From Azospirillum cavernae (GTDB taxonomy: Bacteria; Pseudomonadota; Alphaproteobacteria; Azospirillales; Azospirillaceae): a DNA stretch of 64,000 nucleotides. The notes under the pieces were generated by a model that was not told the origin of the DNA, did not search any database, and saw only the letters and a program-made list of their open reading frames with translations. A program made the translations under genes and the position numbers. The DNA is taken from contig NZ_QYUL01000001.1 in the NCBI RefSeq assembly GCF_003590795.1, positions 575,001 to 639,000 on the forward strand. The letters are read 5' to 3'. The first letter of the stretch is position 1. The number at the start of each line of letters is the position of its first letter. Positions 1 through 64,000 of this stretch are shown here, one piece after another.

Positions 1-497
1 CCAAGAGCCTGGGGGCCACCGTGATTGGGACGGTCGGCAGCCCGGACAAGGCCGACATCGCCCGCGCCCACGGTCTGGACCATGCGATCCTGTATCGCGA
101 GGCCGATTTCGTCGCCGAAACCCGCGCGCTGACCGACGGGCGCGGCGTGGATCTGGTGGTGGACGGCATCGGCGGCGACACGCTGCGGCGCAGCCTGGAC
201 GCGGCGCGCGCCTTCGGCATGGTCGCCAGCGTCGGGCAGGCGGGTGGCCCCATTCCGGCGCTGGACGTCGCAGACCTCGGCCCGCGCCGCTCGCTCTGCC
301 TGTCGCGGCCCAGCGTGTTCGGTTACATGACCGATCTCGCCACCTATCGAACGGCGGCGAGCGTTGTCCTGGACTGGGTGGCGGTGGGCGCCTTGCGGGT
401 CGGGCCGGTCGCCTGTCTGCCGTTGGAGGCGGCGGCGGAGGCTCACCGCCTGTTGGAAGGGCGGGGCGCCGGTGGGGCGCTGGTGTTGACGCCGTAA
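1..497 (+). CDS. Quinone oxidoreductase (zeta-crystallin-like MDR family), C-terminal part
   Basis: The reading frame is open from the left edge, so the gene starts outside the window. What is visible is the second half of a medium-chain dehydrogenase/reductase: the end of the Rossmann fold (GATVIGTVGSPDKADIARAHG), the stretch GRGVDLVVDGIGGDTLRRSL, and the closing helix PLEAAAEAHRLLEGRGAGGA that is typical of NADPH:quinone reductases of the QorA type. The family transfers electrons from NADPH to quinones in the cytoplasm. An internal GTG at 21 is not a believable start because the fold is already under way. Other zinc-free MDR enzymes (enoyl reductase-like) cannot be excluded. Confidence 0.85.
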   Translation, partial: KSLGATVIGTVGSPDKADIARAHGLDHAILYREADFVAETRALTDGRGVDLVVDGIGGDTLRRSLDAARAFGMVASVGQAGGPIPALDVADLGPRRSLCLSRPSVFGYMTDLATYRTAASVVLDWVAVGALRVGPVACLPLEAAAEAHRLLEGRGAGGALVLTP

Positions 498-906
498 GCG
501 GTGGCCTCTTTGACCATGATTTGGGGGAAATTCCTCAAGTCATGGTTGTGGGGGATGGGGGATCTGTATCGACGACAGCCGTGATGAGACGTTTTGCCAC
601 GCCAATCTATGGCTGCAATCGTGTGTTTCACGGCTCGCGCTGCATATCAAAGTATGCAGAAAACATATGCGGGATTATGCTCAAAAATTAAGCAAAAGAA
701 ATATAATAAGAAGAATGAGAATTTTTAGTTCTAAATTACACCAAAAAGAGAAGCAAAAATACACTCATCCCTGCGTAAATTCATGCCTTCAGAGAGAATA
801 TTTAAAACCTGACCTATTGGTTATATAAGAGAATTATTGTTTATATTTTGACGCTTTTCCCATGCCGCCGTACCTTTTGTGCACGCTCTTCAAGAGGATG
901 GTTGGC
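498..906. other. AT-rich intergenic region upstream of the chemoreceptor
   Basis: About 400 bases without a believable gene. From roughly 640 to 860 the composition is strongly AT-rich (for example around AATATAATAAGAAGAATGAG), in sharp contrast to the GC-rich neighbours. This fits a promoter or control region for the chemoreceptor gene, or a remnant of foreign DNA. A TATAAG-like -10 candidate lies near 827-832, but no convincing -35 partner was found. No RNA gene or mobile-element end was recognised. Confidence 0.5.
513..546. terminator. Imperfect hairpin after the quinone oxidoreductase gene
   Basis: ACCATGA at 513-519 pairs with TCATGGT at 540-546, and the G-rich and TCCTC-containing interior can extend the stem imperfectly. 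It starts 15 bases after the stop codon. There is no T-run, so its role as a terminator is only a suggestion. Confidence 0.25.
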
Positions 907-2586
907 ATGCAAAACATCAAAATCCGCATCAAATTCGTAATTTTGTCTCTGGTCATGCTCGTCGCCTTGACCGGAATTGGTGTGATCCTCTTGATGGCGC
1001 TGCGCGATCAACAAGAGGAAAACAGCCACGACAAAGTCCAGGCGATCACCGAAGCGGCGGTGAACATCGTCACAAGCTTTGAACAACGCGTCGCCAAAGG
1101 CGAGTTGACGCTGGAGCAGGCGCAGGAGGCCGCGCGCCACAGCCTGCGGGCCATGCGTTATTCCGGCGGCGAGTACATCTTCGCCACTGACATCGACGGT
1201 AAAACTTATGTCCATGGCGGCCGCCCGGAAATGGAGGGCCGCAACATGATCGAGGCGAAGGACGCCAACGGCGTCGCCTTCATTCGCAAACTGACCGAGG
1301 GCGCCCGCAAGGGTGGGCAATTCGTCGAATATTCCTGGCCGAAGGCGGGCGCCAGCGAAGCCAGCCCGAAGGTTGGCTTCGCCCAACTGTCGCCGGATTG
1401 GAAATGGGTGATCGGCACCGGCGTCTACATCGACAATCTTGAGGCGGACTTCCGCCGACACGCGATGCAGGCCGGGGTGCTGGGGATCGGCTTAGGCGGC
1501 GCTGGTTTGATCCTGGCCTACCTGATCGCCCGCTCCATCAGCGAACCACTGCTGCGGTTGAGCGTGGTGATGCGCCGTTTGTCGCGCGATGATCTGACCG
1601 TCACGGTTCCTGACACGGAGCGGGGCGACGAGATTGGGGAGATGGCCAAGGCGGTTGGCGTCTTCAAAGAGCGTGGCGTCGAAAACCAACGGCTGCGTCA
1701 GGCCCAGGAAGAGATGCAGGCGAAGGCGGAGAACGACCGCAAGGCCTTGCTGATGAAGCTTGCGGACAATTTTGAACGGTCCATCGGCGACGTGGTGTCC
1801 GCCGTCACGGCGTCGGCCAACGACATGCAGACCTCCGCCGAGACGCTGACGACGACGACGGGCGCGGCGGTCAGCCGTTCCACCGCCGCCGCTGGCGCGG
1901 CGGAAGAGGCGGCGGTCAGCGTCAACACAGTGGCCGGGGCGACCGAGGAGTTGACCGCTTCGATCCGGGAAATCAGCCGACAGGTGTCCGCGTCCAACGA
2001 TGTGGCCGCGAAGGCGGTGGGCGAGGCCAGCAAGACCAACGCCCTGATGGGCAGCTTGGCCCGCGCGGCGAACGAGGTTGGCGACGTGGTCAGCCTCATC
2101 AACTCCATCGCCGGGCAAACCAATTTGCTGGCGCTCAACGCCACCATCGAAGCCGCCCGCGCCGGGGAGCATGGCAAGGGATTCGCCGTCGTCGCCAGCG
2201 AGGTGAAAAGCCTCGCCACCCAGACGGCGCGGGCGACCGAAGACATCCAGGCCAAGATCGGTGAAATCCAACAGGCGACCGGCGTCGCCGTGTCGGCCAT
2301 CCGCGACATCGGCGCCGTCATCGACCAGATGAACAGCATCTCCGGCGCCATCGCCTCGGCGGTGGAGCAGCAGGGCGCGGCGACGCGCGACATCGCGGGC
2401 AACATCACCCAGGCCGCCGCCGGGGCGCAGGCGGTCTCGCAAAACGTCGCCGGCGCCAGTCAGGCGTCCAGCGAGGCCGGGCAAAAGGCCGAGCGGATGT
2501 TGGACGGGGCCGGGCAACTGGGCAAGGTCGCCCAACGTCTGCGCGGCGAGGTCAACGGCTTCCTCTCCAGCATCCGCGCCGCTTGA
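907..2586 (+). CDS. Methyl-accepting chemotaxis protein with single Cache sensor
   Basis: This is a 559-residue chemoreceptor. A membrane helix at about 7-29 is followed by a periplasmic single-Cache domain (sCache_2 type, including [19 protein letters not shown] and [14 protein letters not shown]), a second membrane helix, a HAMP linker ([23 protein letters not shown]) and the long MCP signalling coiled coil. The conserved hairpin tip is clear ([20 protein letters not shown]). The C-terminus ends SSIRAA, with no NWETF-like tether for CheR. ATG 907 is preferred over ATG 862 because an AGAGGA ribosome site lies 9 bases upstream and residue 1 then begins directly before the membrane helix. sCache_2 domains usually bind small organic acids; the ligand is unknown here. 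Confidence 0.95.
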
Positions 2587-2602
2587 TCCGCATCAACGCC
2601 AC

Positions 2603-2644
2603 AGCCCCCCAATCTCCGTCATAAGGCGGAGTGATTGGGGGGCT
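2603..2644 (+). promoter_or_regulatory. Strong hairpin in the hypD leader, covering its ribosome site
   Basis: AGCCCCCCAATC (2603-2614) pairs perfectly with GATTGGGGGGCT (2633-2644), and CTCCG with CGGAG adds inner pairs. The right arm contains the only G-rich candidate ribosome site for hypD, 8 bases before ATG 2652. The hairpin could end chemoreceptor transcription, control hypD translation, or both. There is no U-run, which argues against a simple terminator. Confidence 0.5.
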
Positions 2645-2651
2645 TGCGCGC

Positions 2652-3773
2652 ATGAAATACGTCGATGAATTCCGCGATCCGGCGCTGGCCCGCAGCGTCG
2701 CCGCCGCCATCGCGCGGGAGGCCGCGCCCGACCGCGCCTATCACCTGATGGAGTTCTGCGGCGGCCACACCCACGCGATTTCCCGCTACGGCATTCCCGA
2801 TCTTTTGCCCGGCAACGTCCGCATGATCCACGGGCCGGGCTGCCCGGTCTGCGTTCTGCCGGTTGGCCGGATCGACGACGCCATCGCGCTCGCCCGGCGA
2901 CATGAGGTGACGCTGTGCGCCTATGGCGACGTTCTGCGCGTGCCGGGATCGGGGCGGGTCAGCCTGCTGAAGGCCAAGGCGCAGGGCGCCGACGTCCGCA
3001 TGGTGGTGTCCCCCGCCGACGCGGTGCGCGTCGCCGCTGACAATCCCGACCGCCAAGTGGTGTTCTTCGCCATTGGCTTCGAGACCACGACTCCGCCCAC
3101 GGCGCTGGCTGTGCGGGCGGCGCAGGCGCGCGGATTGAGCAATTTTTCCGTCTTCTGCAACCATGTCCTCACCCCGTCGGCCATCGAGGGCATCATGGCG
3201 GCGGCGCAGGGGCGGTCGGAGGAGCTGCGGTTGGACGGCTTCGTCGGCCCGGCCCATGTCTCCGTCGTCATCGGCAGCCAAGCCTATGAGCCGGTGGCCG
3301 AACAGCATGGCAAGCCGGTGGTCATCGCCGGGTTCGAGCCGCTGGACGTGCTGCAATCCATCCTGATGCTGATCCGCCAGATCAACCAGGGGCGGGCCGA
3401 GGTGGAAAACCAATACACCCGCGCCGTCACCCGCAGCGGCAACGAAAAGGCGCAGGCGCTCGTCGCCGAAACCTTCGAGCCGCGCCTGTCCTTTGAATGG
3501 CGCGGGCTGGGGAGCATTCCGCGCAGCGGCCTGCGGCTGCGCGACTCCTTCGCCGCCTTTGACGCGGAGACGCGCTTTGGCGTGGAAAGCGCCAGCGTTC
3601 CCGATCACAAGGGCTGCGACTGCGGGTCCATCCTGCGCGGAGTGAAGCGGCCCAGCGACTGCAAGCTGTTTGGCGGCGTCTGCACGCCCGACAATCCAAT
3701 GGGATCCTGCATGGTGTCCGCCGAGGGGGCGTGCGCGGCGCATTACACCTATGGGCGCTTCCGCGATTCCTAA
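2652..3773 (+). CDS. hypD: Hydrogenase maturation protein HypD
   Basis: HypD is the iron-sulfur scaffold that, with HypC, carries the Fe(CN)2CO unit of NiFe hydrogenases in the cytoplasm. The 373-residue product shows the expected cysteine motifs: FCGGHTH with Cys36, GPGCPVC with Cys64 and Cys67, and the C-terminal cluster of cysteines CDCGSILRG...CKLFGGVC...GSC...GAC that holds the 4Fe-4S centre. ATG 2652 gives MKYVDEF, which matches the usual family N-terminus; the earlier GTG at 2631 lies inside a hairpin and is less likely. No hypA, B, C, E or F and no hydrogenase subunits are adjacent, so it stands alone here. The stop codon overlaps the convergent pilin-like gene. Confidence 0.95.
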   Translation: MKYVDEFRDPALARSVAAAIAREAAPDRAYHLMEFCGGHTHAISRYGIPDLLPGNVRMIHGPGCPVCVLPVGRIDDAIALARRHEVTLCAYGDVLRVPGSGRVSLLKAKAQGADVRMVVSPADAVRVAADNPDRQVVFFAIGFETTTPPTALAVRAAQARGLSNFSVFCNHVLTPSAIEGIMAAAQGRSEELRLDGFVGPAHVSVVIGSQAYEPVAEQHGKPVVIAGFEPLDVLQSILMLIRQINQGRAEVENQYTRAVTRSGNEKAQALVAETFEPRLSFEWRGLGSIPRSGLRLRDSFAAFDAETRFGVESASVPDHKGCDCGSILRGVKRPSDCKLFGGVCTPDNPMGSCMVSAEGACAAHYTYGRFRDS

Positions 3774-4249
3774 CCGCTGGGCGTCGCGGCGGCGGGCGTC
3801 GCGCTGGTCTTCACCACCCAATAGGTCGCGGAGACCGCGCCACTTTGCGCGGCGGCGGCCCCGCAGGATTCGGCCACCGCGTAAATCCCTTCGGCATAGC
3901 GCGCTTTCAGCCGCTCCAGCGCCGTCTTGGCGATCTGGTCCTTGGGCGTTCCCGACAGACAGAACCAGGTCCCCGTCGCGTCCACGCCATAGGACCAGGC
4001 CAGATCCTTGGGCGGGGTCGGGCGGGCGCCGAAGCTGGGGAAGAGGGCGGCCTCCCATGTTTGCGCGGTCGGCGCGGCCAACCCGGCGGCCTGCCGGGCG
4101 CGGAAGGCCGACTCCAGCGCCTGGAATCCGGCGTCGGCGGCGCTGCTGAACTTCACGCGCGCCTCGGTGTCCACCCCGATGTATTGGACGCCGCCCATCG
4201 TCACCGTCGCGAGCAGGCCGACCGCCACCACGGCGGAAATGAGGTTCAT
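3770..4249 (-). CDS. Pilin-like small membrane-anchored protein
   Basis: A 159-residue protein beginning MNLISAVVAVGLLATVTMGG: a very short N-terminal head and one hydrophobic helix, then a soluble domain with two cysteines (FCLSG and ESCGAA) that could form a disulfide. The layout resembles a type IV pilin or pseudopilin, but the usual prepilin peptidase site (G before FTLIE) is absent. It is the last gene of a leftward group with a GspE/PilB-type ATPase 9 bases upstream, which supports a role in a filament or secretion machine. It resembles the larger pilin-like protein at 7514-8191 in its N-terminal helix. The exact family was not recognised. Confidence 0.65.
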   Translation of the reverse strand: MNLISAVVAVGLLATVTMGGVQYIGVDTEARVKFSSAADAGFQALESAFRARQAAGLAAPTAQTWEAALFPSFGARPTPPKDLAWSYGVDATGTWFCLSGTPKDQIAKTALERLKARYAEGIYAVAESCGAAAAQSGAVSATYWVVKTSATPAAATPSG

Positions 4250-4258
4250 CGCGTGTTC

Positions 4259-5779
4259 CTAGGGGCGCAAGGCGGGGGCCGACGCGCCGACGCCCTGCGC
4301 CTCGCTGCCGAAGACCCGGCGGATTTCGGCGCCGGTGGTTTGCCCGGCGTGGAATTTGGCGATGGCGTCCTGCAACATCGTCGGCCAGCTTCGTTGCCCC
4401 TTGGCGGCGTTGACGACGCTGGCGGCCCCGTCGAAGCGGGCGCATTCGCTGACCACCGTCCGCCCGGCGTAACCGCTGTCGAAGCAGGACTCGCAGCCCG
4501 CGCCGTGGCAGGCCGGGCAGACGGTGCGGATCAGCGATTGCACCATCACGCAGCGCAGCAGGTTCTTGATGTCGTGCGCCGTCACGCCGAGATGGCGCAG
4601 TCGGTCGATGGCCCCAAGGATCGAGCCGGTGTGCAGCGTGGTCAGAACCATATGGCCGGTGTCGGCGGCGCGCACGGCGATCTTGGCGGTTTCCTCGTCG
4701 CGCACCTCGCCCAGCACGATGACGTCGGGATCGGCCCGCATGAAGGAACGGACGACCTGGGCGAAATCCATGTTGACGGTCGGGTTGACGCTGACCTGCC
4801 CGGCGTAGGCGACGCGGTATTCCACCGGATCCTCGATGCTGTAAACCGCCTTGCCGATGCGGTCGATCTCGCGGATCGTCGCCGTCAGGGTGGTGGTCTT
4901 GCCCGATCCGGTCGGCCCGCAAATCAGACACAGCCCATGCCGCTGGTCCACCGCCCGGCGCCATTCGGCCACGCGGGTGATGCCCAGCCCGTCCAACACC
5001 GGCTGGATCCGCTCGGCGTCCAGCACGCGCAGCACCAGGATTTCGCCATCGACCGAGGGCACGGTGGCGACGCGCAGGTCGATGGAGCGCCCCCGGATCT
5101 CCAGATCGAAACGGCCCTCCTGCGGCACCCGGCGTTCGGCCAGATCCATGGCGGCGCGGTCCTTGATCTGCGCCGTGATCGTCGCGTAATGGTCGAGCGC
5201 GCCTTCGTGCATCAGTTGACGGATGCCGTTGACGCGGAAGAACACGCTGTAGCTCTTGCGGCGCGGCACGATGTGGATGTCCGACGCGCCCGCCTGCGCC
5301 GCCTGGGTCAGCAGGGTTTCGACGCCTTCGGGGTCGCTGGTGTTGCCCTCGCCCCGGCGGACGCGGTCGAGGAAATCGTCGAAATGGTCGGGCACGAAGG
5401 CGACGAAACGGACCCGCTTGCCGGGGTAATGCCGGGCGACGACGCGCGCCGCGATCATCTCCTCATGCAGGGTGGCGACATAGACGCTGTCCGCCGTTTC
5501 CCCGGTGACGATGATGGCGTGTTTTTCCAGCAGGCGCAGCGGCACCGGGGTGGCGGCCACCGGCTCCGGCGCGTGGGCGGCGGCCTCGTGGCGGGTTTGC
5601 GCCTCCATCAAATCGGCGCGGGCGACGAAGCCGTTGCGGACCAGGATCGACCCCAGCGGCTCCCCCGTCACCCGCTGTTCAGCCAGCGCCGCGTCGAGGA
5701 TGGAGCGCGACACCAGCCCCCGGTCGAGCAGATAGGCCGCCAGCTCCTCGCGCACGGCGGTCGGGGGATCCAACCTCAT
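4259..5779 (-). CDS. GspE/PilB-family type II secretion/type IV pilus assembly ATPase
   Basis: This cytoplasmic hexameric ATPase powers assembly of pilus or pseudopilus subunits. In order there is an N-terminal GspE-II/MshEN-like region (YLLDRGLVSRSILDAALAEQ), the SDIHIVPRR segment, Walker A GPTGSGKTTT, the Asp box around SIEDPVEYR, Walker B VIVLGEVRDEET, the His box TTLHTGS, and a zinc tetracysteine CPACHGAGCESC. ATG 5779 overlaps the upstream stop as ATGA, and MRLDPP fits the family start better than the longer open frame. At 506 residues it is shorter than many PilB proteins because the N-terminal domain is reduced. No inner-membrane platform (PilC/GspF) or secretin gene is in the window. 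Confidence 0.92.
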   Translation of the reverse strand: MRLDPPTAVREELAAYLLDRGLVSRSILDAALAEQRVTGEPLGSILVRNGFVARADLMEAQTRHEAAAHAPEPVAATPVPLRLLEKHAIIVTGETADSVYVATLHEEMIAARVVARHYPGKRVRFVAFVPDHFDDFLDRVRRGEGNTSDPEGVETLLTQAAQAGASDIHIVPRRKSYSVFFRVNGIRQLMHEGALDHYATITAQIKDRAAMDLAERRVPQEGRFDLEIRGRSIDLRVATVPSVDGEILVLRVLDAERIQPVLDGLGITRVAEWRRAVDQRHGLCLICGPTGSGKTTTLTATIREIDRIGKAVYSIEDPVEYRVAYAGQVSVNPTVNMDFAQVVRSFMRADPDVIVLGEVRDEETAKIAVRAADTGHMVLTTLHTGSILGAIDRLRHLGVTAHDIKNLLRCVMVQSLIRTVCPACHGAGCESCFDSGYAGRTVVSECARFDGAASVVNAAKGQRSWPTMLQDAIAKFHAGQTTGAEIRRVFGSEAQGVGASAPALRP

Positions 5780-7374
5780 TGGCGGCATCCCCAATGGGAG
5801 CGGTTGGTCAGCGACACGGCGAGCGGCGCGCTTCCGCCAGCGACCTCGGCGGCGGAGCGGCGGGCGGTGGCCGGTTGGGCGAACAGCTCGCCATGGGCGC
5901 ATTTGCCGCCCGGCGCGACCGTGATTTGCGAGGCCGAATCCGACGCCACCCGCGCCCCGCCAAGGTCGAGCACCCCCGCCGATCTGGGCCGCGCGCCGTT
6001 CAGCCCGACCGCCGTCGCGGTCATCTCCAGCGCGCCGTTTTCCAGGACGACGCCGAATTGCGTGTCGCTTTCGGCCCCGACGTCGGCGCTGTCCAGAATG
6101 GTTTGCCCGCCGCCGGAGCGAATCGCCGCCATCGGCACGCCGCCGCGCCCGCGCACCCGCAAGCGGGGGCGCTGCCGTTCGCCGGAAAAGGTGACGGCGG
6201 CGCCCAGCGCGCTGACCAGCCCGGCGCGCCCGGTCCCGACCTGCGCCACCACGTCGGCGTCGCGGAACAGCGCCTCGCCCCCCGTCACCTGCACCCCGTC
6301 GCCGGTGTTCGAGGTCACGGTCAGGCTGCCGGTGACGTCGAGTCGGGCGTGATAGCCCTTCAGCGCCGGGCCGTTGGCGACGGAAATCGCGTTGGTTCCG
6401 GCGAAGCTCAGGCGGGTTCCCGGCATGGCTTCCACCGGGGTGTCGAAGGCGACGTTCTCCACCCGGATGTCGGTGGGCAGGCGGAAGGGCGCGCCGGTGG
6501 GAAGGCTGGCGATGACGACCCCGGCGGCCTCGCCCTGCAAGACCAGCCGCATCGTCCGCCCGCCGCCCGATCCGTTGGCCAACTGGTCGAGCAAGGCGGC
6601 GGGAACCTCGTGCCGACCCGGCGCGAGGCGCAGCGCCATGCCGTTGGGCTGGGTCGCCTGCCACAGCCCCAGGGCGGCGGTCAGCGACATGGCGTCGGCG
6701 GCGGTGGTGCCGCTGCCGTCGCCGGCTTGAGTCGGGGCGACGTGGCGGCGCACGGTGGCCGACGCGGCGACGGCGGCCAGATCGGCGGAGGATCCGCGCG
6801 TGACGCCCAACGCCGACCCGGCGGGCAGGGTGAGCTGCCCGTCCTTCATCGTCAGCCCGGCGCAGTCCGGCATTTTATCGGACCCAATGGCGGGCGCGAC
6901 GATGGCGGCGATGATCCCGGCCCGGGCGATCTCCGCCGGAGCCGCCGGGGCGCTCAAGACATAGTTGCGGGCGCCCGGCGCGCCATCTTGCGGCCAGGGC
7001 GTGGTGACGATGCTGGGGGAGATCTGATCGGGGGCGGGGGCGAAGACGCAATAGCCATAGGGAACGCCCCAGGGCGTTTGCACGCCCGGCATCAGCCAGA
7101 CCGGCAGTTCCGTCTTGCCGTCGGGCCGCTCCTTGGGCGCGGGGGCGTAGAGGGTGCCGTCGTTTTTCAGGGTGCGGAGGTTGGCCTCCACCAACGCGGC
7201 CAGCTTGTGCATCTGCCCGGCGCTGCGCTGGGCCTGGGCGATGCGGTCGGAGGATTGCACCAGCGTGAAGGCGGTGTAGCCCGTCGTCGCCACCAGCGAG
7301 ATCGCCATGATCGTGATGATGAGAAGGGAAACCATGGGCCGCCGTCTGTTGCCGCCGCCTGTCGCCGCCGTCAT
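5776..7374 (-). CDS. Membrane-anchored protein, possible right-handed beta-helix
   Basis: A 532-residue protein with a single N-terminal membrane helix (MVSLLIITIMAISLVATTGY, about residues 14-33) followed by a short coiled segment (SDRIAQAQRSAGQMHKLAALVEANL) as in pilin-like proteins. The C-terminal ~300 residues are rich in short Gly/Val/Thr strands (such as ISVANGPALKGYHARLDVTG) that look like stacked turns of a parallel beta-helix. No enzyme motif was recognised. It overlaps the ATPase gene by 4 bases (ATGA), so the two are probably translated together. It may be a large minor pilin or an adhesin tip. This is inference from layout only. Confidence 0.6.
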   Translation of the reverse strand: MTAATGGGNRRRPMVSLLIITIMAISLVATTGYTAFTLVQSSDRIAQAQRSAGQMHKLAALVEANLRTLKNDGTLYAPAPKERPDGKTELPVWLMPGVQTPWGVPYGYCVFAPAPDQISPSIVTTPWPQDGAPGARNYVLSAPAAPAEIARAGIIAAIVAPAIGSDKMPDCAGLTMKDGQLTLPAGSALGVTRGSSADLAAVAASATVRRHVAPTQAGDGSGTTAADAMSLTAALGLWQATQPNGMALRLAPGRHEVPAALLDQLANGSGGGRTMRLVLQGEAAGVVIASLPTGAPFRLPTDIRVENVAFDTPVEAMPGTRLSFAGTNAISVANGPALKGYHARLDVTGSLTVTSNTGDGVQVTGGEALFRDADVVAQVGTGRAGLVSALGAAVTFSGERQRPRLRVRGRGGVPMAAIRSGGGQTILDSADVGAESDTQFGVVLENGALEMTATAVGLNGARPRSAGVLDLGGARVASDSASQITVAPGGKCAHGELFAQPATARRSAAEVAGGSAPLAVSLTNRSHWGCRQ

Positions 7375-7423
7375 TGGTCGAACGCGGCGCTCACCCTAAC
7401 CCGGAACGCGTTGAGACCGCCGC

Positions 7424-7458
7424 AAAAAACAAAGGACCGGCGGTGGGGCCGCCGGTCC
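7424..7458 (-). terminator. Rho-independent terminator of the major pilin-like gene
   Basis: GGACCGGCGG (7434-7443) pairs perfectly with CCGCCGGTCC (7449-7458) around a 5-base loop. Read on the minus strand the stem is followed by TTTGTTTTTT (complement of 7424-7433). It lies between the pilin-like gene at 7514-8191 and the downstream 532-residue gene, so the pilin-like gene can be expressed alone at a higher level. Confidence 0.9.
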
Positions 7459-7513
7459 AGCGTCGGGCGCTTTGTGAGGGGAAGCGCCCTGGGGGAGGGA
7501 ATGATCCTGCGTC

Positions 7514-8191
7514 TTACATGTGCTTGAAATAGGCGACGTGCTTGCCGGTGTCGGCGCCCACGGCGATGGTGTTGGCCGCGCCGCCCAGGATGATGGTGGC
7601 GGTGGTGGTGCCGAGCGGCACGCAGAAATAGCGGTAGACCGCGCCCAGCGCGTCCAATTCCGCCTTGGTGGTGATGCCGCTGACGGCGACCGTCACGGCG
7701 TTGACCGTGATGTTGGCGAGGCCGGTGAAGCTGCTGGCGGTCGAGGCGACGTAGCCCGCCGACTTGGCGATTTCCAGACAGGCGTTGGCGCCGGTGGTGG
7801 AGGTCAGGACGGTGTAGATGCCGGTGTTGGTGGTTTCGTTGCCGGCGGCGGTGGCGCCGCCGGTGCCGGTGCTGTCGATCACGTAACCGGCGGCGGTCGG
7901 GCCGGTGCCGAAGGTGGTCGCGGTGTTGATGGCGGGCGGGTAGGAGGACATGTAGGTCGGCGGCGTGGCGCTGGTCAGCACCGTGGAGCTGGGCAACGAC
8001 GCGGTGGTGGTGTTGCCGTCGTTGCTCCACATCGTCCAGGCGGCGTCGATCTGCTCCATCGCGCTGAGCACCTGCACGGCTTGGGCCTTGGCGCTCATGT
8101 TGGTGAAGGCCGAGCCGGTGTAGAACACCCCGGCGGCGGCCATGAATCCAGAAATGGCGACCGCGACGACCACCGAAAGCAGGTTGAACAT
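7514..8191 (-). CDS. Pilin-like protein, probable major subunit of the locus
   Basis: A 225-residue protein starting MFNLLSVVVAVAISGFMAAAG, an immediate hydrophobic helix, followed by an amphipathic stretch (AQAVQVLSAMEQIDAAWTMW) and a Thr/Ala/Gly-rich body low in charge, as in type IVb-like pilins. Two cysteines (NACLEI and RYFCVPLG) could form the C-terminal disulfide loop common in pilins. There is no classical prepilin cleavage motif. AAGGAG lies 7 bases before the ATG, and a strong terminator follows, both consistent with high expression. The C-terminus HVAYFKHM is unusual. It could alternatively be a surface protein unrelated to pili. Confidence 0.65.
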   Translation of the reverse strand: MFNLLSVVVAVAISGFMAAAGVFYTGSAFTNMSAKAQAVQVLSAMEQIDAAWTMWSNDGNTTTASLPSSTVLTSATPPTYMSSYPPAINTATTFGTGPTAAGYVIDSTGTGGATAAGNETTNTGIYTVLTSTTGANACLEIAKSAGYVASTASSFTGLANITVNAVTVAVSGITTKAELDALGAVYRYFCVPLGTTTATIILGGAANTIAVGADTGKHVAYFKHM

Positions 8192-8558
8192 TCAGGCACT
8201 CCTTGTTGGGTCGTCACAGGGGGAACGTGTTTGGCCGCCGTTCGGCGTCCGCCGCGCTTTCCCTTCCGCGCCGCCATCCCGCAAGGGGGCGGCCCGGTTC
8301 GGACATGTCTTTGAACCGACTCAATGCCCAGAGTCGTTAAGGCATTCTAAATTTCGCTTTTAACGATTCTCAGTGACGACCGTCACAGGCTGGTCAAAAT
8401 GCTGCGGCATGCTGTCATGCGGGCGCAACAGATGGCTGCGACTCTTGACCGCAGTGCGGTAAGACTTGACGGGTATACAGATGAATGGAGTGATGTTTCC
8501 GCCGTCAGGGCCAACCGCAGACGACAACCGTCGCATAAGACAAAAGGGGAGGATCTCA
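8192..8558. other. Divergent intergenic region between the pilin-like gene and the stress protein gene
   Basis: About 370 bases holding the control sequences of two divergent genes. Short inverted repeats are visible: CGTTAA (near 8335) with TTAACG (near 8360), and GTGAC-N4-GTCAC at about 8373-8386. No confident -35/-10 pair, RpoN site or small gene was identified. Confidence 0.4.
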
Positions 8559-9380
8559 ATGCCTTACAAACACATCCTGGTTCATCTGGACTCCAGCCCG
8601 CATGTGGGCGCCCGTCTGGACGCCGCCGTCGCGCTGGCGACCAAGCATGGCGCGTTCCTGCGCGGCCTGTTCGCCCAGGGCGACCGCAACGCCACCAGCA
8701 TGATCGCCCGTCGTTCCAGCGACCATCTGACCGAGGCCGCCGTCAAAAGCGAGGCGATGTTCAACGAGGCGCTCGCGGCGTCGGGCCTGCGCGGCCAATG
8801 GCACGGCCTGACCCACGGCGAGCACAATCATGTGATTCGCGAGGCGATCATCTGGTCGCGATTCGCCGACCTGACCATCCTTGGCCAGTATGACCGCGAC
8901 GTCGGATCGGACGGCGCGCCGGAAGAGTTGAACGAGCAGGTTGTGCTGAACTCAGGCCGTCCGGTTCTGGTGATTCCCTACGCCGGAAACTTCCCGGTGA
9001 TCGGCAAGCGGGTCGCCGTGGCTTGGAACGCCGAGCGCGAAGCCGCCCGCGCCCTGTCCGATTCGCTGCCTTTCCTGGAAAAGGCGGACGAGGTGACGGT
9101 CATCACCGTTCTGACGCAAGCCGCGTCGGGCAACGCCGAATCGCCGCGCGTCGGTCTGCTCGATCATCTGGCGCTGCATGGCGTCACCGCCGAACAGACG
9201 CATTTCACCGTGAGCGACATCGGCGCGATGGACGCGCTGTTGGCCCGCACCATGGACACCGGCGCCGATCTGCTGGTGATGGGCGCGCATGGCCATTACG
9301 GCTTCCCGTTCCTGCACCGGGGCAGCGGAACCCGCCATGTCCTGCGCACCTGCCCGGTGCCGTTGCTGCTGTCGCATTGA
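8559..9380 (+). CDS. Universal stress protein, tandem UspA domains
   Basis: A 273-residue cytoplasmic protein with two UspA domains. The first begins YKHILVHLDSSPHVGARLDAAV. The second begins KRVAVAWNAEREAARALSDSLPF and ends with the nucleotide-binding motif G-x2-G-x9-G-S (GAHG, then GS in HRGSGTRHVL). The first domain lacks this motif, so only the C-terminal half is likely to bind ATP. ATG 8559 is chosen because a GGGGAGGA ribosome site precedes it and the family start MxYKxILVxxD follows; an in-frame ATG at 8466 lacks such support. It is a single gene with a hairpin after it. Confidence 0.92.
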   Translation: MPYKHILVHLDSSPHVGARLDAAVALATKHGAFLRGLFAQGDRNATSMIARRSSDHLTEAAVKSEAMFNEALAASGLRGQWHGLTHGEHNHVIREAIIWSRFADLTILGQYDRDVGSDGAPEELNEQVVLNSGRPVLVIPYAGNFPVIGKRVAVAWNAEREAARALSDSLPFLEKADEVTVITVLTQAASGNAESPRVGLLDHLALHGVTAEQTHFTVSDIGAMDALLARTMDTGADLLVMGAHGHYGFPFLHRGSGTRHVLRTCPVPLLLSH

Positions 9381-9410
9381 GCGTTGGCGCATTGAGCGTT
9401 GGCGCATTGA
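9373..9410. repeat. 15-base tandem repeat at the end of the stress protein gene
   Basis: CGCATTGAGCGTTGG occurs at 9373-9387 and again at 9388-9402, followed by a partial third copy to 9410. The first copy contains the stop codon of the stress protein gene, so the repeat restates the stop codon downstream. It looks like slippage. Confidence 0.8.
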
Positions 9411-9417
9411 TCGGGCG

Positions 9418-9445
9418 CCCCTCTCCCGAAAAACCGGGAGAGGGG
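9418..9445. terminator. Perfect hairpin between convergent genes
   Basis: CCCCTCTCCCG (9418-9428) pairs with CGGGAGAGGGG (9435-9445) around AAAAAC. It sits between the stop codons of two convergent genes and may act as a two-way terminator. The arm sequence belongs to the CCCTCTCCCG palindrome family that also appears at 19906-20060. Confidence 0.6.
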
Positions 9446-9456
9446 ATCCGCGTCGC

Positions 9457-10194
9457 TCAGATGCTGTAATTGTCGGCGATTTCCAGCCGCAGCTTTTCCA
9501 CCTGATCGCGGAAGACCGCGCCGTCGCGCCCGGCGTTGTTTTGGACGTCGCGGACCACCCGCGCCGGGGAACCGCCCAGCACGATGATGCGGTCGGCCAG
9601 ATGCACCGCCTCCTCCAGATCATGGGTGACGAACAGGATGGTCTTGCCGGTTTCCCGGTGAATCCGCCGCAATTCGTCCTGAAGATTGTTGCGGGTGATG
9701 GCGTCGAGCGCGCCGAACGGCTCGTCCATCAGCAGAATGTCGGGATCGACCGCCATGGCGCGGGCGATGCCGACGCGCTGGCGCTGGCCGCCCGACAGCT
9801 CGTAAGGCCAGCGGCGGGCGTAGCCGTCCAGCCGCACCAGCTTCAAGGCGTCTTCGGCCCGGCGCAGCCGGTCGGCGCGGCTGACCGGCAGACCTTCCAG
9901 ACCCAATTGCACATTCTTCACCACCCGGCGCCAGGGCAACAGGCGGGCGTCCTGGAAGACCAAACCAACCGGACGATGGGCCGGGCGTTGGTCCTGGTGG
10001 ATGATGACGTTGCCGCCGCGCGCCTTGTGCAGCCCGGCGACGACGCGCAGCAGGGTGGATTTGCCGACGCCCGACGGGCCGACGATGGCGACGAAGCTGC
10101 CGCGCTCCACCGACAGGGTGACGTCCACCAGAACCGGCGGCGCGTCGGCGCCATAGCCGATGGAGACGCCATCAAGATCAATCACCGCTGCCAT
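9457..10194 (-). CDS. ABC transporter ATP-binding protein, nitrate/sulfonate/taurine type
   Basis: A 245-residue ATPase of the SsuB/TauB/NrtD group that drives uptake of small anions. Walker A GPSGVGKST, Q-loop VFQDARLLPW, signature LSGGQRQRVGIARA, Walker B ILLMDEPFGALD and the H-loop FVTHDLEEAV are all present. ATG 10194 (MAAVIDLDGV) is used; it overlaps the permease stop by 13 bases, implying coupled translation. The order is binding protein, permease, ATPase. The nearby sulfate assimilation genes make an organosulfur substrate plausible. Confidence 0.93.
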   Translation of the reverse strand: MAAVIDLDGVSIGYGADAPPVLVDVTLSVERGSFVAIVGPSGVGKSTLLRVVAGLHKARGGNVIIHQDQRPAHRPVGLVFQDARLLPWRRVVKNVQLGLEGLPVSRADRLRRAEDALKLVRLDGYARRWPYELSGGQRQRVGIARAMAVDPDILLMDEPFGALDAITRNNLQDELRRIHRETGKTILFVTHDLEEAVHLADRIIVLGGSPARVVRDVQNNAGRDGAVFRDQVEKLRLEIADNYSI

Positions 10195-10934
10195 GACAAC
10201 ACCCGCGACTGCACCTGCATGAACAGGAAATCCGACACGCCGTAGAGCAGCGCGATCGTCACCATGTAGAGCACGACGATGTGCGTGGCCAAGAGGCCCG
10301 ACGCTTCCATCATCCGCATGCCCAAGCCGGAAATGCCAAAGAGTTCCGCCGCGACCACCGTCATCCAGCCTTGCCCCAGCCCGGCCCGCAGGCCCGCCAG
10401 GATGCCCGGCAAGGCGCCCGGCAGGATGATTTTGAACAGGCGCGGGATCAACCCGCCCTGTCCGAAGGCGTGGCCCAGCTCGATCAGATCCTTGTCCACC
10501 CCGCGCACGGCGGAATAGCTGGCGTAATAGTTGATCCAGAACACCGTCAGGGCGATCAGGAAGGACGCCGCGCCCTCGCTGACGCCGAACCAGATGATGG
10601 CGAAGGGAATCCAGGCGATGGCCGGGATCGGGCGCAGCATGCGCACGACCCAGGCCTGGAAGGCGTCCCAGATCGGCCACAGCGCCGCCGCCGTGCCGAA
10701 GCTGACGCCCAGGAACGCCCCCAACGACAGGCCGACGAGGTAGTGGGACAGGCTGGCGAGGACCATCTCCTGCCAGATGCCGCGCTGGAACTCGGCCAGA
10801 AAGGCGGCGGGAACCGCGCTGGGCGACGGAATCAGGCGGGCGGGGACGATGCCGCTCTGCGCCACCGCCTCCCAGCCCAGCAGGAAGGCGACGACGCCCA
10901 GCGCCGACAACGCCAAGGAATGTTGGATCTTCAT
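10182..10934 (-). CDS. ABC transporter permease, nitrate/sulfonate/taurine type
   Basis: A 250-residue inner-membrane protein of the SsuC/TauC group with about six membrane helices. The coupling-helix motif that meets the ATPase is recognisable as ELGHAFGQGGLIPRLFKIILPGALPGILAGLR (EAA-like loop). It starts 18 bases after the binding protein gene and overlaps the ATPase gene, so the three form one operon. The substrate cannot be read from the permease alone. Confidence 0.93.
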   Translation of the reverse strand: MKIQHSLALSALGVVAFLLGWEAVAQSGIVPARLIPSPSAVPAAFLAEFQRGIWQEMVLASLSHYLVGLSLGAFLGVSFGTAAALWPIWDAFQAWVVRMLRPIPAIAWIPFAIIWFGVSEGAASFLIALTVFWINYYASYSAVRGVDKDLIELGHAFGQGGLIPRLFKIILPGALPGILAGLRAGLGQGWMTVVAAELFGISGLGMRMMEASGLLATHIVVLYMVTIALLYGVSDFLFMQVQSRVLSWQR

Positions 10935-10952
10935 CGGTCGTTTTGCACGCGG

Positions 10953-11984
10953 TTACTTGGCGACGGCGGCGTCATAGAAGCGGAAGTCAAAGGCCTCCGC
11001 CACCGGAATGACGCCGTCGGCGGAGCCAATTTCCTTGGCGAAGGCCATCATCTTTTCCACCGCCGGAACCACGCCGTGCGGGTCGGCGACGAATTTCGAC
11101 CCTGGCCCCCGGAAGGCGGCCTCAAGCGTCGCCGGTTCCATCAACCCCTTGCCCAGATAGTTGTTGACGATCTTCGACGCTTGCGCCGGATCCTTGTTGA
11201 TGAGGTCCACCGCGCGCAGATGCGCCTTGACCAGCGCGTTGATCGCCTCTGGGTACTTCTTCAGCACTTCGGCGCGGGCGGACATCACGGTGCCGGGCTG
11301 GTCGGGGAACATCTGCGCCCCGGTCGCCAGCAGGGTGACGTTGGGATCCATCTGCTGCGTCACCGTCACCGTCGGTTCGCGAATCGTCGCGGCGTCGAGC
11401 GCGCCCGCCAGCAGGGCCTGTTGGGTCTTTTCAATGCCCATCGACACCAGTTCGACGTCGGCGGGATCGACCTTGATCACCTTGAACAGCCAATGCTTCA
11501 GCACGGTGTCGGGGACCGAGCCGGGCGGCTGGGTGCCGATCTTTGGCTTGCGGCCGGTGTCGGCGAAGAATTTCTTGAAGGTCTCCGGCGTCGGATTGGC
11601 GCCCAGCGCCTTGGCGAAGGGGCCGCGCCCGGCGACCACCATCTCCTCAACCGCCGAATTGGCGATGACGGCGACGTCCACGCCCTTGGTGCGGGCGACC
11701 AGCACCGGGGCGACGCCCGCGTAGAGCAGGTCGATTTGCCCGGCGGCCATCGCCTGGATGGCGTGCGGCCCGGATTCAAAGCGCGTCAGCTTCAGGGTGA
11801 TCCCGGCGTCCTTGGCCCAGCCCTGACCATCGATGATGAACAGCGGCGAGGCGGCCAGGATGGGAATGTAGCCGATTTCCAGCTTCACCGGATCGGCGGC
11901 GCGGGCGGCGCCGGAGGGCAGGGCGGCGACGGACGCAAAGGCGGCCATCGCAAGGACGGCGGCGCGGCGGGTCAAGCTGTGCAT
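10953..11984 (-). CDS. ABC transporter substrate-binding protein, SsuA/NrtA-like
   Basis: A 343-residue periplasmic binding protein with a cleavable signal peptide (positively charged start, AVLAMAAFASVAALPSGAARA) and the NMT1/SsuA fold: LEIGYIPILAASPLFIIDGQGWAKDAGI near the N-terminus, then AMAAGQIDLLYAGVAPVL. These proteins bind aliphatic sulfonates, taurine, nitrate or thiamine precursors. The adjacent cys genes favour an organosulfur compound as a sulfur source, but this is an inference from position. It is the first gene of the leftward operon. Confidence 0.9.
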   Translation of the reverse strand: MHSLTRRAAVLAMAAFASVAALPSGAARAADPVKLEIGYIPILAASPLFIIDGQGWAKDAGITLKLTRFESGPHAIQAMAAGQIDLLYAGVAPVLVARTKGVDVAVIANSAVEEMVVAGRGPFAKALGANPTPETFKKFFADTGRKPKIGTQPPGSVPDTVLKHWLFKVIKVDPADVELVSMGIEKTQQALLAGALDAATIREPTVTVTQQMDPNVTLLATGAQMFPDQPGTVMSARAEVLKKYPEAINALVKAHLRAVDLINKDPAQASKIVNNYLGKGLMEPATLEAAFRGPGSKFVADPHGVVPAVEKMMAFAKEIGSADGVIPVAEAFDFRFYDAAVAK

Positions 11985-12112
11985 CGAATCATCCTCGACA
12001 GAGTTCTGTTGTTATTTAGCACGGAATGTGGCGAGAGGAAGATTGATTTCAACAGTCGCGTGGGAGGGAATTGGGGATTTCACAGATTTTTGTGTGGAGT
12101 GGTCGGTGAATT

Positions 12113-12223
12113 CCCCCTCCCTAACCCTCCCCCGCCATGCGGCGGGAGAGGGAACTCCGCCGCACGTCGTCAAGGATCACGCCCGCTCTCCCGCTGTGAA
12201 GCGGGGGAGGGATGGGGAGGGGG
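12113..12223. repeat. GC-rich intergenic element with inverted ends
   Basis: The left end (CCCCCTCCCTAACCCTCCCC from 12113) is an imperfect inverted copy of the right end (GGGGAGGGATGGGGAGGGGG, to 12223). Two smaller hairpins lie inside: CCCGCC-ATGC-GGCGGG and CTCCCGCT-GTGA-AGCGGGGGAG. It fills most of the gap between the ABC importer and cysNC. The build is like the element at 19880-20089, so this seems to be a dispersed mosaic repeat, possibly acting as a terminator. Confidence 0.6.
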
Positions 12224-12250
12224 CGACCACGCCCACGCTCCCCACAAACA

Positions 12251-14119
12251 TCAGATCACGTAGGTCAGTTCCTTGCCGGACTTCAGGCTGGATTTGCCCA
12301 AAGTCTCGTCCACGTAATCCAGCAACTGGGCCAAGGCCTCGCTGCGGTCGAGCGCGCCGGTGTCGATCAGCAGTTCCGGCGATTCCGGAGTCTCATAGGG
12401 GGCGGAGACGCCGGTGAATTGGGCGATTTCGCCCGCCCGCGCCTTTTTGTAGAGGCCCTTGGGGTCGCGCTCCTCGCACACCGACAGGTCGGCGCCGACG
12501 TGGATTTCGTGGAAACGGTCGCCGCCGATCACCCGCGCCCGCGCCCGGTCGGCCCGCAGCGGCGAAATCAGCGAGGCGATGACGACGACGCCCGCGTCGG
12601 CGAACAGCTTCGCCGTTTCGGCCACCCGGCGGATGTTCTCCGCCCGGTCGTCCGGCGAGAAGCCCAACCCGGCGTTCAGGCCGTTGCGGACATTGTCGCC
12701 GTCCAGAACGAAGGTCTGCCAACCCCGGTCGAACAGCGCGCGTTCCAGCGCCATCGCCAGGGTGGATTTCCCCGCCCCCGACAGGCCGGTCAGCCACAAA
12801 ATGCCGCCCTTGTGGCCGTTGGCCGCCGCGCGCTCGTCCAGCGAGACGGTGTGGGAGACTTCGGTCAGGTTGGCCGACGCCGAATCCTCGGCCTCGATCA
12901 CCAGGCAACCGCCGACGACGTCGTTGCCGTCCAGCAGCACGCCGCGCCCGGTGCGCGGCAGATCCGCCGCCAGATCGACCGCGATGGGCGAGCGGGAGCG
13001 CAACACGACCTCGGCCACCTCGTTGCGGTGGACCGCCTTGCCCGGCGTGCTGGTCAGATCCTCCACATTGATGACCGCCGTCACCTGCTCCACCGTCACC
13101 CGGTGTTCGGCGGTGGCGATCTTCAGCGTGTAGGTCTTGCCCAGCGCCATCGGCTCCGACACCAGCCAGAACAGGCGGACGCTCAGACGGTGGGTCAGGG
13201 TCGGGGCCGCGTCCTCGTGATGGGCGATGTGGCCGCGCTCGGCGAAGATGCGCTTGTCCAGCGTCACGCCGATGCTCTGCCCGGCCTGGGCCGACAGAAC
13301 CGGGTTCGGGTTGTTCCACGCCTCGATGCTGACCACCGTGGCGCTGGCCCCGCTGGGGGCGAAGCGCAGGGTGTCGCCGACCTTCAAGCGCCCGCTTTCG
13401 ACGCGGCCCGCCAGGATGCGGCGGTCGTCGGGCTTGTAGACGTCCTGAAGCGGGAAGCGCAGCGGCTGGTCGGGGGAGACCTGCTGTTGGCGGAAGCTGT
13501 CCAACTGCTCGATCACCGTCGGGCCGAGATACCAGGGGGCCTGATCGGTGCGGGAGACGATGTTGTCGCCATGGCGGGCCGAAATCGGAATCACCGCCTT
13601 GGGGAACAGGCCGAGTTCCGACAGATACTCCTTGATCTCGTGGGCGACCGTCTCATAGCGGGCCTGCGAGAATTCCACGCGGTCCATCTTGTTGATGACC
13701 ACGGAGACCTGACGGACGCCCAGCAGATGCAGCAGGAAGGCGTGGCGGCGGGACTGCTCCAGCGCGCCTTCCCCGGCGTCGATCACCAACAGGGCGGCGT
13801 CGGCCTGGGAGGCTCCCGTCACCATGTTCTTCAGGAACTCGGTGTGGCCCGGCGCGTCGATGATGACGTAGGGGCGCTGCTTGGTCTTGAAATGGATCTG
13901 CGTGGTGTCAATGGTGATGCCCTGGTCACGCTCGGCCTGGAGCGCGTCGAGGAGGAAGGCCCACTCGAACGGCATGCCGCGCTTGCGGCTCATCTCCTGG
14001 ACCTGTTCGACCTTGCCGTCGGGCAGGCTGCCGGTGTCGTTGAGGAGGCGACCGATCAGGGTGGATTTGCCGTGGTCGACATGGCCGACGATGACGATGC
14101 GAAGCTGTGAATTCGGCAT
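12251..14119 (-). CDS. cysNC: Sulfate adenylyltransferase subunit 1 / adenylylsulfate kinase fusion
   Basis: A 622-residue fusion. The CysN half is an EF-Tu-like GTPase (G1 GHVDHGKST at 12-20, G3 DAPGHTEF, G4 NKMD) that stimulates sulfate activation to APS with CysD. The CysC half (from about residue 435) is an APS kinase with P-loop GLSGAGKST and the motif [11 protein letters not shown], making PAPS. ATG 14119 starts one base after the cysD stop codon; the longer open frame to 14170 overlaps cysD and is rejected. The last gene of the cysH-cysD-cysNC operon. Confidence 0.96.
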
Positions 14120-14120
14120 G

Positions 14121-14918
14121 TTACATGTACCCCACGCTGCGCAGGCGCTCGAAACTGTCTTCGGATTCATTGTCCATCGCCCGACCGGCCCGTTCCGGGA
14201 TGCGGGTGATCATCAATTCCTCGATGATCTCATCAATGTTGGACGCGGTCGAATCCACAGGGAAGGTGATGTTCTTTTCCCCCAGCGAGCGGTAACGCTT
14301 GCCGTCGCGGGCGAAGTACAGCGGAACGATGGGAATTCCCTCGCGCTTGGAATAGCGCCAGATGTCCAGCTCGGTCCAGGCCAGCAGCGGATGGATGCGG
14401 ACATGGACGCCTTCGGGGAAGCGGGTCTTGTAATGATCCCAGAACTCGGCGGGCTGGTCCTTCACGTCCCAATCCCCTTCCAGCGAGCGGGGAGAGAAGA
14501 CGCGCTCCTTCGCGCGGGTCGCCTGCTCGTCGCGGCGGATGCCGACCATGATCCCCTGATAGGCGTCGCCGCGCAGCAGGCTCTTCAACCCTTCCGTCTT
14601 GCGCGCGGCGGCGCGGGTCAGTGGCGGCAGGGTTTGGTCCATCTCCTCTTCCGGCGGGCATTGCTCGACGATCAGGTTGAGATCCCATTCCTTGTGGATG
14701 CGGTCGCGGAACTCATAGACTTCCGGCAGCTCCATCGCGGTGTCGAGCTGAACGACGGGGAAGGGGATGCGCCCGAAAAACGCCTTGCGGCAGAGCCAGA
14801 GCAGGACGTTGCTGTCCTTGCCGATCGACCACAACAGCGCAAGCTTGTCGATGCGGTTGTAGGCCTCGCGAAGGATGTAGATGCTCTGGTTCTCAAGCTG
14901 GTCGAGATCGGCGCTCAT
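14121..14918 (-). CDS. cysD: Sulfate adenylyltransferase subunit 2
   Basis: The 265-residue catalytic subunit that joins ATP and sulfate to form APS in the cytoplasm, working with CysN. It is a PP-loop ATP pyrophosphatase: [12 protein letters not shown] is the PP-loop, and the family landmarks [30 protein letters not shown] and [14 protein letters not shown] are present. The start ATG 14918 overlaps the cysH stop as ATGA, and cysNC follows after one base, so the three genes are tightly coupled. Confidence 0.96.
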
Positions 14919-15616
14919 CGGGCGGTTCCAATCATGGTCATGTGTATGCCGCATTCGGTTTTGTCGGTCCCGGCCCAACGGCCGGAACGCAGGTCGGCGC
15001 CGGGCGTCACGCGCTCGGTGCAGGTGTAACAGCCGATGGACAGGAACCCGTCGGCTTCCAGCGGGTGGCGCGGCAGATCGCGCCGGATGAACTCTTCCTC
15101 CAGCCGCGCCTTGTCCCAGGCGGCCAGCGGGTTGACCTTGATTTTGCCCCCTTCCGCCTCGAACAGCGGCAGGGCGGCGCGGGTCGCGGCCTGAAAGCGT
15201 TTGCGCCCGGTGATCCAGCCGTCGAACCCGGCAAGGGCGCGGTCGAGCGGGATGGTCTTGCGCAGATGGCAACAGGAATCGTGGTTCTTGGAGAACAGCA
15301 GGCCGTTCGGGTCGCCGACCGCCAGATCCTCCGCCGTCGGCCCGACCTCGCGCAGGTTGGTCAGGCCAAGCCGTTTCACCAACTGGTCGCGGTAACGCAG
15401 GGTTTCGCCGAACAGCTTGCCGGTGTTCACCAGGATCACCGGGAAATCCGGCGCCGCTTCCGCCGCCATGGCCAGCAGAACGGCGGATTCCGCGCCAAAG
15501 GAGGACACCAGGGCGATCCGACCGTCCAAAGCCTGATGGAGCGCGGCCAGCAGAGCGGCGCCCTCCAGCCTTCCGTAACGTTCGGTCAGTTCTTTGACCC
15601 GCGTCGCCATATCCAT
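14915..15616 (-). CDS. cysH: Adenylylsulfate/phosphoadenylylsulfate reductase, iron-sulfur type
   Basis: A 233-residue enzyme that reduces activated sulfate to sulfite with thioredoxin. Besides the catalytic Cys222 in ECGIH it has the four 4Fe-4S cysteines, Cys115-Cys116 (SCCHLRK) and Cys196/Cys199 (GCYTC). By established family knowledge this cysteine set marks the assimilatory APS reductase type, while the E. coli PAPS enzyme lacks it. First gene of the operon. Start ATG 15616 gives MDMATRVKEL with GGAAGG upstream; ATG 15610 is also possible. Confidence 0.93.
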   Translation of the reverse strand: MDMATRVKELTERYGRLEGAALLAALHQALDGRIALVSSFGAESAVLLAMAAEAAPDFPVILVNTGKLFGETLRYRDQLVKRLGLTNLREVGPTAEDLAVGDPNGLLFSKNHDSCCHLRKTIPLDRALAGFDGWITGRKRFQAATRAALPLFEAEGGKIKVNPLAAWDKARLEEEFIRRDLPRHPLEADGFLSIGCYTCTERVTPGADLRSGRWAGTDKTECGIHMTMIGTAR

Positions 15617-15645
15617 GGGGGATCAACCTTCCGGTCGTTTAATTC

Positions 15646-15662
15646 TCTACTTTTAAAGTAGA
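15646..15662. promoter_or_regulatory. Perfect palindrome upstream of cysH, possible operator
   Basis: TCTACTTT (15646-15653) and AAAGTAGA (15655-15662) form an 8-base inverted repeat around a single T. It lies between the predicted cysH promoter and the cysH start codon, where a repressor could block transcription. It does not match a site I can name. Confidence 0.45.
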
Positions 15663-15680
15663 TTGAAGCGTCTGATTTGC

Positions 15681-15709
15681 ACATTAACACCGGGTTTGAA
15701 GTGGTGCAA
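15681..15709 (-). promoter_or_regulatory. Candidate sigma-70-type promoter of cysH-cysD-cysNC
   Basis: On the minus strand TTGCAC (complement of 15704-15709) is separated by 17 bases from TAATGT (complement of 15681-15686). Spacing is ideal and the matches are moderate. The surrounding gap (15617-15887) is AT-rich compared with its neighbours and separates the two divergent cys operons. Confidence 0.4.
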
Positions 15710-15887
15710 CGCAAATACATTATCTAGTTGTTTAATAGGATTGTGTTGTTTGTGTGAAATATGTTGATTGTCTCCCGCATCAGCGGCTAAATACCGACAT
15801 GCGCCAGAACCCCGCTGATTTCTGTGTAATTTTCCGCCGCCGCGCCCTCCGCCGCCCCCTCAACCGTCGGGTCCATGGGGGCCGCCG

Positions 15888-16445
15888 ATGATTCCGGTGG
15901 CGCTTGATCCGGCGCGGGTGCCCATCGCGCTGGTCGGCAATGGCCCGCTGGCGGCGCGGCGGCTCAGCCAATTGCGCGAGGGCGGCGGCGATCCGCTGGT
16001 GTATTCGCCCGAACCCGACGCGGAGTTCGCCGCGCTGGCGGGGGACCGGCTGGTCCGCGCCTTGCCCTTCACCGCCGAACTTGACGCCGTGCGCGTCCTC
16101 TTCGTCATGGGGTTGGAGCCTGCGGTGGAGAAATCCTTGGCGGAACTGGCGCGCTCGCGCGGCGTTCTGGTCAATGTGGAAGACGTCATCCCCTTGTGTG
16201 ATTTCCATTCCCCGTCCGTCGTGCGGCGCGGCGACCTGCTGCTGACCATTTCGACCGGCGGGCGCAGCCCGACCCTGGCCAGTCTGGTCCGGCAACGGCT
16301 GGAAACCCTGTTCCCGGAAAGCTGGGGCGACCGGATTCGCGTCATCGCGGCGCTGCGCGACCGGCTGCGGGGCGAAGGGGCGTCCATGTCCGCCGTCGCC
16401 AAGGCGACCAAGGACCTCATCGCGCGGGAAGGATGGCTGCCATGA
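15888..16445 (+). CDS. Precorrin-2 dehydrogenase/sirohydrochlorin ferrochelatase domain protein (CysG N-terminal part)
   Basis: A 185-residue protein matching the N-terminal module of siroheme synthase: a Rossmann NAD-binding start (PIALVGNGPLAARRLSQLREGG), the motif VNVEDVIPLCDFHSPSVVRRGDLLLTISTGGRSPTLASLVRQRLE, and a C-terminal helical part. It oxidises precorrin-2 and inserts iron to make siroheme, the cofactor of the sulfite reductase encoded three genes downstream. Here the module is separate from the methyltransferase module, which is the next gene. First gene of the rightward operon. Confidence 0.9.
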   Translation: MIPVALDPARVPIALVGNGPLAARRLSQLREGGGDPLVYSPEPDAEFAALAGDRLVRALPFTAELDAVRVLFVMGLEPAVEKSLAELARSRGVLVNVEDVIPLCDFHSPSVVRRGDLLLTISTGGRSPTLASLVRQRLETLFPESWGDRIRVIAALRDRLRGEGASMSAVAKATKDLIAREGWLP

Positions 16446-17275
16446 TCCAAACGCGGGGCGTCACTCTTCCGGCCTTCGCGCCCGGCGCCGTCTGGCTGGC
16501 GGGCGCCGGTCCCGGCGATCCTGGCCTGTTGACCCTGCTGGCCGCCAAGGCGCTGGCCGAGGCCGACGCCATTGTCCATGACGCGCTGGTGGATTCCGCC
16601 ATTCTGGAGCTTGCCAACCCGGCGGCGCGGATGATCGACCTTGGCAAACGGGCCGGGCGACCGTCGCCCACCCAAGACTCGATCAACGACGCGCTGGTGA
16701 CGCTCGCCCGCCAGGGCTTGCGGGTGCTGCGGCTGAAGGGCGGCGACCCGTTCGTCTTCGGGCGCGGCGGCGAGGAATGTCTGGCGCTGGCCGAGGCGAA
16801 AATCACCTTTCGCGTCGTGCCGGGCGTCACCGCCGGAATCGGCGGGTTGGCTTATGCCGGAATCCCGGTGACGCATCGCGGGCTGGCGACCACCGCCACC
16901 TTCGTCACCGGCCACGACAAATCCGGCGCGCTGCCGGACAATTTGGATTTCTCCGTCCTGGCCAAGCTGCCCGGCGCGCTGGTCTTCTACATGGCGCTCG
17001 GCACGCTGGACGAGATTGCGCGCCGCCTGATCGCTGCGGGCAAACCGCCGATGACGCCGGTCGCCATCGTCTCCAGCGCCACCACCGCCGCGCAAACGGT
17101 GGTGGAGAGCAACCTTGCCCATTGCGGCGAAGACCTCATCCGGCTACAGCCCAAGCGCCCGGCCATCGTCGTGGTTGGCGAGGTGGTGCGGCTGCGCGGC
17201 TGGATGACCCAGTTTCAGCAAACGACCATGGCGCCCGCCCCCTTGTCCGCGCCATTGTCCGCCTTATCCGCCTGA
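16442..17275 (+). CDS. cobA: Uroporphyrinogen-III C-methyltransferase
   Basis: A 277-residue SAM-dependent enzyme that adds two methyl groups to uroporphyrinogen III to give precorrin-2, the siroheme precursor. Family landmarks are VWLAGAGPGDPGLLTLLAAKAL, VLRLKGGDPFVFGRGGEE, VVPGVTAGIGGLAYAGIPVTHRG, and FYMALGTL. ATG 16442 overlaps the previous stop as ATGA and has GGAAGGA 8 bases upstream, so it is preferred over ATG 16433. The C-terminus ends in a short Pro/Ala/Leu tail that is probably unstructured. Confidence 0.94.
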   Translation: MIQTRGVTLPAFAPGAVWLAGAGPGDPGLLTLLAAKALAEADAIVHDALVDSAILELANPAARMIDLGKRAGRPSPTQDSINDALVTLARQGLRVLRLKGGDPFVFGRGGEECLALAEAKITFRVVPGVTAGIGGLAYAGIPVTHRGLATTATFVTGHDKSGALPDNLDFSVLAKLPGALVFYMALGTLDEIARRLIAAGKPPMTPVAIVSSATTAAQTVVESNLAHCGEDLIRLQPKRPAIVVVGEVVRLRGWMTQFQQTTMAPAPLSAPLSALSA

Positions 17276-17317
17276 ATGTTGCCGCCGAACGTTTTTGAGA
17301 AGCGAGGAGAGCCAGAC

Positions 17318-17629
17318 ATGCCGTCCCCCGATGGAACGCTGCACGCCATCACCGCCAACCGCCTGCGGGACGGCGTCGTCGTCTTTCTCGGCGCCGCCGG
17401 GGCTTGGGTGGAGTCCTTCGCCGACGCCGCCCTGCTGACCGAGGCCGAGGCCACGACGGCGCTCGCCGCCGCCAAGGCCCAGGCCGAGCGCGACCAGTTC
17501 GGCGTCGATCTCTACGCCTTTGAGGTGGAGAGCGAAAACGGCGCGGCCCTGCCGGTGAAGATGCGCGAACGCATCCGCACGCTTGGCCCGTCGGTCCGCC
17601 TTGATCTTGGCAAGCAGGCGGCGGCCTGA
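17318..17629 (+). CDS. DUF2849 family protein
   Basis: A 103-residue protein (MPSPDGTLHAITANRLRDGVVVFL...) recognisable as DUF2849, a family of unknown biochemical role found beside sulfite reductase genes in alphaproteobacteria. It contains a beta-rich start followed by a helix (EAEATTALAAAKAQAERDQFGVDLYAFEV). GAGGAG lies before ATG 17318. Its place between cobA and the reductase suggests help with siroheme or electron supply to the reductase. That role is inferred from position only. Confidence 0.85.
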   Translation: MPSPDGTLHAITANRLRDGVVVFLGAAGAWVESFADAALLTEAEATTALAAAKAQAERDQFGVDLYAFEVESENGAALPVKMRERIRTLGPSVRLDLGKQAAA

Positions 17630-17693
17630 GGCTGCGGCCTTAGAGACCCCGCCCTTCGCGCCTTTGCCCGCCCACGCCCTTGGGAACCGTGAC

Positions 17694-19385
17694 ATGAACC
17701 ACATCGCGCCCGGCGCCCGCGCCGGGATCTATCATTACGACGAGATCGACCGCCGTTTCGTCGGCGAACGCGTCGAGCAGTTCCGCCGCCAAGTCGAACG
17801 CCGCCTGTCCGGCGAGCTGACGGAGGAGGAGTTCAAGCCGATCCGGCTGATGAACGGCCTCTATCTCCAGCTTCACGCCTACATGCTGCGCATCGCCGTC
17901 CCCTATGGGGTGATGAGCGCGGTTCAGCTCCGCAAGCTGGCCGAGATCGGGCGGACCTACGACAAGGGCTACGGCCATTTTACCACGCGCCAGAACCTGC
18001 AATACAACTGGATCAAGCTGGAAGACACCCCGGCGATCCTGAACGCGCTGGCCGACGTGGACATGCACGCGCTGCAAACCAGCGGCAATTGCGTGCGCAA
18101 CGTCACCACCGACCAATTCGTCGGCGCCGCCAAGGACGAGGTGGTGGACGGGCGCGTCTACGCCGAAATCCTGCGGCAATGGACGTCGCTGCACCCGGAA
18201 TTCACCTATCTGCCGCGCAAGTTCAAGATCGCCATCTCCGGCGCCGCGAGCGACCGCGCCGCCGTGCGCGTCCACGACGTCGGCCTGCTGGCCCGGCGGA
18301 ACGAGGCGGGCGAGGCGGGCTTCACCTTCTACGTCGGCGGCGGTCTGGGGCGCTCGCCCTTCATCGGCAAGCTGGTGCGCGAGTGGGTGGCGGAGGAGGA
18401 TTTCGTCGCCTATCTGGAAGCCATCCTGCGCGTCTACAACCAGTATGGCCGTCGCGACAACATCTACAAGGCGCGCATCAAGATCCTGGTGCACGAGCTT
18501 GGCCTTGAAAAGTTCAAGGCGGAGGTCGAGGAGGAGTTCGCCCGGCTGCGCGGCCCGAAATACCGCTTGGACCCGGCCATCGTCGCCGAAATCCGCACGC
18601 ATTTCGCCCCGCCGCCCTTTGAGGATCTGCCGGAGACCTCCAGCGCGCTGGAGCGCGCCAAGGCGGAAAACCCCGCCTTCGCCAATTGGGTGGCGGTGAA
18701 CGTCGCCGAGCACAAGGCGCCGGGCTACGCCATCGCCACCATCTCGCTGAAGCCGCCCGGCGGCATCCCCGGCGACGCCAGTTGCGACCAGATGGACGTG
18801 ATCGCCGATCTGGCCGAGCAATACAGCTTTGGCGAGCTGCGCGTCAGCCACGTCCAGAACATCGTGCTGGCCCACGTCAAGCAGGATGAGCTGTACGCGC
18901 TGTGGCAAAAGCTCGACGCCGTCAACCTCGGCACGGCGAACGCCGGGCTGATTGGCGACATCATCGCCTGCCCTGGTCTGGATTACTGCGCGCTGGCCAA
19001 CGCCCGCGCCATCCCGCTGGCCCAGGCGATTTCCGCCCGCTTCGCCGACCCGCTGCGCCAGCGGACCATCGGCGAGCTGGGGATCAAGATCAGCGGCTGC
19101 ATCAACGCCTGCGGCCACCATCACGTCGCCGCCATCGGCATTCTCGGCGTCGACAAGAAGGGCACGGAGTTCTACCAGATCACCGTCGGCGGCGACCCGA
19201 CCCTGACCACGGCCATCGGCGACATCCTCGGCCCGGCGGTGACGGAGCATGAGGCGGTGGACGCCATCGAAGCCATCGTCGAGGTCTATCTCGCCAACCG
19301 AACCGGCGAGAGCGAGCGTTTCCTCGACACGCTGGCCCGCGTCGGCCACGGCCCGTTCAAGGAGAGAATCTATGCCGCTGATTGA
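17694..19385 (+). CDS. cysI: Sulfite reductase hemoprotein (nitrite/sulfite reductase family)
   Basis: A 563-residue enzyme with the twofold ferredoxin-like/haem repeat of the family. It reduces sulfite to sulfide with six electrons. The siroheme-4Fe-4S cysteines are visible as CPGLDYC and CINACG in the C-terminal half, and RQNLQYNWIKL plus GNCVRNVTTD form part of the substrate/haem pocket in the N-terminal half. The siroheme genes in the same operon and the APS reductase operon next door point to sulfite rather than nitrite as substrate. A separate flavoprotein subunit (CysJ) is not seen, so ferredoxin may be the electron donor. Confidence 0.93.
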   Translation: MNHIAPGARAGIYHYDEIDRRFVGERVEQFRRQVERRLSGELTEEEFKPIRLMNGLYLQLHAYMLRIAVPYGVMSAVQLRKLAEIGRTYDKGYGHFTTRQNLQYNWIKLEDTPAILNALADVDMHALQTSGNCVRNVTTDQFVGAAKDEVVDGRVYAEILRQWTSLHPEFTYLPRKFKIAISGAASDRAAVRVHDVGLLARRNEAGEAGFTFYVGGGLGRSPFIGKLVREWVAEEDFVAYLEAILRVYNQYGRRDNIYKARIKILVHELGLEKFKAEVEEEFARLRGPKYRLDPAIVAEIRTHFAPPPFEDLPETSSALERAKAENPAFANWVAVNVAEHKAPGYAIATISLKPPGGIPGDASCDQMDVIADLAEQYSFGELRVSHVQNIVLAHVKQDELYALWQKLDAVNLGTANAGLIGDIIACPGLDYCALANARAIPLAQAISARFADPLRQRTIGELGIKISGCINACGHHHVAAIGILGVDKKGTEFYQITVGGDPTLTTAIGDILGPAVTEHEAVDAIEAIVEVYLANRTGESERFLDTLARVGHGPFKERIYAAD

Positions 19386-19875
19386 GAATGGCCGCATCGG
19401 CGAAGACGCCTGGAGCTTCATCCCGGACGGGGAGCCGGTCCCGAACGACCGCCCGGTCATCATCAGCTTTGAACGCTGGCAGGCCGAACGCGCCAGCTTC
19501 GACGGTCGCAACGCCAAGCTGGGCGTGCGGCTGAAAGGCGGCACGCTGGCTGGGGCCATCGCCCCCGACCTCGACCGCTTCGCGCTGGTGGCGGTGGAGT
19601 TCCCGAAATTCCGCGACGGGCGTGGTTTCTCCACCGCGCGCGAGTTGCGGGAGCGGTATGGCTACGCGGGCGAGATCCGCGCGGTCGGCCATGTGATCCC
19701 CGACCAGTACCAGTTCCTGGTCCGCACCGGCTTCACCTCGGTCGAGGCGCCGGAAGGGACCAACCCGGAGAGCTGGGCCAACGCCCTGACGGAAATCACC
19801 ATCGCCTTCCAACCCAGCATCGACGACACCCAACCCCTGTCGCTGCTGCGCCGCAAGCTGGGCGTCGCCGGGTAA
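19372..19875 (+). CDS. DUF934 family protein
   Basis: A 167-residue protein of the DUF934 family, which sits next to sulfite reductase in many proteobacteria. Landmarks are VPNDRPVIISFERWQ, VEFPKFRDGRGFSTARELRERYGYAGEIRAVG and the C-terminal FQPSIDDTQPLSLLRRK. AAGGAG precedes ATG 19372, which overlaps the end of cysI by 14 bases, so the two proteins are made together. It is thought to assist the reductase, but the reaction is not established. Last gene of the operon. Confidence 0.9.
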   Translation: MPLIENGRIGEDAWSFIPDGEPVPNDRPVIISFERWQAERASFDGRNAKLGVRLKGGTLAGAIAPDLDRFALVAVEFPKFRDGRGFSTARELRERYGYAGEIRAVGHVIPDQYQFLVRTGFTSVEAPEGTNPESWANALTEITIAFQPSIDDTQPLSLLRRKLGVAG

Positions 19876-19879
19876 AAGC

Positions 19880-20089
19880 CAGGGTTATCGCATTTGGCGT
19901 CAAATCTCCCTCTCCCGCTCCGGGAGAGGGAAGGGGCCTGCCGCGAAGCGGCGGGAAGGGTGAGGGGTGATCCAAGGAGCCATGCGGTTTTGGACTCTTG
20001 GGCCACCCCTCACCCTCCCCACTCCGTGGGTCCCCTCCCTCTCCCGGAACGGGAGAGGGAGATTCAACGCCACATGCGATAAAACCCTG
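19880..20089. repeat. About 210-base intergenic element with long inverted ends
   Basis: The left end CAGGGTTATCGCATTTGGCG continues through CAAATCTCCCTCTCCCG; the right end, read in reverse complement, is CAGGGTTTTATCGCATGTGGCG followed by TTGAATCTCCCTCTCCCG. Each end also carries its own small hairpin (CCCTCTCCCG-CTC-CGGGAGAGGG at left and CCCTCTCCCGGAACGGGAGAGGG at right), and inside are paired GTGAGGGGTG and CACCCCTCAC tracts. There is no coding potential. It resembles miniature or mosaic palindromic elements of alphaproteobacterial intergenic DNA. Confidence 0.75.
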
Positions 20090-20096
20090 AAGTAAA

Positions 20097-20152
20097 GGCT
20101 TCCCCCTGTTTCCCTGTCCCGCCACGGCGGCCACGGCAAACAGGGGGAAGCC
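20097..20152. terminator. Long perfect hairpin between convergent genes
   Basis: GGCTTCCCCCTGTTT (20097-20111) pairs perfectly over 15 bases with AAACAGGGGGAAGCC (20138-20152). It lies 10 bases before the stop codon end of the convergent threonine deaminase gene and after the sulfite reductase operon. It probably limits read-through in both directions, though it has no flanking T-run. Confidence 0.6.
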
Positions 20153-20161
20153 CGCAGTGGT

Positions 20162-21376
20162 TTAAGAGACGTCCGTCATCAGCGCCGTCGGGAAACCGGC
20201 GTCGCGCATGCGGACCATCAAGGCTTGGACGTGGCTCTGGTCGCGGGTTTCCAGCACGACGTCCACCTCGGCCATCTTCACCGGCACATTGTGGAACAGG
20301 CGCTGGTGATAGACCTCGACGATGTTGGCCCCGGCCTCGCCCAGCAGGCGGGTGACGCGGGCCAGCGCGCCGGGGGCGTCGGTGATGCCGATGCGCAGGC
20401 GGACGATCCGCCCCTCATAGACCAGGCCGCGCATCAACACCTGCGCCAGGATGCGCGAATCGATGTTGCCGCCGGAAATGACGATACCAACCTTGCGCCC
20501 GGCGAAGCGCGCCGGGTTGTCCAGCACGGCGGCCAGACCGGCGCCGCCCGCCCCCTCGGCCACCAGCTTTTGCATGGTGGACAGGCGATAGACCGCCTCC
20601 TCCAACCGGGTTTCGCCAACCTCGATCACGTCGTCCACCAGGGCGCGGACGATGGGCAGGGTGATGCCGCCGGGGGCCTTCACCGCGATGCCCTCGGCGA
20701 TGGTGGCCCCGCCGCAAACGATGGGCTGTCCGGCCAGCGCCTGCGCCATCGCCGGGTAGAGCGCGCATTGAACGCCGATGATCTGGATCGCCGGATTCAG
20801 CGCCTTGGCCGCCGTCGCCATGCCCGCGATCAGGCCGCCGCCGCCGATGGGAATCACCAGCGTGTCGAGATCGGGAATTTCGGCCAGAAACTCCAGCGCC
20901 GCCGTGCCTTGCCCGGCGGCGACGAAGGGATCGTCGTAGGGGTGGACGAAGGTCAAGCCCTGCCGCGCCGCCAGATCATGGGCGAAGGCGGCGGCGTCGC
21001 TCAGCGTGTCGCCGTGCAGCTCGACCTTGGCCCCCAGGCTTTCGGTGCGCTCCACCTTGGTGAAGGGGGTGAAGCTGGGCATGACGATGGTGGACCGGAT
21101 GCCCAGACGGGTGGCGTGGCAGGCCACGGCCTGGGCGTGGTTGCCCGCCGACATGGCGATGACGCCCGCCGTCCGTTCCGCCGCGCCCAGCGACAACAGC
21201 TTGTTCAACGCCCCGCGCTCCTTGAAGGAGCCGGTGGCGTGTTGGCTTTCCAGTTTCAGGTGGATGCGGCACCCCGCCATGTCCCCCAGGCGGGTGGCCG
21301 AAACCACCGGAGTCCGCGACAGATGGCCTTCGATGCGCGCCGCTGCGGCGCGCACATCCTCCAAACCAATGGTCAT
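20162..21376 (-). CDS. ilvA: Threonine ammonia-lyase with ACT domain
   Basis: A 404-residue PLP enzyme that converts threonine to 2-oxobutanoate, the first step towards isoleucine. The PLP lysine is Lys52 in GSFKERGA, AMSAGNHAQAVA and the glycine-rich phosphate loop IPIGGGGLIAGMA follow, and SGGNID closes the catalytic domain. A single C-terminal ACT-like domain (RLRIGITDAPGALARVTRLLGEAGANIVEVYHQR) is present. The ~400-residue length is that of the shorter class rather than the ~510-residue biosynthetic E. coli IlvA. The start overlaps the upstream acylase gene stop (ATGA). A serine/threonine catabolic role is also possible. Confidence 0.92.
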   Translation of the reverse strand: MTIGLEDVRAAAARIEGHLSRTPVVSATRLGDMAGCRIHLKLESQHATGSFKERGALNKLLSLGAAERTAGVIAMSAGNHAQAVACHATRLGIRSTIVMPSFTPFTKVERTESLGAKVELHGDTLSDAAAFAHDLAARQGLTFVHPYDDPFVAAGQGTAALEFLAEIPDLDTLVIPIGGGGLIAGMATAAKALNPAIQIIGVQCALYPAMAQALAGQPIVCGGATIAEGIAVKAPGGITLPIVRALVDDVIEVGETRLEEAVYRLSTMQKLVAEGAGGAGLAAVLDNPARFAGRKVGIVISGGNIDSRILAQVLMRGLVYEGRIVRLRIGITDAPGALARVTRLLGEAGANIVEVYHQRLFHNVPVKMAEVDVVLETRDQSHVQALMVRMRDAGFPTALMTDVS

Positions 21377-23805
21377 TTTTGTTGTGTCCCGGTGTTGCGT
21401 GGTGTGAGTGTCAGCACCTCCGCCCCTGCCGCGATCAACGTGCCACGGTCGCCGGACAGACGCAACGAACCGCCGTCGCGCCAGATGGAAACAAGGTCGC
21501 CCCAGTGCGACGACAGCGGATTTCCCGATTGCCCGGTGGCGATTGTAAATCGGGAGTTGTCCAGGTCGGCCAGATCATACACCCCACGATAGCCAGCGCC
21601 GTGAACATGGGCGAAGGGCGCCGCAGAATCGCGCAGCCGGGTCGAACCGCGATTGACGGTGAAAAAGCCGCCGTCGGTTTCGATGGACAGATCGGTCAAG
21701 GATCCCAGGATCGGCAGCTTGCCGAGGATGCGGTGGCTGAGCGCCGCGCGGTGCTCGTCGCCCCAGCGCCAGCGGGCGGGGTTGCCGCCATGGCGCTTGG
21801 ACAGATCCTCCAGCGCGGTGGTCAGCGCCTTGGCCACGATGTCGGCGCAGGTCTCGGTCTCCGGCGTCGTCACGTCGTCGCACCAGCGCGGGGCGGTGTT
21901 GAAGACATGGCGCAGGGTTTGCGGGCGCAATTCCCAATAGCTGGCGAAGTCGGGGCCGAGTTCGTCGGCGAAGACGGCGCGCGACAGCTCGCGCAACCAC
22001 GCCTCGAAAATCAGCGGCTCGGGCCGGTCGCGCGCCATGGCGCCGTCCCAGCTCCGCAGCAGGGCGGCGGCGTCGGTGGCGATGCCCTTGGGCAGCGGGT
22101 ATTTCAGCAGCTCGGGCAGGAAATCGCGGGCGGGCAGGGAGATGATGTCCATCTGCTGGCGCGCGACGTCGTCCACCGAATGGCGGCGGTCGCCCAGCAT
22201 TTCGACGATGCGCTTGGCGCGCGAGGCGTCCGGCCAGTCGGTCGCCAGACGATAGGGGTAGTCGCGCCCGACGATGGCGTTGTTGGCGTTGACGAACTGG
22301 CCCGACGGCGGGTTGACCGCCTGGGGCAGGGTGTAGCTGGGCAGGAAGCCGCTCCAATCATACTCGCCGGTCCAACCCGGCACGGGAACCCGCCCGTCGC
22401 CCTTGCGGCGGATCGGCACACGACCGGGGGAGATGATCCCCACCTCGCCCGCGCGGTCGGCGTAGACGATGTTCTGCTGCGGGGCCACGTGCAGGCGGAC
22501 GGCGTTGCGCACCGCCTCCGCGTCGTCGGCGTGATTCAGGCGGTACAGCGCCTCGGGCGAACGGTCGTCGCTGGCCAGTCCGGGAAAGGCCAGCGCCAGG
22601 ACATGGCCCTCCGGCGGGGCGTCGCCAGCCTCCAGGCCGGAGACCACCGGGCCGTGCCGCGTCTCGCGCACAGTGAACGTCTCGTCGGCCTGTCCCTTGA
22701 CGTGGATGGTCTCGCTGCGGCTGACGAAGGGCTTGGCGCCGTCGGGGGTGACGTAACGGCTGGGATCCTGCGGGTCGATCTTCTCGACGAAGATGTCCTG
22801 GGTGTCGCTGTGGGTGGTGGTGAAGCCCCAGGCGACCTTGCCGTTGTGGCCAAGGACATGCAGCGGCACGCCGGGAACCGTGGCCCCGGCGATGGTGAAA
22901 TCGGGCGTGACGATGCGGGCGAGATACCAGAGGATCGGCGCCTCCAGCCCCAGATGCGGGTCGTTGGCGATGATCGGCTTGCCGGTGCTGGTGCGCGCGC
23001 CGGTCAAGGCCCATTCGTTCGACGCGGTGTCCGGGCCAAGGTCGGGCAGGGCGGCCAGCGTCCGGCGGACGCCCTCGCCCACATCCAAATCGCGCAGTTC
23101 GGCGGCCAGCGTCACCGGCGTGCCGGGCGGGTCGGCGGGGAACAGATCCTCGACCTGCTGCGGCGTCAGCCGCTTCAGCAGACGGGCGCGCAGCAGCTCG
23201 TCCCGGTAATTGCCGGACAGTTGCAGCGCCATCAGCTTGCCCCAGACCAGGGAATCGGCGGGCCGCCAGGGTTCGGGGTGGTGGCTGAGCAACTGAAACT
23301 CAATGGGCAGCGCCTCGCGGTGGCCGTCGAGGTAGCTGTTCACCCCCTCGGCGTAGGCGTCGAACGCCTCGCGGGCCTCGGGCGACAGACCGGCGCTCAT
23401 CGCCTCGGCGGCGCGGTAAAGGCCGAGCGTGCGCATCAGCCGGTCGCTTTTCAGGGCGAAATCGCCGTAGCGGACGCCGACCAACTCGGCCAACCGCCCC
23501 GCGCCCAGACGGCGCATGGTCTCCATCTGCCACAGCCGGTCCTGGGCGTGGACATAGCCCAAGGCGCGGTAGGCGTCGCGCGGGGCGGCGGCGAAGATGT
23601 GCGGCACGCCGTTGCGGTCGCGCAAAACCTCGGCCTTGGCGTCCAGCCCGGTCAGGGCGACCTCGCCGCTGATCTGCGGCTGTTGGCCGCGCAGCCAGAG
23701 GAACCAGCCCCCCGCCGCCAGCGGCGGCAGGGCCAGCAAGACGGACAGCGCGATCCCGGCGCGGGCCAAAAGGCGGCGCGTTATGACAATCCGTTGAAGA
23801 AACAT
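21373..23805 (-). CDS. Penicillin acylase family protein (Ntn hydrolase)
   Basis: An 810-residue secreted or periplasmic amidase precursor. An N-terminal hydrophobic anchor (AGIALSVLLALPPLAAGGWFLWL) is followed by the alpha-chain motif VLRDRNGVPHIFA and YVHAQDRLWQMETMRRLGAGRLAELVG. The autocatalytic beta-chain starts at Ser262 in TASNEWALTG, followed by GKPIIANDPHLGL. The family cleaves amide bonds in N-acyl compounds, including acyl-homoserine lactones in some members; the substrate here is unknown. ATG 23805 or ATG 23856 could be the start; the former places the anchor close to the N-terminus. Translationally coupled to ilvA. Confidence 0.9.
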   Translation of the reverse strand: MFLQRIVITRRLLARAGIALSVLLALPPLAAGGWFLWLRGQQPQISGEVALTGLDAKAEVLRDRNGVPHIFAAAPRDAYRALGYVHAQDRLWQMETMRRLGAGRLAELVGVRYGDFALKSDRLMRTLGLYRAAEAMSAGLSPEAREAFDAYAEGVNSYLDGHREALPIEFQLLSHHPEPWRPADSLVWGKLMALQLSGNYRDELLRARLLKRLTPQQVEDLFPADPPGTPVTLAAELRDLDVGEGVRRTLAALPDLGPDTASNEWALTGARTSTGKPIIANDPHLGLEAPILWYLARIVTPDFTIAGATVPGVPLHVLGHNGKVAWGFTTTHSDTQDIFVEKIDPQDPSRYVTPDGAKPFVSRSETIHVKGQADETFTVRETRHGPVVSGLEAGDAPPEGHVLALAFPGLASDDRSPEALYRLNHADDAEAVRNAVRLHVAPQQNIVYADRAGEVGIISPGRVPIRRKGDGRVPVPGWTGEYDWSGFLPSYTLPQAVNPPSGQFVNANNAIVGRDYPYRLATDWPDASRAKRIVEMLGDRRHSVDDVARQQMDIISLPARDFLPELLKYPLPKGIATDAAALLRSWDGAMARDRPEPLIFEAWLRELSRAVFADELGPDFASYWELRPQTLRHVFNTAPRWCDDVTTPETETCADIVAKALTTALEDLSKRHGGNPARWRWGDEHRAALSHRILGKLPILGSLTDLSIETDGGFFTVNRGSTRLRDSAAPFAHVHGAGYRGVYDLADLDNSRFTIATGQSGNPLSSHWGDLVSIWRDGGSLRLSGDRGTLIAAGAEVLTLTPRNTGTQQK

Positions 23806-24017
23806 CACAATCCGTTCAACCCGAAGCGAAGGCCAACCATGATCGGGGCAGGTCATGGCGCGGGCAGACTTACGCCGTCACGCCCGGAATGTCGCGCCCG
23901 ATTCGCCGCATCGCTGCGCTGCACGAGAGGTTTCTGGGATCGCCGGGCGCCGGTGTTCCAGCGACGGCCTCTTGTGCTACAGAGGGGCGGGGATGTTGTG
24001 CGGGAGGAACCACGCCG

Positions 24018-24551
24018 ATGACCGGGCATTCCGCGCCGCCACGCCGCCTGATCGGGCGAATCCTGCGCCCGGTGGTGACGATCGCCGCGCTGCTCTATTT
24101 CGTCATCGACGCGCTGGTCTATTGGATCATCCGGCCCTTCGCGCGCTGGCTTGGCGGTCTGCCGATCTTCGCCGGCTTCGTGCACTGGGTGTCGGGGCTG
24201 GAACCTTATCCGGCGTTGATCGTCGTTCTGCTGCCGCTGGTGCTGTTGGAACCGGCCAAATGGGCTGGAGCGTGGCTGCTCGCCACCGGGCAACCCAGCA
24301 CGGGGCTTGTGGTTCTGGTCGGGGCCGAGCTGCTGAAAATCACGCTAGTGGAGCGGTTGTTTCACATCACCCGCGACCGGCTGATGACCATCCCGTGGTT
24401 CGCCTGGATCTTCACCCGGCTGGTGCGCTGGCTGGAGCGGTTGAAGGCTCTGCCGCCCTGGCAAGCCGTGCGGCGGTTGGCCGGGCGGGTGAAGGATTTG
24501 GCGCGCGAGGCGGCGCGCGCCGTGCGCCTTTGGGTGCAGGGCTTGGGTTAA
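24018..24551 (+). CDS. Small multi-helix membrane protein, function unknown
   Basis: A 177-residue protein with about two to three hydrophobic helices (RPVVTIAALLYFVIDALVYWIIRPF, PALIVVLLPLVLLEPAKWAGAW, TGLVVLVGAELLKITLVERLF) and a basic C-terminal tail rich in Arg/Lys. ATG 24018 is chosen because GGGAGGAACC lies just upstream and the product then starts MTGHSAPPRR. It resembles the many uncharacterised inner-membrane proteins of alphaproteobacteria; I do not recognise a named family. Its stop codon overlaps the convergent ygfZ stop. Confidence 0.7.
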   Translation: MTGHSAPPRRLIGRILRPVVTIAALLYFVIDALVYWIIRPFARWLGGLPIFAGFVHWVSGLEPYPALIVVLLPLVLLEPAKWAGAWLLATGQPSTGLVVLVGAELLKITLVERLFHITRDRLMTIPWFAWIFTRLVRWLERLKALPPWQAVRRLAGRVKDLAREAARAVRLWVQGLG

Positions 24552-25450
24552 GCCGCCCCCGCCGCGTCCCACTCCGGCGTTTGCCACGTCAAACGAGTCT
24601 CTCCGACCGTCAATGGGGCCGCCGCGTCTTCCAGATCGGCCAGCCGCAGCAGGGCCAAAGCCTGGTTGTCCAGGCCGCTGCGGATCTCGCCGACCTCCTT
24701 GTCCCCCATCGTCACCACCGCGCCGGGGGCGGGCAGGGGGCCGTCGAGCGTCACCGGGAACAGCTTTTTCTTGATGAGCGCGCGGTATTTGGTCCGCGCC
24801 GTCAACTCCTGCCCCATGTAGCAGCCCTTGGACCAGGAAATGGCGTTCAGCGCGTCCAGGCGGTTTTCCAGGGGAATCGCCTTTTCCGGGACCATGTCGG
24901 CGCCGCCGTCCGGCACGCCGAGCGATAGGCGCAGGCGGTCATAATCGGCGACCTCGCGACGCTCCAGCCCGACCGCGTCCAGCGCCGCCAAGCCGTCGGC
25001 GGGCAGGTAAAGCCGCGCGCCCAAGGCGGACAGGCGCGGGTCGGTGACGGCGACTCCGCCGCCAAAGGGGCGGACGGCCCCGGCCTCCTCCGGCAAGCCC
25101 AACGCCGCCAGCGCGCCAGCGCCAAAGGCGACGACGACGCGCAACGAGTCGGCGCGATCCTCCAAGGCGATCTTGGAGCGCAGCTTGTACATTTTCAACC
25201 GGCGCAGCAGATCGGCCCGGCGTTCCATCTCCGGGTCGAGCAGCAACGCGCCGCCCGACTCGATCAGAAGGAAATCATGCAGGAACTTGCCCTGCGGCGT
25301 CAGGAACAGGGCGTAGGCGGCGCGATCCTCCCGCACCTGGGTCACGTCGTTGGAGACCAGCCCTTGCAGGAAGGCCGCGCGGTCCTCGCCCGCCACCGCC
25401 ACCACGCCGCGCCGCTCCAGCACCGCGTACCCTGTCGCATTCGCCGCCAT
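24548..25450 (-). CDS. ygfZ: Folate-binding protein YgfZ/GcvT-like
   Basis: A 300-residue tetrahydrofolate-binding protein needed for repair or assembly of some iron-sulfur enzymes. The hallmark K-G-C-Y-x-G-Q-E is present as KGCYMGQE, preceded by the family feature FLQGLVSNDV and LTPQGKFLHDFLL near the N-terminus. ATG 25450 follows a GAGGA ribosome site by 8 bases. An open frame extends to 25555 but is not needed. Single gene convergent with the membrane protein gene. Confidence 0.93.
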   Translation of the reverse strand: MAANATGYAVLERRGVVAVAGEDRAAFLQGLVSNDVTQVREDRAAYALFLTPQGKFLHDFLLIESGGALLLDPEMERRADLLRRLKMYKLRSKIALEDRADSLRVVVAFGAGALAALGLPEEAGAVRPFGGGVAVTDPRLSALGARLYLPADGLAALDAVGLERREVADYDRLRLSLGVPDGGADMVPEKAIPLENRLDALNAISWSKGCYMGQELTARTKYRALIKKKLFPVTLDGPLPAPGAVVTMGDKEVGEIRSGLDNQALALLRLADLEDAAAPLTVGETRLTWQTPEWDAAGAA

Positions 25451-25632
25451 GATCGTCCTCGTTTCGTCGCGCTGTCCGGTCAAAGTTGGGTCAGCGGGTC
25501 GGGTCTGGCAAGGGCGCTTCGTTGCGTTGCGGGAAAGACGGGATGATTTATCCACCGGCGCCCGACGCCGCTCGAACGCGATCCACAGAGGGTGTATGCC
25601 ATCAAGGCCGCTCCCGCGTCGGAGAACGCCTC

Positions 25633-26142
25633 ATGATCCCGATCACCGTGACCGAAATCCCAAGCGTCAGCGCTCTGCGCGGGTCGCTCGCCCGCGCCAG
25701 CTTTTGGGATGCTTATGAGGCGCCCTTGCGGAACGGCTCGCTGTCGCCGACCGAAATCGCGTTGAAAAGCTTTGGCGCGACTCCGCCATGGGTGTCGTGG
25801 CTGATGGCGTTGCGCAACGGGTTGGTGCGGCTGGTCGGCTTGAAATCGGTTGGCGCGCTGGCGGTCAGGTCCGACAAACCGGCCTCGGCCTACCGGGTTG
25901 GCGACCGGCTGGGGATCTTCACCATCCAGGCGATCAGCGACGCCGAGATTTTGATGGGCATCGACGACCGCCATCTCGACGTCCGGGTGTCCATCGTCAA
26001 GCCGGAGGCGGGAGAGACGCCGCGCTACGTCGTGTCCACGGTGGTGCGGGTCCACAACGCGCTTGGTCGTCTCTACATGTTGCCGGTTGGCCGCATTCAC
26101 CCGTTGATCGTCCGGGCGATGATGCGCCGGGCCGTCGTCTGA
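25633..26142 (+). CDS. DUF2867 family protein
   Basis: A 169-residue protein with the DUF2867 pattern: a start like SARASFWDAYEAPLRNG, the middle GDRLGIFTIQAISDAEILMGIDDRHLDVRVSI, and VVSTVVRVHNALGRLYMLPVGRIHPLIVRAMM near the end. The family is distantly START-like and of unknown function. ATG 25633 has GGAGAACG just upstream; a longer frame to 25486 has no support. It stands alone between divergent neighbours. Confidence 0.85.
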   Translation: MIPITVTEIPSVSALRGSLARASFWDAYEAPLRNGSLSPTEIALKSFGATPPWVSWLMALRNGLVRLVGLKSVGALAVRSDKPASAYRVGDRLGIFTIQAISDAEILMGIDDRHLDVRVSIVKPEAGETPRYVVSTVVRVHNALGRLYMLPVGRIHPLIVRAMMRRAVV

Positions 26143-26272
26143 GCGGCTGTCTGACCACGCGGCGGGCAGCCGAGGTCCAGTGCTGCCGTTAAAATCAGCA
26201 CATGCATTCGGATTGGGCGGTTGATCGGCTGTTGACGGGTGGCCCGCCCGCCGCGTTACTCTGTGCGACAGG

Positions 26273-27895
26273 GTGGCATGGCTTTGGCATTGCCGCTTGG
26301 CTCTTCACTTTTCGGGTCCGCGCCCCTTGGATTCCTCCCTTCCGACCGATCCGCCGCCGCCCCGTTTGGAGCTGCGCGGCATCACCAAGCGGTTTCCTGG
26401 CTGTCTGGCCAACGACCATGTCGATCTCGTCCTGCAACCGGGCGAGATCCACGCGCTGTTGGGGGAGAATGGGGCCGGAAAATCGACGCTGGTGAAGATG
26501 ATCTACGGGGTGCTCCACCCCGATTCCGGGACGATTCTGTGGCAGGGACGGGAAACCCGCGTGCCGGATCCGGCGGGCGCGCGCCAGCTTGGCGTCGGCA
26601 TGGTGTTTCAGCATTTCTCGCTGTTCGACACGCTGACCGTGACCGAGAACATCGCGTTGGGCCTGGAAAAGCCGGGGCCGATGGACGCGCTGGCCGCGAA
26701 GATCCGCAGCGTGTCGGAACGCTATGGGCTGGCGCTGGACCCCGAGCGCCACGTCTTCCATCTGTCGGTCGGCGAGCGGCAGCGGGTGGAGATCGTGCGC
26801 TGTCTGCTCCAAGACCCGAAGCTGCTGATTATGGACGAGCCGACCTCCGTCCTGACCCCGCAGGAGGCGACCAAGCTGTTCGAGACCCTGCGCCGTCTGG
26901 CGGCGGAGGGCTGCACGATCCTCTACATCTCGCACAAGCTGGAGGAAATCCGCGCCCTGTGCAGCCGCGCCACCGTGCTGCGCGGCGGTCGGGTGGTCGG
27001 CGCCTGCGACCCGCGCCTTGAGACGGCGCGCGGGCTGGCCGAACTGATGATCGGCAGCGAGCTGTCCAGCCCGGAACGCCCGCCGCAGGGCGCGGCGGGG
27101 GCGGCGCGGCTGTCGGTGCGCCATCTGTCCACCACGTCGGACAACCCGTTCGCCACCAACCTCAAGGACGTGTCGTTCGAGGTGCGGGCGGGCGAGATTC
27201 TGGGAATCGCCGGGGTGGCGGGCAACGGTCAGGCCGAGTTGATGGCGGCGCTGAGCGGGGAGGTTCTGGTCGCCGATCCGGCCTCCGTGGTCATCGAAGG
27301 GGCCAGGGCCGGGCATCTCGGCCCGCGCGCGCGCCGGGCGCTGGGGTTGGCGTTTGTGCCGGAAGAGCGGTTGGGGCGCGGTACGGTGCCGGAACTCAGC
27401 CTGTCGGACAACGCGCTGCTGTCGGGCTACGCCAGCGAAACCCTGGTGACGGGCGGCATGGTGCGTTTCGGGCGGGCGCGGGCCTACGCCGAAACCATCA
27501 TCAAGGGCTTCAACGTCGTCACCCACGGCCACCGCGCCGAAGCGCGCTCGCTGTCCGGCGGCAATCTGCAAAAATTCATCATCGGTCGGGAAGTCCTGCA
27601 ACGGCCCAAGCTGCTGATCGTCGGTCAACCGACCTGGGGCGTGGACGCGGGCGCGGCGGCGGCGATCCATCAGGCGTTGATCGGTCTGGCGCGCTCGGGC
27701 GCCGCCGTTCTGGTCATCAGCCAGGATCTGGACGAGCTGTTCGTGTTGAGCGACCGGATTTCCGTGCTGTTCCATGGGCGGCTGTCGGACAGCCGCCCCA
27801 CCCACGAGACCAGCGTGGAACGGATCGGTTTGTTGATGGGCGGCCTGTTCGCCACGCCGCCGGACGAAGACGGGGAGATCGCGCGTGCGCTGTGA
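26273..27895 (+). CDS. ABC transporter ATPase, two NBDs, BMP/nucleoside (RbsA-like) type
   Basis: A 540-residue duplicated ATPase of a sugar or nucleoside importer. NBD1 has Walker A GENGAGKST, signature LSVGERQRVEIVRC and Walker B LLIMDEPTSVLT. NBD2 has the typical degenerate P-loop GVAGNGQAEL and signature LSGGNLQKFIIGRE. Partner genes are two permeases and a BMP-type binding protein, the order of YufO/NupA-like systems for purine nucleosides. The start is uncertain: GTG 26273 is the longest; TTG 26327 would begin right at the predicted protein start LDSSLPTDPPPP. Neither has a strong ribosome site. Confidence 0.92.
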   Translation: MAWLWHCRLALHFSGPRPLDSSLPTDPPPPRLELRGITKRFPGCLANDHVDLVLQPGEIHALLGENGAGKSTLVKMIYGVLHPDSGTILWQGRETRVPDPAGARQLGVGMVFQHFSLFDTLTVTENIALGLEKPGPMDALAAKIRSVSERYGLALDPERHVFHLSVGERQRVEIVRCLLQDPKLLIMDEPTSVLTPQEATKLFETLRRLAAEGCTILYISHKLEEIRALCSRATVLRGGRVVGACDPRLETARGLAELMIGSELSSPERPPQGAAGAARLSVRHLSTTSDNPFATNLKDVSFEVRAGEILGIAGVAGNGQAELMAALSGEVLVADPASVVIEGARAGHLGPRARRALGLAFVPEERLGRGTVPELSLSDNALLSGYASETLVTGGMVRFGRARAYAETIIKGFNVVTHGHRAEARSLSGGNLQKFIIGREVLQRPKLLIVGQPTWGVDAGAAAAIHQALIGLARSGAAVLVISQDLDELFVLSDRISVLFHGRLSDSRPTHETSVERIGLLMGGLFATPPDEDGEIARAL

Positions 27896-27916
27896 CGTCG
27901 TGAAGGGATGCAACGC

Positions 27917-28993
27917 ATGAGCCTCATCCGTCTGGAACCTCGTGGGCAGGCCTCGCAGGCCATGGTCTACGCCACGCCGCTGTTGGCGGTGCTGCTGACC
28001 TTGCTCAGCGGCTTTGTCCTGTTCCTGCTGCTCGGCTTTGATCCGATGAAGGCGCTGCACGCCTTTTTCGTCGATCCGGTGTCGTCCAAGCGCGGCATTG
28101 GCGAGTTGATCGTGAAGGCGACGCCGCTGACCCTGTGCGCCATCGGTCTGGCCATCGGCTTTCGCGCCAATGTCTGGAACATCGGGGCGGAGGGGCAATT
28201 GACCATGGGCGCCATCGTCGGCGGCGGTCTGGCGCTGGCCTTTTACGGCGAGGGCGGTTGGTGGCTGCTGCCGTTGATGGTGATCGGCGGGGCGGCAGGC
28301 GGCATGGCCTGGGCGGCGATTCCGGCCTATCTGCGGCTGCGCTTCAACGCCAGCGAGATTCTGACCAGCCTGATGCTGACCTATGTGGCGCTGCTGATGC
28401 TGAATTATCTGGTCCATGGGCCGTACCGCGATCCCGACGGCTTCGCCTTCCCCGAATCCCGGCTGTTCGAGGCTGACGCGGTGATGCCGATCCTGTGGGC
28501 GGGGACGCGCGTGCATCTCGGCGCGGCCTTGGCGCTGTTCGCGGTGGCGGCGGGCTGGGTGTTGATCGCCCGGACCTTCATCGGCTTTCAAATCAAGGTC
28601 ATCGGTTTGACCCCGGCGGCGGCGGGCTACGCCGGGTTCGACCAGAAGCGCGTCGTCTGGCTGGTCCTGCTGCTGTCGGGCGGTCTGGCGGGGGTCGCCG
28701 GGATGGGCGAGGTCGCCGGTCCCATCGGGCAGATCACGCCGAACGTGTCGCCCGGCTATGGCTTCACCGCCATCATCGTCGCCTTTCTCGGGCGGCTGCA
28801 CCCGGTCGGCATTCTGCTGGCGGCGCTGCTGATGGCGCTGTCCTTCATCGGCGGCGAGGCGGCGCAGATCGCCATGGGTTTGCCGAAGGCGATCACCGGG
28901 GTGTTCCAGGGGATGCTGCTGTTCTTTCTGTTGGCGAGCGACGTGCTGATTCGCTACCGGGTCCGATTCGGCGCGCGGAGGGCTGTGGCATGA
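27917..28993 (+). CDS. ABC transporter permease, BMP/nucleoside type (YufP-like)
   Basis: A 358-residue inner-membrane permease of the BPD_transp_2 family. Hydrophobic helices alternate with landmark loops RANVWNIGAEGQLTMGAI and RLRFNASEILTSLMLTYVALLMLNYLVHGP. ATG 27917 follows AAGGGA at a good distance and is preferred over ATG 27908. It partners with the next permease, whose start overlaps its stop. Confidence 0.93.
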   Translation: MSLIRLEPRGQASQAMVYATPLLAVLLTLLSGFVLFLLLGFDPMKALHAFFVDPVSSKRGIGELIVKATPLTLCAIGLAIGFRANVWNIGAEGQLTMGAIVGGGLALAFYGEGGWWLLPLMVIGGAAGGMAWAAIPAYLRLRFNASEILTSLMLTYVALLMLNYLVHGPYRDPDGFAFPESRLFEADAVMPILWAGTRVHLGAALALFAVAAGWVLIARTFIGFQIKVIGLTPAAAGYAGFDQKRVVWLVLLLSGGLAGVAGMGEVAGPIGQITPNVSPGYGFTAIIVAFLGRLHPVGILLAALLMALSFIGGEAAQIAMGLPKAITGVFQGMLLFFLLASDVLIRYRVRFGARRAVA

Positions 28994-29922
28994 ACGCGGA
29001 ATTGGCGTTGATCGGCCCGATCCTGGCGGCGATGTTCGCGGCGGCCACCCCGCTGCTTTTCGCCGCACTGGGCGAGCTGGTGGTGGAAAAGTCCGGCGTC
29101 CTCAATCTGGGGGTGGAGGGCATGATGCTGGTCGGGGCGGTCTGCGGCTTCGCCGTCACCGTGAAGACGGGTAGCGCGCCGCTGGGCTTTCTGGCGGCGG
29201 CGGGGGCGGGGGCGCTGACGGCGTCGCTGTTCGGGGCGCTGACGCTGGGGCTGCTGGCCAACCAGGTGGCGACCGGGCTGGCCTTGACCCTGTTCGGCGT
29301 CGGCCTGTCCTCGTTGATCGGGCAGGGCTTCGTCGGCATTCCGTTGCAGGGCATGCCCAAGCTGAACATTCCCGGCCTGTCCGACCTGCCGGTGGTCGGT
29401 CAGGCGCTGTTCGGGCAGGATGTTCTGGTTTATCTGGGCGTTCTGGCCGTGCCGCTGGTCCATCTGTTCCTTTACCGCACGCGCGCCGGTCTGGTGCTGC
29501 GCGCGGTGGGCGAGAACCACGCCGCCGCCCACGCCCTGGGCTACAAGGTCATCCGCATCCGCTTTCTGGCGGTGCTGTTCGGCGGCGCGATGAGCGGGCT
29601 GGGCGGGGCCTTCCTGTCGATGGACTACACGCCGATGTGGGCGGAGAACATGACGGCGGGGCGCGGCTGGATCGCGCTGGCGCTGGTGGTCTTCGCCACC
29701 TGGAAGCCGCATCGGGTCATGCTGGGGGCGTGGCTGTTCGGCGGCGTCACCATCGCCCAGCTTCATGTTCAGGGGTTGGGGTTCGACATCCCGTCACAGC
29801 TCTTGTCGATGCTGCCCTATCTGGCTACCGTTCTGGTCCTGGTGTTGATTTCGCGGGACGTCGCCCGCATCCGTCTCAACGCGCCGGCCTGTTTGGGCAA
29901 GCTGTTCCACCCGGACGCCTGA
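28990..29922 (+). CDS. ABC transporter permease, BMP/nucleoside type (YufQ-like)
   Basis: A 310-residue second permease of the same family. Landmarks are ELVVEKSGVLNLGVEGMMLVGAV, LANQVATGLALTLFGVGLSSLIGQ and RAVGENHAAAHALGYKV, all typical of the second subunit of nucleoside/BMP importers. The start overlaps the previous stop as ATGA. The C-terminal tail NAPACLGKLFHPDA extends beyond the last helix. Confidence 0.93.
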   Translation: MNAELALIGPILAAMFAAATPLLFAALGELVVEKSGVLNLGVEGMMLVGAVCGFAVTVKTGSAPLGFLAAAGAGALTASLFGALTLGLLANQVATGLALTLFGVGLSSLIGQGFVGIPLQGMPKLNIPGLSDLPVVGQALFGQDVLVYLGVLAVPLVHLFLYRTRAGLVLRAVGENHAAAHALGYKVIRIRFLAVLFGGAMSGLGGAFLSMDYTPMWAENMTAGRGWIALALVVFATWKPHRVMLGAWLFGGVTIAQLHVQGLGFDIPSQLLSMLPYLATVLVLVLISRDVARIRLNAPACLGKLFHPDA

Positions 29923-29989
29923 CCCGACCGCGCGCTGTTTTTTCGCCGCAATCAGAAACCCGAAACCAAAAGAAACATGGAGCTTTGAC

Positions 29990-31078
29990 GTGAACAGAAG
30001 GACGATGGGCAAGACTCTGCTGGGGCTGGCCGGGGCTGCTGTGGTCGCGCTGAGCGTCGGCGCGGCGGCGGCGCAGGACAAGCTGAAGGTCGGCTTCGTG
30101 TATGTCGGCCCGATCAGCGATCACGGCTACAGCTACCAGCACGATCAAGGCCGTCTGGCGGTTGAAAAGACGCTGGGCGACAAGGTGTCCACCACCTATG
30201 TCGAAAACGTCCCGGAGGGCGCCGACGCCGAGCGCGTGATCGAGCAGTTGGCCGCCAGCGGCCACAAGTTGATCTTCACCACCTCCTTCGGCTTCATGAA
30301 CCCGACGTTGAAGGTGGCCCAGCGCTATCCCGACGTGAAGTTCGAGCACGCCACCGGCTACAAGCGCGCCGCCAACGTCGCCACCTACTCCGCGCGCTTC
30401 TACGAAGGCCGCACGGTGGTTGGCGCCATCGCGGGCAAGATGACCAAGTCGAACGTCATCGGCTACATCGGCTCCTTCCCGATTCCCGAGGTGGTCAGCG
30501 GCATCAACGCCTTCACCATCGCGCTCCGCGAGCAGAACCCGAAGGCCGAGGTCCGCGTCGTCTGGGTCAATTCCTGGTATGATCCGGGCAAGGAAGCCGA
30601 GGCCGCCAAGGCGTTGATCGACCAGGGCGCCGACGTCATCGTCCAGCACACCGACAGCCCGGCCCCGATCCAGACCGCGCAGGAGCGTGGCTTGTGGTCG
30701 GTCGGCCAATCGTCGGACATGACCCGCTTCGGGCCAAAATCGCACCTGACCGCCATCGTCGACGATTGGAACGGCTATTACGTCGACCGAGTCAAGGCGG
30801 TGCTGGACGGCACCTGGAAGGCCGTGGACACCTGGGGCGGCTTCAAGGACAAGATGCTGTTCCTGGCCCCTTACAACCCGGCGATCCCGGCGGACGTCGT
30901 GGCGCTGGCCGACACCATCAAAGCCGACATCATGTCGGGCAAGCGCCACTCCTTCCAGGGGCCGGTCAAGGACCAGTCGGGCAAGGTGGTGATCCCCGAA
31001 GGCAAGAGCGCGACCGACGAGCAGATCCTGAAAATGGATTGGTACGTCGAAGGCGTGCAGGGCAAGGTTCCTAAGTAA
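29990..31078 (+). CDS. BMP family substrate-binding protein
   Basis: A 362-residue periplasmic binding protein with a signal peptide (GKTLLGLAGAAVVALSVGAAAAQ). The PnrA/TmpC-like fold is shown by KVGFVYVGPISDHGYSYQHDQGR, IFTTSFGFMNPTLKVAQRYP, GYIGSFPIPEVVSGINAF and the ligand-contact stretch VIVQHTDSPAPIQTA. No lipobox cysteine is seen, as expected for a free periplasmic protein. A GTG start at 29990 with GGAG upstream is preferred; ATG 30005 is the alternative. Likely ligands are purine nucleosides, judging from the family. Confidence 0.92.
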   Translation: MNRRTMGKTLLGLAGAAVVALSVGAAAAQDKLKVGFVYVGPISDHGYSYQHDQGRLAVEKTLGDKVSTTYVENVPEGADAERVIEQLAASGHKLIFTTSFGFMNPTLKVAQRYPDVKFEHATGYKRAANVATYSARFYEGRTVVGAIAGKMTKSNVIGYIGSFPIPEVVSGINAFTIALREQNPKAEVRVVWVNSWYDPGKEAEAAKALIDQGADVIVQHTDSPAPIQTAQERGLWSVGQSSDMTRFGPKSHLTAIVDDWNGYYVDRVKAVLDGTWKAVDTWGGFKDKMLFLAPYNPAIPADVVALADTIKADIMSGKRHSFQGPVKDQSGKVVIPEGKSATDEQILKMDWYVEGVQGKVPK

Positions 31079-31097
31079 GCCTTTTGGCGCTGGCGGG

Positions 31098-31115
31098 CCG
31101 GAGGCGAATCTCCGG
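31098..31115 (+). terminator. Short hairpin after the BMP importer operon
   Basis: CCGGAG (31098-31103) pairs with CTCCGG (31110-31115) around GCGAAT, 20 bases after the stop codon. Only two T follow, so termination efficiency would be low. Confidence 0.3.
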
Positions 31116-31167
31116 TTCCGCCGCCCAGCGGCGCGCATGATGGCGCGCAGGGGAGAGGAGACCAGCG

Positions 31168-31605
31168 ATGGAGCAGCCCCTCTACGACCGCGATTTCTAC
31201 GCCTGGGCGAACGAACAGGCGGCGCTGTTGCGCGCGGGAAAGCTCGACGCGGCGGACATCGCCCACATCGCCGAGGAGATCGAGAGCATGGGCCGCAGCG
31301 AAAAGCGGGAGTTGGTCAATCGTTTGGCCGTTCTGCTGCTTCATCTGCTGAAATGGCGTTTTCAGCCCGGCCTGCGCGGCAACAGTTGGCGTTTGAGCGT
31401 GAAGGAGCAGCGCTATCGGTTGGCCAGCCACATGGCGGACAACCCCAGCCTCAAATCAAAATTGGATGACGCGGTGGCCGACGCCTATCGGTTGGCGCTG
31501 GTTGACGCGGAGCGGGAGACGGGGCTGAGCGAGTCAACCTTTCCCGCCGCCTGCCCTTGGAGCTACGCGCAGATGATCGACCATGATTTCTGGCCGCAGC
31601 CCTGA
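31168..31605 (+). CDS. DUF29 family protein
   Basis: A 145-residue helical protein with the DUF29 pattern: YDRDFYAWANEQAALLRAGKLDAADIAHIAEEIESMGRSEKRELVNRLAVLLLHLLKW at the start and a C-terminal YRLALVDAERETGL...FPAACPWSYAQMIDHDFWP. DUF29 proteins are small, alpha-helical, common in cyanobacteria and alphaproteobacteria, often in several copies, and of unknown function. GGAGAGGAGACC precedes ATG 31168. Confidence 0.9.
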   Translation: MEQPLYDRDFYAWANEQAALLRAGKLDAADIAHIAEEIESMGRSEKRELVNRLAVLLLHLLKWRFQPGLRGNSWRLSVKEQRYRLASHMADNPSLKSKLDDAVADAYRLALVDAERETGLSESTFPAACPWSYAQMIDHDFWPQP

Positions 31606-31625
31606 TTTTACAGATACGGCGGCCC

Positions 31626-32084
31626 TTACAAATACGGCCCCAGCAGCCGCAGGAAGGGCCGGGCCTCTTGCAACACCAGCATGGTCTGGTGGAACAAATC
31701 CTCCGGCGCGGCGTGATGCTCCAGCGTGCTTTCGGAGAAGAGGATGATCTTCTGGCCGCCCTGGACGATGAATTTCACATGCTTCAACCCGTCGATCCCG
31801 CGCAGCAGAGACAGAAGCGTGCGGCGGCGGTCGGGGGCCTGGGCGGTGAAGGGGACATGGCCGACGTCGGCCCAAATCTGGCAGATCGACCCCTCGCCCT
31901 CGTGACGGACGGCGATGTTGAAGGGCAGGCCGTCGGCCATGAAATGCAGCTTGCAGGGTTTGGGCGGCTTGGCGATGCCCAACACGCCTTCCGGCGTCAT
32001 CTCGATCGACCCGGGCGTGATGGGCAGAGCGCCGTCCGGCACTTCGGCCAGCAACTGAATGGTCTTCAAATCAGGAACGGTCAC
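31626..32084 (-). CDS. Hypothetical protein, conserved-looking
   Basis: A 152-residue soluble protein without recognised domain. It shows alternating strands (PCKLHFMADGLPFNIAVRHEGEGSICQIWADVGHVPFTAQ), a helix with RRRTLLSLLRGIDGLKHVKFIVQGGQKIILFSES, and a C-terminal helix ending LRLLGPYL. The codon use matches its neighbours, so it is likely real. It converges on the DUF29 gene and is divergent from psd. No signal peptide or membrane segment was seen. Confidence 0.7.
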   Translation of the reverse strand: MTVPDLKTIQLLAEVPDGALPITPGSIEMTPEGVLGIAKPPKPCKLHFMADGLPFNIAVRHEGEGSICQIWADVGHVPFTAQAPDRRRTLLSLLRGIDGLKHVKFIVQGGQKIILFSESTLEHHAAPEDLFHQTMLVLQEARPFLRLLGPYL

Positions 32085-32213
32085 GGGGCGGCGCTCGATT
32101 TTGCAGTGGCTTGTGCGGTTAGCATGGTGTCTCGCCGCTAAAATTCTGTAAAGGGCTTGATCGGGCGTCTACAATGGCCGCTCGCAATTGGTTGAACAGT
32201 GAAGACAGAGGCG

Positions 32214-32909
32214 ATGTCCGCCATCGATACCGTCGTCGTTCCGATCCACCGCGCTGGCTGGCCGTTCATCGCCGCTTTCGCCGTCGTTTCGTTGATCCTG
32301 GGTCTTGCCGTCTGGACCCCGCTGGGCTGGGCCGGTCTGGTTCTGACCCTGTGGTGCGTTTATTTCTTCCGCGACCCCGACCGCGTCACCCCGACCCGCC
32401 CCGGCCTGCTGGTCAGCCCGGCGGACGGTCGCGTCACCATGATCGTCCAGGCGGTTCCGCCGCCGGAATTGGGCATGGGCGACGCGGCGTTGACGCGAAT
32501 CAGCGTTTTCCTCAACGTCTTCAACGTCCACGTCAACCGTGTGCCGACCGATGGAACCATCGTCGCCGCCGAATACCACAAGGGCAAGTTCCTGAACGCC
32601 GCCCTGGACAAGGCCAGCGACGAGAACGAACGGATGTCCTTCCGCCAACGTCTGCCCGATGGCCGCGAGATCGCCTATGTGCAGATCGCCGGTCTGGTTG
32701 CCCGTCGCATTTTGTGGTGGGTCAAGGCCGGGCAGGAGGTGAAGGCGGGCGAACGCTTCGGCCTGATTCGTTTCGGCAGTCGCACCGACATCTATTTGCC
32801 GGATGGAGTCGCCCCGCTGGTTTGCGTTGGACAATCGGCCATCGGCGGCGAAACGATCCTGGCTGATTTGAGCGGGACGGAGCCGCAGCGCTACGGGGAT
32901 GTGCGGTGA
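32214..32909 (+). CDS. psd: Phosphatidylserine decarboxylase, short form
   Basis: A 231-residue proenzyme of the short (archaeal-like) Psd type that makes phosphatidylethanolamine at the inner membrane. Two N-terminal hydrophobic stretches are followed by [34 protein letters not shown] and the self-cleavage site [11 protein letters not shown], in which the Gly-Ser bond is expected to split to form the pyruvoyl group. ATG 32214 is preferred over GTG 32199. The stop codon overlaps the pssA start, so the two phospholipid genes are coupled. Confidence 0.95.
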
Positions 32910-33781
32910 TGAAACGCCCGCCTGTTTTCAAGCAGCCGATCTTTCGGCCCGGTCGGGCGCGCCGTCCGCGCCGTCCGCACCCTCGGCTCAAGGGGTTGTC
33001 GATCAACCATCTGCTGCCGAATGTGCTGACGGTTTTGGCGCTGTGCTCCGGCCTGACGGCGATTCGCTTCGCCATTTTGGAGCGTTGGGAACCGGCGGTG
33101 ATCGCCATCGTGATCGCCGCCATTCTTGACGCGCTGGATGGCCGGATCGCCCGGCTGCTGAACGGGCAAAGCAAGTTCGGGGCGGAGCTGGACAGCCTGT
33201 CCGACGCGATCAGCTTCGGCGTCGCCCCGGCCTTCATGATGTATCTGTGGGGGCTGAACGGCGCTGGCACCTTGGGGTGGATCGCCGCCATGGCCTACGC
33301 CGTCTGCTGCGCCCTGCGGCTGGCGCGTTTCAACTCCCGGCTGGGGGTGGTCGATCTGCCGCCCTGGGCTTACAACTATTTCACCGGCGTTCCTGCCCCA
33401 GCCGGGGCCGGACTGGTGCTGCTGCCGATGACCTTGGGGTTTGAGGCGGGGCCGAGCATCGTCGGCCATCCCGTCATCATCGTCCCCTGGACGCTGATGA
33501 TCGGCGGCCTGATGGTCAGCACCCTGCCGACCTTCTCCTTCAAGGGCGCGCGGGTTCCGGCGCAATGGGTGGTTCCCGCCCTGGCCGGGGTCGGGTTGGT
33601 CGCCGCGATGATGGTCAACCAACCCTGGTGGACGCTGTCGCTGGTCGGCTTCGCCTATTTGGGCAGCTTGCCCTTTTCGGTCGGCCAGTTCCGCAAATTG
33701 CAGAGCGCGGCGGAACTGATGCAGGCCGATTCGCCGGACTCGGACGCCGCCGAAGAGCCTCTTCCCCCGACGGCGGTCTGA
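32909..33781 (+). CDS. pssA: CDP-diacylglycerol-serine O-phosphatidyltransferase
   Basis: A 290-residue integral membrane enzyme that makes phosphatidylserine, the substrate of the preceding decarboxylase. The CDP-alcohol phosphotransferase motif DG-x2-AR-x8-G-x3-D-x3-D is complete in DALDGRIARLLNGQSKFGAE followed by LDSLSD. Several hydrophobic helices follow. A basic Arg/Pro-rich N-terminus (GRARRPRRPHPRLKG) precedes the first helix. ATG 32909 overlaps the psd stop by one base (TGATG). Confidence 0.95.
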   Translation: MKRPPVFKQPIFRPGRARRPRRPHPRLKGLSINHLLPNVLTVLALCSGLTAIRFAILERWEPAVIAIVIAAILDALDGRIARLLNGQSKFGAELDSLSDAISFGVAPAFMMYLWGLNGAGTLGWIAAMAYAVCCALRLARFNSRLGVVDLPPWAYNYFTGVPAPAGAGLVLLPMTLGFEAGPSIVGHPVIIVPWTLMIGGLMVSTLPTFSFKGARVPAQWVVPALAGVGLVAAMMVNQPWWTLSLVGFAYLGSLPFSVGQFRKLQSAAELMQADSPDSDAAEEPLPPTAV

Positions 33782-33810
33782 ACCACGTCGACTCGGCTGC
33801 GACAGGCGGT

Positions 33811-34182
33811 TTACTCCGCTGCGGCGAGCAGGCTGGCCATCCCCTCGACGGACAGCGCGCGTTCGCCAATGGTGACGCGCGCCACCATCGGGATTTGCCG
33901 CAGACATTGGCCGACATGGTCGGATTCGGCGCGCACCATGCCGCCGACCTCCATCTCGATGGTGAGCGTGTCGTCAACCAGACGGCTGACCAGCGTCAAC
34001 GGGACGAGGCCGCGCTTGGCGACCAATTCCAGAACGCGGGGCAGGGTTCCAGGATCGGCGTCGGCGATGACGGAGAAGACCACGCGGCGGCTCGGATCGC
34101 AGGGGCGCGATTCGGCGGCTGGCGGGGCCAGGGCGACGGTGGGGGCGGCGGATGCGACGGTGGATTCGGGGGTGCTGGGCAT
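33811..34182 (-). CDS. Small ACT-like domain protein
   Basis: A protein of about 123 residues. After a low-complexity Ala/Ser/Pro start the segment RRVVFSVIADADPGTLPRVLELVAKRGLVPLTLVSR followed by LTIEMEVGGMVRAESDHVGQCLRQIPMVARVTI has the strand-helix-strand pattern of an ACT domain, like the small subunits of acetolactate synthase. It has no catalytic partner nearby, so it may bind an amino acid on its own. The frame is open to 34278; ATG 34182 (MPSTPESTV) is the more natural start. Divergent from the GNAT gene. Confidence 0.6.
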   Translation of the reverse strand: MPSTPESTVASAAPTVALAPPAAESRPCDPSRRVVFSVIADADPGTLPRVLELVAKRGLVPLTLVSRLVDDTLTIEMEVGGMVRAESDHVGQCLRQIPMVARVTIGERALSVEGMASLLAAAE

Positions 34183-34374
34183 GATGCGTCGGGCCTTGAC
34201 TGCGAAACTGCGGAGTGGGCGTGCGTTTACCCGGCTCTCAAAAGAGAACCGGGCCGCTAATTCGCAGAATGCTGGCAAACCGATGCGCGTTCATGGCGGC
34301 TAAGCTACGGTGCCTCGTCGCGTCCGTCAACCGGCGCGAACGCCGCAACCGTCACGAACAGGAACCGCCCCGTC

Positions 34375-34965
34375 ATGATCGACGACCGTCTCACCCTTCG
34401 CCCGGCCTGCGCCGACGACGCGCCGGAGCTGGCGCGGCTGATTACGATCGCGGGCGGCGGGGTTTACGAATTTCTGCTGGACGGCCTCTATCCCGACCTG
34501 TCGGCGCGGGAGATGCTGACGCCGGGGCTGGCCGGGCGAACCGGCTCTTTGTCGTATCGCCAGAGCGGAGTCGCCGAATTGGATGGCCGCGTCATCGGGG
34601 TGGTTCACGGCTATCCGGTCGATTGGATCCGAACGGAGGATTACAGCGGCCTGCCGCCCGACCGGGTGGAGCATCTGGCCAGCTTTTCCCAAACCCAGGA
34701 TTGGGGCAGCTATTTCCTGTCCGCGCTGGCGGTGGACGAGGCGTTCCGCCGCCAGGGCGTCGCCGCTCGCCTGTTGGGGTGGTTTGCCGAACGGGCGCGC
34801 GGCGGCGGTTTCGACCGTGTGACCCTGCATGTCTGGGCCGACAACGACGCCGCGCGACGGCTCTACGCCAAGGAGGGCTTTGTCGAATTGGGCCGCGCGG
34901 CGATTCCGTGGCATGAACGCCTGCCGCATCAGGGGGGAAGCGTTCTGTTGCAGCGGCGGGTGTGA
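34375..34965 (+). CDS. GNAT family N-acetyltransferase
   Basis: A 196-residue acetyltransferase. It starts DRLTLRPACADDAPELARLI, as usual for the fold, and carries the acetyl-CoA motif ALAVDEAFRRQGVAARLLGWFAERARGGGFDRVTLHVWADNDAARRLYAKEGFVELGR. The pyrophosphate loop RRQGVA is intact. The acceptor substrate cannot be told. The gene is single, between the ACT protein and the convergent prmB. Confidence 0.92.
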   Translation: MIDDRLTLRPACADDAPELARLITIAGGGVYEFLLDGLYPDLSAREMLTPGLAGRTGSLSYRQSGVAELDGRVIGVVHGYPVDWIRTEDYSGLPPDRVEHLASFSQTQDWGSYFLSALAVDEAFRRQGVAARLLGWFAERARGGGFDRVTLHVWADNDAARRLYAKEGFVELGRAAIPWHERLPHQGGSVLLQRRV

Positions 34966-34989
34966 GGCCCGCCGCCTTTGCCAAGCGCC

Positions 34990-35976
34990 TTACTTCACGC
35001 CCTTCAACTGGTCCCGCGTCAGCCAGAACACTTCGCCAAAGCTGTTGGCGGTTTCCAGCCAGAAGAAATCCAGGTTGGGATAATCGGCCTCCAGAATCTC
35101 GCGGCCCGTGCCGAACTCGCAGATCAGGCCGCCTTCGGGCGTCAGATGCTTGGCCGATTCCTTCAGGATGCGGCGGACGATGTCCAACCCGTCGTCGCCG
35201 CCCGCCAGCGCCATCGACGGTTCATGGCGGAATTCGGCGGGCAGGGCGTCCATCGCCTCGGCGTCCACATAGGGCGGGTTGGTGATGATGACGTCGTATT
35301 TGCGGTTTTTCAGCGGGGCGAACAGGTCGCCCTGATGCAGGGTGATGCGGTCGCCGAATCCGCTGTCGGCGACGTTGCGCTTGGCGACCTCCAGCGCGTC
35401 GGCGGACAGATCGACCGCGTCCACCTGCGCCTCTGGGAAGATGCGGGCGGCGAGGATGGCCAGACAGCCCGACCCGGTGCACAGATCCAAGACCCGCTCG
35501 ACCGAGGTCGGATCCTCGACCAGGGTGAAATCATCGCCGCCGAACAGGTCGGAGTACAGCAACTCGCCAATGAAGGAACGCGGGATCAAAACCCGCTCGT
35601 CCACGTAAAAGGGGATGCCCTGGATGTAGGCCTTGTTCAGCAGATAGGGGGCCGGTTTGCGGGTGTCGACGCGGGCGTGCAGGATGTTCGCCACCGCCTG
35701 CCGTTCGGCCAAGGTCAACCGCGCGTCCAAATAGGGATCGAGCTGGTCGATGGGCAGATGCAGGGTTTCCAGCACCAGAAACACCGCCTCGTCAAAGGCC
35801 GTCGTGGTGCCGTGGCCGTAATCCAGCTCGGCCTGGTTGAAGCGGCTGACGCCGTAGCGCAGAAAATCGCGGATGCTGGACAGTTCGGCGGCGGCGGTCG
35901 CGGCGGTGTGTTCGGTCGAGGGCGTGGTCACGGGGCGGTCTCCGGTGGCGATGGACGAAAGGGCGGCGGGCGTCAC
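34990..35976 (-). CDS. prmB: Ribosomal protein uL3 glutamine methyltransferase
   Basis: A 328-residue SAM methyltransferase that modifies a glutamine of ribosomal protein L3. The catalytic NPPYVD motif, the SAM loop VLDLCTGSGCLAILAARIFP and the PrmB/HemK N-terminal helical domain with VLIPRSFIGELL are present; RSF before the SAM loop marks PrmB rather than PrmC. GTG 35976 overlaps the upstream stop (GTGA); a later in-frame GTG at 35931 is possible. Cytoplasmic, coupled with the ArsC-like gene. Confidence 0.92.
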   Translation of the reverse strand: MTPAALSSIATGDRPVTTPSTEHTAATAAAELSSIRDFLRYGVSRFNQAELDYGHGTTTAFDEAVFLVLETLHLPIDQLDPYLDARLTLAERQAVANILHARVDTRKPAPYLLNKAYIQGIPFYVDERVLIPRSFIGELLYSDLFGGDDFTLVEDPTSVERVLDLCTGSGCLAILAARIFPEAQVDAVDLSADALEVAKRNVADSGFGDRITLHQGDLFAPLKNRKYDVIITNPPYVDAEAMDALPAEFRHEPSMALAGGDDGLDIVRRILKESAKHLTPEGGLICEFGTGREILEADYPNLDFFWLETANSFGEVFWLTRDQLKGVK

Positions 35977-36314
35977 AGCAGGTCGAGCACGGATTCCGGC
36001 GGACGACCGACGCGGGCGCGGTCGCCCTTGACCACGATGGGGCGCTCGATGGCGCTGGGGTTGGCGGACAGGGCGGCGATCAGGGCCTCGCCATCCAGAT
36101 CCGCCGGGATGCCCGCCTCGGCGGCTTCCTTGGCGCGGCGGATGTCGCGCGGCCCAAGCCCGAGCTTGCCCAGAATCGCCGTCAGTTCGGCGGGCGAGGG
36201 CGGGGTCTTGAGATATTCGACCACCAACGGCTCGACGCCCTTGTCGCGCAGCAACTCCAGCGTTTGCCGGGATTTGGAGCAGCGCGGGTTGTGATAAATG
36301 GTGACGTCGCTCAT
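35973..36314 (-). CDS. arsC: ArsC-family arsenate reductase (glutaredoxin type)
   Basis: A 113-residue thioredoxin-fold protein of the ArsC/Spx/YfgD family. The catalytic cysteine is in YHNPRCSKSRQTLELL, and the arginines expected for oxyanion binding fall in LGLGPRDIRR and RPIVVKGDRARVGRPPE. True ArsC and the housekeeping YfgD-type are hard to separate, and no ars operon surrounds it, so a general redox role is possible. ATG 36314 is used; the frame remains open to 36371. It overlaps prmB by 4 bases. Confidence 0.88.
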   Translation of the reverse strand: MSDVTIYHNPRCSKSRQTLELLRDKGVEPLVVEYLKTPPSPAELTAILGKLGLGPRDIRRAKEAAEAGIPADLDGEALIAALSANPSAIERPIVVKGDRARVGRPPESVLDLL

Positions 36315-36395
36315 CGGAATCCCCGTTTCTTGGTTCTCCGACAAATACACCCGTCGGGCGCTCCGCGCCAAGCCGCCGCGCGGTGATCGGCGATC

Positions 36396-36426
36396 TTGCT
36401 GGATTTCCCGCTATGTTATAACGTTG
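36396..36426 (+). promoter_or_regulatory. Candidate promoter with overlapping palindrome, metal operon
   Basis: A TTGCTG-like -35 near 36396 and TATAAC at about 36417-36422 form a weak promoter. The -10 lies within ATGTTATAACGTTG (36413-36426), whose core GTTATAAC is palindromic and resembles one half of Zur-type zinc-repressor boxes. The second half-site is poor. It precedes the DUF1007/NicO operon, so control by a metal-sensing Fur-family repressor is a reasonable guess. Confidence 0.3.
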
Positions 36427-36499
36427 TCACGACCCTGTATTGCGGGGGTGGTGGATCATGGTCGGCGGACCAACACGGCGAAGCGGGAGCGAGCGGGCG

Positions 36500-36799
36500 A
36501 TGAAAACAGGACGGCGGAGTCTGTTGCGCGGTCTGGCGCTGGGCGGCCTTGGCGCGGCGCTGGGCGGGGCGGGGTCGAACGCCTGGGCCTTCACCGCGCT
36601 GCCGGGATCCGATTATGGCGCTCTGTTGGATGGCGCTTGCGGGGCGTCGGTGGATCATCGCCGCCAGATCGCCGCGTTGGAAAGCGCCTTGGGCGGCACC
36701 TTGGCCGATCCGCGCATCGTCGCCCTGTTGCAGAACACCGCCTGCCCGAACTGCGGCTGTCCTCTTCTGACGCCGCCCGGCGCGCCTGCGTCCTTCTGA
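36500..36799 (+). CDS. Small Tat-exported protein of the metal operon
   Basis: A 99-residue protein with a twin-arginine signal (GRRSLLRGLALGGLGAALGG, cleavage likely after ANAWA-like NAWA). The mature part is short and carries cysteines in GACGASVDH and CPNCGC near the end, a CxxC-x-C arrangement that could bind a metal ion. It is the first gene before DUF1007 and NicO genes; its stop codon directly adjoins the next ATG. It may be a periplasmic metal-binding helper, an inference from cysteines and position. Confidence 0.75.
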   Translation: MKTGRRSLLRGLALGGLGAALGGAGSNAWAFTALPGSDYGALLDGACGASVDHRRQIAALESALGGTLADPRIVALLQNTACPNCGCPLLTPPGAPASF

Positions 36800-37372
36800 A
36801 TGCGGCGTTTGGGGCTGCTGGCGGCGGTGGGGGTGATCGCGCTGTGCGAACCGGCGGCGGCGCACCCGCATGTCTTCGCGGAGGTGTCCTTCGGTTTGCA
36901 GTTCGCCGACAAGGGGCTGGAGGCGATTGACGTCACTTGGCGCTTTGACGAGATGTACTCGCAAGCCATGCTGCCCGATTATCTGAAGAAGGGCGAAAAG
37001 CAACTGTCGGCCAGCGGCGTTCAGGGGCTGTACAACGACGTGTTCCGCTTCCTTGGCGATTTTCACTATTACACCGACGTCGCCGTCGGCGGCGCGCCGC
37101 TGAAGGCCGTCAACGCGGGCGGCTTCACCGCGCGGGCGGAGCGCGGGGCGCTGGTCTTCCACTTCATGATTCCGTTGGACAAGCCGGTCGCCTCCGGCGT
37201 GGTGGAGTTGCTGGGCTTCGATCCCGATTACTTCATCGAATACACGCTGGCCGGGCCGCCGCAGGCGCATGGCAAGCCGTTTCGCCACCAGTGCAAAACC
37301 CAGCGATTCCAGCGCGAAACCGACATCACCGGCCCCATCGGCGTGGCCGGCCTGTCCTGCACCATCGGGTGA
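36800..37372 (+). CDS. DUF1007 family periplasmic protein
   Basis: A 190-residue exported protein with a signal peptide (LLAAVGVIALCEPAAA) and mature start HPHVFAEVSFGLQF, as usual for DUF1007; the HPH is a likely metal ligand. Other family marks are WRFDEMYSQAML and FDPDYFIEY. DUF1007 proteins are regularly encoded beside NicO-type transporters and are believed to pass metal ions to them. It begins right after the stop of the Tat protein gene, and the transporter follows 5 bases later. Confidence 0.88.
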   Translation: MRRLGLLAAVGVIALCEPAAAHPHVFAEVSFGLQFADKGLEAIDVTWRFDEMYSQAMLPDYLKKGEKQLSASGVQGLYNDVFRFLGDFHYYTDVAVGGAPLKAVNAGGFTARAERGALVFHFMIPLDKPVASGVVELLGFDPDYFIEYTLAGPPQAHGKPFRHQCKTQRFQRETDITGPIGVAGLSCTIG

Positions 37373-37377
37373 GGCCC

Positions 37378-38361
37378 ATGCGCCGTCTCAGTCTGCTTGC
37401 ATTCGGCTTGTGGTTGGCGCTGGCCGTTCCGGCGCTGGCGGCCAGCCCGCTGGCCGGTGGCCGCGCCGCCGCGCCCGACGAGGCCGCCGCCTCGCTGTCG
37501 CTGCTGCCCGAACCGTTGCGCGGCGCGGCGCAGAGCCTGAACCGCCTTCAAGCCGATCTCAGCCGCCGGATGACCGGGCAGCTTCAGGAGATGCGCGACG
37601 CGGACGGCGCCGATGGCGGCTCGCTGGTCGCCGGGGCGTGGCTGTGCTTGATCGCCTTTGTTTATGGCGTGCTGCACGCCGCCGGGCCGGGGCATGGCAA
37701 GCTGGTGGTGTCCTCTTACTTTTTGGCGAATCGCGCGGCGTGGCGGCGCGGCGTGCTGCTGTCGGTTGGGGCGGCGCTGACCCAGGCGTTGGCGGCGATC
37801 CTGCTGGTGGGCGTGCCGGTGCTGCTGTTGGGCATGACGCGGGCCAGCGCCCTGGGGCAGATCCGCTATCTGGAGCTTGCCAGCTATGGCGTGATGACGC
37901 TGATCGGGGTGGGGCTGTTGGTGCGCGCGGCGCGTGGGCAGGTCGGCTGCGGCCACGATCATGGCTTGAGCGAGCACGGTCATCATCAGGGGCACGACCA
38001 CGCTTGCGGCCACCATCATCATCACGCTCCTCCGGCGGCGGAGCGTCGGGGTTTCCGGCTGTTGGCCTTTGCGGTCGGCTGTCGGCCCTGTTCGGGGGCG
38101 GTGCTGGTGCTGCTGTTCGCGCTGGCCAACGACATGGTTCCGGCGGGCTTGCTGGCGGTTCTGGTGATGGCGGCGGGGGTGGCCTTGACCACGTCTGCGG
38201 CGGGATTCGTCGGCATCGGCGCCCGGCGCGGGGTGGAGCGGCTGCTGTCGGCCCGCCCGCGCGCCGCCCATGTGGCGGAACGCGGCATGGCGTTTGGCGG
38301 GGCGGGGGCGGTGACGCTGCTGGGCGGATTGCTGTTTTTGGCGGCGCTTGGCGGGCTTTGA
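37378..38361 (+). CDS. NicO-family nickel/cobalt transporter with His-rich loop
   Basis: A 327-residue inner-membrane protein of the NicO (high-affinity nickel transport) family. After a signal-like start there are six or so helices, the family motif HAAGPGHGKLVVSSYF, and a cytoplasmic or periplasmic histidine-rich loop beginning CGHDHGLSEHGHHQGHDHAC that must bind divalent metal. Depending on subgroup the family imports Ni/Co or exports it (RcnA-like). With DUF1007 upstream, import of Ni, Co or Zn is the more likely reading. Nickel would also feed the NiFe hydrogenase pathway hinted at by hypD. Confidence 0.88.
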   Translation: MRRLSLLAFGLWLALAVPALAASPLAGGRAAAPDEAAASLSLLPEPLRGAAQSLNRLQADLSRRMTGQLQEMRDADGADGGSLVAGAWLCLIAFVYGVLHAAGPGHGKLVVSSYFLANRAAWRRGVLLSVGAALTQALAAILLVGVPVLLLGMTRASALGQIRYLELASYGVMTLIGVGLLVRAARGQVGCGHDHGLSEHGHHQGHDHACGHHHHHAPPAAERRGFRLLAFAVGCRPCSGAVLVLLFALANDMVPAGLLAVLVMAAGVALTTSAAGFVGIGARRGVERLLSARPRAAHVAERGMAFGGAGAVTLLGGLLFLAALGGL

Positions 38362-38446
38362 CGCCGCGACCACGCCGCAATCGTTGCGGTTGAGGGTTTC
38401 CGGGTGATAGTTCCCGCAATTTCAATGTTTTGGCGAGAAGTACGGC

Positions 38447-38717
38447 ATGTCCGCTCGACAAGGCCAAGTGGCCAAGATCGCGATCTGGCGCATCAAGGTG
38501 CCGGACGAGGAACTGGAAGCTTTGGCGGGAACTGAGCAAATCTGAACCTTCGTGGCAACTGAACGAAGTGGACACGACGACGTGCCGCCGATGACCAGCG
38601 TGGCGCGCAAAAGTCTGCGCCGCGCAGGATGCGGTGAGGATGCGTTAAGCCGCGCAAGGTTTCTGTTCCAACGGCGGAACGGTCGAAGTTCTACGTCGTG
38701 ACGAGGTGGTCGAGTGA
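38447..38717 (+). pseudogene. gatC: gatC, frame-damaged aspartyl/glutamyl-tRNA amidotransferase subunit C
   Basis: Recognisable GatC pieces occur in changing frames: ATG 38447 gives QVAKIAIWRIKVPDEELEALAG and then breaks; VPPMTSVA follows in another frame near 38582; and the C-terminal region near 38675-38717 (GGTVE-like, then KVVE-like before TGA) in yet another. The base sequence stays close to what an intact gene would have, with single bases missing, for example around AACTGAGCAAATCTGA. GatC stabilises GatA in the enzyme that makes Gln-tRNA and Asn-tRNA. This is either a recent pseudogene or, more likely, a stretch of poor sequence. Confidence 0.75.
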
Positions 38718-40176
38718 TGAGGCGTTACGCATCTGACCATGGGCGGGGGCGCTGGACGGCTTGCCAAAAAGGACTTCACCGTGTGGAACTGACCGAGGCG
38801 CATGTGCGCGCGGTCGAGCAGGGCGGCCTTCAACATTTTCCATCACTGAAAACGCCGGACACCGGCCTGTCGATGCCAAAGCCAGGACGAGCGCCGGCAA
38901 GGGCGAGGCCGGGCGATGGACGCCTGCCCATGCGGGTGAGGATCTGTTCTGCACAAGGGCGTCGCCACCAGGCGGGACCACCTCCTCGAGCGGTGGTGCC
39001 GGGTATGAATCGACGGTGACGTCGAGCTCTGGCGGACGGAGCGGTTTGCTCGGCAAGGTCAATCTGGGACGAGTTCGCCATGGGATCGGCGACTCATCAC
39101 CGCCCACCAGGGCGAGACGGTCAAGCCCCTGGAGTCACGGCCAGCCCGGTCATGGATCGCAAGATCGTCGCGGGCGGGTCCCTCCGGCGGCTCGGCGGCG
39201 GCGGTGGCGCGCGGGTGGCGCTGGGCGCGACCGGCACCGACACCGGGGTTCGATCTCGTCAACCGGCGGGCTACACCGGCACGTCGGCGTCACAGCCGAC
39301 TACGGGGCGTGCTCGCGCTGGGGCATCGTCGCTACGCCTTCCCTCGCTGGATCAGGCCGGGCCGGATGGCTCGCACGGTGGAAGACGCGGCGATATGCTC
39401 GCGCTCCATGTGTCGGCTCGATCAAGGATCTCGACTGGTCGAACTGGCGGTTCCCGATTTTCGGCGCGCTGACCGGCGACATCCGTGGCCTGCGCGTCGG
39501 CATTCCCAAGGAATACCGGGTCGAAGGGCTGTCGGCGGAAATTGACGCGCTGTGGAGCCAGGGCGTCCAATGGCTGAAGGACGCGGGCGCCGTTCCGGTC
39601 GAGATCAGCCTGCCGCACACCAAATACGCGCTGGCCGCCTATTACATCATCGCCCCAGCGGAGGCGTCCTCCAACCTCGCGCGCTACGACGGCGTCCGCT
39701 TTGGCCTGCGGGTCGAGGGCGGCAGCCTGAACGAGCTGTACGAGAACACGCGCGGCGCCGGTTTCGGCAAGGAAGTGCAGCGCCGCATCCTGATCGGCAC
39801 CTATGTGCTGTCAGCCGGTTACTACGACGCCTATTACAACAAGGCCCGCCAGGTGCGCACCCGCATCAAGTGGGACTTTGACGAGGCGTTCAAGAGCTGC
39901 GACGTCATCCTGACCCCGACCGCGCCCAGCACGCCTTTCGCGATTGGCGAGAAGATGGACGATCCGGTGCAGATGTACCTGAACGACGTCTTCACCGTGC
40001 CGATCAACCTCGCCGGTCTGCCCGCCATGTCGGTTCCGGCGGGCTTGGGCGCCGACGGTCTGCCGCTGGGCCTGCAATTGATCGGTCGTCCGTTCGACGA
40101 GGAAACCCTGCTGCGGGTCGGTCAGGTGCTGGAAAAGGCCGCGAACGTCACGGCGACGCCGAATTTCATGGCGTGA
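38717..40176 (+). pseudogene. gatA: gatA, 5' half frame-damaged, 3' half intact
   Basis: From about 39420 to 40176 the frame is clean and encodes the GatA C-terminal half ([62 protein letters not shown]). Upstream, GatA segments are scattered over all three frames: [13 protein letters not shown] near 38782, EDLFCT near 38938, YESTVTS near 39004, LLGKVNL near 39047, [13 protein letters not shown] near 39210, MARTVEDAA near 39367. The catalytic Lys and the GGSSGGS loop are broken by indels. GatA releases ammonia from glutamine for tRNA amidation. No gatB is adjacent. Essential in most alphaproteobacteria, so a sequence artefact is suspected. Confidence 0.85.
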
Positions 40177-40203
40177 CGCTGCGGTTTTCTGGTTGAGAGC
40201 GTG

Positions 40204-40238
40204 AAAAAGGGTCGGCTCGATTGAGCCGACCCTTTTTT
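40204..40238. terminator. Bidirectional rho-independent terminator after gatA
   Basis: AAAAAGGGTCGGCTC (40204-40218) pairs perfectly with GAGCCGACCCTTTTT (40223-40237) around GATT, followed by a further T. The A-run on the other side makes it functional for the convergent methyltransferase gene as well. Confidence 0.95.
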
Positions 40239-40261
40239 GTTCAGGATAAGCGCCGCAACCG

Positions 40262-41811
40262 TCACACCATGCCCAACCGCCGCCATACGGGCAGAGTGAC
40301 GCGCTGTGCATGGTCGATGGCGGACGTCAACGCGAAGCGGCGTTGCGCCTCCGCGTCCAGTTCCGCCGGATTGTTGGCGAAGGCCATCACCTGGAAGGGG
40401 CCGAGATAGTGATCGACCAAAAGCGCCGGCTCCATCGGCGCGCCGGTTTGAAGCCCGTGGTGGAGCATCGCTTCGGCGGCGCTCGCCGTCAGCCCGGCGC
40501 CGCCGACCGAGGACGCCAGAAACGCGACCGCTCTGCCATCCGCCATCGCGGCGGCGCTTTGCGCGCGGTTGAAGCGCTGGACCGACGGCAGAATCCCCCC
40601 GTCCAAACCCCCGATGACCGGCAGCGCGACTCCCAGACCCGTCAGACAAAGGACAAGGTCGCGGGGTGAGGGCGCTTGGCCGCTTTCCAGCACGGCGGGA
40701 AGGTCGAGCAGGTCGCCGACGCGGCGCGGCGCCTCGGCCAGAGCGGCGAGGATCGGGCCATACACCCGCTCCTCCAGCACAACCGGCCCATCCACGGCTT
40801 GGATGGTGAAGGGCAGGGCGATGGGAGCGATCTGCGCCAGCCCGAGGTCGCGCAGCTTGGCGTCGCGCCGCTGGGGGGAGAGGGGACGGGCGTCGCGCGC
40901 GAACACGTCGCAGCGATGCCCCTCCTGCCCGCAATAATCGGCGAAGGTCTCGCGCGCGGTTGGATCGGCGATCCCGGCCAACAGCGCGCGCTGCGCCGCG
41001 CTCAACGTCAAGGTCGGCTCATTCTGGAAGATGTGCGCCGCCCCGGCGTAGGTCAGCGCCGCCGCCGCCATGTCGCGCGCCACATCGGCGTGCAGCAAGG
41101 GTTGCCAATGAGCGTTCAGATATTCATGCGCCAGATAGGCCCAGTGCTTGTTCTCATCAAGGGGACCCGGATTGCGCACGCGCCGCAACAGTTCCGGCCC
41201 GCCCAAGGTGACGGCGCCGGCCGCTTGCAGCGCTTCGGCGAATTCCATCCCCTGACGAACCGCCTCGACGCTGTTTCCGGCGGCGTTGCGGGCGTATTCC
41301 TGCAACAGGCGCTGCAACGGCAGCAACGGCGCCCAGGCCGACAGCGAATTGTAGCTGACATAGGCGACGCCGCCCGGCTTCAGCGCGCGATCAAGAAAGC
41401 GGACGATCGCCCGTCGCGTCTCCGGCCCGACCCAACTGTAAACGCCGTGCAGGGTGATGTAATCAAAGGCGGGCAGCTCCGGCCCGGCGCCGTCGACGAG
41501 ATCCTCGAAACTCCGCTCGTGGAAGGTGACGTTCCCCAAATCGGCGGCCTTGGCCATGGCGCGGGCGCTGGCGATGTGGGCGAGGTGGAAATCGACGGCA
41601 TGGACGTTCGCGCGCGGGTTGGCGGCGGCCACGACGTTGGCGGTGATCCCCTGGCCGCAACCCAATTCGCACCAGGTGAAATCGTCCCCCGCGATGGCGG
41701 CTCCACCCCGTTGAGCAGGCAGACGAGATCAAGGTGAGCGGGCGCCTGTTCGCGAAACAGGCCCGCGCCATATTCGACATCGGCGACGTACCCGGCGTTC
41801 CAACGAGTCAT
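40262..41811 (-). pseudogene. SAM-dependent methyltransferase with regulatory domain, one frameshift
   Basis: The N-terminal piece (ATG 41811, MTRWNAGYVADVEYGAGLFREQAPAHLDLV, ending NGVE) and the remainder (AAIAGDDFTWCELGCGQGIT onward, to 40262) are in different frames. A single G missing from GAGGCC near 41700-41703 (now GAGCC) would rejoin them into a protein of about 516 residues. The SAM loop ELGCGQG, HAVDFHLAHI and ITLHGVYSWV are methyltransferase landmarks; the C-terminal part resembles the methyltransferase regulatory domain. The start overlaps the GT41 gene stop (ATGA). Genuine mutation or sequencing error cannot be told apart here. Confidence 0.85.
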
Positions 41812-43865
41812 GCCTCACCCTCTCCGTTCCGTTGTTTTTGAGCGACCTTGGCGCACCAGCGCCGCCACAACGCGCGGTAAACACGCTCCAGATGGCGGGC
41901 CATGCGGGGGGCGTCGCACAAAGAAGAAGCCAAAACCCGCTCCCGCAGCCCAGCCCGCAGCGTCGCCAGCCCATGGCTGTCGGTCGCCGCACGCTGGGCG
42001 ATGGCGATGTAATCGTCGGGCGAGTCGGCGATGAAGGACGTCAGTCCGACGGTCGTCAGGATGGAGGCGCTCCACCGGGCGACAAGGCGCGGCTGCGGCA
42101 GGGTCACGACCGGCACGCCCATGAACAGGGCCTCGAAGGTGGTGGTGGATCCGCTGAAGGGGAACGGGTCGAGCGCCACGTCGACGCCGTCATACAGCGC
42201 CAGATGCTCGGACACGCTGTTCAGGCTGCCGGGCAGGAATTCGACCCGCGTCGGATCGACGCCGCCCGCCACGAGGTGGTCCAGGATGCGCGCACGGCAG
42301 GCCGGGGCGTCGTAGTGTTTTTGATACTTCAACCGCAGCCGCGCGTCCGGCGTCGCGCTCAGCACCCTGGCCCACAGATCCAGCGTCGCGTCCGACATTT
42401 TGGCCGGGTTGTTGAAGCAGCCAAAGGTGGGAAACCCGTTGCGCAGCAGCGGCGGCGGGGTCAGCGGCGGCGGATCATCCGGCGGCGCCATGATGACGTA
42501 GGAGGGCAGGCGCATCAGACGTTCGGTGAAACATTCGCTCAGCGGGCGGGCGCCGATCACCCGATCAACGATCAAGGCGTCGATCACCGGCATGGCGCTG
42601 GTCGTCACGTCGTGGTGGCTGATCTGGACCGGCGCCGGTTGGTGGGCGCAGACGCTGAGGCGGTTCCCGTCGAAATGCCCGGCGAGGACCACCAGAATGT
42701 CGATGCCGTCGGAGCGGATTCCCTGGGCGAGCGCCTCGTCGCTCAAACCGGCGACCATGCGCCAGCCGCCGCTCAACGCCTGGAACCGCTCCACGGTGGG
42801 GTCGAGGATGGGAATGTCGGAATAGACGAACAGGTCGAACCGCTCGCGGTCATGCGCCCGCAGAACCGGCTCAAGGTTGCGCGCCACCGGCTGGGCGGCG
42901 TGCAGATCGGTGCTGAGATAGCCGACGCGCAGGCGACGGTTGGGATCCGGCCAATTGGCGTGCGCGGGATCCTGCGGATAGAGCGGGCGCAGGAAACGCT
43001 CCTCGAACGCATGCGCCGCTTGAAAGCATGGTTCGGCGTCGGGCAGCGGCAGATACAGCCCGGCGCTGGCGATCGCGTTGACGACGTCGATCCGGTGCGG
43101 CGCCAGCCGGTTGGCGCGGGCAAGGCACATCGCCGCCTCACGCGGGCGGGAGAGGTTGAGCAGGCTGCAACCCATGTTGTGCAGCGCGTCAACATGGGTC
43201 GGGTTGGCGGCGAGCGCGACGCGCAGCCGAACCTCGGCCATGTCGTGCCGCCTCGCGTCCACGACGTCGAGCCATGCCAGATTGAAGGCGGCGGCGCTGG
43301 CGGGATCCAGGCGGGCGGCGCGGTGGAGCGCTGTTCGCGCCTCTTCGATCCGCCCGATCTGGCCGCTCATCGCGCCGACGTCCAGGATCGGCCCGGCGGC
43401 GCTGGGGTCAAGCGCCGACTGAACGCGGGCCAGGGGAATCGCCTCCGCGTAGCGACCCTGCCAACCCCAGCGTTCGCAGAGCTGGCGCAGCGCCTCGACG
43501 ATGTCGCCGCGCAGCCGCAGCGCGCGGCGGAGCAAGGTCTCCGCAACATCCTGATGACCGGCGGCGTTGAACACGGCGGCGGCGGAGAGGAGATGGGCCG
43601 GGGATTCTGGGGACAAGGCCAGGGCGTGCAGCAGATTTTGCGCGGCAAGATCGTGACGACCAGATTGCGAGGCCAGAACGCCAAAAAGTTGCCAGACATC
43701 AGCCTGGGCTGGCTCGCGTTCCAGAATCAGCCGGTATTGCTCCTCCGCTTCGGCGACGCGGCCGGATTGGTGATGCGCGAAGGCGGCGATCAGCGGCGCG
43801 TTGGTGTCCAACATGGTCGATGCGGGAATGGTGAGCGGGAACGCCACCATAGCGGGCGGGGCCAT
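41808..43865 (-). CDS. TPR protein with GT41 (O-GlcNAc transferase-like) glycosyltransferase domain
   Basis: A protein of up to 685 residues. The N-terminal half is a stack of TPR repeats (for example HHQSGRVAEAEEQYRLILEREPAQADVWQLFGVLA). The C-terminal half carries the GT41/SPINDLY-like domain: RLRVGYLSTDLHAAQPVARNL, PAPVQISHHDVTTSAM, FGCFNNPAKMSDATLDLWARVL, RVEFLPGSLNSVSEHLALYDGVDVALDPFPFSGSTTTFEALFMGVPVVTLP. Such enzymes transfer sugars to protein Ser/Thr. The start is ambiguous (ATG 43865, 43850 or 43814). It lies 39 bases after an ABC exporter gene and is coupled to the methyltransferase. Confidence 0.9.
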   Translation of the reverse strand: MAPPAMVAFPLTIPASTMLDTNAPLIAAFAHHQSGRVAEAEEQYRLILEREPAQADVWQLFGVLASQSGRHDLAAQNLLHALALSPESPAHLLSAAAVFNAAGHQDVAETLLRRALRLRGDIVEALRQLCERWGWQGRYAEAIPLARVQSALDPSAAGPILDVGAMSGQIGRIEEARTALHRAARLDPASAAAFNLAWLDVVDARRHDMAEVRLRVALAANPTHVDALHNMGCSLLNLSRPREAAMCLARANRLAPHRIDVVNAIASAGLYLPLPDAEPCFQAAHAFEERFLRPLYPQDPAHANWPDPNRRLRVGYLSTDLHAAQPVARNLEPVLRAHDRERFDLFVYSDIPILDPTVERFQALSGGWRMVAGLSDEALAQGIRSDGIDILVVLAGHFDGNRLSVCAHQPAPVQISHHDVTTSAMPVIDALIVDRVIGARPLSECFTERLMRLPSYVIMAPPDDPPPLTPPPLLRNGFPTFGCFNNPAKMSDATLDLWARVLSATPDARLRLKYQKHYDAPACRARILDHLVAGGVDPTRVEFLPGSLNSVSEHLALYDGVDVALDPFPFSGSTTTFEALFMGVPVVTLPQPRLVARWSASILTTVGLTSFIADSPDDYIAIAQRAATDSHGLATLRAGLRERVLASSLCDAPRMARHLERVYRALWRRWCAKVAQKQRNGEGEA

Positions 43866-43904
43866 CCGGCGCCATGACGATCCGGGATTCTTGACCCGGC
43901 CTTC

Positions 43905-45770
43905 TCAATCCATCGCCAGATGGGCCAGATGCGGGGAGGCGGCTTTTACGACGGGCCAAGGGCCGGATGCGACCAGCCGCCCGGCGTCGAGGACGATGAC
44001 ATGGTCGGCGAACTGAACGGTCGATGGCCGGTGAGCGATCAGCACAATCGTGATGCTGGCCTTCAGAGTCTGCATCACGTTCAGGATGCGCTGTTCGGAT
44101 TCATGGTCAAGCGCGCTGGTCGCCTCGTCAAGAATCAACACATCCGGCCCCGACAGCAGCGCCCGCGCCAAGGCCAGCCGCTGGCGCTGACCGCCCGACA
44201 GCAAGGCGCCGCGATCACCCACCATGGTGTCGAGGCCCTGGGGAAGCGCCCGGACGAAATCGGCGGCGTCGGCCTGCTCCAGGGCCGCCCACAAGCGTTT
44301 ATCGCCGTCGCCGCCGCCGTTCGCCCGGCACGCGATGGCGAGATTGACCCGAACGCTGTCGCGGAACAGGAAGCTGTCCTGCGGCACATACCCGACGCGC
44401 CGCCGCCAGGACCGCCGCGCCGCGCCTCCGGCCACCGGCTGGCCGTCGATCAGCATCCGGCCCTGGTCTGGTTCGATGAGGCCGAGCAGCAGGTCGGCCA
44501 GCGTCGATTTTCCGGCGCCCGACCGCCCAACCAGGGTGGTGACGGCGCGCGCGGGCACGACCGTGTCGATGCCGGACAAGGCCCATGGGCCATCCGGGGT
44601 GTACCGGATCCCAACGCCGTCCAACCGCACCCCCTGCGTCAGCGCCGCCGTGTGGGACAGGTCGGCCGGTGGCGACGCGGCAGGCGTTTCCGAGTCCACC
44701 ATGTCGGTTCGGCAGCGGTTCAGAAGGTCAAGCACGGCGGCGTGGGCGGGCAGCGCGTGCAGCACGATCCGCCAAGCGTCCTGGATGCGCTGCGCCGTGG
44801 TGAGAAGCCGGGCGAAGGCCGCCATCAACACCAGGGTTCCGGCCAGTTCCATATCCAGAACCCGCACAGCGAACCAGACGGCGACCGCCGCCGCCGTTGC
44901 CGCCAACCCCTGCGTCACCGCGCGCGCCCATCCGGATTGGCGTTGAAACGCGATCATGTCGGCGCGGACGTCGCGCATGCGCGTTTCAAAAAGCCGGGCG
45001 CGCTCCGCCTCCAGCCCGATGGCGCGGATCACCCGCATGCCGGCCAGATCCTCCGACAAGTCGCGGTGCAGGGCTTGCATCCCGGCCACGGCTTGCCGCC
45101 CGAGTCGGTGGGCGTGGCGGCTCAATGGCCGCGACAGCGCCAGAGACAGGGCGCCCAGCGCCAGCGCCGCGCCGGTCATCGTAGGCGACAGCCGCAGCGC
45201 CACGGCCAACAGAACCGGGATTTCCACCGCCCAACCGGCGGAGCGGAGCAGGAATTCCAGACCGTTCGCGGCGCGTTGCGCCTCGCCGATCACCGCGTTG
45301 ACCACCTCCGCGCCAGCCAGCCGGTTGAAGGCGCGCCATTCCATCCCGGCGACCGCCTCGTGCAGTTGGCGGCGCAGATGGTCGACATAGCCGAGCCGCA
45401 GGCGCGCCACCCGATCCCCGCGCGCCGCGATCACCAGCGCCGCCGCCGCGACCAGGATCACATAGAGCGCCAACGCGCCTTCCAGCCCCAGAGGCGCCAG
45501 CCACAGATCGCCTTTTCCCGCTTGTCCGCCCCCAACCCCGACCATCGACAAAAGCGGCGCCAGCAGCAGCAGGCCCGCCCCTTCAGCCAGGGCGGCGATC
45601 ACGGTCAGCGCCGCCAGCCCCCCCAGCCGCCAACCGGCGAACGCGGCGACGTCATGGAGGAAGCGCGCGAATTCGCCGATTGGCGTCTTGGCGGCCAACC
45701 AGAGGCGGGGCAGATGGAACTGGAACAACGGCATGTTGGTTCGCGGCTTTCTGGCGGGCGGGCGGCGCAA
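43905..45770 (-). CDS. ABC exporter (fused membrane and ATPase domains)
   Basis: A protein of up to 621 residues. About six membrane helices (from WRLGGLAALTVIAALAEGAGLLLLAPLLSMV on) are followed by an ATPase domain with Walker [10 protein letters not shown], signature LSGGQRQRLALARALLSG, Walker B VLILDEATSALD and H-loop IAHRPS. It belongs to the exporter class that includes lasso peptide exporters (McjD) and lipid flippases. It lacks an N-terminal C39 peptidase domain. Next to the lasso cluster but divergent from it, it is the best candidate in the window for peptide export. First gene of the operon with GT41 and methyltransferase. ATG 45734 is an alternative start. Confidence 0.9.
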   Translation of the reverse strand: MRRPPARKPRTNMPLFQFHLPRLWLAAKTPIGEFARFLHDVAAFAGWRLGGLAALTVIAALAEGAGLLLLAPLLSMVGVGGGQAGKGDLWLAPLGLEGALALYVILVAAAALVIAARGDRVARLRLGYVDHLRRQLHEAVAGMEWRAFNRLAGAEVVNAVIGEAQRAANGLEFLLRSAGWAVEIPVLLAVALRLSPTMTGAALALGALSLALSRPLSRHAHRLGRQAVAGMQALHRDLSEDLAGMRVIRAIGLEAERARLFETRMRDVRADMIAFQRQSGWARAVTQGLAATAAAVAVWFAVRVLDMELAGTLVLMAAFARLLTTAQRIQDAWRIVLHALPAHAAVLDLLNRCRTDMVDSETPAASPPADLSHTAALTQGVRLDGVGIRYTPDGPWALSGIDTVVPARAVTTLVGRSGAGKSTLADLLLGLIEPDQGRMLIDGQPVAGGAARRSWRRRVGYVPQDSFLFRDSVRVNLAIACRANGGGDGDKRLWAALEQADAADFVRALPQGLDTMVGDRGALLSGGQRQRLALARALLSGPDVLILDEATSALDHESEQRILNVMQTLKASITIVLIAHRPSTVQFADHVIVLDAGRLVASGPWPVVKAASPHLAHLAMD

Positions 45771-46098
45771 CCCTAGCGAACCATCCGCCGGGTTGGAACC
45801 AAGACCGAGCGGGCGAGGCGTTCGAGTCGGGCTGGAAAGGGCCGTTCAAGCGCTGCGGCGATTATCAAAGGTGGAATTTTATTGCAAACAAAACACGTTT
45901 ACATGTCGCGCGGCTCCTATTGCTACACAATTGAAATTTCCGGCGCACCCGTTTGCATGTGTTGTCTGTGTTTGTCACAATTTGATGAGACAAGACAAAA
46001 TCAACTCATGATATATGCTGTTGGCAGTATCCGAGGTTGTCGGTCGCAATCGGCCCAGACGCCTCGGATTTGGTGGCAAGGCTGGGAGGAGGGACGCC
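45771..46098. other. Divergent control region, ABC exporter / tail-collar genes
   Basis: About 330 bases with a clearly AT-rich middle (45868-46020) containing TGCATGTGTTGTCTGTGTTT and GATATATGC. It must hold the promoters for both divergent operons. No confident -35/-10 pair or operator was picked, and no small open frame with a good ribosome site was seen. Confidence 0.45.
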
Positions 46099-46641
46099 AT
46101 GAGCGATTGGTTCCTAGGTGAAATTCGACTGTTTCCGATGAACTGGGCTCCGCAAGATTGGCATGTGTGTGACGGAACTGTCATGCAAATCCAACAGAAT
46201 CAGGCGCTGTACTCGCTGATCGGGACGACCTACGGCGGGGACGGGAAAAACACCTTCCAATTGCCCGACCTGCGCGGACGGGTGCCGGTCGATCAAAACT
46301 ATAACGACACTTCGGGCGAGTATGTGCGGGGCAAGGCCATGGGCGTGGAGACCGTGGCGTTGACCGCCGCGCAGACCCCCCAGCACCAGCACACGCTGAA
46401 CGTGTTGAGTACGGCGGGCGCCACAGCCAACTCGGTTGGGTCCAGCATCTCCGGGACGGCGACAAGCCCCATCGTTCTCGTGGCGCCAAACCTTTTCGCC
46501 TCACCCGGCCCGGCTCCGATACCGCTCAACCCGGCCGTCCTCTCGACGACAGGCGACGGCGCGGCGCACAACAACATGCAGCCTTTCCTGGTTTTGAACT
46601 TCTGCATCGCCACAAGCGGCATCTATCCGCCGCGCAACTGA
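46099..46641 (+). CDS. Phage tail collar domain protein 1
   Basis: A 180-residue protein of the MdpB/tail-collar type. The N-terminal collar domain reads FLGEIRLFPMNWAPQDWHVCDGTVMQIQQNQALYSLIGTTYGGDGKNTFQLPDLRGRVPV, the family hallmark. It is followed by a His-rich turn (QTPQHQHTLNV), a variable Ser/Thr/Gly stretch, and the closing NMQPFLVLNFCIATSGIYP. GGGAGGAGGGA precedes ATG 46099. Three such genes in a row with no other phage gene suggest a cellular surface or secreted filament rather than a prophage. Function unknown. Confidence 0.9.
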   Translation: MSDWFLGEIRLFPMNWAPQDWHVCDGTVMQIQQNQALYSLIGTTYGGDGKNTFQLPDLRGRVPVDQNYNDTSGEYVRGKAMGVETVALTAAQTPQHQHTLNVLSTAGATANSVGSSISGTATSPIVLVAPNLFASPGPAPIPLNPAVLSTTGDGAAHNNMQPFLVLNFCIATSGIYPPRN

Positions 46642-46675
46642 TGACGACCAGAAACCTTAGGAAAGGAAACACCCC

Positions 46676-47236
46676 ATGAGTGATTATTTTGTTGGCGAAA
46701 TTCGCTTGTTCGCTGGAAAGTACCCACCAGCCAACTGGAATTTGTGCGACGGCACCCTTCTGAAGATCTCCGAGTATCAAGCCCTCTACGCCATAATCGG
46801 CACGACCTATGGCGGCGACGGCGTCAACACTTTCGCCCTTCCGGATCTGCGTGGCCGCATTCCGATTGGCCAGGGTACGGGGACCGGCCTGACAAATCGC
46901 GTGTTGTCCCAGAGCGGCGGCGCCGAGACCGTCGCCTTGACGGCGGCGAACATGGGGCCGCACACCCACAACCTGGTGACTGCGGGCGCCGCCGCCGCCA
47001 GCCCGACGCCCGGCCCCACCGTCATGTACGCCAACACGGCGTCGCCGACGACTCAGTATCTTAAGTCTGGCTTGGGGACCGCTGGCGCGACGCCGACCAA
47101 TCCGATCGCCGGCACGATTTCCACCGCTGGCTCAATTTCCACCGCTGGCTCAGCGACGGCGCACCCCAACGTCATGCCAACCGCCATTCTGACTTACATG
47201 ATCGCCTTGAATGGCACTTTCCCCACCCGCGCGTAA
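46676..47236 (+). CDS. Phage tail collar domain protein 2
   Basis: A 186-residue relative of the preceding gene product: FVGEIRLFAGKYPPANWNLCDGTLLKISEYQALYAIIGTTYGGDGVNTFALPDLRGRIPIGQG is the collar domain, then MGPHTHNLVTAG (His-turn), a low-complexity ISTAGSISTAGS repeat, and PTAILTYMIALNGTFPTR. It starts 34 bases after its neighbour with AAGGAAA upstream. The internal repeat of STAGSI indicates a flexible linker. Confidence 0.9.
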   Translation: MSDYFVGEIRLFAGKYPPANWNLCDGTLLKISEYQALYAIIGTTYGGDGVNTFALPDLRGRIPIGQGTGTGLTNRVLSQSGGAETVALTAANMGPHTHNLVTAGAAAASPTPGPTVMYANTASPTTQYLKSGLGTAGATPTNPIAGTISTAGSISTAGSATAHPNVMPTAILTYMIALNGTFPTRA

Positions 47237-47251
47237 GAGAGGGGCAAAAAT

Positions 47252-47836
47252 ATGGACGCCTTTATCGGAGAAATCCGCATTTTCCCCTTTGGCTATATTC
47301 CGCAGGGTTGGCTCGCCTGCAATGGCGGGCAATACAATGTGCAGGACCATCAAGCGCTCTATAGCATCATTGGCAACACCTGGGGTGGCACAGCGATGCA
47401 GACCTTCAAGGTGCCCAACCTTGCGGGTTTCTGCGTGATGGGGCAGGGCACAGGCCCCGGCCTGTCGCCCCGGTCGTGGGGCGCCACCACGGTCGGCGCC
47501 AAGACGGCGACGCTCAACTCTGCGCAACTGCCCTCGCACACCCACACGCTGACCATCCAGGGAGCGGTTCCGGCCCAGGCATTGACGAACACCACGGCCA
47601 CGCCGACCGCCAACCAATCCTGGCTGGCTCGTCCGGTGCAGCCCAATTCCACGGGCGCCAACGCGGTGCCGGCCTACACCAAGGTCACAACCCCCAACAG
47701 CACCCTGCACCCCAACACCATCGCGCCCGCTTGCGGCATCGCGGCCGGCGCGGTGAGTCCGCACGAGAATCGGCAGCCTTACCTGACCATGGTGTTCGCC
47801 ATCAACGTTGACGGCGTATACCCGGTGCGGAACTGA
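47252..47836 (+). CDS. Phage tail collar domain protein 3
   Basis: A 194-residue third member: FIGEIRIFPFGYIPQGWLACNGGQYNVQDHQALYSIIGNTWGGTAMQTFKVPNLAGFCVMGQG shows the same collar domain, though the DLRGR motif is changed to NLAGF. Then LPSHTHTLTIQG and ENRQPYLTMVFAINVDGVYPVRN. It starts 15 bases after gene 2 and has GAGGGG upstream. The three proteins differ mainly in the middle segments, as expected for subunits of one assembly. Confidence 0.9.
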   Translation: MDAFIGEIRIFPFGYIPQGWLACNGGQYNVQDHQALYSIIGNTWGGTAMQTFKVPNLAGFCVMGQGTGPGLSPRSWGATTVGAKTATLNSAQLPSHTHTLTIQGAVPAQALTNTTATPTANQSWLARPVQPNSTGANAVPAYTKVTTPNSTLHPNTIAPACGIAAGAVSPHENRQPYLTMVFAINVDGVYPVRN

Positions 47837-47846
47837 TCTTTTGCCG

Positions 47847-48371
47847 GTGACGCCCAAACCAACCCTCGCGCCGCCCGCCCCTTGGGCGGCGCGAGGGTTC
47901 GCCTTGCGGACTGAAGCCGTTGAGGATGCTCCCTTTTTGTTGCGGCTCTACATGTCCGTGCGGATGGCGGAGCTGGAGCCGACGGGGTGGCCCGAGGCGA
48001 TGAAACACGCCTTCCTGACCTCCCAGTTCGCGTTGCAGACGCGCCATTACGCCGCCGCTTACGCCGATCCGGATTTCATGATCCTGACCTGCGGAGACGA
48101 ATCGGTCGGACGGCTGTATCTTGCCCACACCGACGCGGATTTGCGCGTCGTGGACGTGTCGCTGTTGCCGGAACGGCGGGGGGGCGGGCTGGGGCGCGCG
48201 CTTCTTCAGGCCGTGCAGGCGCGGGCGGCGGACGACGGGCGAACGGTGAGTCTGAGCGTGGACATGCGGAACCCGGCGCAAAATCTCTATCGCCGCTTGG
48301 GTTTCGTCGAGGATGGAACGGAAGGACCGTCCTGGCGTATGATCTGGCGCTCACCCACCCCGCCAGCGTGA
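47847..48371 (+). CDS. GNAT family N-acetyltransferase
   Basis: An acetyltransferase of about 174 residues. The fold starts at GFALRTEAVEDAPFLLRLYMSVRMAELEP, and the acetyl-CoA motif is VVDVSLLPERRGGGLGRALLQAVQARAADDGRTVSLSVDMRNPAQNLYRRLGFVEDG. The start is uncertain: GTG 47847, TTG 47808 (overlapping the collar gene) or TTG 47902 after the hairpin. It follows the collar genes and precedes the lasso precursor, so it could acetylate either product, but nothing in the sequence tells which. Confidence 0.88.
   Translation: MTPKPTLAPPAPWAARGFALRTEAVEDAPFLLRLYMSVRMAELEPTGWPEAMKHAFLTSQFALQTRHYAAAYADPDFMILTCGDESVGRLYLAHTDADLRVVDVSLLPERRGGGLGRALLQAVQARAADDGRTVSLSVDMRNPAQNLYRRLGFVEDGTEGPSWRMIWRSPTPPA
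47861..47899 (+). terminator. 16-base perfect hairpin after the third collar gene
   Basis: AACCCTCGCGCCGCCC (47861-47876) pairs perfectly with GGGCGGCGCGAGGGTT (47884-47899) around a 7-base loop, 24 bases after the collar gene stop. There is no T-run. It falls within the 5' end of the GNAT frame, so it could act as an attenuator, or it may show that the GNAT start is further downstream. Confidence 0.6.
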
Positions 48372-48522
48372 AGCCTGGGGCGCGTCAATCTGCATCCCCA
48401 ACGCGCAGGAATTGGCTCGGCGCCATCGGCGCTTGCCTTTTCCCCACCTTCCCGCATAAACTTGACGTTGACGCCTTATGGAAACGAAGGCTGGCAACGC
48501 CAAACGCCTTGAAGGTAGAACC

Positions 48523-48681
48523 ATGAATTCGCGTGACTCCTTGAATCCGGTGAATGCCGCGCCCGTTCTTGGCAAGAAGGCCTGGATGGCTCCGGAAATC
48601 CGCGATCAGGCCATCAAGAGCCTCACTGAAGCAAAAACCAACCAAACGAATGAAACGGATCCTTCTTTCGGCCCGTCGTAA
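48523..48681 (+). CDS. Lasso peptide precursor
   Basis: A 52-residue peptide. The leader has an aromatic-x-x-Pro motif (W21-x-x-P24 in KKAWMAPEI), the place where B1-type proteins bind, and a conserved Thr at the penultimate leader position (T35 in SLTE). Cutting after E36 gives a 16-residue core AKTNQTNETDPSFGPS: Ala1, acceptor Glu8 for an 8-membered-count ring, and C-terminal Ser16. By established knowledge lasso rings join residue 1 to Asp/Glu at 7, 8 or 9. AAGG lies 8 bases before ATG 48523; an in-frame ATG at 48478 is unlikely. The core codons are less GC-rich than the neighbours. The kinase gene follows after 52 bases. Confidence 0.82.
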   Translation: MNSRDSLNPVNAAPVLGKKAWMAPEIRDQAIKSLTEAKTNQTNETDPSFGPS

Positions 48682-48733
48682 CGCAGGTCTGTCTTCTGAT
48701 TTGTGTTGGTGTCGTTAATCGTAGAGATGATCG

Positions 48734-49645
48734 TTGTTTTACTATCGAGTCTGCGGTCTTGCCGTCGCATCCGATTTTCCTCTTCCAGGGATGGTGATCG
48801 CAGACGAGGTCTTGTCTCAGACGGATGTGCGCGTTCGGTGCGGCACGGCGCCAGCAGCGCTGGACGCCGCAATTCGGGTCGGGCCGACGTGGCAACTTGA
48901 CGACGCCGCTTTTCTGTTTCGGGTTCCACAAGTCGCGCGTTTCCTCGTCACGAATGGAAACGAGGTTGTCGTTGATCTCCACGCGTCGTCGACCACCACC
49001 GACGCCGCGCCCTTCCTGCTGGGCACCGCCTTCGGCGTCTTGCTTCATCAGCGCGGACAGCTTGTTTTGCACGCCGCCACCCTTTCGTATCGGGGCCGGG
49101 GGGTGGCCTTGTGCGGCGTCACCGGCGCCGGGAAATCCACCCTGGCGGCGGCGCTTTGCCAGGCGGGTTGTGATTTCGTTGGCGACGACGTCGCCGCCAT
49201 CCGCTTCGATGACGGCGGTGTGCCCACCATCCTGCCAGATGGGCGGCAGCACCGATTGTGGATGGACGCTGTCGAACAGCTTGCGCTGACCGATTGTCTG
49301 GGACCGCCAGTTCGACCATGCCTTAAAAAATTCCACGTTGATCCGCCGAGGATGGCGACGCAAGGACCGACGCCGCTAACCACGATCATCATCCTGCGGA
49401 AAGCGGATTCACCAGGTCGGTTCGATTTGACGCCGCTGGATCCTGTCGACGCCGCTGCGTTGGTGCGCGACGAGGTGTATCGCTCAAAGACGGCCAGCCA
49501 TCTGGGGCGCGACGCTGACCTGTTCCAGCAGATCGCCGCCTTGCTCGGTCGGGTTCGGGTTTTTCTGCTGGACCGCGCCATGGATTTCGCATTGCTGGAC
49601 GACACGGTCGCCGCTGTGCTCGCGCAGATCGACAAGGAGGTGTGA
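48734..49645 (+). CDS. HPr-kinase-like lasso peptide kinase
   Basis: A 303-residue protein of the HprK-related family that, in characterised clusters (paeninodin type), phosphorylates the C-terminal Ser of the lasso precursor. The kinase core shows His113 in VLHAATLSYRG, Walker A GVTGAGKST (128-136) and the GDD acid pair at 150-152. The N-terminal YYRVCGLAVASDFPLP segment is typical of these stand-alone kinases. The start must be TTG 48734, because a stop codon lies 6 bases upstream in frame and the next ATG is residue 20. The C-terminal Ser of the adjacent precursor fits its expected target. Confidence 0.88.
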   Translation: MFYYRVCGLAVASDFPLPGMVIADEVLSQTDVRVRCGTAPAALDAAIRVGPTWQLDDAAFLFRVPQVARFLVTNGNEVVVDLHASSTTTDAAPFLLGTAFGVLLHQRGQLVLHAATLSYRGRGVALCGVTGAGKSTLAAALCQAGCDFVGDDVAAIRFDDGGVPTILPDGRQHRLWMDAVEQLALTDCLGPPVRPCLKKFHVDPPRMATQGPTPLTTIIILRKADSPGRFDLTPLDPVDAAALVRDEVYRSKTASHLGRDADLFQQIAALLGRVRVFLLDRAMDFALLDDTVAAVLAQIDKEV

Positions 49646-50496
49646 TGCCGTCCGGGGGCAAGATCGTTTGGCTCGCCTCTTACATGAAATCAGGCAACAC
49701 ATGGCTTCGGTTGCTGATCGCCAATTATCTTTTCGCAGCCGACGCGCCAATCGACATCAACCGGATTGATCTGAACAGCCCTTATCCGGTTCGGAAGGAT
49801 TTTCTTGAGGAAAAAAGCATCGTTGATCCGAATCTGCTCAGCTTTGACGAAACAAACCTTCTCCGCTCCATCATTATGGAGGATTTTGTCCAGCGGTGCG
49901 ACAGGATCAATTGCATCAAGGTCCATGACAAACACGGCGTCACCATCGATGGCACGCCTCTCTTCGGGCGGGGGGACGCTTGGTCAGCGGTTTATATTCT
50001 CCGCGACCCGCGCGACGTGGCTGTATCGCTGGCGTTTCACTACAATGTGACGTTCGACCGCGCGATCAAGATGCTGAACAACCCCAAACAGCGGATCGCT
50101 GGATATCGTGGCAAATACGTCCCGCAGGTTGAGCAAGGGGTCAGCGATTGGAGCGCCCATGCCGCAAGTTGGGTCGACCAATCCGATTTTCCCGTCCATA
50201 TCCTGCGATTCGAGGATTTGCGGGCCAATCCTGTGGAGGCGTTCGGCGCGGTGGTCGCCTTTATGGGGCTTGAAAAGCGACAGGAACGGGTGGAGCGCTC
50301 CGTTCGCTTCAGCGATTTTACTGAGTTGCAACGTCAGGAGCGCCAATCCGGTTTCTCCGAACGCTCGTCGCGATCAACCGCGCCTTTCTTCCGATCCGGT
50401 CGGGTTGGAGCCTGGGCCAAGGTTCTGACCACGGCGCAGAGCGACGCCATCGCCGCCGCCCACCACCCGATGATGGAACGATTCGGGTATTTGTGA
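49645..50496 (+). CDS. Sulfotransferase domain protein
   Basis: A 283-residue PAPS-dependent sulfotransferase. The 5'-phosphosulfate loop is SYMKSGNTW at 12-20, the 3'-phosphate motif is ILRDPRDVAVSL around 118-129, and a catalytic-type His94 sits in KVHDKHG. ATG 49645 overlaps the kinase stop (TGATG) and has a perfect AAGGAGGTG ribosome site, so kinase and sulfotransferase are made together. The obvious peptide target is the lasso product, with Ser or Thr as acceptors (the core has four Thr/Ser besides the C-terminal one). PAPS can be supplied by the CysC domain of the cysNC gene. Confidence 0.9.
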   Translation: MPSGGKIVWLASYMKSGNTWLRLLIANYLFAADAPIDINRIDLNSPYPVRKDFLEEKSIVDPNLLSFDETNLLRSIIMEDFVQRCDRINCIKVHDKHGVTIDGTPLFGRGDAWSAVYILRDPRDVAVSLAFHYNVTFDRAIKMLNNPKQRIAGYRGKYVPQVEQGVSDWSAHAASWVDQSDFPVHILRFEDLRANPVEAFGAVVAFMGLEKRQERVERSVRFSDFTELQRQERQSGFSERSSRSTAPFFRSGRVGAWAKVLTTAQSDAIAAAHHPMMERFGYL

Positions 50497-50576
50497 TAAG
50501 CATGCCGGGCAAAAATGCCCACCGAGCGGCGCGGCTGACGCCGGGGCCATGCAGGGGCAAGACGACGGAGACATCC

Positions 50577-50876
50577 ATGAACAACCCGACGGAAGCTTGC
50601 GGAACGCTTCGCCGCGCCGATGGCCTGCTGACCGCCGATGTCGACGGGGAACTGCTGATGATGAGCGTCGAGCAGGGCCGTTACTTCAATCTGAACTCCG
50701 TTGGCTCCCGCATCTGGGAACTGCTCGCGGCGCCGGTGGCGGTCGATGAGTTGGTGGACGCGCTGACCGCTGAATATGACGTGGCCCCCGACGAGGCCCG
50801 GCAGGAGGTCGAGCGTTTTCTGGGCGCGCTGCGCGAACGTGGCCTGCTCGTCACGGACAATGCGTCGGCTGCGTAA
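50577..50876 (+). CDS. PqqD-family leader-binding protein (lasso B1)
   Basis: A 99-residue RiPP recognition element of the PqqD fold. It runs ADGLLTADVDGELLMMSVEQGRYFNLNSVGSRIWELLAAPVAVDELVDALTAEYDVAPDEARQEVERFLGALRERGLLV, the standard three-strand/three-helix pattern. Such proteins bind the leader of the precursor and hand it to the B2 protease. GGAG precedes ATG 50577. The B2 gene begins inside its last codons (17-base overlap). Confidence 0.92.
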   Translation: MNNPTEACGTLRRADGLLTADVDGELLMMSVEQGRYFNLNSVGSRIWELLAAPVAVDELVDALTAEYDVAPDEARQEVERFLGALRERGLLVTDNASAA

Positions 50877-51396
50877 ACTCCTCGCCCTGCCGTTGGCGGA
50901 TCAGTGGCTGGCAGCGGAGGCGGCGGTCTGGTTGGCGTTGGCGCAGCTTCTGCTGGCGGTTTTGCCCTTCCGGTGGATCGCGATCAGCCTTGGTCCCCTG
51001 GCGCGTGAACGATCCGATGGAGCCGTCGCCCCGGTCGATCTGATTCGGCAGGCCCAAGTCCGGCGGATCGGTCAGACGGTTGAGCGAACCGCCCGCCATC
51101 TGCCATGGACCGCGCTTTGCTTGCCCCAGGCGCTCGCCGCCAGGGCCATGTTGGGCCGACGCGGCATTCCCGCCACCGTGCATTTCGGCATGGCTCTGTC
51201 CGATGACGAAACGACCGATCAAGAGGCGACTGAGGGCGGGCGGCGGATGCTGGCCCATGCCTGGGTGACGGTTGGCCGGACGGGGGTGGTTGGGACGCCC
51301 GCCGCCGGGCGTTTCGCTGTGGTCGCCCGCTTCACCCATGAAACGGGCAATCACGAAACGGGCAACCACGAAACGGACGGCCAAACCGTTGGGTGA
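50860..51396 (+). CDS. Lasso peptide leader peptidase (B2, transglutaminase-like)
   Basis: A 178-residue cysteine protease of the lasso B2 family that removes the leader. Cys87 lies in WTALCLPQALAARAMLGRRGIPATVHFG and His133 in LAHAWVTVG, the expected Cys-His pair and spacing. The usual acidic third residue about 12 positions after the His is not evident (VVGTPAAG). The C-terminus carries three copies of HETGN-like repeats (from 15-base tandem DNA repeats) that are not part of the family. ATG 50860 overlaps the B1 gene. The hydrophobic N-terminal stretch WLALAQLLLAVLPFRWIA is normal for the family. Confidence 0.9.
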   Translation: MRRLRKLLALPLADQWLAAEAAVWLALAQLLLAVLPFRWIAISLGPLARERSDGAVAPVDLIRQAQVRRIGQTVERTARHLPWTALCLPQALAARAMLGRRGIPATVHFGMALSDDETTDQEATEGGRRMLAHAWVTVGRTGVVGTPAAGRFAVVARFTHETGNHETGNHETDGQTVG

Positions 51397-51429
51397 CAAC
51401 GCGCCGCATCCGTGATGTCGCCGCGCGTG

Positions 51430-53340
51430 TCAGTGATGTTGCCGAACATAGGAAATAAAGCGTAAAACACGCGGCGCCGTTTCCGCAACCTTGCGCAAAG
51501 CCCGGTCGCCACCCAATTCGCCCGAGCGGCGCAACGCCTCTTCCGGGGGCGGCAAGGCGCGCAAACGCTGTTCCAAAGCCTCCAGATCGAACAGCGCGTT
51601 GATCCGTGGGTGTCCGCGCAGGTCGGAAAGCTGACGGAGCAGCGTGTCGCGTTGCAGGGCGACGACCAGGGAGGCCTCGGGAAAAGGGGTATGTTTGGTG
51701 GAGTTTTTAAGGATCTTGTCCGGCAGGATTCCAATCATGGCGTCGCGGTACAGCCGCCGCGAAACACCGTCGCGCAGGAACAGCGCGCTTGGCAACGACA
51801 GCGCGAATTCGATCACCCGACGGTCGAGCAGGGGGAAAGCGGCGGCAATGCCGGTGCGGGCGCCCGTCAGCGCCCAATGTTCGGGCCGCCGCGTCAGAAC
51901 CGGCCCGTTCAGGAGGCGCAGACGATTGGCGACGGCGTTGGGGCGCATCGGCGGCGACGGCGGGGGGACGCCGCCCATCGCCTCGTTGCGCAACAGCAGC
52001 CTGATTGAGGTCATTGGCGCGCTGTCCCGCGTTCTGCCGAGCAGACTCCGGGCGAAGGTCTGAATGGCGTCTGGCAGCAGATAGTTCAGCACCTCGCCAC
52101 GCAGCGTATCCGTCATCAAACAGCCCCTGGCGACGGACACCGCCCGAATCTCGCGCGCGAACCTCCACCAGCGACCGGCGAGCAGCGCTTCGGCCAGGGC
52201 GCCGCGACCGTTGAAGGACGCCCCCTCATCGCCGCCCCACCCTGAAAGAAAAATCTGCGCGCCGCGCGCCGCCGCGTCCATGCAGATCCACGCGTTGGGA
52301 TCGGCGGGGTCGAACGGCAGGGGTTGATCGCAATCCATCCGGGGCAGCAGAAAATCCAGCGGAGGGCCAATGCGCGCGGGAATGCTGACGATGTCCGGTT
52401 CCTGGTCCAGCACCGTTTGGGCGAGCGGACCTTCGCCGTCCGGCGCATAGTCTCCCTGCGGCGTCGGCAGGAATGGGTAGGCGAGCAACGGGCGCCCCGT
52501 CGCGCGCAAGGCGCGGGCGGCGAGGACGGTGATGGAGGGGGAATCAAGCCCGCCGCTCAGGTGAGTCGCCACCGGCCCGGTTTCCGGCAGGCGGACGCGG
52601 ACCGCTTGCGTGACCAGCGCCGCCATCTCTTCGGCGGCCTCTTCCGGGCGGCAACGGTTTTGGCCTGCGGTCGCCGGGTCGAGCCGCCAATGCCGCCCGC
52701 TTTCCCGCCGACGCGCCGACACACGCGTCCACGCCCCCACCGGAAGCCGTTCAACGCCGCGAAGCACGGAGCGGTTGTTGGGCGTCCCGCGCATCAACAG
52801 CGTGCTCAGAAGGGCGGCTTCGTCGAGTTCCCGCGCGACGAAGCCGCTGGCGTTCAGGCCCCGAGGCAGCGAGGCGAAGGCGAACACCCGATCCGGTTGA
52901 TCGTTGATGAAGAGCGGTCGGACCCCCATGCCGTCACGGGCGCACAGCAGCGTTTGATCGCGCGGATCCCAAGCGGCCAGGGCGAAGTCGCCGAAAATGC
53001 CGCCAAGCCCTCCGTCGGACCCGTCAGCCTCCCGACGTTCCAGCGCGTTCAACAGCGCGGCCTCGTCGGTTTTTCCGTCGGCGCCTTCGTAGAGTCGAGC
53101 GTCAGCGGCCAGCACGAGACCGCTCGCGCCGCGCGGCAGGGCGGTGGCGGCGGGCGGGTCAACGCGCGGAATGGCGGCGGCTGGCGCAAATTCAAGCGTG
53201 GCGAGCGCCATCGGCCCTTCGACAAAACTCGCCACCGCAGGGGTCAGGCCCGACTCGATCATGGCGGCGACCATGGCGGCGAGCCGCCCGGCCTCAGCCG
53301 GTCGGCCGTCAAGATGGAGGAAGCCGCAGATCAACCGCAT
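51430..53340 (-). CDS. Lasso peptide cyclase (C, asparagine synthetase-like)
   Basis: A 636-residue ATP-dependent isopeptide synthetase that activates the side chain of the acceptor Glu/Asp and closes the ring with the new N-terminus. An N-terminal glutaminase-like domain (MRLICGFLHL, GIFGDFALAAWDPRDQTLLCARDGMGVRPLF) precedes the synthetase domain with PP-loop SGGLDS at 262-267. The rest (FLSGWGGDEGASFNGRG, AAFPLLDRRVIEFALSLP) matches AsnB/McjC proteins. It is encoded on the strand opposite to A-K-ST-B1-B2 and ends 33 bases from B2. Last gene of an operon with two oxygenase genes and an unknown gene. Confidence 0.92.
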   Translation of the reverse strand: MRLICGFLHLDGRPAEAGRLAAMVAAMIESGLTPAVASFVEGPMALATLEFAPAAAIPRVDPPAATALPRGASGLVLAADARLYEGADGKTDEAALLNALERREADGSDGGLGGIFGDFALAAWDPRDQTLLCARDGMGVRPLFINDQPDRVFAFASLPRGLNASGFVARELDEAALLSTLLMRGTPNNRSVLRGVERLPVGAWTRVSARRRESGRHWRLDPATAGQNRCRPEEAAEEMAALVTQAVRVRLPETGPVATHLSGGLDSPSITVLAARALRATGRPLLAYPFLPTPQGDYAPDGEGPLAQTVLDQEPDIVSIPARIGPPLDFLLPRMDCDQPLPFDPADPNAWICMDAAARGAQIFLSGWGGDEGASFNGRGALAEALLAGRWWRFAREIRAVSVARGCLMTDTLRGEVLNYLLPDAIQTFARSLLGRTRDSAPMTSIRLLLRNEAMGGVPPPSPPMRPNAVANRLRLLNGPVLTRRPEHWALTGARTGIAAAFPLLDRRVIEFALSLPSALFLRDGVSRRLYRDAMIGILPDKILKNSTKHTPFPEASLVVALQRDTLLRQLSDLRGHPRINALFDLEALEQRLRALPPPEEALRRSGELGGDRALRKVAETAPRVLRFISYVRQHH

Positions 53341-53374
53341 GAATCATGTCCGTGATGGTGGCGTCCTGGCGCGG

Positions 53375-53752
53375 TCAATTGAGCGACCCGTCAAAGTCGA
53401 TGTCGACATAATGCGGCGGCGCCCAACTGTTCTGATCCGGCGTCCGGGCGTCGCGTTCCAGGCTGGCGCTGGGTGACGCGAAAGGTTCAGCGCGTTCCTG
53501 CGGCAACAGGATCAGGTCGGCTTGCCAATGGGGCATCGCCTCAACCGGAGACGACGGCGCGCTGTCCGTCGCGTCGCCGACCAGAAAGCGCAGAGCGGCG
53601 TCGAATCCCGGAGTCTCGCCTTTGGTCAGTCGCCCATGAACAAAGCCGCGCGCGCGCAAATAGGCGTCGACGTCGATGTGTTCGGCAACGCCCGCCTCGG
53701 CGTGGATCACCGCGTCGGCGAGGGGGCCTCCCACATAAGCGGACGGGATCAT
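53375..53752 (-). CDS. Unknown 125-residue protein of the lasso operon
   Basis: No domain was recognised. The N-terminal half looks folded (DAVIHAEAGVAEHIDVDAYLRARGFVHG, with FDAALRFLVG), and the C-terminal half is rich in Pro/Ser/Glu and ends PPHYVDIDFDGSLN. Its start overlaps the oxygenase stop (ATGA) and the cyclase gene follows after 34 bases, so it is surely part of the operon. It may be an adaptor for the oxygenase or the cyclase. It is too long and lacks the leader motif for a lasso precursor. Codon use is like that of its neighbours. Confidence 0.6.
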   Translation of the reverse strand: MIPSAYVGGPLADAVIHAEAGVAEHIDVDAYLRARGFVHGRLTKGETPGFDAALRFLVGDATDSAPSSPVEAMPHWQADLILLPQERAEPFASPSASLERDARTPDQNSWAPPHYVDIDFDGSLN

Positions 53753-54378
53753 GACGTGCGACGGCTCCGGTACCAGCAGTTGATGGCGAAACGCTGGTCC
53801 CTGAACGCGCCGGACGGGCAGGCGACCGGGCGCACCTCGTGGGGCGCCCAGGAGGGGAACAGCAGCAGCATGTCCTGTTCTGGCGTGATGTCCAGGAACT
53901 GTCCACCCTGTTCGGGCGGCAGGATGGAATGCAGCCGCAATTCGCCGCCGCTGTAGCTTTTGGGTTCGGCGTGGAAATAGTGCACGCCGGTCAAGGCCCG
54001 ATCCGTCGTTTTGTCGGACGGGCCGGTTCGCGTGTCGATGTGCCGTCGGTAGAACGCGCCATCGCCATGGGCGACAAGCTCAATCTCCAACCGACCCAAA
54101 TCGAAAGATGACAGGCGCAGATCGGCGACGGTCGGATCCATGACCGACAGAAAACGCGCCTCCAACGCGTCCCGCAGCGATCCGAAATCCCGCAGAACCC
54201 GTGAGACGCGCATCTCGGGATTGATTTTCCTGTCGCCAACCCCGGTGGGCCTGAAGGTGTCCCGGTTGGCTTCGGCGTGAGCCAGCAACTGGCCGATCAA
54301 ATCGGAGCCGAGAAAATTGCGGATCACCCGGTGGGGGGCGGGCTGCTCGAAAGCGCGCAGGGCGGGGGCGGTGCTCAT
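53749..54378 (-). CDS. 2-oxoglutarate/Fe(II)-dependent oxygenase
   Basis: A 209-residue oxygenase of the prolyl-4-hydroxylase-like (2OG-FeII_Oxy) group. The iron ligands are His113-x-Asp115 (RRHIDTRTG) and His180 (SWAPHEVRPV), and Arg196 (FRDQRFAINCWYR) would bind 2-oxoglutarate. The strand GGELRLHSILP precedes the distal ligand as expected. It is translationally coupled to the unknown protein and shares an operon with the lasso cyclase. Hydroxylation of the lasso peptide or of another protein is plausible. Confidence 0.9.
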   Translation of the reverse strand: MSTAPALRAFEQPAPHRVIRNFLGSDLIGQLLAHAEANRDTFRPTGVGDRKINPEMRVSRVLRDFGSLRDALEARFLSVMDPTVADLRLSSFDLGRLEIELVAHGDGAFYRRHIDTRTGPSDKTTDRALTGVHYFHAEPKSYSGGELRLHSILPPEQGGQFLDITPEQDMLLLFPSWAPHEVRPVACPSGAFRDQRFAINCWYRSRRTS

Positions 54379-54420
54379 GCTGCGATCCTGGTTCCGTCTC
54401 TGGTCAGGGCTTGTGGGTGG

Positions 54421-55704
54421 TCAGGGCGTCGGCGCTTGGTCGCACGGAAGGACGTCGAGCGCCACGCAGATTCGCGGCTCGCCCACGCCTGTGGGAATGG
54501 TCCCATGTCCAAGGAAGGAGGGGAAAATCAGCAGCGTTCCGTCCTGCGGCTCCACGCGCCAGCGTGGAAAATCCGGCAAGGATTCCCCGATGAACCGGGG
54601 CCAGGGGCCGAAGGCGAGCGATCCCGGTGGCGGCGCCTCGCGCTCCGCGCCTCGCGTCTCGCTCGTCGGAACGCGCGCGTAGTAGACGACGGTCAGCCAG
54701 CCCTGGGGATGAATGTGAGTCTCTTCGTGCCCGTCATCCGACAGGACCAGCGCCCAACCCTGCAACCGCGCCGTTTGCGGGCGATGGGCAATCAGCGGGT
54801 GCGGCGCGTTGAGACGCTCCGCCAGATAATCATCGACCTGTCGGCGAACGACGGCGAGCAGATTGCGGATCGCCGGATGTTCAACGCTGGCCAGCCCTTC
54901 AAGGCGCAGATTGCGCCCGTACGTCGGCTTGGTCTCCGGCGATGGGGCGAGCGCCGGGTGCGTCAGGATCGCCTGGGTCAGCTCCTCATTGTCGATCAGC
55001 CCGGAATCCAGTTCGATTCGGCGGCACAAATATTCCGGGTCGATCAAGCGAACGACGTCCGACGTTCGACCGGCCAAGGAAAGCGCGGCGGACAGATAGG
55101 CGAGATGAAGGGTGGAGCCGACGCCGCCGTCGATGGCCCCCTGACACAAGCTCGCCAGATCCTCGGCGGCGCCGTGCGTCAGGCAGTCGTTCGCGAAGGC
55201 GCCCAGCACCATGCTGTCGCTGGGATTCTCGTCCAGAACCTGCGCCGCCGCCGTCCGGGCCTCGTCGATCCGGTTCAGGGCGTAGAGGGCAAGGACTCTT
55301 TGTCGGCGCGCGTCTCGCGCTGTTCCGGCGATCTCTGGGGCCAAGACCCTCAACGCCAGGTCCGGCTGGTCGCAGGCGATCGCGGCCTGCGCCAACTCAC
55401 ACGCGAGCGCCGGCGTCAGCCCGCCTTTTTCCGCAAGCGGGGACAGAAGGTCGTGGATCTCCACCCAACGCCGATCGTCCCGAAGAGCGACCGCAAGATC
55501 GCGCAGCAGATCGGGGCGGTCAGGGCGCGCGGCGACGGCGGCGCGCAGCAGCGGCAAGAAAGACCGGGCGGGCGGGCGTCGTGTTGGCTGGTCCGTCCGC
55601 CAAACGATCTGGGGTCCGTGGGTTGGCATCATTCTGTCGCGCGGATTGATCTGGGGGGAGAATGGATCAAGCGGCGCTGGAGAGTAAAGCTGCATGCGCG
55701 CCAT
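54421..55704 (-). CDS. TPR-like helical protein with C-terminal 2OG-Fe(II) oxygenase domain
   Basis: A protein of up to 427 residues. Residues ~50-250 form helical TPR-like repeats (LPLLRAAVAARPDRPDLLRDLAVALRDDRRWVEIHDLLSPL and onward). The C-terminal domain matches the putative 2OG-Fe(II) oxygenase family with the THIHPQGWLTVVYYARVP motif: His330 and His332, distal His400 (FPSFLGHGTIP) and Arg411 for the cosubstrate. The His-x-His rather than His-x-Asp is the usual form for this family. It is the first gene of the operon that ends with the lasso cyclase. ATG 55704 is used; ATG 55632 is also possible. Confidence 0.85.
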   Translation of the reverse strand: MARMQLYSPAPLDPFSPQINPRDRMMPTHGPQIVWRTDQPTRRPPARSFLPLLRAAVAARPDRPDLLRDLAVALRDDRRWVEIHDLLSPLAEKGGLTPALACELAQAAIACDQPDLALRVLAPEIAGTARDARRQRVLALYALNRIDEARTAAAQVLDENPSDSMVLGAFANDCLTHGAAEDLASLCQGAIDGGVGSTLHLAYLSAALSLAGRTSDVVRLIDPEYLCRRIELDSGLIDNEELTQAILTHPALAPSPETKPTYGRNLRLEGLASVEHPAIRNLLAVVRRQVDDYLAERLNAPHPLIAHRPQTARLQGWALVLSDDGHEETHIHPQGWLTVVYYARVPTSETRGAEREAPPPGSLAFGPWPRFIGESLPDFPRWRVEPQDGTLLIFPSFLGHGTIPTGVGEPRICVALDVLPCDQAPTP

Positions 55705-55894
55705 TCCGGCGGGCCGCGCGATTCAGCCGCGCCCGATCACCGACGCAAGCGAGCCGGGAATGGACGGCGCGGACCTTCGCGGGGAATTGATCGGTTGGCC
55801 CGTCATGCTCCTATTGCTTGCTTTTGCCGAATTGATTTCCGCATGATGCGAAGGCTTTGCCCCACTTGGCCAGCCCCGCTTCGGAGATGAGGTT

Positions 55895-56689
55895 ATGCGG
55901 TCCTTGCTTTCCGGCCTTGGGCCGGACGATGTTCGTCTCGATCCTTTTCCCCATTTGGTTGTGCCGAACGCGCTGGACGAGGAGACGCACCAGCGGCTCA
56001 GCGAGACGTTTCCGCCCTTTTCGATGATCGGTTGGGCGGGTAAGGCCACGCCGCGCAGCAACTGCCGCTTTCAACTGTCGGCGTGGCAGATCATGGAAAT
56101 GACGCCGCTACCTGACATATGGAAGGCGTTCGTCGGCCATCACAGCGCGCCCGCCTTTTTTGCGGAGGTGGTGGCTCTGTTCCGCGATCATTGGCCGACG
56201 GCTCTCAAAGAGGCGCTGGGCGGCGATCTGCTGAACCATTCGATGGGGCTGATGATGCGCGACAGCTTCAATGAGGCGCGCATTCTTCAAGACGCGCGGG
56301 CCGAGATCAACACGCCGGTTACGACCGTCCCCTCCACCTCGCGGGGGCCGCATCTTGACATGCCAAATCGGCTTTTTACGTGTCTTTACTATCTTCGCCA
56401 TCCCGATGATGACGCGGTGGGGGGTGATTTGGAGCTGTTCCGTTGGAAGAATGGCCCGATCTCCAACACGGAGACATACGCGCTGCCGGGTGATTCGGTG
56501 GAGGTCGCCGCTGTCGTTCCCTACCAGGCCAATCAGATGGTGATCTTTCCGCAGGGGATCGACGCGATCCACGGCGTCAGCGTCCGCCATCCGACGCCTC
56601 ACACCCGCCGTTACGTCTTCATCAGCGCCGAGATTGAGCAAAACTGGCTGGTGTCGCCTGCGGCGGCGACAGTGTCCGGGGAGGGGTGA
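55895..56689 (+). CDS. 2-oxoglutarate/Fe(II)-dependent oxygenase, second type
   Basis: A 264-residue oxygenase. Iron ligands are His153-x-Asp155 (RGPHLDMPNRLFTCLYYLRHP) and His226 (GIDAIHGVSVRHP), with Arg238 or Arg239 (TPHTRRYVFISAEIE) for 2-oxoglutarate. It is divergent from the TPR oxygenase gene across 190 bases and is followed without gap by a sulfotransferase-like gene. GGAGATGAGG lies before ATG 55895. Together with the operon on the other strand it gives the region three oxygenase-type proteins. Confidence 0.9.
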   Translation: MRSLLSGLGPDDVRLDPFPHLVVPNALDEETHQRLSETFPPFSMIGWAGKATPRSNCRFQLSAWQIMEMTPLPDIWKAFVGHHSAPAFFAEVVALFRDHWPTALKEALGGDLLNHSMGLMMRDSFNEARILQDARAEINTPVTTVPSTSRGPHLDMPNRLFTCLYYLRHPDDDAVGGDLELFRWKNGPISNTETYALPGDSVEVAAVVPYQANQMVIFPQGIDAIHGVSVRHPTPHTRRYVFISAEIEQNWLVSPAAATVSGEG

Positions 56690-57376
56690 ATGAGGATTCT
56701 GGTTTACGGCATGCAGTCGAGCGGCTCGACCGCGTTCACGCTGTTCCTGGCGCAACGATCGGATTGTTTGGCGCTGGTCGATGTCCCCAACAATTTCGCG
56801 GCGCCCCGCATCGTTACCGACCTGGACATGGTGACGAAGGTGGTCGTGACCACGGCCTATCCTCTGGCCGTGCATCTTGAGCGTTTTCGTCCTGACCGGG
56901 TCATTCTGCTGTTGCGGGATCCCCGTGACAATTATGTCAGCCTGCGCACCAAGGGATACCGGAACTACTCCGGCTTGATCGACGAGAAATTCCTGATCCT
57001 GGATCAGATGTTCGCCGAGCGCGAACGCTTTGACGCCGTCATCGAATATGAGGATTTTGTCGCGCGGGATCCGGCTGTGCTTGAGACGATCCGGGCGCTT
57101 GGCTGGCCGGTGGAGGATGATTTCTACAACTACCGGCGCCGCCACAACGAAATGCTGGCGGCGCTGTGGCAGCATGTTCCTGATCTGATGCCGGACTTTG
57201 AGTTCGTGTTCGGCAATGTCCGTGGCGCGGAAGTTTCAAACCGTTTTGTCGGGCAGACCCGCGACGAGGAACTGGACGCCAAGTTGGAAAAACTGTGCCC
57301 CCGCTTGCTCGCCCATTACCGGGCGCGCCCGCTGACTGGCGTTAGGGCAGATCGCGTTAAATCGGGATCAATGTGA
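56690..57376 (+). CDS. Sulfotransferase-like P-loop protein
   Basis: A 228-residue protein with a sulfotransferase-type nucleotide loop (MRILVYGMQSSGSTAFTLFLAQ) and the 3'-phosphate motif VILLLRDPRDNYVSL. The loop SSGSTA differs from the usual KSGTTW, but the rest of the fold (VIEYEDFVARDPAVLETIRALGWP near the middle) is typical of bacterial sulfotransferases. It starts directly after the stop of the oxygenase gene, so the two act as a pair. It is clearly different from the sulfotransferase at 49645-50496. Confidence 0.82.
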   Translation: MRILVYGMQSSGSTAFTLFLAQRSDCLALVDVPNNFAAPRIVTDLDMVTKVVVTTAYPLAVHLERFRPDRVILLLRDPRDNYVSLRTKGYRNYSGLIDEKFLILDQMFAERERFDAVIEYEDFVARDPAVLETIRALGWPVEDDFYNYRRRHNEMLAALWQHVPDLMPDFEFVFGNVRGAEVSNRFVGQTRDEELDAKLEKLCPRLLAHYRARPLTGVRADRVKSGSM

Positions 57377-57409
57377 CGCGCGAATCGGCTCGATCAATCA
57401 AAGCTTAGA

Positions 57410-57448
57410 AGAGCGCCGTGCTGTTTCACATTTTAGGCACGGCGCTCT
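57410..57448. terminator. Hairpin at the right edge of the accessory region
   Basis: AGAGCGCCGTGC (57410-57421) pairs perfectly with GCACGGCGCTCT (57437-57448). It is placed after the sulfotransferase-like gene and before the convergent glmS. No T-run follows on the plus strand, so it may be a weak or factor-aided terminator. Confidence 0.5.
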
Positions 57449-57544
57449 GGGGCGCTCTTGCTGTCGTGTTCCTCTGAGTTTTCTCAAAAAAAGCTCTCTG
57501 CTTTTCCAGGACGCCCCCAGAGAAACTCCATTGTTGAATCTTGC

Positions 57545-59371
57545 TCACTCAACCGTGACGCTTTTCGCCAAATTGCGCGGCTGGTCCACGTCGGTGCCTT
57601 TCAGCACCGCCGTGTGGTAGGCCAGCAACTGGACCGGGATGGCGTAGAGCAGCGGAGCGACCAGCGGGTCGCAGGTGGGGAGTTCGACCGACCAGCGCAC
57701 CGTGTCGCCCAGCTTGGCGATGCCCTTTTTGTCGGCCAGCAGCAGGACCTTGCCCGACCGGGCGCAGACTTCCTGCACGTTGGAGACAACCTTCTCGAAC
57801 AGATTGTCGGACGGCACCAGGACGATCACCGGGACGCTGTCGTCGATCAGCGCGATGGGGCCGTGCTTCAACTCCCCCGCCGCGTAGCCTTCGGCGTGGA
57901 TGTAGCTGATTTCCTTCAGCTTCAGCGCGCCTTCCAGCGCCAGCGGGTACATGGCGCCACGGCCCAGATAGAGCACGTCGCGGGAATCGGCCAGCTCCTG
58001 CGCCAGCTCTTTCAAGCGCTCGTCATGGGCGAGCACGCTGGCGGCCAGCGCCGGAACCTCGCGCAGGGCGTGGGCGATTTCCTGCATGCGCTCCGGGCCG
58101 ATGGCGCCACGGGCGCGGCCCACGGTGACGGCCAGACAGGCCAGCGTGGTCAATTGGGTGGTGAAGGCCTTGGTCGAGGCGACGCCGATCTCCGGCCCGG
58201 CCATGGTGTAGAGCACCGCGTCGGATTCGCGCGCGATGGTGCTTTCCGGGGAATTGACGATGGACAGGATCTTTTGGCCCTGCCGCTTGCAATAGCGCAG
58301 CGCCTCCAGCGTGTCCAAGGTCTCGCCCGACTGCGAGATGAAGATGGCGACGCCGCCCTCCGGCAGCGGGGCCTCGCGGTAACGGAATTCGGACGCGATG
58401 TCGACCTCGACCGGGATGCGGGCCAGCGTCTCGAACCAGTATTTGGCGACGAACCCGGCGTAATAGGCGGTGCCGCAAGCCACGATGGTCAGCTTGGTGG
58501 CCTTGGCCACGTCAAAGGGGAAATCCGGCAGCGCGATGTAATTGTTCACCGGGTTGATGTAGGCGTTCAGCGTGTCGCCGATCACCTGCGGCTGCTCGTA
58601 GATTTCCTTCAGCATGTAATGGCGGTAGCCGTCCTTGCCGATCAAGGCGCCGGAGACCGCCGTCGTCTTCACCGGGCGGTGAACCACGGCGTCGCTGGCG
58701 TCGTGCACCACCGCCTCGCTGCGGCTGACCACCACCCAATCGCCGTCTTCCAGATAGCAGATGCGGTTGGTCAGCGGGGCCAGCGCGAAGGCGTCCGACG
58801 CCAGATACATTTCGCCGTCGCCATAGCCGACGGCCAGCGGCGTGCCGTGGCGGGCGCCGATCATCAACTCATGCTCGCCCGCGAAGATGACGACCAGGGA
58901 GAAGGCGCCGGTGAAGCGCTTGAACGCCTTGGCCGACGCCTCCACCGGGGACAGCCCGTCCTTGTCCATGTAATGGGTGATGAGTTGGGGGATGACTTCG
59001 GAATCGGTCACGCTTTCAAAGACGCAGCCATGGCCGATAAGCTCGTCCTTCAGCTCCCGGTAATTCTCGATGATGCCGTTGTGGACCACGGCGACGCGCG
59101 GGGTGGCGTGCGGGTGCGCGTTGGTTTCGGTTGGCCCGCCATGGGTGGCCCAGCGGGTGTGGCCGATGCCGACCGTGCCGGACAGCGGCGCGTCGCGCAG
59201 CCGGGCGTCCAGATTCAGCAGCTTGCCTTCGGCGCGGCGCCGTTCGATGCCGTCGCCAACCAGGGTGGCGACGCCGGCGCTGTCATAGCCGCGATACTCC
59301 AGGCGGCGCAGCCCTTCCACCAGCCGAGGGGTCGCGTCATGGATGCCGTTGATGCCGATGATGCCGCACAT
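57545..59371 (-). CDS. glmS: Glutamine-fructose-6-phosphate transaminase (isomerizing)
   Basis: A 608-residue cytoplasmic enzyme that makes glucosamine-6-phosphate, the entry to peptidoglycan and LPS amino sugars. The N-terminal glutaminase begins MCGIIG with nucleophile Cys2, followed by RLEYRGYDSAG and GHTRWATHG. Two SIS isomerase domains follow (SQSGETLDTLEAL, NSPESTIARESD, and C-terminal LKEISYIHAEGYAAGELKHGP). AGGAGAG precedes ATG 59371. It lies downstream of glmU in the same direction (67 bases), forming a UDP-GlcNAc synthesis pair. Confidence 0.97.
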   Translation of the reverse strand: MCGIIGINGIHDATPRLVEGLRRLEYRGYDSAGVATLVGDGIERRRAEGKLLNLDARLRDAPLSGTVGIGHTRWATHGGPTETNAHPHATPRVAVVHNGIIENYRELKDELIGHGCVFESVTDSEVIPQLITHYMDKDGLSPVEASAKAFKRFTGAFSLVVIFAGEHELMIGARHGTPLAVGYGDGEMYLASDAFALAPLTNRICYLEDGDWVVVSRSEAVVHDASDAVVHRPVKTTAVSGALIGKDGYRHYMLKEIYEQPQVIGDTLNAYINPVNNYIALPDFPFDVAKATKLTIVACGTAYYAGFVAKYWFETLARIPVEVDIASEFRYREAPLPEGGVAIFISQSGETLDTLEALRYCKRQGQKILSIVNSPESTIARESDAVLYTMAGPEIGVASTKAFTTQLTTLACLAVTVGRARGAIGPERMQEIAHALREVPALAASVLAHDERLKELAQELADSRDVLYLGRGAMYPLALEGALKLKEISYIHAEGYAAGELKHGPIALIDDSVPVIVLVPSDNLFEKVVSNVQEVCARSGKVLLLADKKGIAKLGDTVRWSVELPTCDPLVAPLLYAIPVQLLAYHTAVLKGTDVDQPRNLAKSVTVE

Positions 59372-59438
59372 GGGGACTCTCCTGGGGGACTGCGGGCCTG
59401 GGGAATGCTGGCCTTGGTGGACTGCTGGAGCGGGAAGG

Positions 59439-60791
59439 TTACGCCTTGTTCGCCTTCTCGGCCTGTTTGCGCTCACGGAAACGCTTGGCCCAGCCGACAT
59501 AGGCCTTTTGCTGAGCGCGGGAGACGACCAGCGCGTCGGCCTCGACCGCCGAAGTGACGACGCTGCCCGCGCCGACGATGGCGCCGTCGCCGATCGACAC
59601 CGGGGCCACCAGGGAACTGTTGGAGCCGATGAAGGCGCCCGCCCCAATGTCGGTGTGCGATTTGCTGAAACCATCGTAATTGCAGGTGATGGTTCCGGCG
59701 CCGATGTTGGCTTTCGCCCCGATCCGCGCGTCGCCGATGTAGGTCAAATGGTTGACCTTGGCCCCCGATTCCACGACGGCGTTCTTGATCTCGACGAAAT
59801 TGCCGATATGGGCGTCCGGGCCGATGTCCGCGCCGGGGCGCAGGCGGGCGTAGGGGCCGATCACCGCGCCGCTGTCGATCCGGGTCTGTTCCAGATGGCA
59901 GAAGGGCTTGATTTCCACCCCGTCGGCGACGGTGACGCCGGGGGCGAACACCACATGCGCGCCGACGATCACGTCGCGGCCCAGCCGGGTGTCGTGGCTG
60001 AACAGCGTGCTGTCGGGGTCGCACAGCGTGGCGCCGTTGTCCATCGCCGCCTTGCGCAGGCGGCGCTGCATCAGCCGTTCGACCTCCGCCAGCTCGGCGC
60101 GGGAGTTGACGCCGACGACCTCGGCGGGCGCGGCCTCCACCACGGCGCAGGCCATGCCGGAGACGCGGGCGATCTGCACGACGTCGGTCAGGTAAAATTC
60201 ACTCTTGGCGTTCTGGTTGCCGACGCGCCCGATCAGGTCGAACATGCGCGCCCCGTCAAAGGCCATCAGACCGGCGTTGCACAGGGTTACGGCGCGTTCG
60301 TCGGCGCTGGCGTCGAGATACTCGACGATCTTCTCCAAACCGCCGCGCGCGTTCAGGATCAGGCGGCCATAGGCGCCGGGATCCTCGGGCCGCATGCCCA
60401 GAACGACCACCGCCGGGTCGCTGGCCTGCCGCCGCGCCGTCACCATGGCGCGCAGCGTGTCGGGCGTGACCAGCGGGGTGTCGCCGTACAGCACGACGAC
60501 GTCGCCGGTGAAGCCTTCCAACAGGCCGAAGGCGGCGCGCACGGCGTCGGCGGTGCCGCGCTGCTCCTGCTGGACGGCGGTGGGGTAGGGGGCGACGGCG
60601 GCGGCGACGCTGTCCATGCCGGGACCGACCACGACGACGACGTGATCGGGGTCCAGCGCCTTCACGGCGGCCAGCACATGCCCGACCATCGGGCGACCGG
60701 CGACGCGGTGCAGCACCTTCGGCATATCGGACTTCATGCGTGTTCCTTTGCCAGCGGCGAGAATCACGCAAGCGAGAGGACGGTGTGCCAT
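59439..60791 (-). CDS. glmU: Bifunctional GlcNAc-1-P uridyltransferase / GlcN-1-P acetyltransferase
   Basis: A 450-residue enzyme that completes UDP-GlcNAc synthesis. The uridyltransferase domain starts VILAAGKGTRMKSDMPKVLHRVAGRPM and includes QQEQRGTADAV and YGDTPLV. The C-terminal left-handed beta-helix with hexapeptide repeats has FVEIKNAVVESGAKVNHLTYIGDARIGAKANIGAGTITCNYDG. AGGAAG precedes ATG 60791. It is followed by glmS. Confidence 0.97.
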   Translation of the reverse strand: MAHRPLACVILAAGKGTRMKSDMPKVLHRVAGRPMVGHVLAAVKALDPDHVVVVVGPGMDSVAAAVAPYPTAVQQEQRGTADAVRAAFGLLEGFTGDVVVLYGDTPLVTPDTLRAMVTARRQASDPAVVVLGMRPEDPGAYGRLILNARGGLEKIVEYLDASADERAVTLCNAGLMAFDGARMFDLIGRVGNQNAKSEFYLTDVVQIARVSGMACAVVEAAPAEVVGVNSRAELAEVERLMQRRLRKAAMDNGATLCDPDSTLFSHDTRLGRDVIVGAHVVFAPGVTVADGVEIKPFCHLEQTRIDSGAVIGPYARLRPGADIGPDAHIGNFVEIKNAVVESGAKVNHLTYIGDARIGAKANIGAGTITCNYDGFSKSHTDIGAGAFIGSNSSLVAPVSIGDGAIVGAGSVVTSAVEADALVVSRAQQKAYVGWAKRFRERKQAEKANKA

Positions 60792-61062
60792 GGGAGTCTT
60801 CCTGACGGGCCGAATGGTGAAACCGGACTGAGGATCGCGGCGTCTGACGAAGCAAACACCGGCGAACGCCCTCATGTGCCACAAGCGACGGCGCAAGCCC
60901 AAGTCAACTTTTGTGTCAGCGTGTCATAGATCGTGGTCAACCCCCTCAACCGGCGGGGGAAAGCGCGATGGTCCTGTGCAGGGTCTGCATGGTTGACGGG
61001 ACGGAAGCTGTGCTAGGACGGGAGCGGTTTCTTTGATCCGACCCAACCTTGCGGGGCTTGCG

Positions 61063-61743
61063 ATGCCGTTTCCCTTTTCCGCGCTGGTTTTCGATCTCGA
61101 CGGCACTCTGATCGACAGCGCCCCCGACATGACCCGCGTGCTGAATCGCACCCTGGCCCATTTCGACCGCCCGTCGCTGACCGAGGCGCAGGTGCGGACC
61201 ATGGTCGGCGACGGTTCGGCCATGCTGGTCCGACAGGCTTTCGCCGCCACCGGCGCGGTTCTGGACGATGAGACGGTGCAACCGATCCTCCGCCATTATC
61301 TCGACCGCTATTTCGAGGATGAGGAAGCCTCCGCCCTCTATCCCGGCGTGACGGAAACGCTGACGGCGTTGGCGGAGCGGGGCGTCCGGCTGGGGCTGTG
61401 CACCAACAAGCCCGAACGCATCAGCCGCAAGTTGTTGGACGCGCTCGGGCTGGCTCCCCTGTTCGGCGCGGTGGCCGGGGGCGACACCCTGCCGGTCAAA
61501 AAGCCGGACGGGCGGCATCTGTCTTGGGTGCTGGAACAATTGGGGGCCGACCCGCAGGCGCCAAACGCGGCGATGATCGGCGACAACGGCAACGACGTGA
61601 AGGCGGCGCGCGCCGTCGGGGTGCCGGTGGTGGCGATGAGCTACGGCTATCCCCGCATGCCGGTCGAGGAACTGGGGGCGGATGTGATCCTCGACCATTT
61701 CGCCGATCTGCCGACCGCGTTGGAGCGGCTCGCCGCGCGGTGA
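61063..61743 (+). CDS. gph: HAD-family phosphoglycolate phosphatase-like protein
   Basis: A 226-residue HAD hydrolase. Motif I is VFDLDGTLIDSAPD with the nucleophile Asp11, the cap domain follows, motif II is LCTNKP, motif III Lys is in KKPDGRHL, and motif IV is MIGDNGNDVKAARAVG. The family Gph removes phosphate from 2-phosphoglycolate; other small phosphosugar substrates are possible. ATG 61063 is preferred; TTG 61033 with GGGAG upstream would add 10 residues. Confidence 0.88.
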   Translation: MPFPFSALVFDLDGTLIDSAPDMTRVLNRTLAHFDRPSLTEAQVRTMVGDGSAMLVRQAFAATGAVLDDETVQPILRHYLDRYFEDEEASALYPGVTETLTALAERGVRLGLCTNKPERISRKLLDALGLAPLFGAVAGGDTLPVKKPDGRHLSWVLEQLGADPQAPNAAMIGDNGNDVKAARAVGVPVVAMSYGYPRMPVEELGADVILDHFADLPTALERLAAR

Positions 61744-61884
61744 CGGGCGGGCGCTATCCCACGCTATCCCTCTGCGCTTTGTGGTTATCCCTTCGGACGG
61801 CGGACCTCACCATCAGCATACGATAATATGATGGCGTGAATGGGCGCGCGGATCGCCGCGCCGCCCGGAAGAGGAGGGCACGCC

Positions 61885-62076
61885 ATGACCACTCGGATCG
61901 CGCGGATCGTGTGCATGGGAAAGCTGGGCGGTTACGCGGCGCTGCTGGGCGGCGCGCTTCTGGAGATTGACGGCCACATGCTGTGGCCGTCGTTGGACGC
62001 TGTGATGGCGGACGTCCAGCGGCTTGGGATCGAGACGGCGGGCGCCGTGATCGACACCCGCAGCGTCACGGGATAG
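61885..62076 (+). CDS. Small hypothetical protein, 63 residues
   Basis: A short protein MTTRIARIVCMGKLGGYAAL... with no recognised domain. GAGGAGG before ATG 61885 is a strong ribosome site, and the codon use is like that of real genes here. One moderately hydrophobic stretch (LGGYAALLGGALLEI) may be a partial membrane helix. Its end overlaps the convergent DUF3108 gene by 11 bases. Confidence 0.55.
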   Translation: MTTRIARIVCMGKLGGYAALLGGALLEIDGHMLWPSLDAVMADVQRLGIETAGAVIDTRSVTG

Positions 62077-62947
62077 CCCGCGTCGGCTCCCCGGCGCGGG
62101 CGACGCCGATCAAATGGATGACGACGGCGCCGAACGCGCTGTCGGTTTCCAAGCGAACGGGCAGGGGCGGCGCGTCGGGCAGAATGGGGGCCAACCAGAC
62201 ATCGGTCGGCGGCCCGCCCGGCGGGCGCGGCGTGGAGTCCTCCTCCCGTCGCCAGAAAGACGGGCCAGAGGATTGTTTCGCCTGACCGGCGATGGGAATG
62301 ATCGATGCCCGGCATTCCTGCGCTGGGCCGGAGAACATCGAATAGCGCGAGGGCGCCAACGGGCGCGTGCCGCCATTGTCGAACCGCATGTCGTAGCGCC
62401 GCCGCCCGTCATAAACGGGAACCACGCGGGCGCAGGTCTCGCCGCGCCCGGCGGCCAGCAACAGAAGCAAACCGGCGCTGAGCGGATCGTAGGTGGCGCG
62501 GCGCAGAGCCTCGGGAACTGGCGGTCGGTCATCCTCCTCCGGCGGCGGCGTGACCGTGGCGACGACCCCGCCATCGGCGCTGTAGGTCAAGGCGACGCTG
62601 CGCGGCTTTTCCCGAAAGACGCTGCTTTGGCTGTGCTGCGCCGGAATCAACCGATCCATCTGGATGGCGCCGTTGCTGCGCGACAGGGTTTTCCAGGGCA
62701 GAATCTTGGCGAGGAACCCGCCATTCTGGGCGGTGAGGTCGATCCGATAGGCGTGGTCGGTCAGATCCAGCAGGATGGCGGCGTCCAGAACCGCGATGCC
62801 GCCGACATACACCCGGTAGCTGGCCGTCACCGGCGCGGCGACCCCAGGCGCGGGCAACGCCAGCGCGGCGCACAGAGTCAGCCAAAAACGAAGGGCGCGC
62901 GGGCGCGCTGAGGCTTGCCGTTTGGCTGTGCGATTTTCTTTCCTCAC
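62066..62947 (-). CDS. DUF3108 family exported protein
   Basis: A protein of about 293 residues with a signal peptide (ALRFWLTLCAALALPAPGVAAP). The mature part has the DUF3108 pattern: ASYRVYVGGIAVLDAAILLDLTDHAYRIDLTAQNGGFLAKILPWKTLSRSNG, YDPLSAGLLLLLAA, and TDVWLAPILPDAPPLPVRLETDSAFGAVVIHLIG. These proteins are periplasmic and of unknown function. GTG 62947 with AGGAG 9 bases upstream is the best start; the frame is open to 63001. Confidence 0.85.
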   Translation of the reverse strand: MRKENRTAKRQASARPRALRFWLTLCAALALPAPGVAAPVTASYRVYVGGIAVLDAAILLDLTDHAYRIDLTAQNGGFLAKILPWKTLSRSNGAIQMDRLIPAQHSQSSVFREKPRSVALTYSADGGVVATVTPPPEEDDRPPVPEALRRATYDPLSAGLLLLLAAGRGETCARVVPVYDGRRRYDMRFDNGGTRPLAPSRYSMFSGPAQECRASIIPIAGQAKQSSGPSFWRREEDSTPRPPGGPPTDVWLAPILPDAPPLPVRLETDSAFGAVVIHLIGVARAGEPTRAIP

Positions 62948-63086
62948 GGAGTGAATCTCCTGCTTGACAGCAATCAACGAACGCCTTAGAAACCCGCCCA
63001 CCGCAGCGGCGGCGCCGACGACAACCGGCGAGACGCCGCTTCCGCCAGGGGACAGCCTGGACCGATGGACAGAGAATTCTGGGATC

Positions 63087-63161
63087 GGGCGTGTAGCTCA
63101 GCGGGAGAGCATTCGCTTCACACGCGAAGGGTCACAGGTTCAATCCCTGTCACGCCCACCA
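63087..63161 (+). tRNA. tRNA-Val (anticodon CAC)
   Basis: The sequence folds into a full cloverleaf. The acceptor stem GGGCGTG pairs with CACGCCC, the D-arm is GCTCAGCGGGAGAGC, the anticodon stem TTCGC/GCGAA holds the loop TTCACAC with anticodon CAC, and the T-arm is CACAGGTTCAATCCCTGT. The CCA end is encoded. It reads the valine codon GTG. A strong terminator follows. Confidence 0.97.
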
Positions 63162-63163
63162 TT

Positions 63164-63198
63164 AAAAAGGCTTCGAGAGAAATCTCGAAGCCTTTTTT
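63164..63198 (+). terminator. Rho-independent terminator after tRNA-Val
   Basis: AAAAAGGCTTCGAGA (63164-63178) pairs perfectly with TCTCGAAGCCTTTTT (63183-63197) around GAAA, with another T after it. It begins 3 bases after the tRNA CCA. Confidence 0.95.
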
Positions 63199-63415
63199 CT
63201 TTTGCGTGATTTCCAGCCATCCACCACTCGTCGGACGCGCCAAGAAAGCCGTTGGAGGATGGGGTATGAGGCAAAATCGACATTCTAAATGAGTGATATA
63301 TTTTTTGGCCGCTTGATGGGGAAACCTTGCGCAAGATTGATGCAGATCAGCCCTAAGACGCGGGGGGATGGTCTAGGTTTGGAGCATCCTTACCCAATGA
63401 TCGGGATGTCATCTC

Positions 63416-63580
63416 ATGGAAGATACGCGCACTAGTTTGCTGGCCCTTGGCGCGCTCGTCGTCGTTCTGGCCATTCTCATCGGTTCGGCCATTCTGGCCC
63501 CGTCCTTTTTGGCTCTGCTGGCCACGATCCTCGCTTGGGCCAACCTGACCTATCTGATTGGCGTCACGTTGATGCGTTGA
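63416..63580 (+). CDS. Small membrane protein, 54 residues
   Basis: ATG 63416 opens a short frame, MEDTRTSLLALGALVVVLAI and onward, with two hydrophobic stretches (LLALGALVVVLAILIGSAIL and FLALLATILAWANLTYLIGV). A GGGATG-like ribosome site lies upstream. The size and hydrophobicity suggest a small inner-membrane protein; no family was recognised. The gap before it (63199-63415) shows no other gene. A GC-rich imperfect hairpin lies at about 63601-63630 behind it. Confidence 0.55.
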   Translation: MEDTRTSLLALGALVVVLAILIGSAILAPSFLALLATILAWANLTYLIGVTLMR

Positions 63581-63747
63581 ACGCGGTTGCCGCGCGGCGG
63601 GGGGGGAACGGCGGCCTTCGCCGTCCCCCCCGTTGTGCGTCCGTGTTCTGATCGGGCTTGCTCTTGCGTCGCAGCACGCGGCGCTGGACAGGAACGGTTC
63701 GGCGGTTTATCCAGCGCCAGTTTTCGACGCGCGCAAGGGATGACGCC

Positions 63748-64000
63748 ATGACGACGCCGACGGTTGCCCAAACGGACAGCGCCCTTGCCGCAGGCGGCGC
63801 GGCGGATCATCTGACGGTCCTGCGCAACGTCGCCGATCTGCGCGCCCAAGTCGCCGCGTGGCGTGGCGCCGGGCAGACCGTGGCCCTGGTTCCCACCATG
63901 GGCGCCCTGCATGACGGGCATCTCGCCCTGGTCCGACGCGGGCGCGAATTGGCCGATCATGTCATCGCCAGCGTCTTCGTCAACCCGACCCAATTCGCCC
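63748..64000 (+). CDS. panC: Pantoate-beta-alanine ligase, N-terminal part
   Basis: The gene runs out of the window. The first 84 codons give a short Ala-rich head and then the start of the pantothenate synthetase fold: [40 protein letters not shown]. The MGALHDGH stretch is the nucleotidyltransferase HxGH-type ATP site, and FVNPTQF is a family hallmark. The enzyme joins pantoate and beta-alanine to make vitamin B5 in the cytoplasm. AAGGGA precedes ATG 63748. Confidence 0.95.

Follow-up and report, generated by a model that had tools for sequence, protein, structure and literature searches.

Within the 64,000-nucleotide window analysed here (C1:575001-639000), the gatC gene and the first half of gatA are interrupted by 85-89 short indels confined to a patch of 1074 nt. 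This 1.07 kb patch is not a biological feature; it is almost certainly a sequencing or assembly artefact, in which the consensus was taken from very few error-prone long reads, or from a single one, and never properly polished. The cause (low coverage, or a join that was left unpolished) and the sequencing technology are both inferred. This interpretation is based on the density of the indels, the sharp edges of the patch, a normal level of substitutions, strand-biased deletions, the single-copy status of the genes, the lack of detectable GlnRS and AsnRS and the occurrence of further damaged patches. Together with the codon bias retained in the patch, these lines of evidence support the original prediction, made from the sequence alone, that an error-rich patch best explains the locus.

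An indel-dense patch across gatC and the 5' half of gatA

The features of the region are as follows:

37291..38361, + strand: NicO-type nickel/cobalt transporter gene, the intact upstream neighbour and clean left flank (open frame; Pfam PF03824, 2.6e-21)
38393..39466, no strand assigned: error-rich patch, ~85-89 short indels, mean spacing 12 nt (pairwise alignments to relatives)
38447..38717, + strand: gatC, frame broken many times, 95 aa in intact relatives (ungapped tblastn fragments in different frames, alignment)
38715..39465, + strand: gatA 5' half, ~residues 1-257, frame broken many times (ungapped tblastn fragments in three frames, alignment)
39466..40176, + strand: gatA 3' half, clean, residues 258-493 and stop (93% identity in one frame; Pfam Amidase, 1.5e-57)

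Ungapped tblastn recovered GatC and GatA peptides scattered over all three forward frames from 38454 to 39422, followed by GatA residues 258-493 in a single frame from 39466 to 40173 (93% identity), and with the alignments this confirmed the earlier description of frame-scattered peptides giving way to a clean gatA. The genes were intact in all 11 relatives examined, with a GatC of 95 aa and a GatA of 493 aa. Orthology of gatC and gatA was established through homology and the gene order shared with Azospirillum gatCA, the alignment being collinear across the whole region.

Every pairwise alignment to the gatC-gatA regions of eight close Azospirillum placed 85-89 short indels within 38393..39466, of which ~62 were deletions and ~26 insertions, and hardly any exceeded 2 bases; the patch was also aligned to A. 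griseum (L063) and to a MAG (L040). Against the nearest Azospirillum gatCA compared (L120), 63 deletions, removing 73 bases, and 26 insertions, adding 30, were counted, the first indel at 38393 and the last at 39465, whilst no indels were found over the ~700 bases of gatA past 39470. Indel density differed strongly between the patch and clean gatA (Fisher test, p = 7e-21), and the relatives differed among themselves by only 0-4 indels over the matching 1.1 kb segment (28 pairs). Overall, ~8% of positions across 1.07 kb bear an indel, at a site in the interior of a 2.45 Mb contig. The edges are sharp and independent of gene borders, with the start in the 5' leader and the end inside gatA. The abrupt boundary originally noted thus held, and the damage first assigned to 38447-39430 does form a dense patch there, although its start lies ~55 bases further upstream, within the leader, and its end ~35 bases further downstream. 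Missing single bases were said to predominate, and deletions do outnumber insertions by ~2.4 to one, but insertions still make up ~30% of events. An RNA family search of the region returned no match.

Substitutions and selection within the patch

At alignment columns invariant in eight relatives, differences were found at 61 of 872 positions in the patch (7.0%) compared with 30 of 576 in clean gatA (5.2%) (p = 0.19). The excess in the patch is therefore ~18 substitutions against 85-89 indels, making indels far more numerous. Substitutions are not absent, as the original reading had implied, but occur at a normal between-species density. More than 3 nt from any indel, those at codon positions 1, 2 and 3 numbered 11, 10 and 44 in the patch and 11, 9 and 52 in the clean part, a similar third-position bias rather than the even spread over codon positions that marks relaxed selection. 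Because this bias is kept between the indels, the sequence underlying the patch still looks as though it were selected as protein.

These patterns bear on the first rival explanation, that gatCA has genuinely and recently decayed, with its function taken over by GlnRS and AsnRS or by a further copy. The stretch as written truly cannot encode GatC or GatA, as decay would require, but the indels lack matching substitutions, third-position bias persists between them and one edge falls sharply inside gatA. In Teredinibacter mutation accumulation, substitutions outnumber indels ~7 to 1 (1.14e-9 and 1.55e-10 per site per generation, respectively) (PMC5833318); by that ratio, decay producing ~88 indels should therefore have brought hundreds of extra substitutions, where ~18 were seen.

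Requirement for GatCAB

Decay would also require a cell able to manage without these genes. Profile searches covered the 6.46 Mb genome, which consists of nine contigs, is scored 100% complete and has Azospirillum as its closest relatives. The gatC model had no match genome-wide, and the gatA model matched this locus and more distant amidases, none of which exceeded the family cut-off; the sole bona fide gatA in the genome is the broken copy described here. The possibility raised earlier, that this is a damaged second copy, is not supported by this search, which revealed no intact copy of either gene in the assembly. The gatB gene is intact and distant from gatCA (C1:1189563-1190978).

No GlnRS or AsnRS was detected above the family cut-off genome-wide, and GlnRS is missing from most alphaproteobacteria, which use gatCAB instead (PMC3927822). 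Since there is no other gatC or gatA over cut-off and neither synthetase, the cell appears to need GatCAB, the one route to Gln-tRNA (and probably Asn-tRNA) that is visible, in line with the usual essentiality of GatCAB in alphaproteobacteria pointed out at the outset. On established knowledge, true loss of GatCAB would be expected to be lethal. The function of a true pseudogene would be dispensable or supplied elsewhere, and neither is indicated here. The division of the assembly into nine contigs leaves a small chance of missing sequence; nevertheless, genuine decay of gatCA is very unlikely.

Strand bias and further damaged stretches

Deleted bases on the + strand were C in 44 cases and G in 12, although both are equally common in the region (p about 1e-5 against L120; 6e-4 to 1e-3 for the two comparisons with the weakest signal). 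Such a bias would be expected of a consensus built from a single read or a handful of reads, all from the same strand, which is the presumed mechanism. Taken alone, strand-biased indels could also stem from a strand-asymmetric mutational process. Counting against the artefact reading, the deletion-rich, substitution-poor profile fits no single raw read type that can be named with certainty.

A frame-switch scan of 2.83 Mb, in which C2, C3 and C5 were barely covered, ranked the gatCA patch first among 27,715 scan windows and a dense patch at C1:2054300-2055700 (L261) second. The second dense indel patch (L261:14330-15630; C1:2054330-2055630), at C1 ~2.0543-2.0557 Mb, affects two genes: one for an ABC substrate-binding protein, at its end, and one for a DppB-like permease. 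Peptides from the C-terminus of the former and from the latter are distributed among three frames; the permease gene that comes next is clean. At the start of contig C4 (L136:1-3600), frame breaks recur about every 60 bases for ~3.6 kb, sparser than in the gatCA patch, and hit genes for an NHLP-type bacteriocin export transporter and an AraC-type regulator; this looks like a low-quality contig start. A frame-shift HMM with a higher switch penalty missed the gatCA patch, where indels lie ~12 nt apart, and a lower penalty recovered it. A score-gain variant of the scan left this patch unlisted and favoured sparser ones such as the C4 start, and the scan is accordingly a screen rather than a complete census. 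Within the window, a methyltransferase with a MethyTransf_Reg domain on the - strand carries a single frame shift at ~41700, between its N-terminus (start 41811) and body (to 40262), which may be an isolated sequencing indel or a genuine frameshift.

A real, localised bout of hypermutation or gene conversion, in which a mutant or mixed culture gained dozens of indels at once, would accommodate the sharp boundaries and strand-biased deletions. We know of no bacterial process, however, that would scatter ~85 indels of 1-2 bases over a kilobase while leaving few substitutions, and such an event would be lethal at gatCA. That patches of this sort also occur at the start of a contig and in unrelated genes points instead to the assembly, and we regard this explanation as extremely improbable.

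Gene order around the patch

Relative to other Azospirillum, gene order breaks just past gatA, from ~40181 onward. In A. griseum, the DNA beyond gatA matches C1:902-905.6 kb of this genome, reversed, whilst the sequence immediately following gatA in the brasilense group corresponds to C1:1189.5-1191.0 kb, also reversed, where gatB lies. These matches suggest inversions at the site.

This break could be taken to favour, in place of base-level errors, the erroneous joining of unrelated contigs or a chimera carrying an insert from another organism. It lies ~700 bases beyond the end of the patch, however, and the patch, indels aside, has an identity much like that of the clean half. Because gene order matches that of A. 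griseum from upstream of the patch right up to where gatA ends, the patch is not a mis-join of unrelated sequence, and this explanation, for which we see next to no chance, was rejected. That the indels are real, leaving an Azospirillum without a readable GatCAB that reaches Gln-tRNA and Asn-tRNA by an unknown route or corrects the message at the RNA level, is the most improbable reading of all.

Origin of the patch and comparison with known systems

Under the artefact reading, the patch may have arisen at a former contig end that was closed up, at a gap fill or at a coverage dip, where a consensus from few long reads, or one, would have been left unpolished. The living cell most likely carries ordinary, intact gatC and gatA here, whose products, with GatB from its distant gene, form the GatCAB amidotransferase supplying Gln-tRNA and probably Asn-tRNA. 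The importance of the patch is solely as a warning. Automatic annotation is likely to call gatC missing and gatA a pseudogene, and so to report a false loss of an essential pathway. Since the assembly has at least one further dense patch besides a contig with a damaged start, other apparent pseudogenes in it deserve distrust.

The locus resembles known GatCAB amidotransferase genes (gatC and gatA; TIGR00135, TIGR00132) in gatC-gatA order, in peptide content and in a clean 3' half matching Azospirillum GatA, and differs from them in that, as written, neither the frame of gatC nor codons 1-257 of gatA can be read. It is also comparable to the gene-fragmenting indel errors of long-read bacterial assemblies (PMC12007338, PMC8011154), which are likewise indel-dominated and frame-destroying and create false pseudogenes. 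Low-quality starts and ends are frequent in long-read contigs (Circlator paper, PMC4699355), and the poor sequence at the C4 start looks to be of this kind. The usual residual long-read errors are sparse; the proportion of positions affected here suggests instead a stretch that escaped polishing, not errors left over after it.

Follow-up and report, generated by a model that had tools for sequence, protein, structure and literature searches.

Lasso peptides are usually viewed as the products of self-contained A-B-C-D clusters. Kinase-bearing lasso clusters have been described for paeninodin (PadeK/ThcoK), SyanA/SyanK of Sphingobium and Bsf of Bradymonas (PMC8498205, PMC9266682, PMC10368454), which have in common split B1 and B2 proteins, an AsnB-like cyclase C and an HprK-like kinase with the motif H-GxxGxGKS-DD. 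The precursors of paeninodin and Syan end in serine, whereas Bsf is modified at Ser3 instead. A 2014 study (PMC4289311) already pointed to a kinase and a sulfotransferase in lasso clusters, and a 2021 review (PMC8498205) took the subject up; in Gram-positive anaerobes and Firmicutes, such clusters encode an HPr kinase and a sulfotransferase, both of putative role, with the sulfotransferase described at the cluster start. In the canucin A system, CanE is a 2OG-dependent lasso hydroxylase that acts on the linear precursor with B1 (PMC9266682).

The window, a stretch of 64,000 nucleotides from the soil bacterium Azospirillum cavernae, contains a locus with the split B1/B2, the AsnB-like C, the HprK-like kinase and the C-terminal precursor serine of these systems. 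Like the canucin A cluster it encodes a 2OG-Fe(II) oxygenase, but several different ones are present, one of them P4H-like and truncated. Unlike the paeninodin, Syan and Bsf clusters, it has a sulfotransferase right after the kinase, 2OG oxygenases, a convergent cyclase, and three collar genes with a GNAT acetyltransferase; unlike the Gram-positive clusters, it has kinase and sulfotransferase as a coupled pair, and in a proteobacterium. The six core genes A, K, S, B1, B2 and C were all found where a sequence-only reading had placed them, at 48523-53340, but those limits proved too narrow. The conserved locus extends over about 43.9-57.4 kb (43905 to ~57376) and adds an ABC exporter, three collar genes, the GNAT gene, 2OG-Fe(II) oxygenases and a second sulfotransferase-like gene, ST2. 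A decayed copy in Niveispirillum matches part of it at 92-96% identity. The split-B lasso pathway which that reading had proposed is supported by curated models, by conservation of the small precursor in relatives and by a cyclase tree in which C does not fall with the asparagine synthetases of the genome.

The precursor peptide A (48523..48681, + strand, 52 aa), recognized from its sequence and conserved in nine listed relatives and others, contains KKAWMAP in its leader and a predicted core, AKTNQTNETDPSFGPS, with a ring from A1 to E8 and a C-terminal Ser16. The predicted product is AKTNQTNE(ring)-TDPSFGPS, phosphorylated on Ser16. The calculated mass of the macrolactam is 1674.7485 Da, rising to 1754.7149 Da with phosphate, 1754.7054 Da with sulfate and 1834.6717 Da with both, so that the two tags are set apart by 0.0095 Da. 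In relatives, the precursors retain WxxP, T(-2), G/A/V as first core residue and an acidic residue somewhere in 7-9, and nearly all of them end in Ser; K-adjacent precursors from unrelated families share WxxP, T(-2), G/A/V1, E8/9 and the C-terminal Ser. The lasso rule of T(-2), a suitable position 1 and Asp/Glu at 7-9 holds for the window precursor and for the candidate precursors of relatives, although the pattern by which most of the candidates were found itself demands T(-2) and an acidic residue, only the first ones being pattern-free. The C-terminal Ser was found in 31 of 39 pattern matches near core genes versus 4 of 22 elsewhere (p=4e-6), with a pattern blind to the last residue. The window precursor ends in GPS, and that of strain TSH100 in ...SG. 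A precursor search in plasmids gave no match.

The kinase K (48734..49645, +, TTG start) matches TIGR04352 with E=5e-12, far below the cut-off, and HprK structures at 2e-7. Its alignment shows the HprK-like His-Lys-Asp-Asp motif, namely the H of LHAA, the Walker A sequence GAGKST and the DD of GDD, in agreement with the residues of characterized lasso kinases (PMC10368454, PMC9266682). The sulfotransferase S (49645..50496, +) is of the PAPS type (Sulfotransfer_1, PF00685, E=2e-21), matches the TEG12 structure and has the motifs KSGNTW and RDPRDVAVS. Provided that S starts at the ATG in TGATG (49643-49647), the two genes overlap by one base. This tandem had been taken as unusual, as had the opposing cyclase, but both are ordinary for this group: S comes right after K in 47 of 48 pairs, a conserved operon pair, and C lies on the strand opposite K in about half of the K-S cassettes (23/45). 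From its genes, the peptide probably carries a phosphate and perhaps a sulfate tag, but S could instead act on another molecule. A sulfated lasso peptide would, to our knowledge, be a new modification; none was found in the literature examined.

B1 (50577..50876, +) is a PqqD-type leader-recognition protein (NF033536, 83.8 bits versus a cut-off of 80) that resembles TbiB1 and other lasso B1 structures in the PDB. B2 (50860..51396, +) is a transglutaminase-like leader peptidase (NF033537, 70 bits versus a cut-off of 33; PF13471 over its cut-off) with conserved catalytic Cys and His. A B2 gene is absent within 8 kb of 18 of the 38 K-S-C cassettes, yet 33 of the 34 kinase-bearing genomes contain one somewhere, often as an orphan, which suggests that B2 acts in trans. 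Tistrella mobilis and strain UR115, for example, have a single orphan B2 at a distance from their cassettes. The exception, genome G085, has no B2, and its sulfotransferase carries an internal deletion, so that its cluster is probably decaying. An initial description of B2 as dispensable was softened in view of the 33 genomes. A B2 scan of genome contigs returned one locus only, in Niveispirillum sp. SYP-B3756.

C (51430..53340, -) combines GATase_7 (PF13537) and Asn_synthase (PF00733) domains. Among NCBIfam models it scores best with the lasso cyclase NF033535 (E=6e-57), but its 193.7 bits fall short of the cut-off of 525. It retains the SGGLDS motif and lacks the glutaminase Cys at position 2, the catalytic residue for glutamine hydrolysis in asparagine synthetase B. 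The N-terminus reads MRLICG in the window, with MRLIGG and MTAIAG also in the alignment, and the column of the window Cys5 holds Gly or Ala in some relatives.

Oxygenases beside the cyclase had been pointed out before: two intact and one truncated do lie on the cyclase strand, and a fourth is on the other strand. The truncated one (53375..53752, -) is a P4H-like 2OG oxygenase remnant that keeps its N-terminus and C-terminal tail and has lost the catalytic half; full-length versions occur at three related loci, and the homologue at one of them, L014, has a fold matching prolyl-4-hydroxylases. Ox1 (53749..54378, -; PF13640, E=4e-17) is linked to K cassettes at seven listed loci and others. Ox2 (54421..55704, -), a TPR protein with a 2OG-Fe(II) oxygenase domain (PF13759, E=1e-16), is conserved at three. 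Ox3 (55895..56689, +; PF13640, E=3e-6) is paired with ST2 (56690..57376, +; PF13469, E=1e-4, below the cut-off); the pair is conserved at L071, L082, L136, L137/L145, L162 and L169, and ST2 is present in 12 of 100 relatives. The ABC exporter (43905..45770, -) joins membrane and ATPase parts (PF00664 and PF00005), with no peptidase domain matched, and the same type adjoins the clusters of five relatives.

Taken together, these genes make it quite likely that the locus produces a lasso peptide by the action of K, S, B1, B2 and C on A, with the collar operon as a partner module. B1 would bind the WxxP part of the leader, and K, aided by B1, would place a phosphate on the C-terminal Ser16. Coupled to K in translation, S would transfer sulfate to a hydroxyl group, either one of the core or one on a hydroxylated residue; hydroxylation of core Pro or Asp/Asn may be the work of Ox1 and Ox2. 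B2 would then remove the leader after Glu(-1), the next residue past Thr(-2), and C would activate Glu8 with ATP and link it to the amine of Ala1, giving an 8-residue ring and an 8-residue tail. The product would be exported by the ABC protein. The sequence itself shows gene content, families, motifs, conservation and linkage; all the reactions, as well as ring size, threading, the target of sulfation, export and any functional tie to the collar proteins, are deduced from it.

Some observations count against this reading: the score of C far below the NCBIfam cut-off, the truncation of one oxygenase, and the tails of the closest relatives, SSPNTGPS and ASPATGS, which have no bulky residue to lock the thread, so that either a modification must serve as the plug or threading may be absent. 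The possibility that C is simply an asparagine synthetase or amidotransferase, with neighbours that belong elsewhere, would agree with its low score and with its best solved-structure matches, a hydroxyamidotransferase and AsnB; but C sits in a clade (100/99) that excludes the genome's own asparagine synthetases, has lost the N-terminal Cys and is consistently accompanied by A, K and B1, which makes this explanation highly improbable, and an ordinary AsnB was ruled out on the tree placement and the missing Cys2. Less remote, but still improbable, is a non-lasso RiPP, in which C, B1, K and S would make a side-chain macrolactam without threading, or an amide on some other target, with B2 dispensable. 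Such a product would account for the non-bulky tails and for the many cassettes that have no B2 close by, and would suit the B2-less genome G085; the title of a paper cited in PMC9266682 indicates that pseudomycoidin is obtainable without a leader peptidase. Against it stand the near-universal B2 of kinase-bearing genomes, with the one exception probably decaying, the intact B2 of the window, and precursors that obey the lasso rules in having T(-2) and an acidic 8th or 9th residue.

The sequence-only reading had missed two things: that B2 and the cassette are often apart in relatives, and a module that lies upstream of A. Three collar genes, at 46099..46641 (+; MdpB/tail-fibre-like, PF07484, E=3e-28), 46676..47236 (+; E=3e-27) and 47252..47836 (+; E=7e-20), are followed by a GNAT acetyltransferase gene (47808..48371, +; PF13508, E=1e-10) that overlaps the third. 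The proteins share the collar domain with the 'microcystin-dependent' proteins of PF07484 and with the receptor-binding domain of the T4 short tail fibre gp12 (1OCY), the fold match (E=1e-4) being led by the N-terminal part, in which collar protein 2 resembles the T4 fibre. Unlike these kin, they are stand-alone proteins of 180-195 aa in a fixed three-paralogue set beside RiPP genes: each of the three positions has a paralogue of its own (8 label changes versus 41.5 when shuffled). The collar operon probably makes tail-fibre-like proteins outside the cell or at its surface, and GNAT, Ox3 and ST2 more likely modify these proteins than the peptide. No phage genes were seen around the triplet.

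The link between collar and lasso genes is statistical. Among 25 collar triplets collected from 100 related genomes without regard to lasso genes, 18 lie ~10 kb or less from K, and a triplet occurs at 13 of 22 B2 loci. GNAT stands directly 3' of the triplet in 21 of 23 other K-linked triplets; the proposal that it does so only if K is present (0/5 K-less triplets) was dropped, one locus (L163) being an exception. A preference for S-bearing cassettes (15/38 versus 1/12, p=0.07) was also dropped, because six S-less Azospirillum loci have collars. No published report of such a link turned up in searches of the literature for collar or tail proteins in connection with lasso peptides. It is quite possible, if short of probable, that the triplet and GNAT are hitch-hikers in a shared insertion hotspot with no functional tie to the lasso genes, a view that bears on the neighbouring module alone and leaves the lasso reading untouched. 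Triplets without lasso genes occur at five loci, Ox3-ST2 with a long collar protein occurs in lasso-free genomes (five loci), and the Niveispirillum copy keeps GNAT without the collar genes, as hitch-hiking would have it. On the other side, the linkage recurs in many families, including the named records Azospirillum sp. TSH100 and A. oryzae, and the col-col-col-GNAT order is fixed while orientation and position relative to K vary, which would not be expected of a single insertion event. On the main reading, the collar-GNAT operon is a stable partner module of this lasso type, to which the peptide may be functionally coupled. Rather unlikely is a composite system of which the kinase/sulfotransferase lasso peptides of Proteobacteria would form one half: a dedicated set of three collar proteins would carry, anchor or deliver the modified peptide, or work with it in some other way, while several cassettes in a genome share one orphan B2 in trans.

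The collar triplet with GNAT and the separation of B2 are less expected features than the K-S tandem or the convergent cyclase. If B2 is shared, genome miners that require it in the cluster would overlook about half of the kinase/sulfotransferase lasso group. If the collar triplet and GNAT are true partners, they would offer a lead on the natural role of phosphorylated lasso peptides and on the function of 'microcystin-dependent' collar proteins.

All six genes named by the sequence-only reading were found at their positions in the window, which quite probably holds a lasso peptide pathway; every function assigned here is deduced from sequence. K (48734-49645, + strand) was identified by profile search as a distant HprK-like kinase, and overlaps by one base (TGATG) the PAPS sulfotransferase S (49645-50496, +; PF00685, E=2e-21). 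The PqqD-type B1 (50577-50876, +) exceeds the cut-off of the lasso PqqD model NF033536 and resembles TbiB1 and other solved lasso B1 proteins. The leader peptidase B2 (50860-51396, +) exceeds the cut-offs of NF033537 and PF13471, and is the sole PF13471 protein in the Azospirillum cavernae genome. The cyclase C (51430-53340, -) contains GATase_7 and Asn_synthase domains, and its top NCBIfam model is the lasso cyclase NF033535, with a score under the cut-off. A tree was built from 60 cyclase-like proteins together with two asparagine-synthetase paralogues from A. cavernae; it places C in a 12-member clade (100/99) to which neither paralogue belongs. Alignment of C with its relatives (N-termini MRLICG, MRLIGG, MTAIAG) showed that C lacks the Cys at position 2, the class II glutaminase site, but retains the ATP motif SGGLDS; the AsnB-type protein L140 of the same genome begins with MCGL. 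Thus, C was not found to group with ordinary asparagine synthetases.

The small precursor A (48523-48681, +) is likewise conserved in relatives. Orthologues adjoining K in other genomes share its plan of [K/R]xWxxP, T at -2 and G/A/V at position 1, with Glu at core position 8 or 9 and a C-terminal Ser, as in the endings ...TTQAKSNSPNESSPNTGPVS (L014), ...LTQAKSLSPSESSPNTGPS (L066), ...LTEGKAFANPTEASPATGS (L015) and ...VTEGAGTSGMEGTNFLKPGS (L018); the core predicted for the window is AKTNQTNETDPSFGPS. With a pattern leaving the last residue free, and related loci each counted separately, a final Ser was found in 31 of 39 matches within 1.5 kb of core genes versus 4/22 elsewhere (p=4e-6). An exception is the Azospirillum sp. 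TSH100 precursor, ending in ...TASG. SyanK and similar proteobacterial kinases phosphorylate the linear precursor at its C-terminal Ser (PMC8498205), and K, like ThcoK and BsfK, retains the His, Walker A and Asp-Asp that those two kinases require (PMC9266682, PMC10368454). Phosphorylation of Ser16 of the predicted peptide is probable.

Whether S sulfates the peptide is evenly balanced. Lasso clusters with an HPr kinase and a sulfotransferase were noted in 2014 (PMC4289311), and Firmicute clusters with a sulfotransferase in a 2021 review (PMC8498205); no sulfated lasso peptide was found in the lasso peptide literature searched. The K-S tandem and the opposing cyclase had been regarded as unusual, which was not borne out among the sampled genomes: C is opposite in strand to K in 23 of 45 K-S cassettes, and in 47 of 48 pairs both genes share a strand with K immediately 5' of S, at a median gap of 47.5 nt as measured from profile bounds, which makes K-S coupling a trait of the group.

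The window carries its own intact B2, whereas 18 of 38 K-S-C cassettes, some cut by contig ends, have none within 8 kb. At least one B2 was found in 33 of 34 kinase-bearing genomes; the exception, G085, has an internal deletion in its sulfotransferase. Eight B2 genes of such genomes are orphans, in that about 10 kb around them lacks K, S, B1 and C (L084, L085, L097, L146 from Tistrella mobilis, L147, L148, L150 and L156), L146, L147 and L097 being near-identical copies from sister species. The simplest reading is that B2 would act in trans, shared among cassettes. At L016, in a genome without B2, an ATP-grasp protein (PF14397; 11585-12793) lies between C and B1, and at L066 (1-20000, genome G396) as many as three K-S cassettes, along with two B2 genes, are crowded into 20 kb.

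The C protein is 96% identical to that of Niveispirillum sp. SYP-B3756, while among the sampled congeners only one other, G032, has a cyclase match, at 41%, which points to horizontal exchange. The blastn match covers about 47.87-56.52 kb of the window with gaps, mostly at 91-96% identity and at 84% over a truncated oxygenase; the common block leaves out the collar genes and exporter. The Niveispirillum copy, with TAG in B2 and broken GNAT and Ox1 (acetyltransferase and oxygenase genes), is by these lesions a cluster in decay; it occupies 9138-17578 of L013, where a transposase-like ORF lies near the contig end. The truncated gene (53375-53752) is, as judged from its homologues, a deletion remnant: full-length homologues in L014, L066 and L015 have an HxD...H region, and that half is missing from the window copy. 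The predicted L014 structure (mean pLDDT 72) matches PDB prolyl-4-hydroxylases (best E=1.4e-6).

Upstream of the core lie an ABC exporter, three PF07484 phage-tail-collar genes and GNAT; downstream lie oxygenases and a second sulfotransferase-like gene, ST2. By eye, 41808-43865, beside the exporter, encodes a TPR protein resembling O-GlcNAc-transferase-type glycosyltransferases, and 38761-40176 is an ORF with a GatA-amidase-like C-terminal part behind a stretch of unrelated sequence, perhaps a duplicate that has been cut short. A collar triplet followed by GNAT recurs beside kinase lasso clusters (L020, L068-L072, L082, L104, L105, L117, L118, L124, L126, L127, L129, L132, L133, L136-L139, L165, L168); in L018, GNAT is upstream of the triplet. 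Annotated examples on Azospirillum sp. TSH100 plasmid p1 and an A. oryzae plasmid read 'tail fiber protein' three times, GNAT, lasso B2 and asparagine synthase. To obtain loci not chosen by lasso genes, the collar profile was searched in 100 relatives and every strong triplet inspected: K lies within about 10 kb of 18 of 25, and K density would, by rough estimate, predict under 0.1 chance neighbours. The seven others are in G032 (contig end), G057, G109 and G114 (four). When the search began from B2, 13 of 22 inspected loci had K and a triplet. The three collar positions represent separate, long-diverged paralogues (8 label changes vs 41.5 in shuffles). A collar model (mean pLDDT 67), good at the N-terminus only, has a structural match in the short tail fibre of T4 (E=1e-4).

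At L087 (7146-10950), a PqqD-like B1, GNAT and a collar triplet occur with neither K nor C in the 10 kb around them; this may be a remnant or a RiPP locus of another kind. In lasso-free Azospirillum genomes (L157-L161), the adjacent oxygenase and sulfotransferase-like genes Ox3-ST2 adjoin a single collar protein of greater length, in most cases separated from it by a weak GNAT match; in L157 this module spans 7387-10791, and a very large adhesin-like ORF lies alongside. It may thus be the collar proteins, and not the peptide, that Ox3, ST2 and GNAT serve. A functional tie between lasso locus and collar module, beyond a shared hotspot, is plausible, the balance tipping slightly towards it.

Follow-up and report, generated by a model that had tools for sequence, protein, structure and literature searches.

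Known lasso peptide kinases mostly act on the C-terminal Ser of the linear precursor (PMC9266682, PMC8498205) and need a His-Lys-Asp-Asp motif (PMC9266682), and tailoring is assisted by B1 proteins (PMC10368454). The closest described systems, paeninodin, ThcoA-ThcoK and SyanA-SyanK, combine an HprK-type kinase carrying this motif with a precursor that ends in Ser (PMC9266682, PMC8498205), and in BsfA/BsfK of Bradymonas an HprK-like kinase helped by B1 modifies the precursor before leader removal (PMC10368454). A 2OG-Fe oxygenase within a lasso cluster is known from canucin A (CanE, PMC9266682), and a putative sulfotransferase gene has been noted beside lasso clusters of Firmicutes, according to the passage of PMC8498205 that cites Zhu et al. 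2016. Lasso B2, PqqD, Asn synthase, two sulfotransferases and an aspartyl beta-hydroxylase also appear as consecutively numbered orthologue clusters in a gene list for Pontixanthobacter and Allopontixanthobacter (PMC10040529). The locus described below shares the kinase motif and the terminal Ser with the first three systems, a probable B1-assisted modification of the linear precursor with BsfA/BsfK, and oxygenase genes with canucin A.

The locus lies in a 64,000-nucleotide stretch of DNA (the window) from a soil-type alphaproteobacterium, and its precursor gene A is an ORF of 52 aa at 48523-48681 (+). Translation of 48520-48690 (+) reads MNSRDSLNPVNAAPVLGKKAWMAPEIRDQAIKSLTEAKTNQTNETDPSFGPS, then a stop, with Met1 at 48523; residues 1-36 form the leader and residues 37-52 the core, AKTNQTNETDPSFGPS. 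An earlier note had placed the core at 48631-48678 (+), which proved exact: these are the first base of codon 37 and the last base of codon 52. The leader features it named were also found, namely W21-x-x-P24 and Thr35 at position -2, as were Ala37 and Glu44 (core Glu8). The W21xxP24 motif and T35 agree with the class II lasso leader, defined by W/YxxP plus Thr at -2. The precursor matched no model in Pfam or NCBIfam, which is consistent with the view that the core is undescribed, a comparison that stops short of every published core. It is not a chance ORF, since three other loci (L048, L049 and L050) have, at the syntenic position, a homologous ORF whose start coincides with it. The gene encodes a new lasso precursor, and the cluster around it is a variant of the kinase type with heavy tailoring; we consider it quite likely that this cluster directs the synthesis of a phosphorylated, probably sulfated lasso peptide with an Ala1-Glu8 ring around the tail TDPSFGPS.

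The precursor gene is the first of an operon whose further genes, on the same strand, encode an HprK-type kinase, a sulfotransferase, PqqD (B1) and B2, and the cyclase gene is convergent. The kinase K (48734-49645, +) carries His113, GVTGAGKS at residue 128 and Asp-Asp 151-152 (VGDDV at 149), that is, the His-Lys-Asp-Asp motif (H113, GAGKS, DD), and its best NCBIfam model was HprK_rel_A with 46 bits against a cut-off of 200. The PqqD-type leader-binding protein B1 (50577-50876, +) matched NF033536 (lasso_PqqD_Bac) with 84 bits (cut-off 80), and the transglutaminase-like protease B2 (50860-51396, +), the single match in the whole genome, reached 70 bits for NF033537 (cut-off 33) and has Cys85 and the His of AHAWV. 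The Asn-synthase-type isopeptide cyclase C (51430-53340, -; PF00733, E 1e-24) contains the SGGLDS ATP motif; its best NCBIfam match was the lasso cyclase (E 6e-57), yet with 194 bits against a cut-off of 525, and it matched solved structures weakly. With C counted as the putative cyclase, the lasso gene set A, B1, B2 and C plus kinase is complete, with catalytic motifs present, and sequence matches assign most of the enzymes to known fold families. Beside it, a remnant gene of 125 aa (53375-53752, -) has lost the central part and retained both ends of its homologues, which measure about 280 aa and are full length in L049, L050 and L078; L048 is similar to the window, and a Pfam search of a full-length homologue gave no match. 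Further out, an ABC exporter with membrane and ATPase parts (43905-45770, -) is a candidate for export of the product.

A search of 60 relatives for the precursor turned up no copy beyond the source genome, so homologues were reached via the kinase and PqqD. The PqqD scan of genome contigs yielded L048 and L049, both from Niveispirillum sp. SYP-B3756, and L050 from an alphaproteobacterial MAG, with PqqD proteins 96%, 81% and 82% and precursors 96%, 59% and 65% identical to those of the window, respectively. In all three the precursor stands at the equivalent place and is followed by kinase, sulfotransferase, PqqD and cyclase genes. B2 is absent from the equivalent place in L049 and L050; L050 has a second lasso set (7776-10926; B2, cyclase and a precursor ending SPSPSGS) directly behind the first. 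The same four genes are syntenic with a precursor in L078, a Hyphomicrobiales replicon from tomato rhizosphere, and kinase searches over genus, class and phylum gave further loci, with related cores recognisable in three (L086, L129 and L132). The homologous cores read QKTNQTNETDPAFGPS (L048), AKSNSPNESSPNTGPVS (L049), AKSLSPSESSPNTGPS (L050), GKAFANPTEASPATGS (L078), GKTAEHPIESFFTGPS (L086), AKTTVAPIESGTAVGPS (L129) and GKTFVDPTESHSSFSGGGGKNYGPS (L132). The L048 precursor (5947-6105) is near-identical to that of the window, the differences including Gln for Ala at core position 1 and Ala in place of Ser12. Between L048 and the window the core enzymes are about 93-96% identical although the genus name (Niveispirillum) differs, which may indicate a recent transfer.

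Alignment of the window precursor with these seven homologues, some from outside the class, left M1, P24, T35, K38, E44, G50 and S52 invariant. The ring and the leader/core boundary put forward in the earlier note are supported by this comparison: no homologue lacks Glu or Asp at residue 44, and Glu44 is found in all eight sequences. Asp10 was ruled out as ring acceptor, being Ser in L049 and L050. The ring would comprise 8 residues in the window lineage and 9 in the more distant homologues. Candidate precursors were then gathered beside cyclase, kinase, sulfotransferase, B1 or B2 genes, with an aromatic-x-x-P motif as the sole criterion, and were hand-cleaned and joined by six found earlier; 43 could be placed with Thr at -2, and seven without Thr in the expected range were excluded from the acceptor test. 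Asp or Glu stood at core positions 7-9 in 37 of the 43 precursors (mean of 20,000 shuffles 11.6, maximum 23) and at positions 8-9 in 35 (mean 8.0, maximum 19, likewise 20,000 shuffles), and these shuffle numbers do not amount to exact probabilities because the precursor set includes related loci. The ring rule did not hold in the Thr(-2) register for three L130 precursors, L085 and two near-identical precursors of L157 and L158. The Ala1-Glu8 ring, as a prediction from sequence, is well supported because E44 and T35 are invariant and the acceptor count lies far above the shuffled mean.

The first core residue is not fixed. At residue 37 the eight aligned sequences have A, Q or G, with Gln in the nearest relative, L048, and core residue 1 among the 43 was G in 13, A in 9, T and N in 6 each, I, S, Q and V in 2 each and M in 1. 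The paeninodin core also begins with Ala. Since Lys38 is invariant whereas residue 37 varies, cleavage might occur one residue later, producing Lys1 and a 7-residue Lys1-Glu7 ring (computed [M+H]+ of the cyclised Lys38-Ser52, 1604.719). We hold this to be highly improbable, as it would put Thr at -3, L078, L086 and L132 read T-E-G-K with Gly at the Ala37 position, which makes the usual Gly core residue 1, and the Thr(-2) register is the one that yields a ring of 8 or 9 in most precursors. For the preferred product, cyclised Ala37-Ser52, the computed [M+H]+ is 1675.756, or 1755.722 for the phospho form, 1755.713 for the sulfo form and 1835.679 with both groups. The cyclised L048 core, with ring closure on Gln1, has a computed [M+H]+ of 1716.782.

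Phe13 had been proposed as a possible plug; as a conserved plug it was rejected, since Thr replaces it in L049 and L050, and neither these two nor L078 have an aromatic or other bulky residue in the tail. Because several relatives' tails hold small residues only, the bulk needed to hold the tail in the ring may come from phosphate and sulfate groups. These tails, together with the divergence of the cyclase from the curated lasso model and the variable core residue 1, would also suit a peptide that is cyclised but unthreaded (branched-cyclic), or only leader-cleaved and modified, the cluster then belonging to a RiPP family that derives from lasso peptides and makes a different end product. We regard such an outcome as unlikely, given that A, B1, B2 and C are all present and that the ring size is conserved at 8 or 9, a range that permits threading. 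We retain a threaded peptide as the predicted product. C-terminal Ser was found in 39 of 44 precursors collected without constraint on the last residue, and this nearly universal Ser fits, by analogy, the known lasso kinases.

The gene after the kinase encodes a PAPS-type sulfotransferase (49642-50496, +; PF00685, 77 vs 22 bits), shares 4 bases with the kinase gene and contains the motifs SYMKSGNTW and LRDPRDVAVS. Compared with solved proteins, it matched Teg12 best, followed by SULTs, with StaL further down. Teg12 and StaL are responsible for the sulfation of glycopeptide antibiotics. The core hydroxyls at position 3 and directly after Glu (Thr9/Ser9) are retained in the four closest sequences; Ser12 is not essential as a sulfation target, because L048 has Ala there. 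Sulfation of a core hydroxyl by the coupled sulfotransferase is predicted as probable. Further along lie a 2OG-Fe(II) oxygenase gene that is conserved with the cluster (53749-54378, -; PF13640), a putative one with a long N-terminal region that is conserved in L048-L050 (54421-55704, -; PF13759), and a third (55895-56689, +) followed by a gene for a sulfotransferase-like protein (56690-57376, +; weak PF13469). The latter pair (55895-57376) recurs beside other lasso clusters, in L086, L090, L093, L118 and L124.

The sulfotransferase and oxygenases might instead serve another substrate, e.g. a lipid, a glycan or the collar proteins described below, leaving the peptide phosphorylated only. To our knowledge no sulfated lasso peptide is known, and in the open-access literature we found neither a report of one nor a sulfated product of the Firmicutes sulfotransferase clusters or of the kinase-sulfotransferase type; moreover, GNAT, collars and oxygenases could belong to a separate unit next to the cluster. 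This explanation is a serious contender that we nevertheless judge the less probable one, in view of the overlap between the sulfotransferase and kinase genes, the retention of the kinase-sulfotransferase pair in many diverged lasso loci and its presence in L049 and L078, where no collar gene was seen in the stretch searched. We accordingly keep the peptide as the probable substrate of the sulfotransferase.

Upstream of the precursor lie three tail-collar genes (PF07484; 46015-46641, 46676-47236 and 47252-47836, all +), recurrent cluster neighbours of uncertain membership, and a GNAT acetyltransferase-like gene that accompanies them (47808-48371, +). The triad accounts for three of the eight collar domains in the genome. 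The GNAT and collar HMMs were mixed owing to overlapping reading frames, so they were read as one collar/GNAT module, and the separate names come from gene-table annotation. Within the genus, the 12 genomes with a strong kinase match are the same 12 that carry a triad of ~185-aa collars (Fisher p 4.5e-10, uncorrected for ancestry), and an additional genome carries two collars of larger size but not the kinase. Among 289 genomes of the class, 18 had the kinase, 16 a collar match and 11 both (p 5e-12, also uncorrected for ancestry). Kinase and collar are close together in most genomes of the genus, from gene tables read by eye, and on different contigs in G032. The triad and GNAT also recur by kinase-type lasso clusters in many distant genomes (L081, L085-L090, L093, L096 and L117-L122, for example). 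Several loci speak against the link being strict. Among the closest relatives of the window cluster, L048 keeps the GNAT gene with no collar gene seen in the stretch searched, and the 5.9 kb upstream in L049 show neither; collar genes were not seen either in the stretch searched at L078, L079, L083, L084, L091 and L092.

In the Tistrella-type genomes G077, G206 and G304, candidate precursors such as WQRPQLTVLDVTDNTIAGGPVVVNDGLGNAS, which had been filtered for a final Ser or Thr, adjoin collar genes with no cyclase nearby. Lasso-like candidates adjoin collar genes at L160, L161, L162, L164 and L165 as well, some with only PqqD; the lack of a nearby cyclase at these loci suggests biosynthesis in trans. 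Membership of the collar genes and cluster in a prophage was rejected, as distant blastn against phages gave 2% coverage, located in the first collar gene among the matches listed, and neither the kinase nor the sulfotransferase matched a PHROG. A role of the GNAT protein as acetyltransferase of the invariant core Lys2 was not adopted either, as GNAT accompanies collars where cores have no Lys.

The kinase-sulfotransferase-collar association is the most surprising part of the analysis, and no open-access literature joining lasso peptides and tail collars was found. We tentatively suggest, while considering it doubtful, that a large family of lasso peptides, phosphorylated and often sulfated, has dedicated partners in the collar triad and GNAT and forms one functional unit with them; the locus would then be a member of a so far unrecognised lasso-collar system. 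As to biological role, the collar proteins could for example be secreted and serve as scaffolds that bind or display the lasso peptide.

Taken together, biosynthesis probably proceeds as follows. The PqqD-like B1 would bind the 52-aa precursor through W21-x-x-P24, and the HprK-type kinase would phosphorylate the C-terminal Ser16 of the still linear precursor, a site we infer from the conserved terminus. At this linear stage the translationally coupled sulfotransferase would probably sulfate a core hydroxyl, and the 2OG oxygenases might hydroxylate the peptide. B2 would then cleave after Glu36, and the cyclase would close the ring between the amine of Ala1 and the side chain of Glu8, with the tail presumably threaded through it.

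From the core follow an exact mass that can be tested and a clear prediction of tailoring by two enzymes, one adding phosphate and the other sulfate to the same lasso peptide. The many residues apparently tolerated at core position 1 in this family may be useful for lasso cyclase engineering, and the collar link, if functional, would imply an unsuspected role for lasso peptides and for stand-alone bacterial collar proteins.

Set against paeninodin, ThcoA-ThcoK and SyanA-SyanK, the present cluster differs in its core, in having additional 2OG oxygenases and a convergent cyclase gene, and in the coupling of a sulfotransferase gene to that of the kinase. The target of BsfK is Ser3, in a core that has Ile at -2 and terminates in Asp (PMC10368454), whereas the precursor here has Thr(-2) and a C-terminal Ser. 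CanE hydroxylates the C-terminal Asp (PMC9266682), and the window holds several putative oxygenases. The genes of Pontixanthobacter and Allopontixanthobacter are listed only as co-occurring with salt tolerance, not as a peptide cluster (PMC10040529). In the Firmicutes clusters, as the relevant passage of PMC8498205 describes them, the sulfotransferase gene stands at the cluster start, whereas here it directly follows the kinase gene, in Alphaproteobacteria and other Pseudomonadota.

Follow-up and report, generated by a model that had tools for sequence, protein, structure and literature searches.

The window, a 64,000-nucleotide stretch of the 6.46 Mb Azospirillum cavernae genome (NZ_QYUL01000001.1:575001-639000), contains a candidate lasso peptide gene cluster accompanied by predicted 2OG-Fe(II) oxygenases, sulfotransferases and a kinase. 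At a probability just above one half (about 0.52), we read it as a locus for a multiply tailored lasso peptide, in which OX1, probably OX2 and at one time OX4 would modify the linear precursor (OX1 most likely at a proline of the tail), a kinase and the sulfotransferase ST1 would add further groups, and the oxygenase OX3 and its partner ST2 would stand apart. The predicted product is probably a lasso peptide that carries both hydroxyl and sulfate additions, a type that would be new.

The lasso gene cluster and its precursor

The predicted precursor family, which has about 35 members, is the strongest evidence that this is a lasso cluster. The window member (48523..48681, plus strand) is a peptide of 52 amino acids (MNSRDSL...KKAWMAPEIRDQAIKSLTE/AKTNQTNETDPSFGPS) with a predicted ring from A1 to E8 and the tail TDPSFGPS. 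Its ring, AKTNQTNE, is preceded by Thr at position -2 and has an acid within ring positions 7-9, a pattern common to most of the 31 precursors that were scored. Across loci, a W-x-x-P motif in the leader, Thr(-2) and Asp or Glu at ring position 8 or 9 are found in most members, and the C-terminal residue is Ser or Thr in 30 of the 31, Ser in the window. Ring position 1 is Ala in the window precursor and Asn, Val, Thr, Leu or others in relatives under the Thr(-2) rule, by which the cores were delimited by hand, a few of them (e.g. L027 and L031) with uncertainty.

The plus strand continues with a kinase gene (K, 48734..49645), the sulfotransferase gene ST1 (49642..50496; PF00685, 77 bits), a PqqD-type recognition element (B1, 50571..50876, start approximate) and a transglutaminase-like leader peptidase (B2, 50776..51396). 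B1 and B2 both exceed the cut-offs of their lasso profiles (NF033536, 83.7 bits against 80, and NF033537, 68.5 bits against 33); the B2 ORF overlaps B1 and its true start is probably downstream of 50776. Convergent to this run is a lasso cyclase-like Asn synthetase (51430..53340, minus strand) with a GATase domain, which reaches the PF00733 cut-off and has lass_lactam_cya as its top NCBIfam match, at 194 bits, below the cut-off of 525. An ABC exporter (43905..45770, minus strand; PF00005/PF00664) turns up repeatedly in related loci and is a candidate lasso D protein. The kinase has a Walker A motif (GVTGAGKST) and sub-threshold matches to PF07475 and TIGR04352; with the latter it scores 45.6 bits, under the curated cut-off of 200 for HprK-related kinase A, and so falls outside that family, which it would resemble in putative action only.

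Three kinds of oxygenase and the relic of a fourth

By profile, OX1, OX2 and OX3 are three different kinds of predicted oxygenase. OX1 (53749..54378, minus strand) belongs to PF13640 (63 bits, Pfam cut-off 27), and its ligands H113-x-D115...H180...R196 are invariant in an alignment of 11 family members. OX2 (54421..55704, minus strand) combines TPR-like matches in front with a PF13759 domain (61 bits, cut-off 27) and ligands H330-x-H332...H400...R411, invariant in six sequences, so that its homologues share the HxH...H arrangement in place of HxD...H. OX3 (55895..56689, plus strand) is a marginal member of PF13640 (28.8 bits, cut-off 27) with a complete ligand set, H153-x-D155...H226...R238, invariant in 15 sequences. 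A sequence-only reading of the window had proposed three such genes with their metal ligands kept, from at least two subfamilies and two of them in the cyclase operon, and on each of these points it was borne out.

When profiles were compared with solved structures, OX1 was related by sequence to prolyl hydroxylases, first P4H (6t8m, 6.9e-16) and then PHD2 (about 2e-13), while the same search with OX2, OX3 and OX4 found no relative. Profile-profile comparison of OX1 with OX3 gave a weak relation (56% probability), and that of OX1 with OX4 none. The AlphaFold models of OX1 (pLDDT 39.5, three input sequences) and OX4 (pLDDT 39.7, two input sequences) are too poor to interpret.

OX4, a fourth putative oxygenase that had been overlooked, is present as a relic (53375..53752, minus strand) at the left edge, 53375, of the region singled out in the sequence-only reading. 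The ORF was recognised by tblastn and by alignment to full-length relatives of about 280 residues in Niveispirillum (L034 = L023), a marine alphaproteobacterial MAG (L049 = L024) and Hyphomicrobiales bacterium UR115 (L044), which rules out an independent small protein. Its alignment to them covers only their first 102 or so residues and residues 259-280; the intervening ones, about 103-258, are gone and with them the whole triad H192-x-D194...H251, which is invariant in an alignment of nine family members. The OX4 of a near-identical Niveispirillum copy of the locus (L033), whose cyclase is 95-96% identical, ends at the same break point, making an assembly error unlikely. The OX4 family has no Pfam match; its assignment to the 2OG oxygenases is drawn from the motif, the gene context and one homologue with a weak match to PF13532 (E=0.015). 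In Eleftheria terrae the gene immediately following an OX1 homologue encodes a fusion of an OX4 homologue with a sulfotransferase. A gene of Azospirillum sp. TSH100 (G031), a congener, is annotated as an 'aspartyl/asparaginyl beta-hydroxylase'; it has no Pfam match and carries a sulfotransferase-like GRCGST motif, and was dropped as a further oxygenase.

OX1 and OX2 are linked to lasso cyclases

The cyclase, the OX4 relic, OX1 and OX2 lie on one strand, with gaps of 34 bp between OX4 and the cyclase and 42 bp between OX2 and OX1, and a 4 bp overlap of OX1 and OX4. The OX4-OX1-OX2-cyclase block is conserved in Niveispirillum and in the marine MAG, and OX1-OX4-cyclase is also kept in the more distant L044. 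Operon order is preserved across lineages at 73-79% identity. Close OX2 orthologues (73-93%) are confined to this operon; remote PF13759 relatives lie near two other lasso cyclases (L134 and L145).

The distribution of its homologues clearly points to OX1 as a gene that travels with lasso clusters. Among 82 Azospirillales genomes, strong OX1 matches were found in 9 of the 27 with B2 and in none of the 55 without it (p=1.6e-5, kinship ignored). At the level of the class, OX1 matches with E<=1e-60 share their locus with a lasso cyclase in all four genomes other than that of the window (G396, G121, G175 and the Tistrella genome G339). More distant homologues (E about 1e-38 to 1e-19) are outside lasso loci, and one OX1 homologue lies within a LanM/Nif11 RiPP cluster of Pseudanabaena. 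These comparisons used fetched stretches of mostly 20 kb or less and locally built profiles that lean towards the families of the window, and the scan of genome contigs yielded four loci only. In the relatives with the same operon (L034 and L049), B1 has no intact B2 beside it, L024 keeping only a 27-residue B2 remnant, which suggests that these copies may use B2 in trans or be decaying.

Related loci carry one or two oxygenases, drawn from up to five types (OX1, OX2, OX3, OX4 and JmjC/cupin). The view that three oxygenases around a lasso cluster are rare therefore holds for the exact arrangement in the window and not for the presence of one or two, which recurs.

OX3 and ST2 form a probably separate cassette

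A lasso-linked role had been proposed for all three oxygenases. It gains support from co-occurrence for OX1 and from operon conservation for OX2 and OX4, but not for OX3, which shows no significant lasso association: OX3 has strong matches in 23 Azospirillales genomes, 10 of which have B2 (p=0.16, kinship ignored), and is thus about as frequent where lasso genes are absent as where they are present, the very outcome that the sequence-only reading had named as evidence against itself. OX3 is divergent from the cyclase operon and is followed directly by ST2 (56690..57376, plus strand), a sulfotransferase-like protein with a sub-threshold match to PF13469 that is paired with OX3 across the Azospirillaceae (18 of 20 OX3 copies). 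Downstream of ST2 are glmS- and glmU-like genes.

The neighbours of the cassette are phage-tail-collar genes, and lasso genes are often absent. In the window, three tail-collar genes in tandem (TC1-TC3, 46087..47836, plus strand; TC1 matches PF07484) are linked to the lasso cluster and are followed, in a conserved position, by a GNAT acetyltransferase gene (47808..48371, plus strand; PF13508). In another congener, A. ramasamyi (G027), the order collar-hyp-GNAT-OX3-ST2 lies on one strand with no lasso genes nearby. The best reading of these arrangements is that OX3 and ST2 are an independent hydroxylation-sulfation module, which would belong with the tail-collar genes rather than with the cyclase.

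The same arrangements bear on a rather unlikely alternative, in which the oxygenases act on a tail-collar or other cell-surface protein instead of the lasso precursor, the lasso and collar genes being one surface or secretion system. It would accommodate OX3-ST2 beside the collar and GNAT genes, as in A. ramasamyi, and the L032 contig, where OX1, OX3, ST2, GNAT and collar genes occur without lasso genes. Against it, OX1, OX4 and OX2 are part of the cyclase operon, and OX1 is found with lasso genes and without collar genes in the fetched stretches of L044, L028, L034, L049, L185 and Tistrella.

We consider it improbable that the tailoring genes were simply collected in a plastic secondary-metabolite island, some of them as passengers and including a pathway that is decaying in this strain. 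The internal deletion of OX4 would fit such accretion, as would the decay of L033, in which OX1, OX3 and B2 are broken. Among the genomes of the same genus that were searched, a cyclase match at 1e-40 was found only in that of the window and one other, and the best cyclase match (95-96%) is the Niveispirillum one, suggesting recent horizontal transfer. The retention of every ligand in OX1, OX2 and OX3 and the operon order held across lineages argue the other way. Most doubtful is the earlier proposal that OX1, OX2 and OX3 all modify the lasso precursor at separate sites, which finds a basis in the proximity of the oxygenases to the lasso genes, including lasso genes within about 10 kb of OX3 in L130, L141, L142, L127 and L112, and is opposed by the non-significant association of OX3 with B2 and the many OX3 loci that have no lasso genes.

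A proposed tailoring pathway

For the multiply tailored lasso peptide, we infer the substrates, the sites, the order of steps and threading as follows. The leader of the precursor would be bound by B1, and the linear precursor would be hydroxylated by OX1 and probably also by OX2; hydroxylation at several sites, as proposed earlier, is plausible for these enzymes as predicted from sequence. The most likely target of OX1 is a proline of the tail (ring Glu8-Thr-Asp-Pro11). The C-terminal Ser would be phosphorylated by the HPr-like kinase, and ST1 may transfer sulfate to a hydroxyl group, perhaps one that an oxygenase has introduced. After tailoring would come cleavage behind Thr-Glu by B2, ring closure between Ala1 and Glu8 by the cyclase, and export of the product by the ABC protein. 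OX4 would formerly have taken part, its catalytic domain having been lost in this strain.

A tail proline is suggested by the likeness of OX1 to P4H and by the precursors themselves. Pro is present in the core of all ten precursors of OX1 loci and in 14 of the 21 from loci without OX1 (p=0.044, from few and partly related loci). The motif [SD]P, which was picked after seeing the data, occurs in the tail of 7 of the 10 and 4 of the 21, respectively (p=0.009). The pairing of OX1 with the tail proline is a concrete enzyme-to-residue hypothesis, testable with purified parts. The repeated pairing of oxygenases with sulfotransferases and the one fusion suggest that some of the new hydroxyls are sulfated.

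Tailoring probably precedes cyclisation and takes place on the B1-bound precursor, by analogy with CanE and PadeK. According to PMC9266682, CanE, the Fe/2OG lasso hydroxylase of Streptomyces canus, hydroxylates linear CanA with the aid of B1, and PadeK phosphorylates a C-terminal Ser. As in the window, a 2OG-Fe(II) enzyme is encoded with B1, B2 and the cyclase in the canucin A cluster. CanE, compared here by its description only, is a single oxygenase acting on a C-terminal Asp, whereas the window has three intact oxygenases and one relic, of different subfamilies and including the P4H-like OX1, together with sulfotransferases.

The paeninodin/ThcoK/SyanK clusters share with the window locus and its relatives an HPr-kinase-like gene and a Ser or Thr at the end of the precursor, and some of the group also carry a sulfotransferase gene (PMC9266682 and PMC8498205 for the former, PMC8498205 for the latter). 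The C-terminal Ser of the window precursor fits an HPr-like kinase, as in paeninodin (PMC9266682), although the window kinase falls below the curated thresholds. The available text of the two sources makes no mention of oxygenases or tail-collar genes for this group.

Of the wider enzyme families, P4H and PHD2 (EglN1) match OX1 in profile across the catalytic domain and in the conserved HxD...H; the profile E-values are 1e-12 to 1e-16, and OX1 differs in sitting in a RiPP cluster and in that its hydroxylase role is putative. The C-terminal domain of OX2 resembles the putative 2OG-Fe(II) oxygenases of TIGR02466/PF13759, but OX2 scores 36 bits against the TIGR02466 cut-off of 62.5 and adds the TPR-like front. 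In the available parts of the reviews, CanE is the one 2OG oxygenase proven for lasso peptides, and hydroxyproline-containing or sulfated lasso peptides are not mentioned. The window locus and its relatives would point to a class of lasso peptides that are hydroxylated and sulfated more than once.

The tail-collar neighbourhood

For 19 of the 33 Azospirillales B2 matches, comparison by hand places a tail-collar array no more than about 10 kb away on the contig that carries B2; several of the others are on short contigs. Two or three collar genes occur in 32 of the fetched loci, and 27 of these also have lasso genes of two or more kinds; the sample is partly biased, since B2 or oxygenase matches had led to many of these loci. 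TC1, TC2 and TC3 are three orthologous groups in a fixed order (85 of 87 best matches), which suggests a heteromeric assembly. A search of one literature library for lasso peptides with tail collars or tail fibers returned no relevant paper, which does not prove that none exists.

We advance only tentatively the possibility that in these bacteria the lasso peptide belongs to a larger apparatus for surface display or delivery, together with the three conserved tail-collar proteins and the GNAT protein. Oxygenase-sulfotransferase pairs would then hydroxylate and, in succession, sulfate the lasso peptide, the collar proteins or the two together. The recurrent linkage to the collar triplet suggests that a partner protein system may exist for many proteobacterial lasso peptides, an idea that bears on the open question of the role of those without obvious antibacterial action. 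The lasso-collar pattern is also found in Pseudomonas defluvii (L025) and in another alphaproteobacterial family (L046).

The lasso-type clusters are repeatedly linked to three tandem tail-collar genes (TC1, TC2 and TC3) and a GNAT acetyltransferase gene, which lie at 46087-48371 in the window. This arrangement is also present beside lasso-type clusters in the fetched loci L025, L027, L029-L031, L046, L130-L150 and L155. TC1, TC2 and TC3 form distinct orthologous groups and their order is fixed. A protein of ~107 amino acids (VPFSLLF...EIFITPLGPD) is encoded beside the collar/GNAT genes in most loci (L117, L119, L131, L132, L135-L138, L141, L143, L145 and others); none was found in the window.

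Two copies of the cluster are found in one Niveispirillum genome, L033 (G071:C25) and L034 (G071:C34). The degraded L033 copy is 95-96% identical to the window's cluster, with the genes for the oxygenases OX1, OX3 and OX4 and the transglutaminase-like leader peptidase B2 broken, and Gln is at its predicted core position 1. In the L034 copy OX4-OX1-OX2 is intact, and B2 is absent from beside B1, the PqqD-type recognition element.

When the leader cut was placed such that Thr stands at position -2 of the core, many precursors (L134, L138, L140, L143, L148, L150, L168 and L185) had predicted rings starting with Asn, Val, Thr or Leu, not Gly, Ala, Ser or Cys. Such residues at ring position 1 would be unusual for lasso peptides.

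JmjC/cupin proteins (PF08007) are an additional oxygenase-like type that recurs in these lasso loci (L142/L172, L136, L168/L190, L145, L027, L031 and L148). The Azospirillum sp. TSH100 locus (L172) also encodes WP_199228728.1 (21827-22864), annotated as an aspartyl/asparaginyl beta-hydroxylase. This name is probably wrong, as the sequence contains a sulfotransferase-like GRCGST motif and had no Pfam match. In the Hyphomicrobiales bacterium UR115 cluster (L044), an ATP-grasp protein (PF14397; 8608-9897) stands where OX2 would be in the oxygenase-cyclase operon.

A LanM/Nif11 RiPP cluster on a Pseudanabaena galeata plasmid (L171, 1-10455) contains two adjacent 2OG oxygenase genes, one of which is an OX1 homologue. 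In the window, a TPR-containing GT41 (SPINDLY/OGT-like) glycosyltransferase gene (41808-43865), which could be a further tailoring or surface gene, adjoins the ABC exporter.
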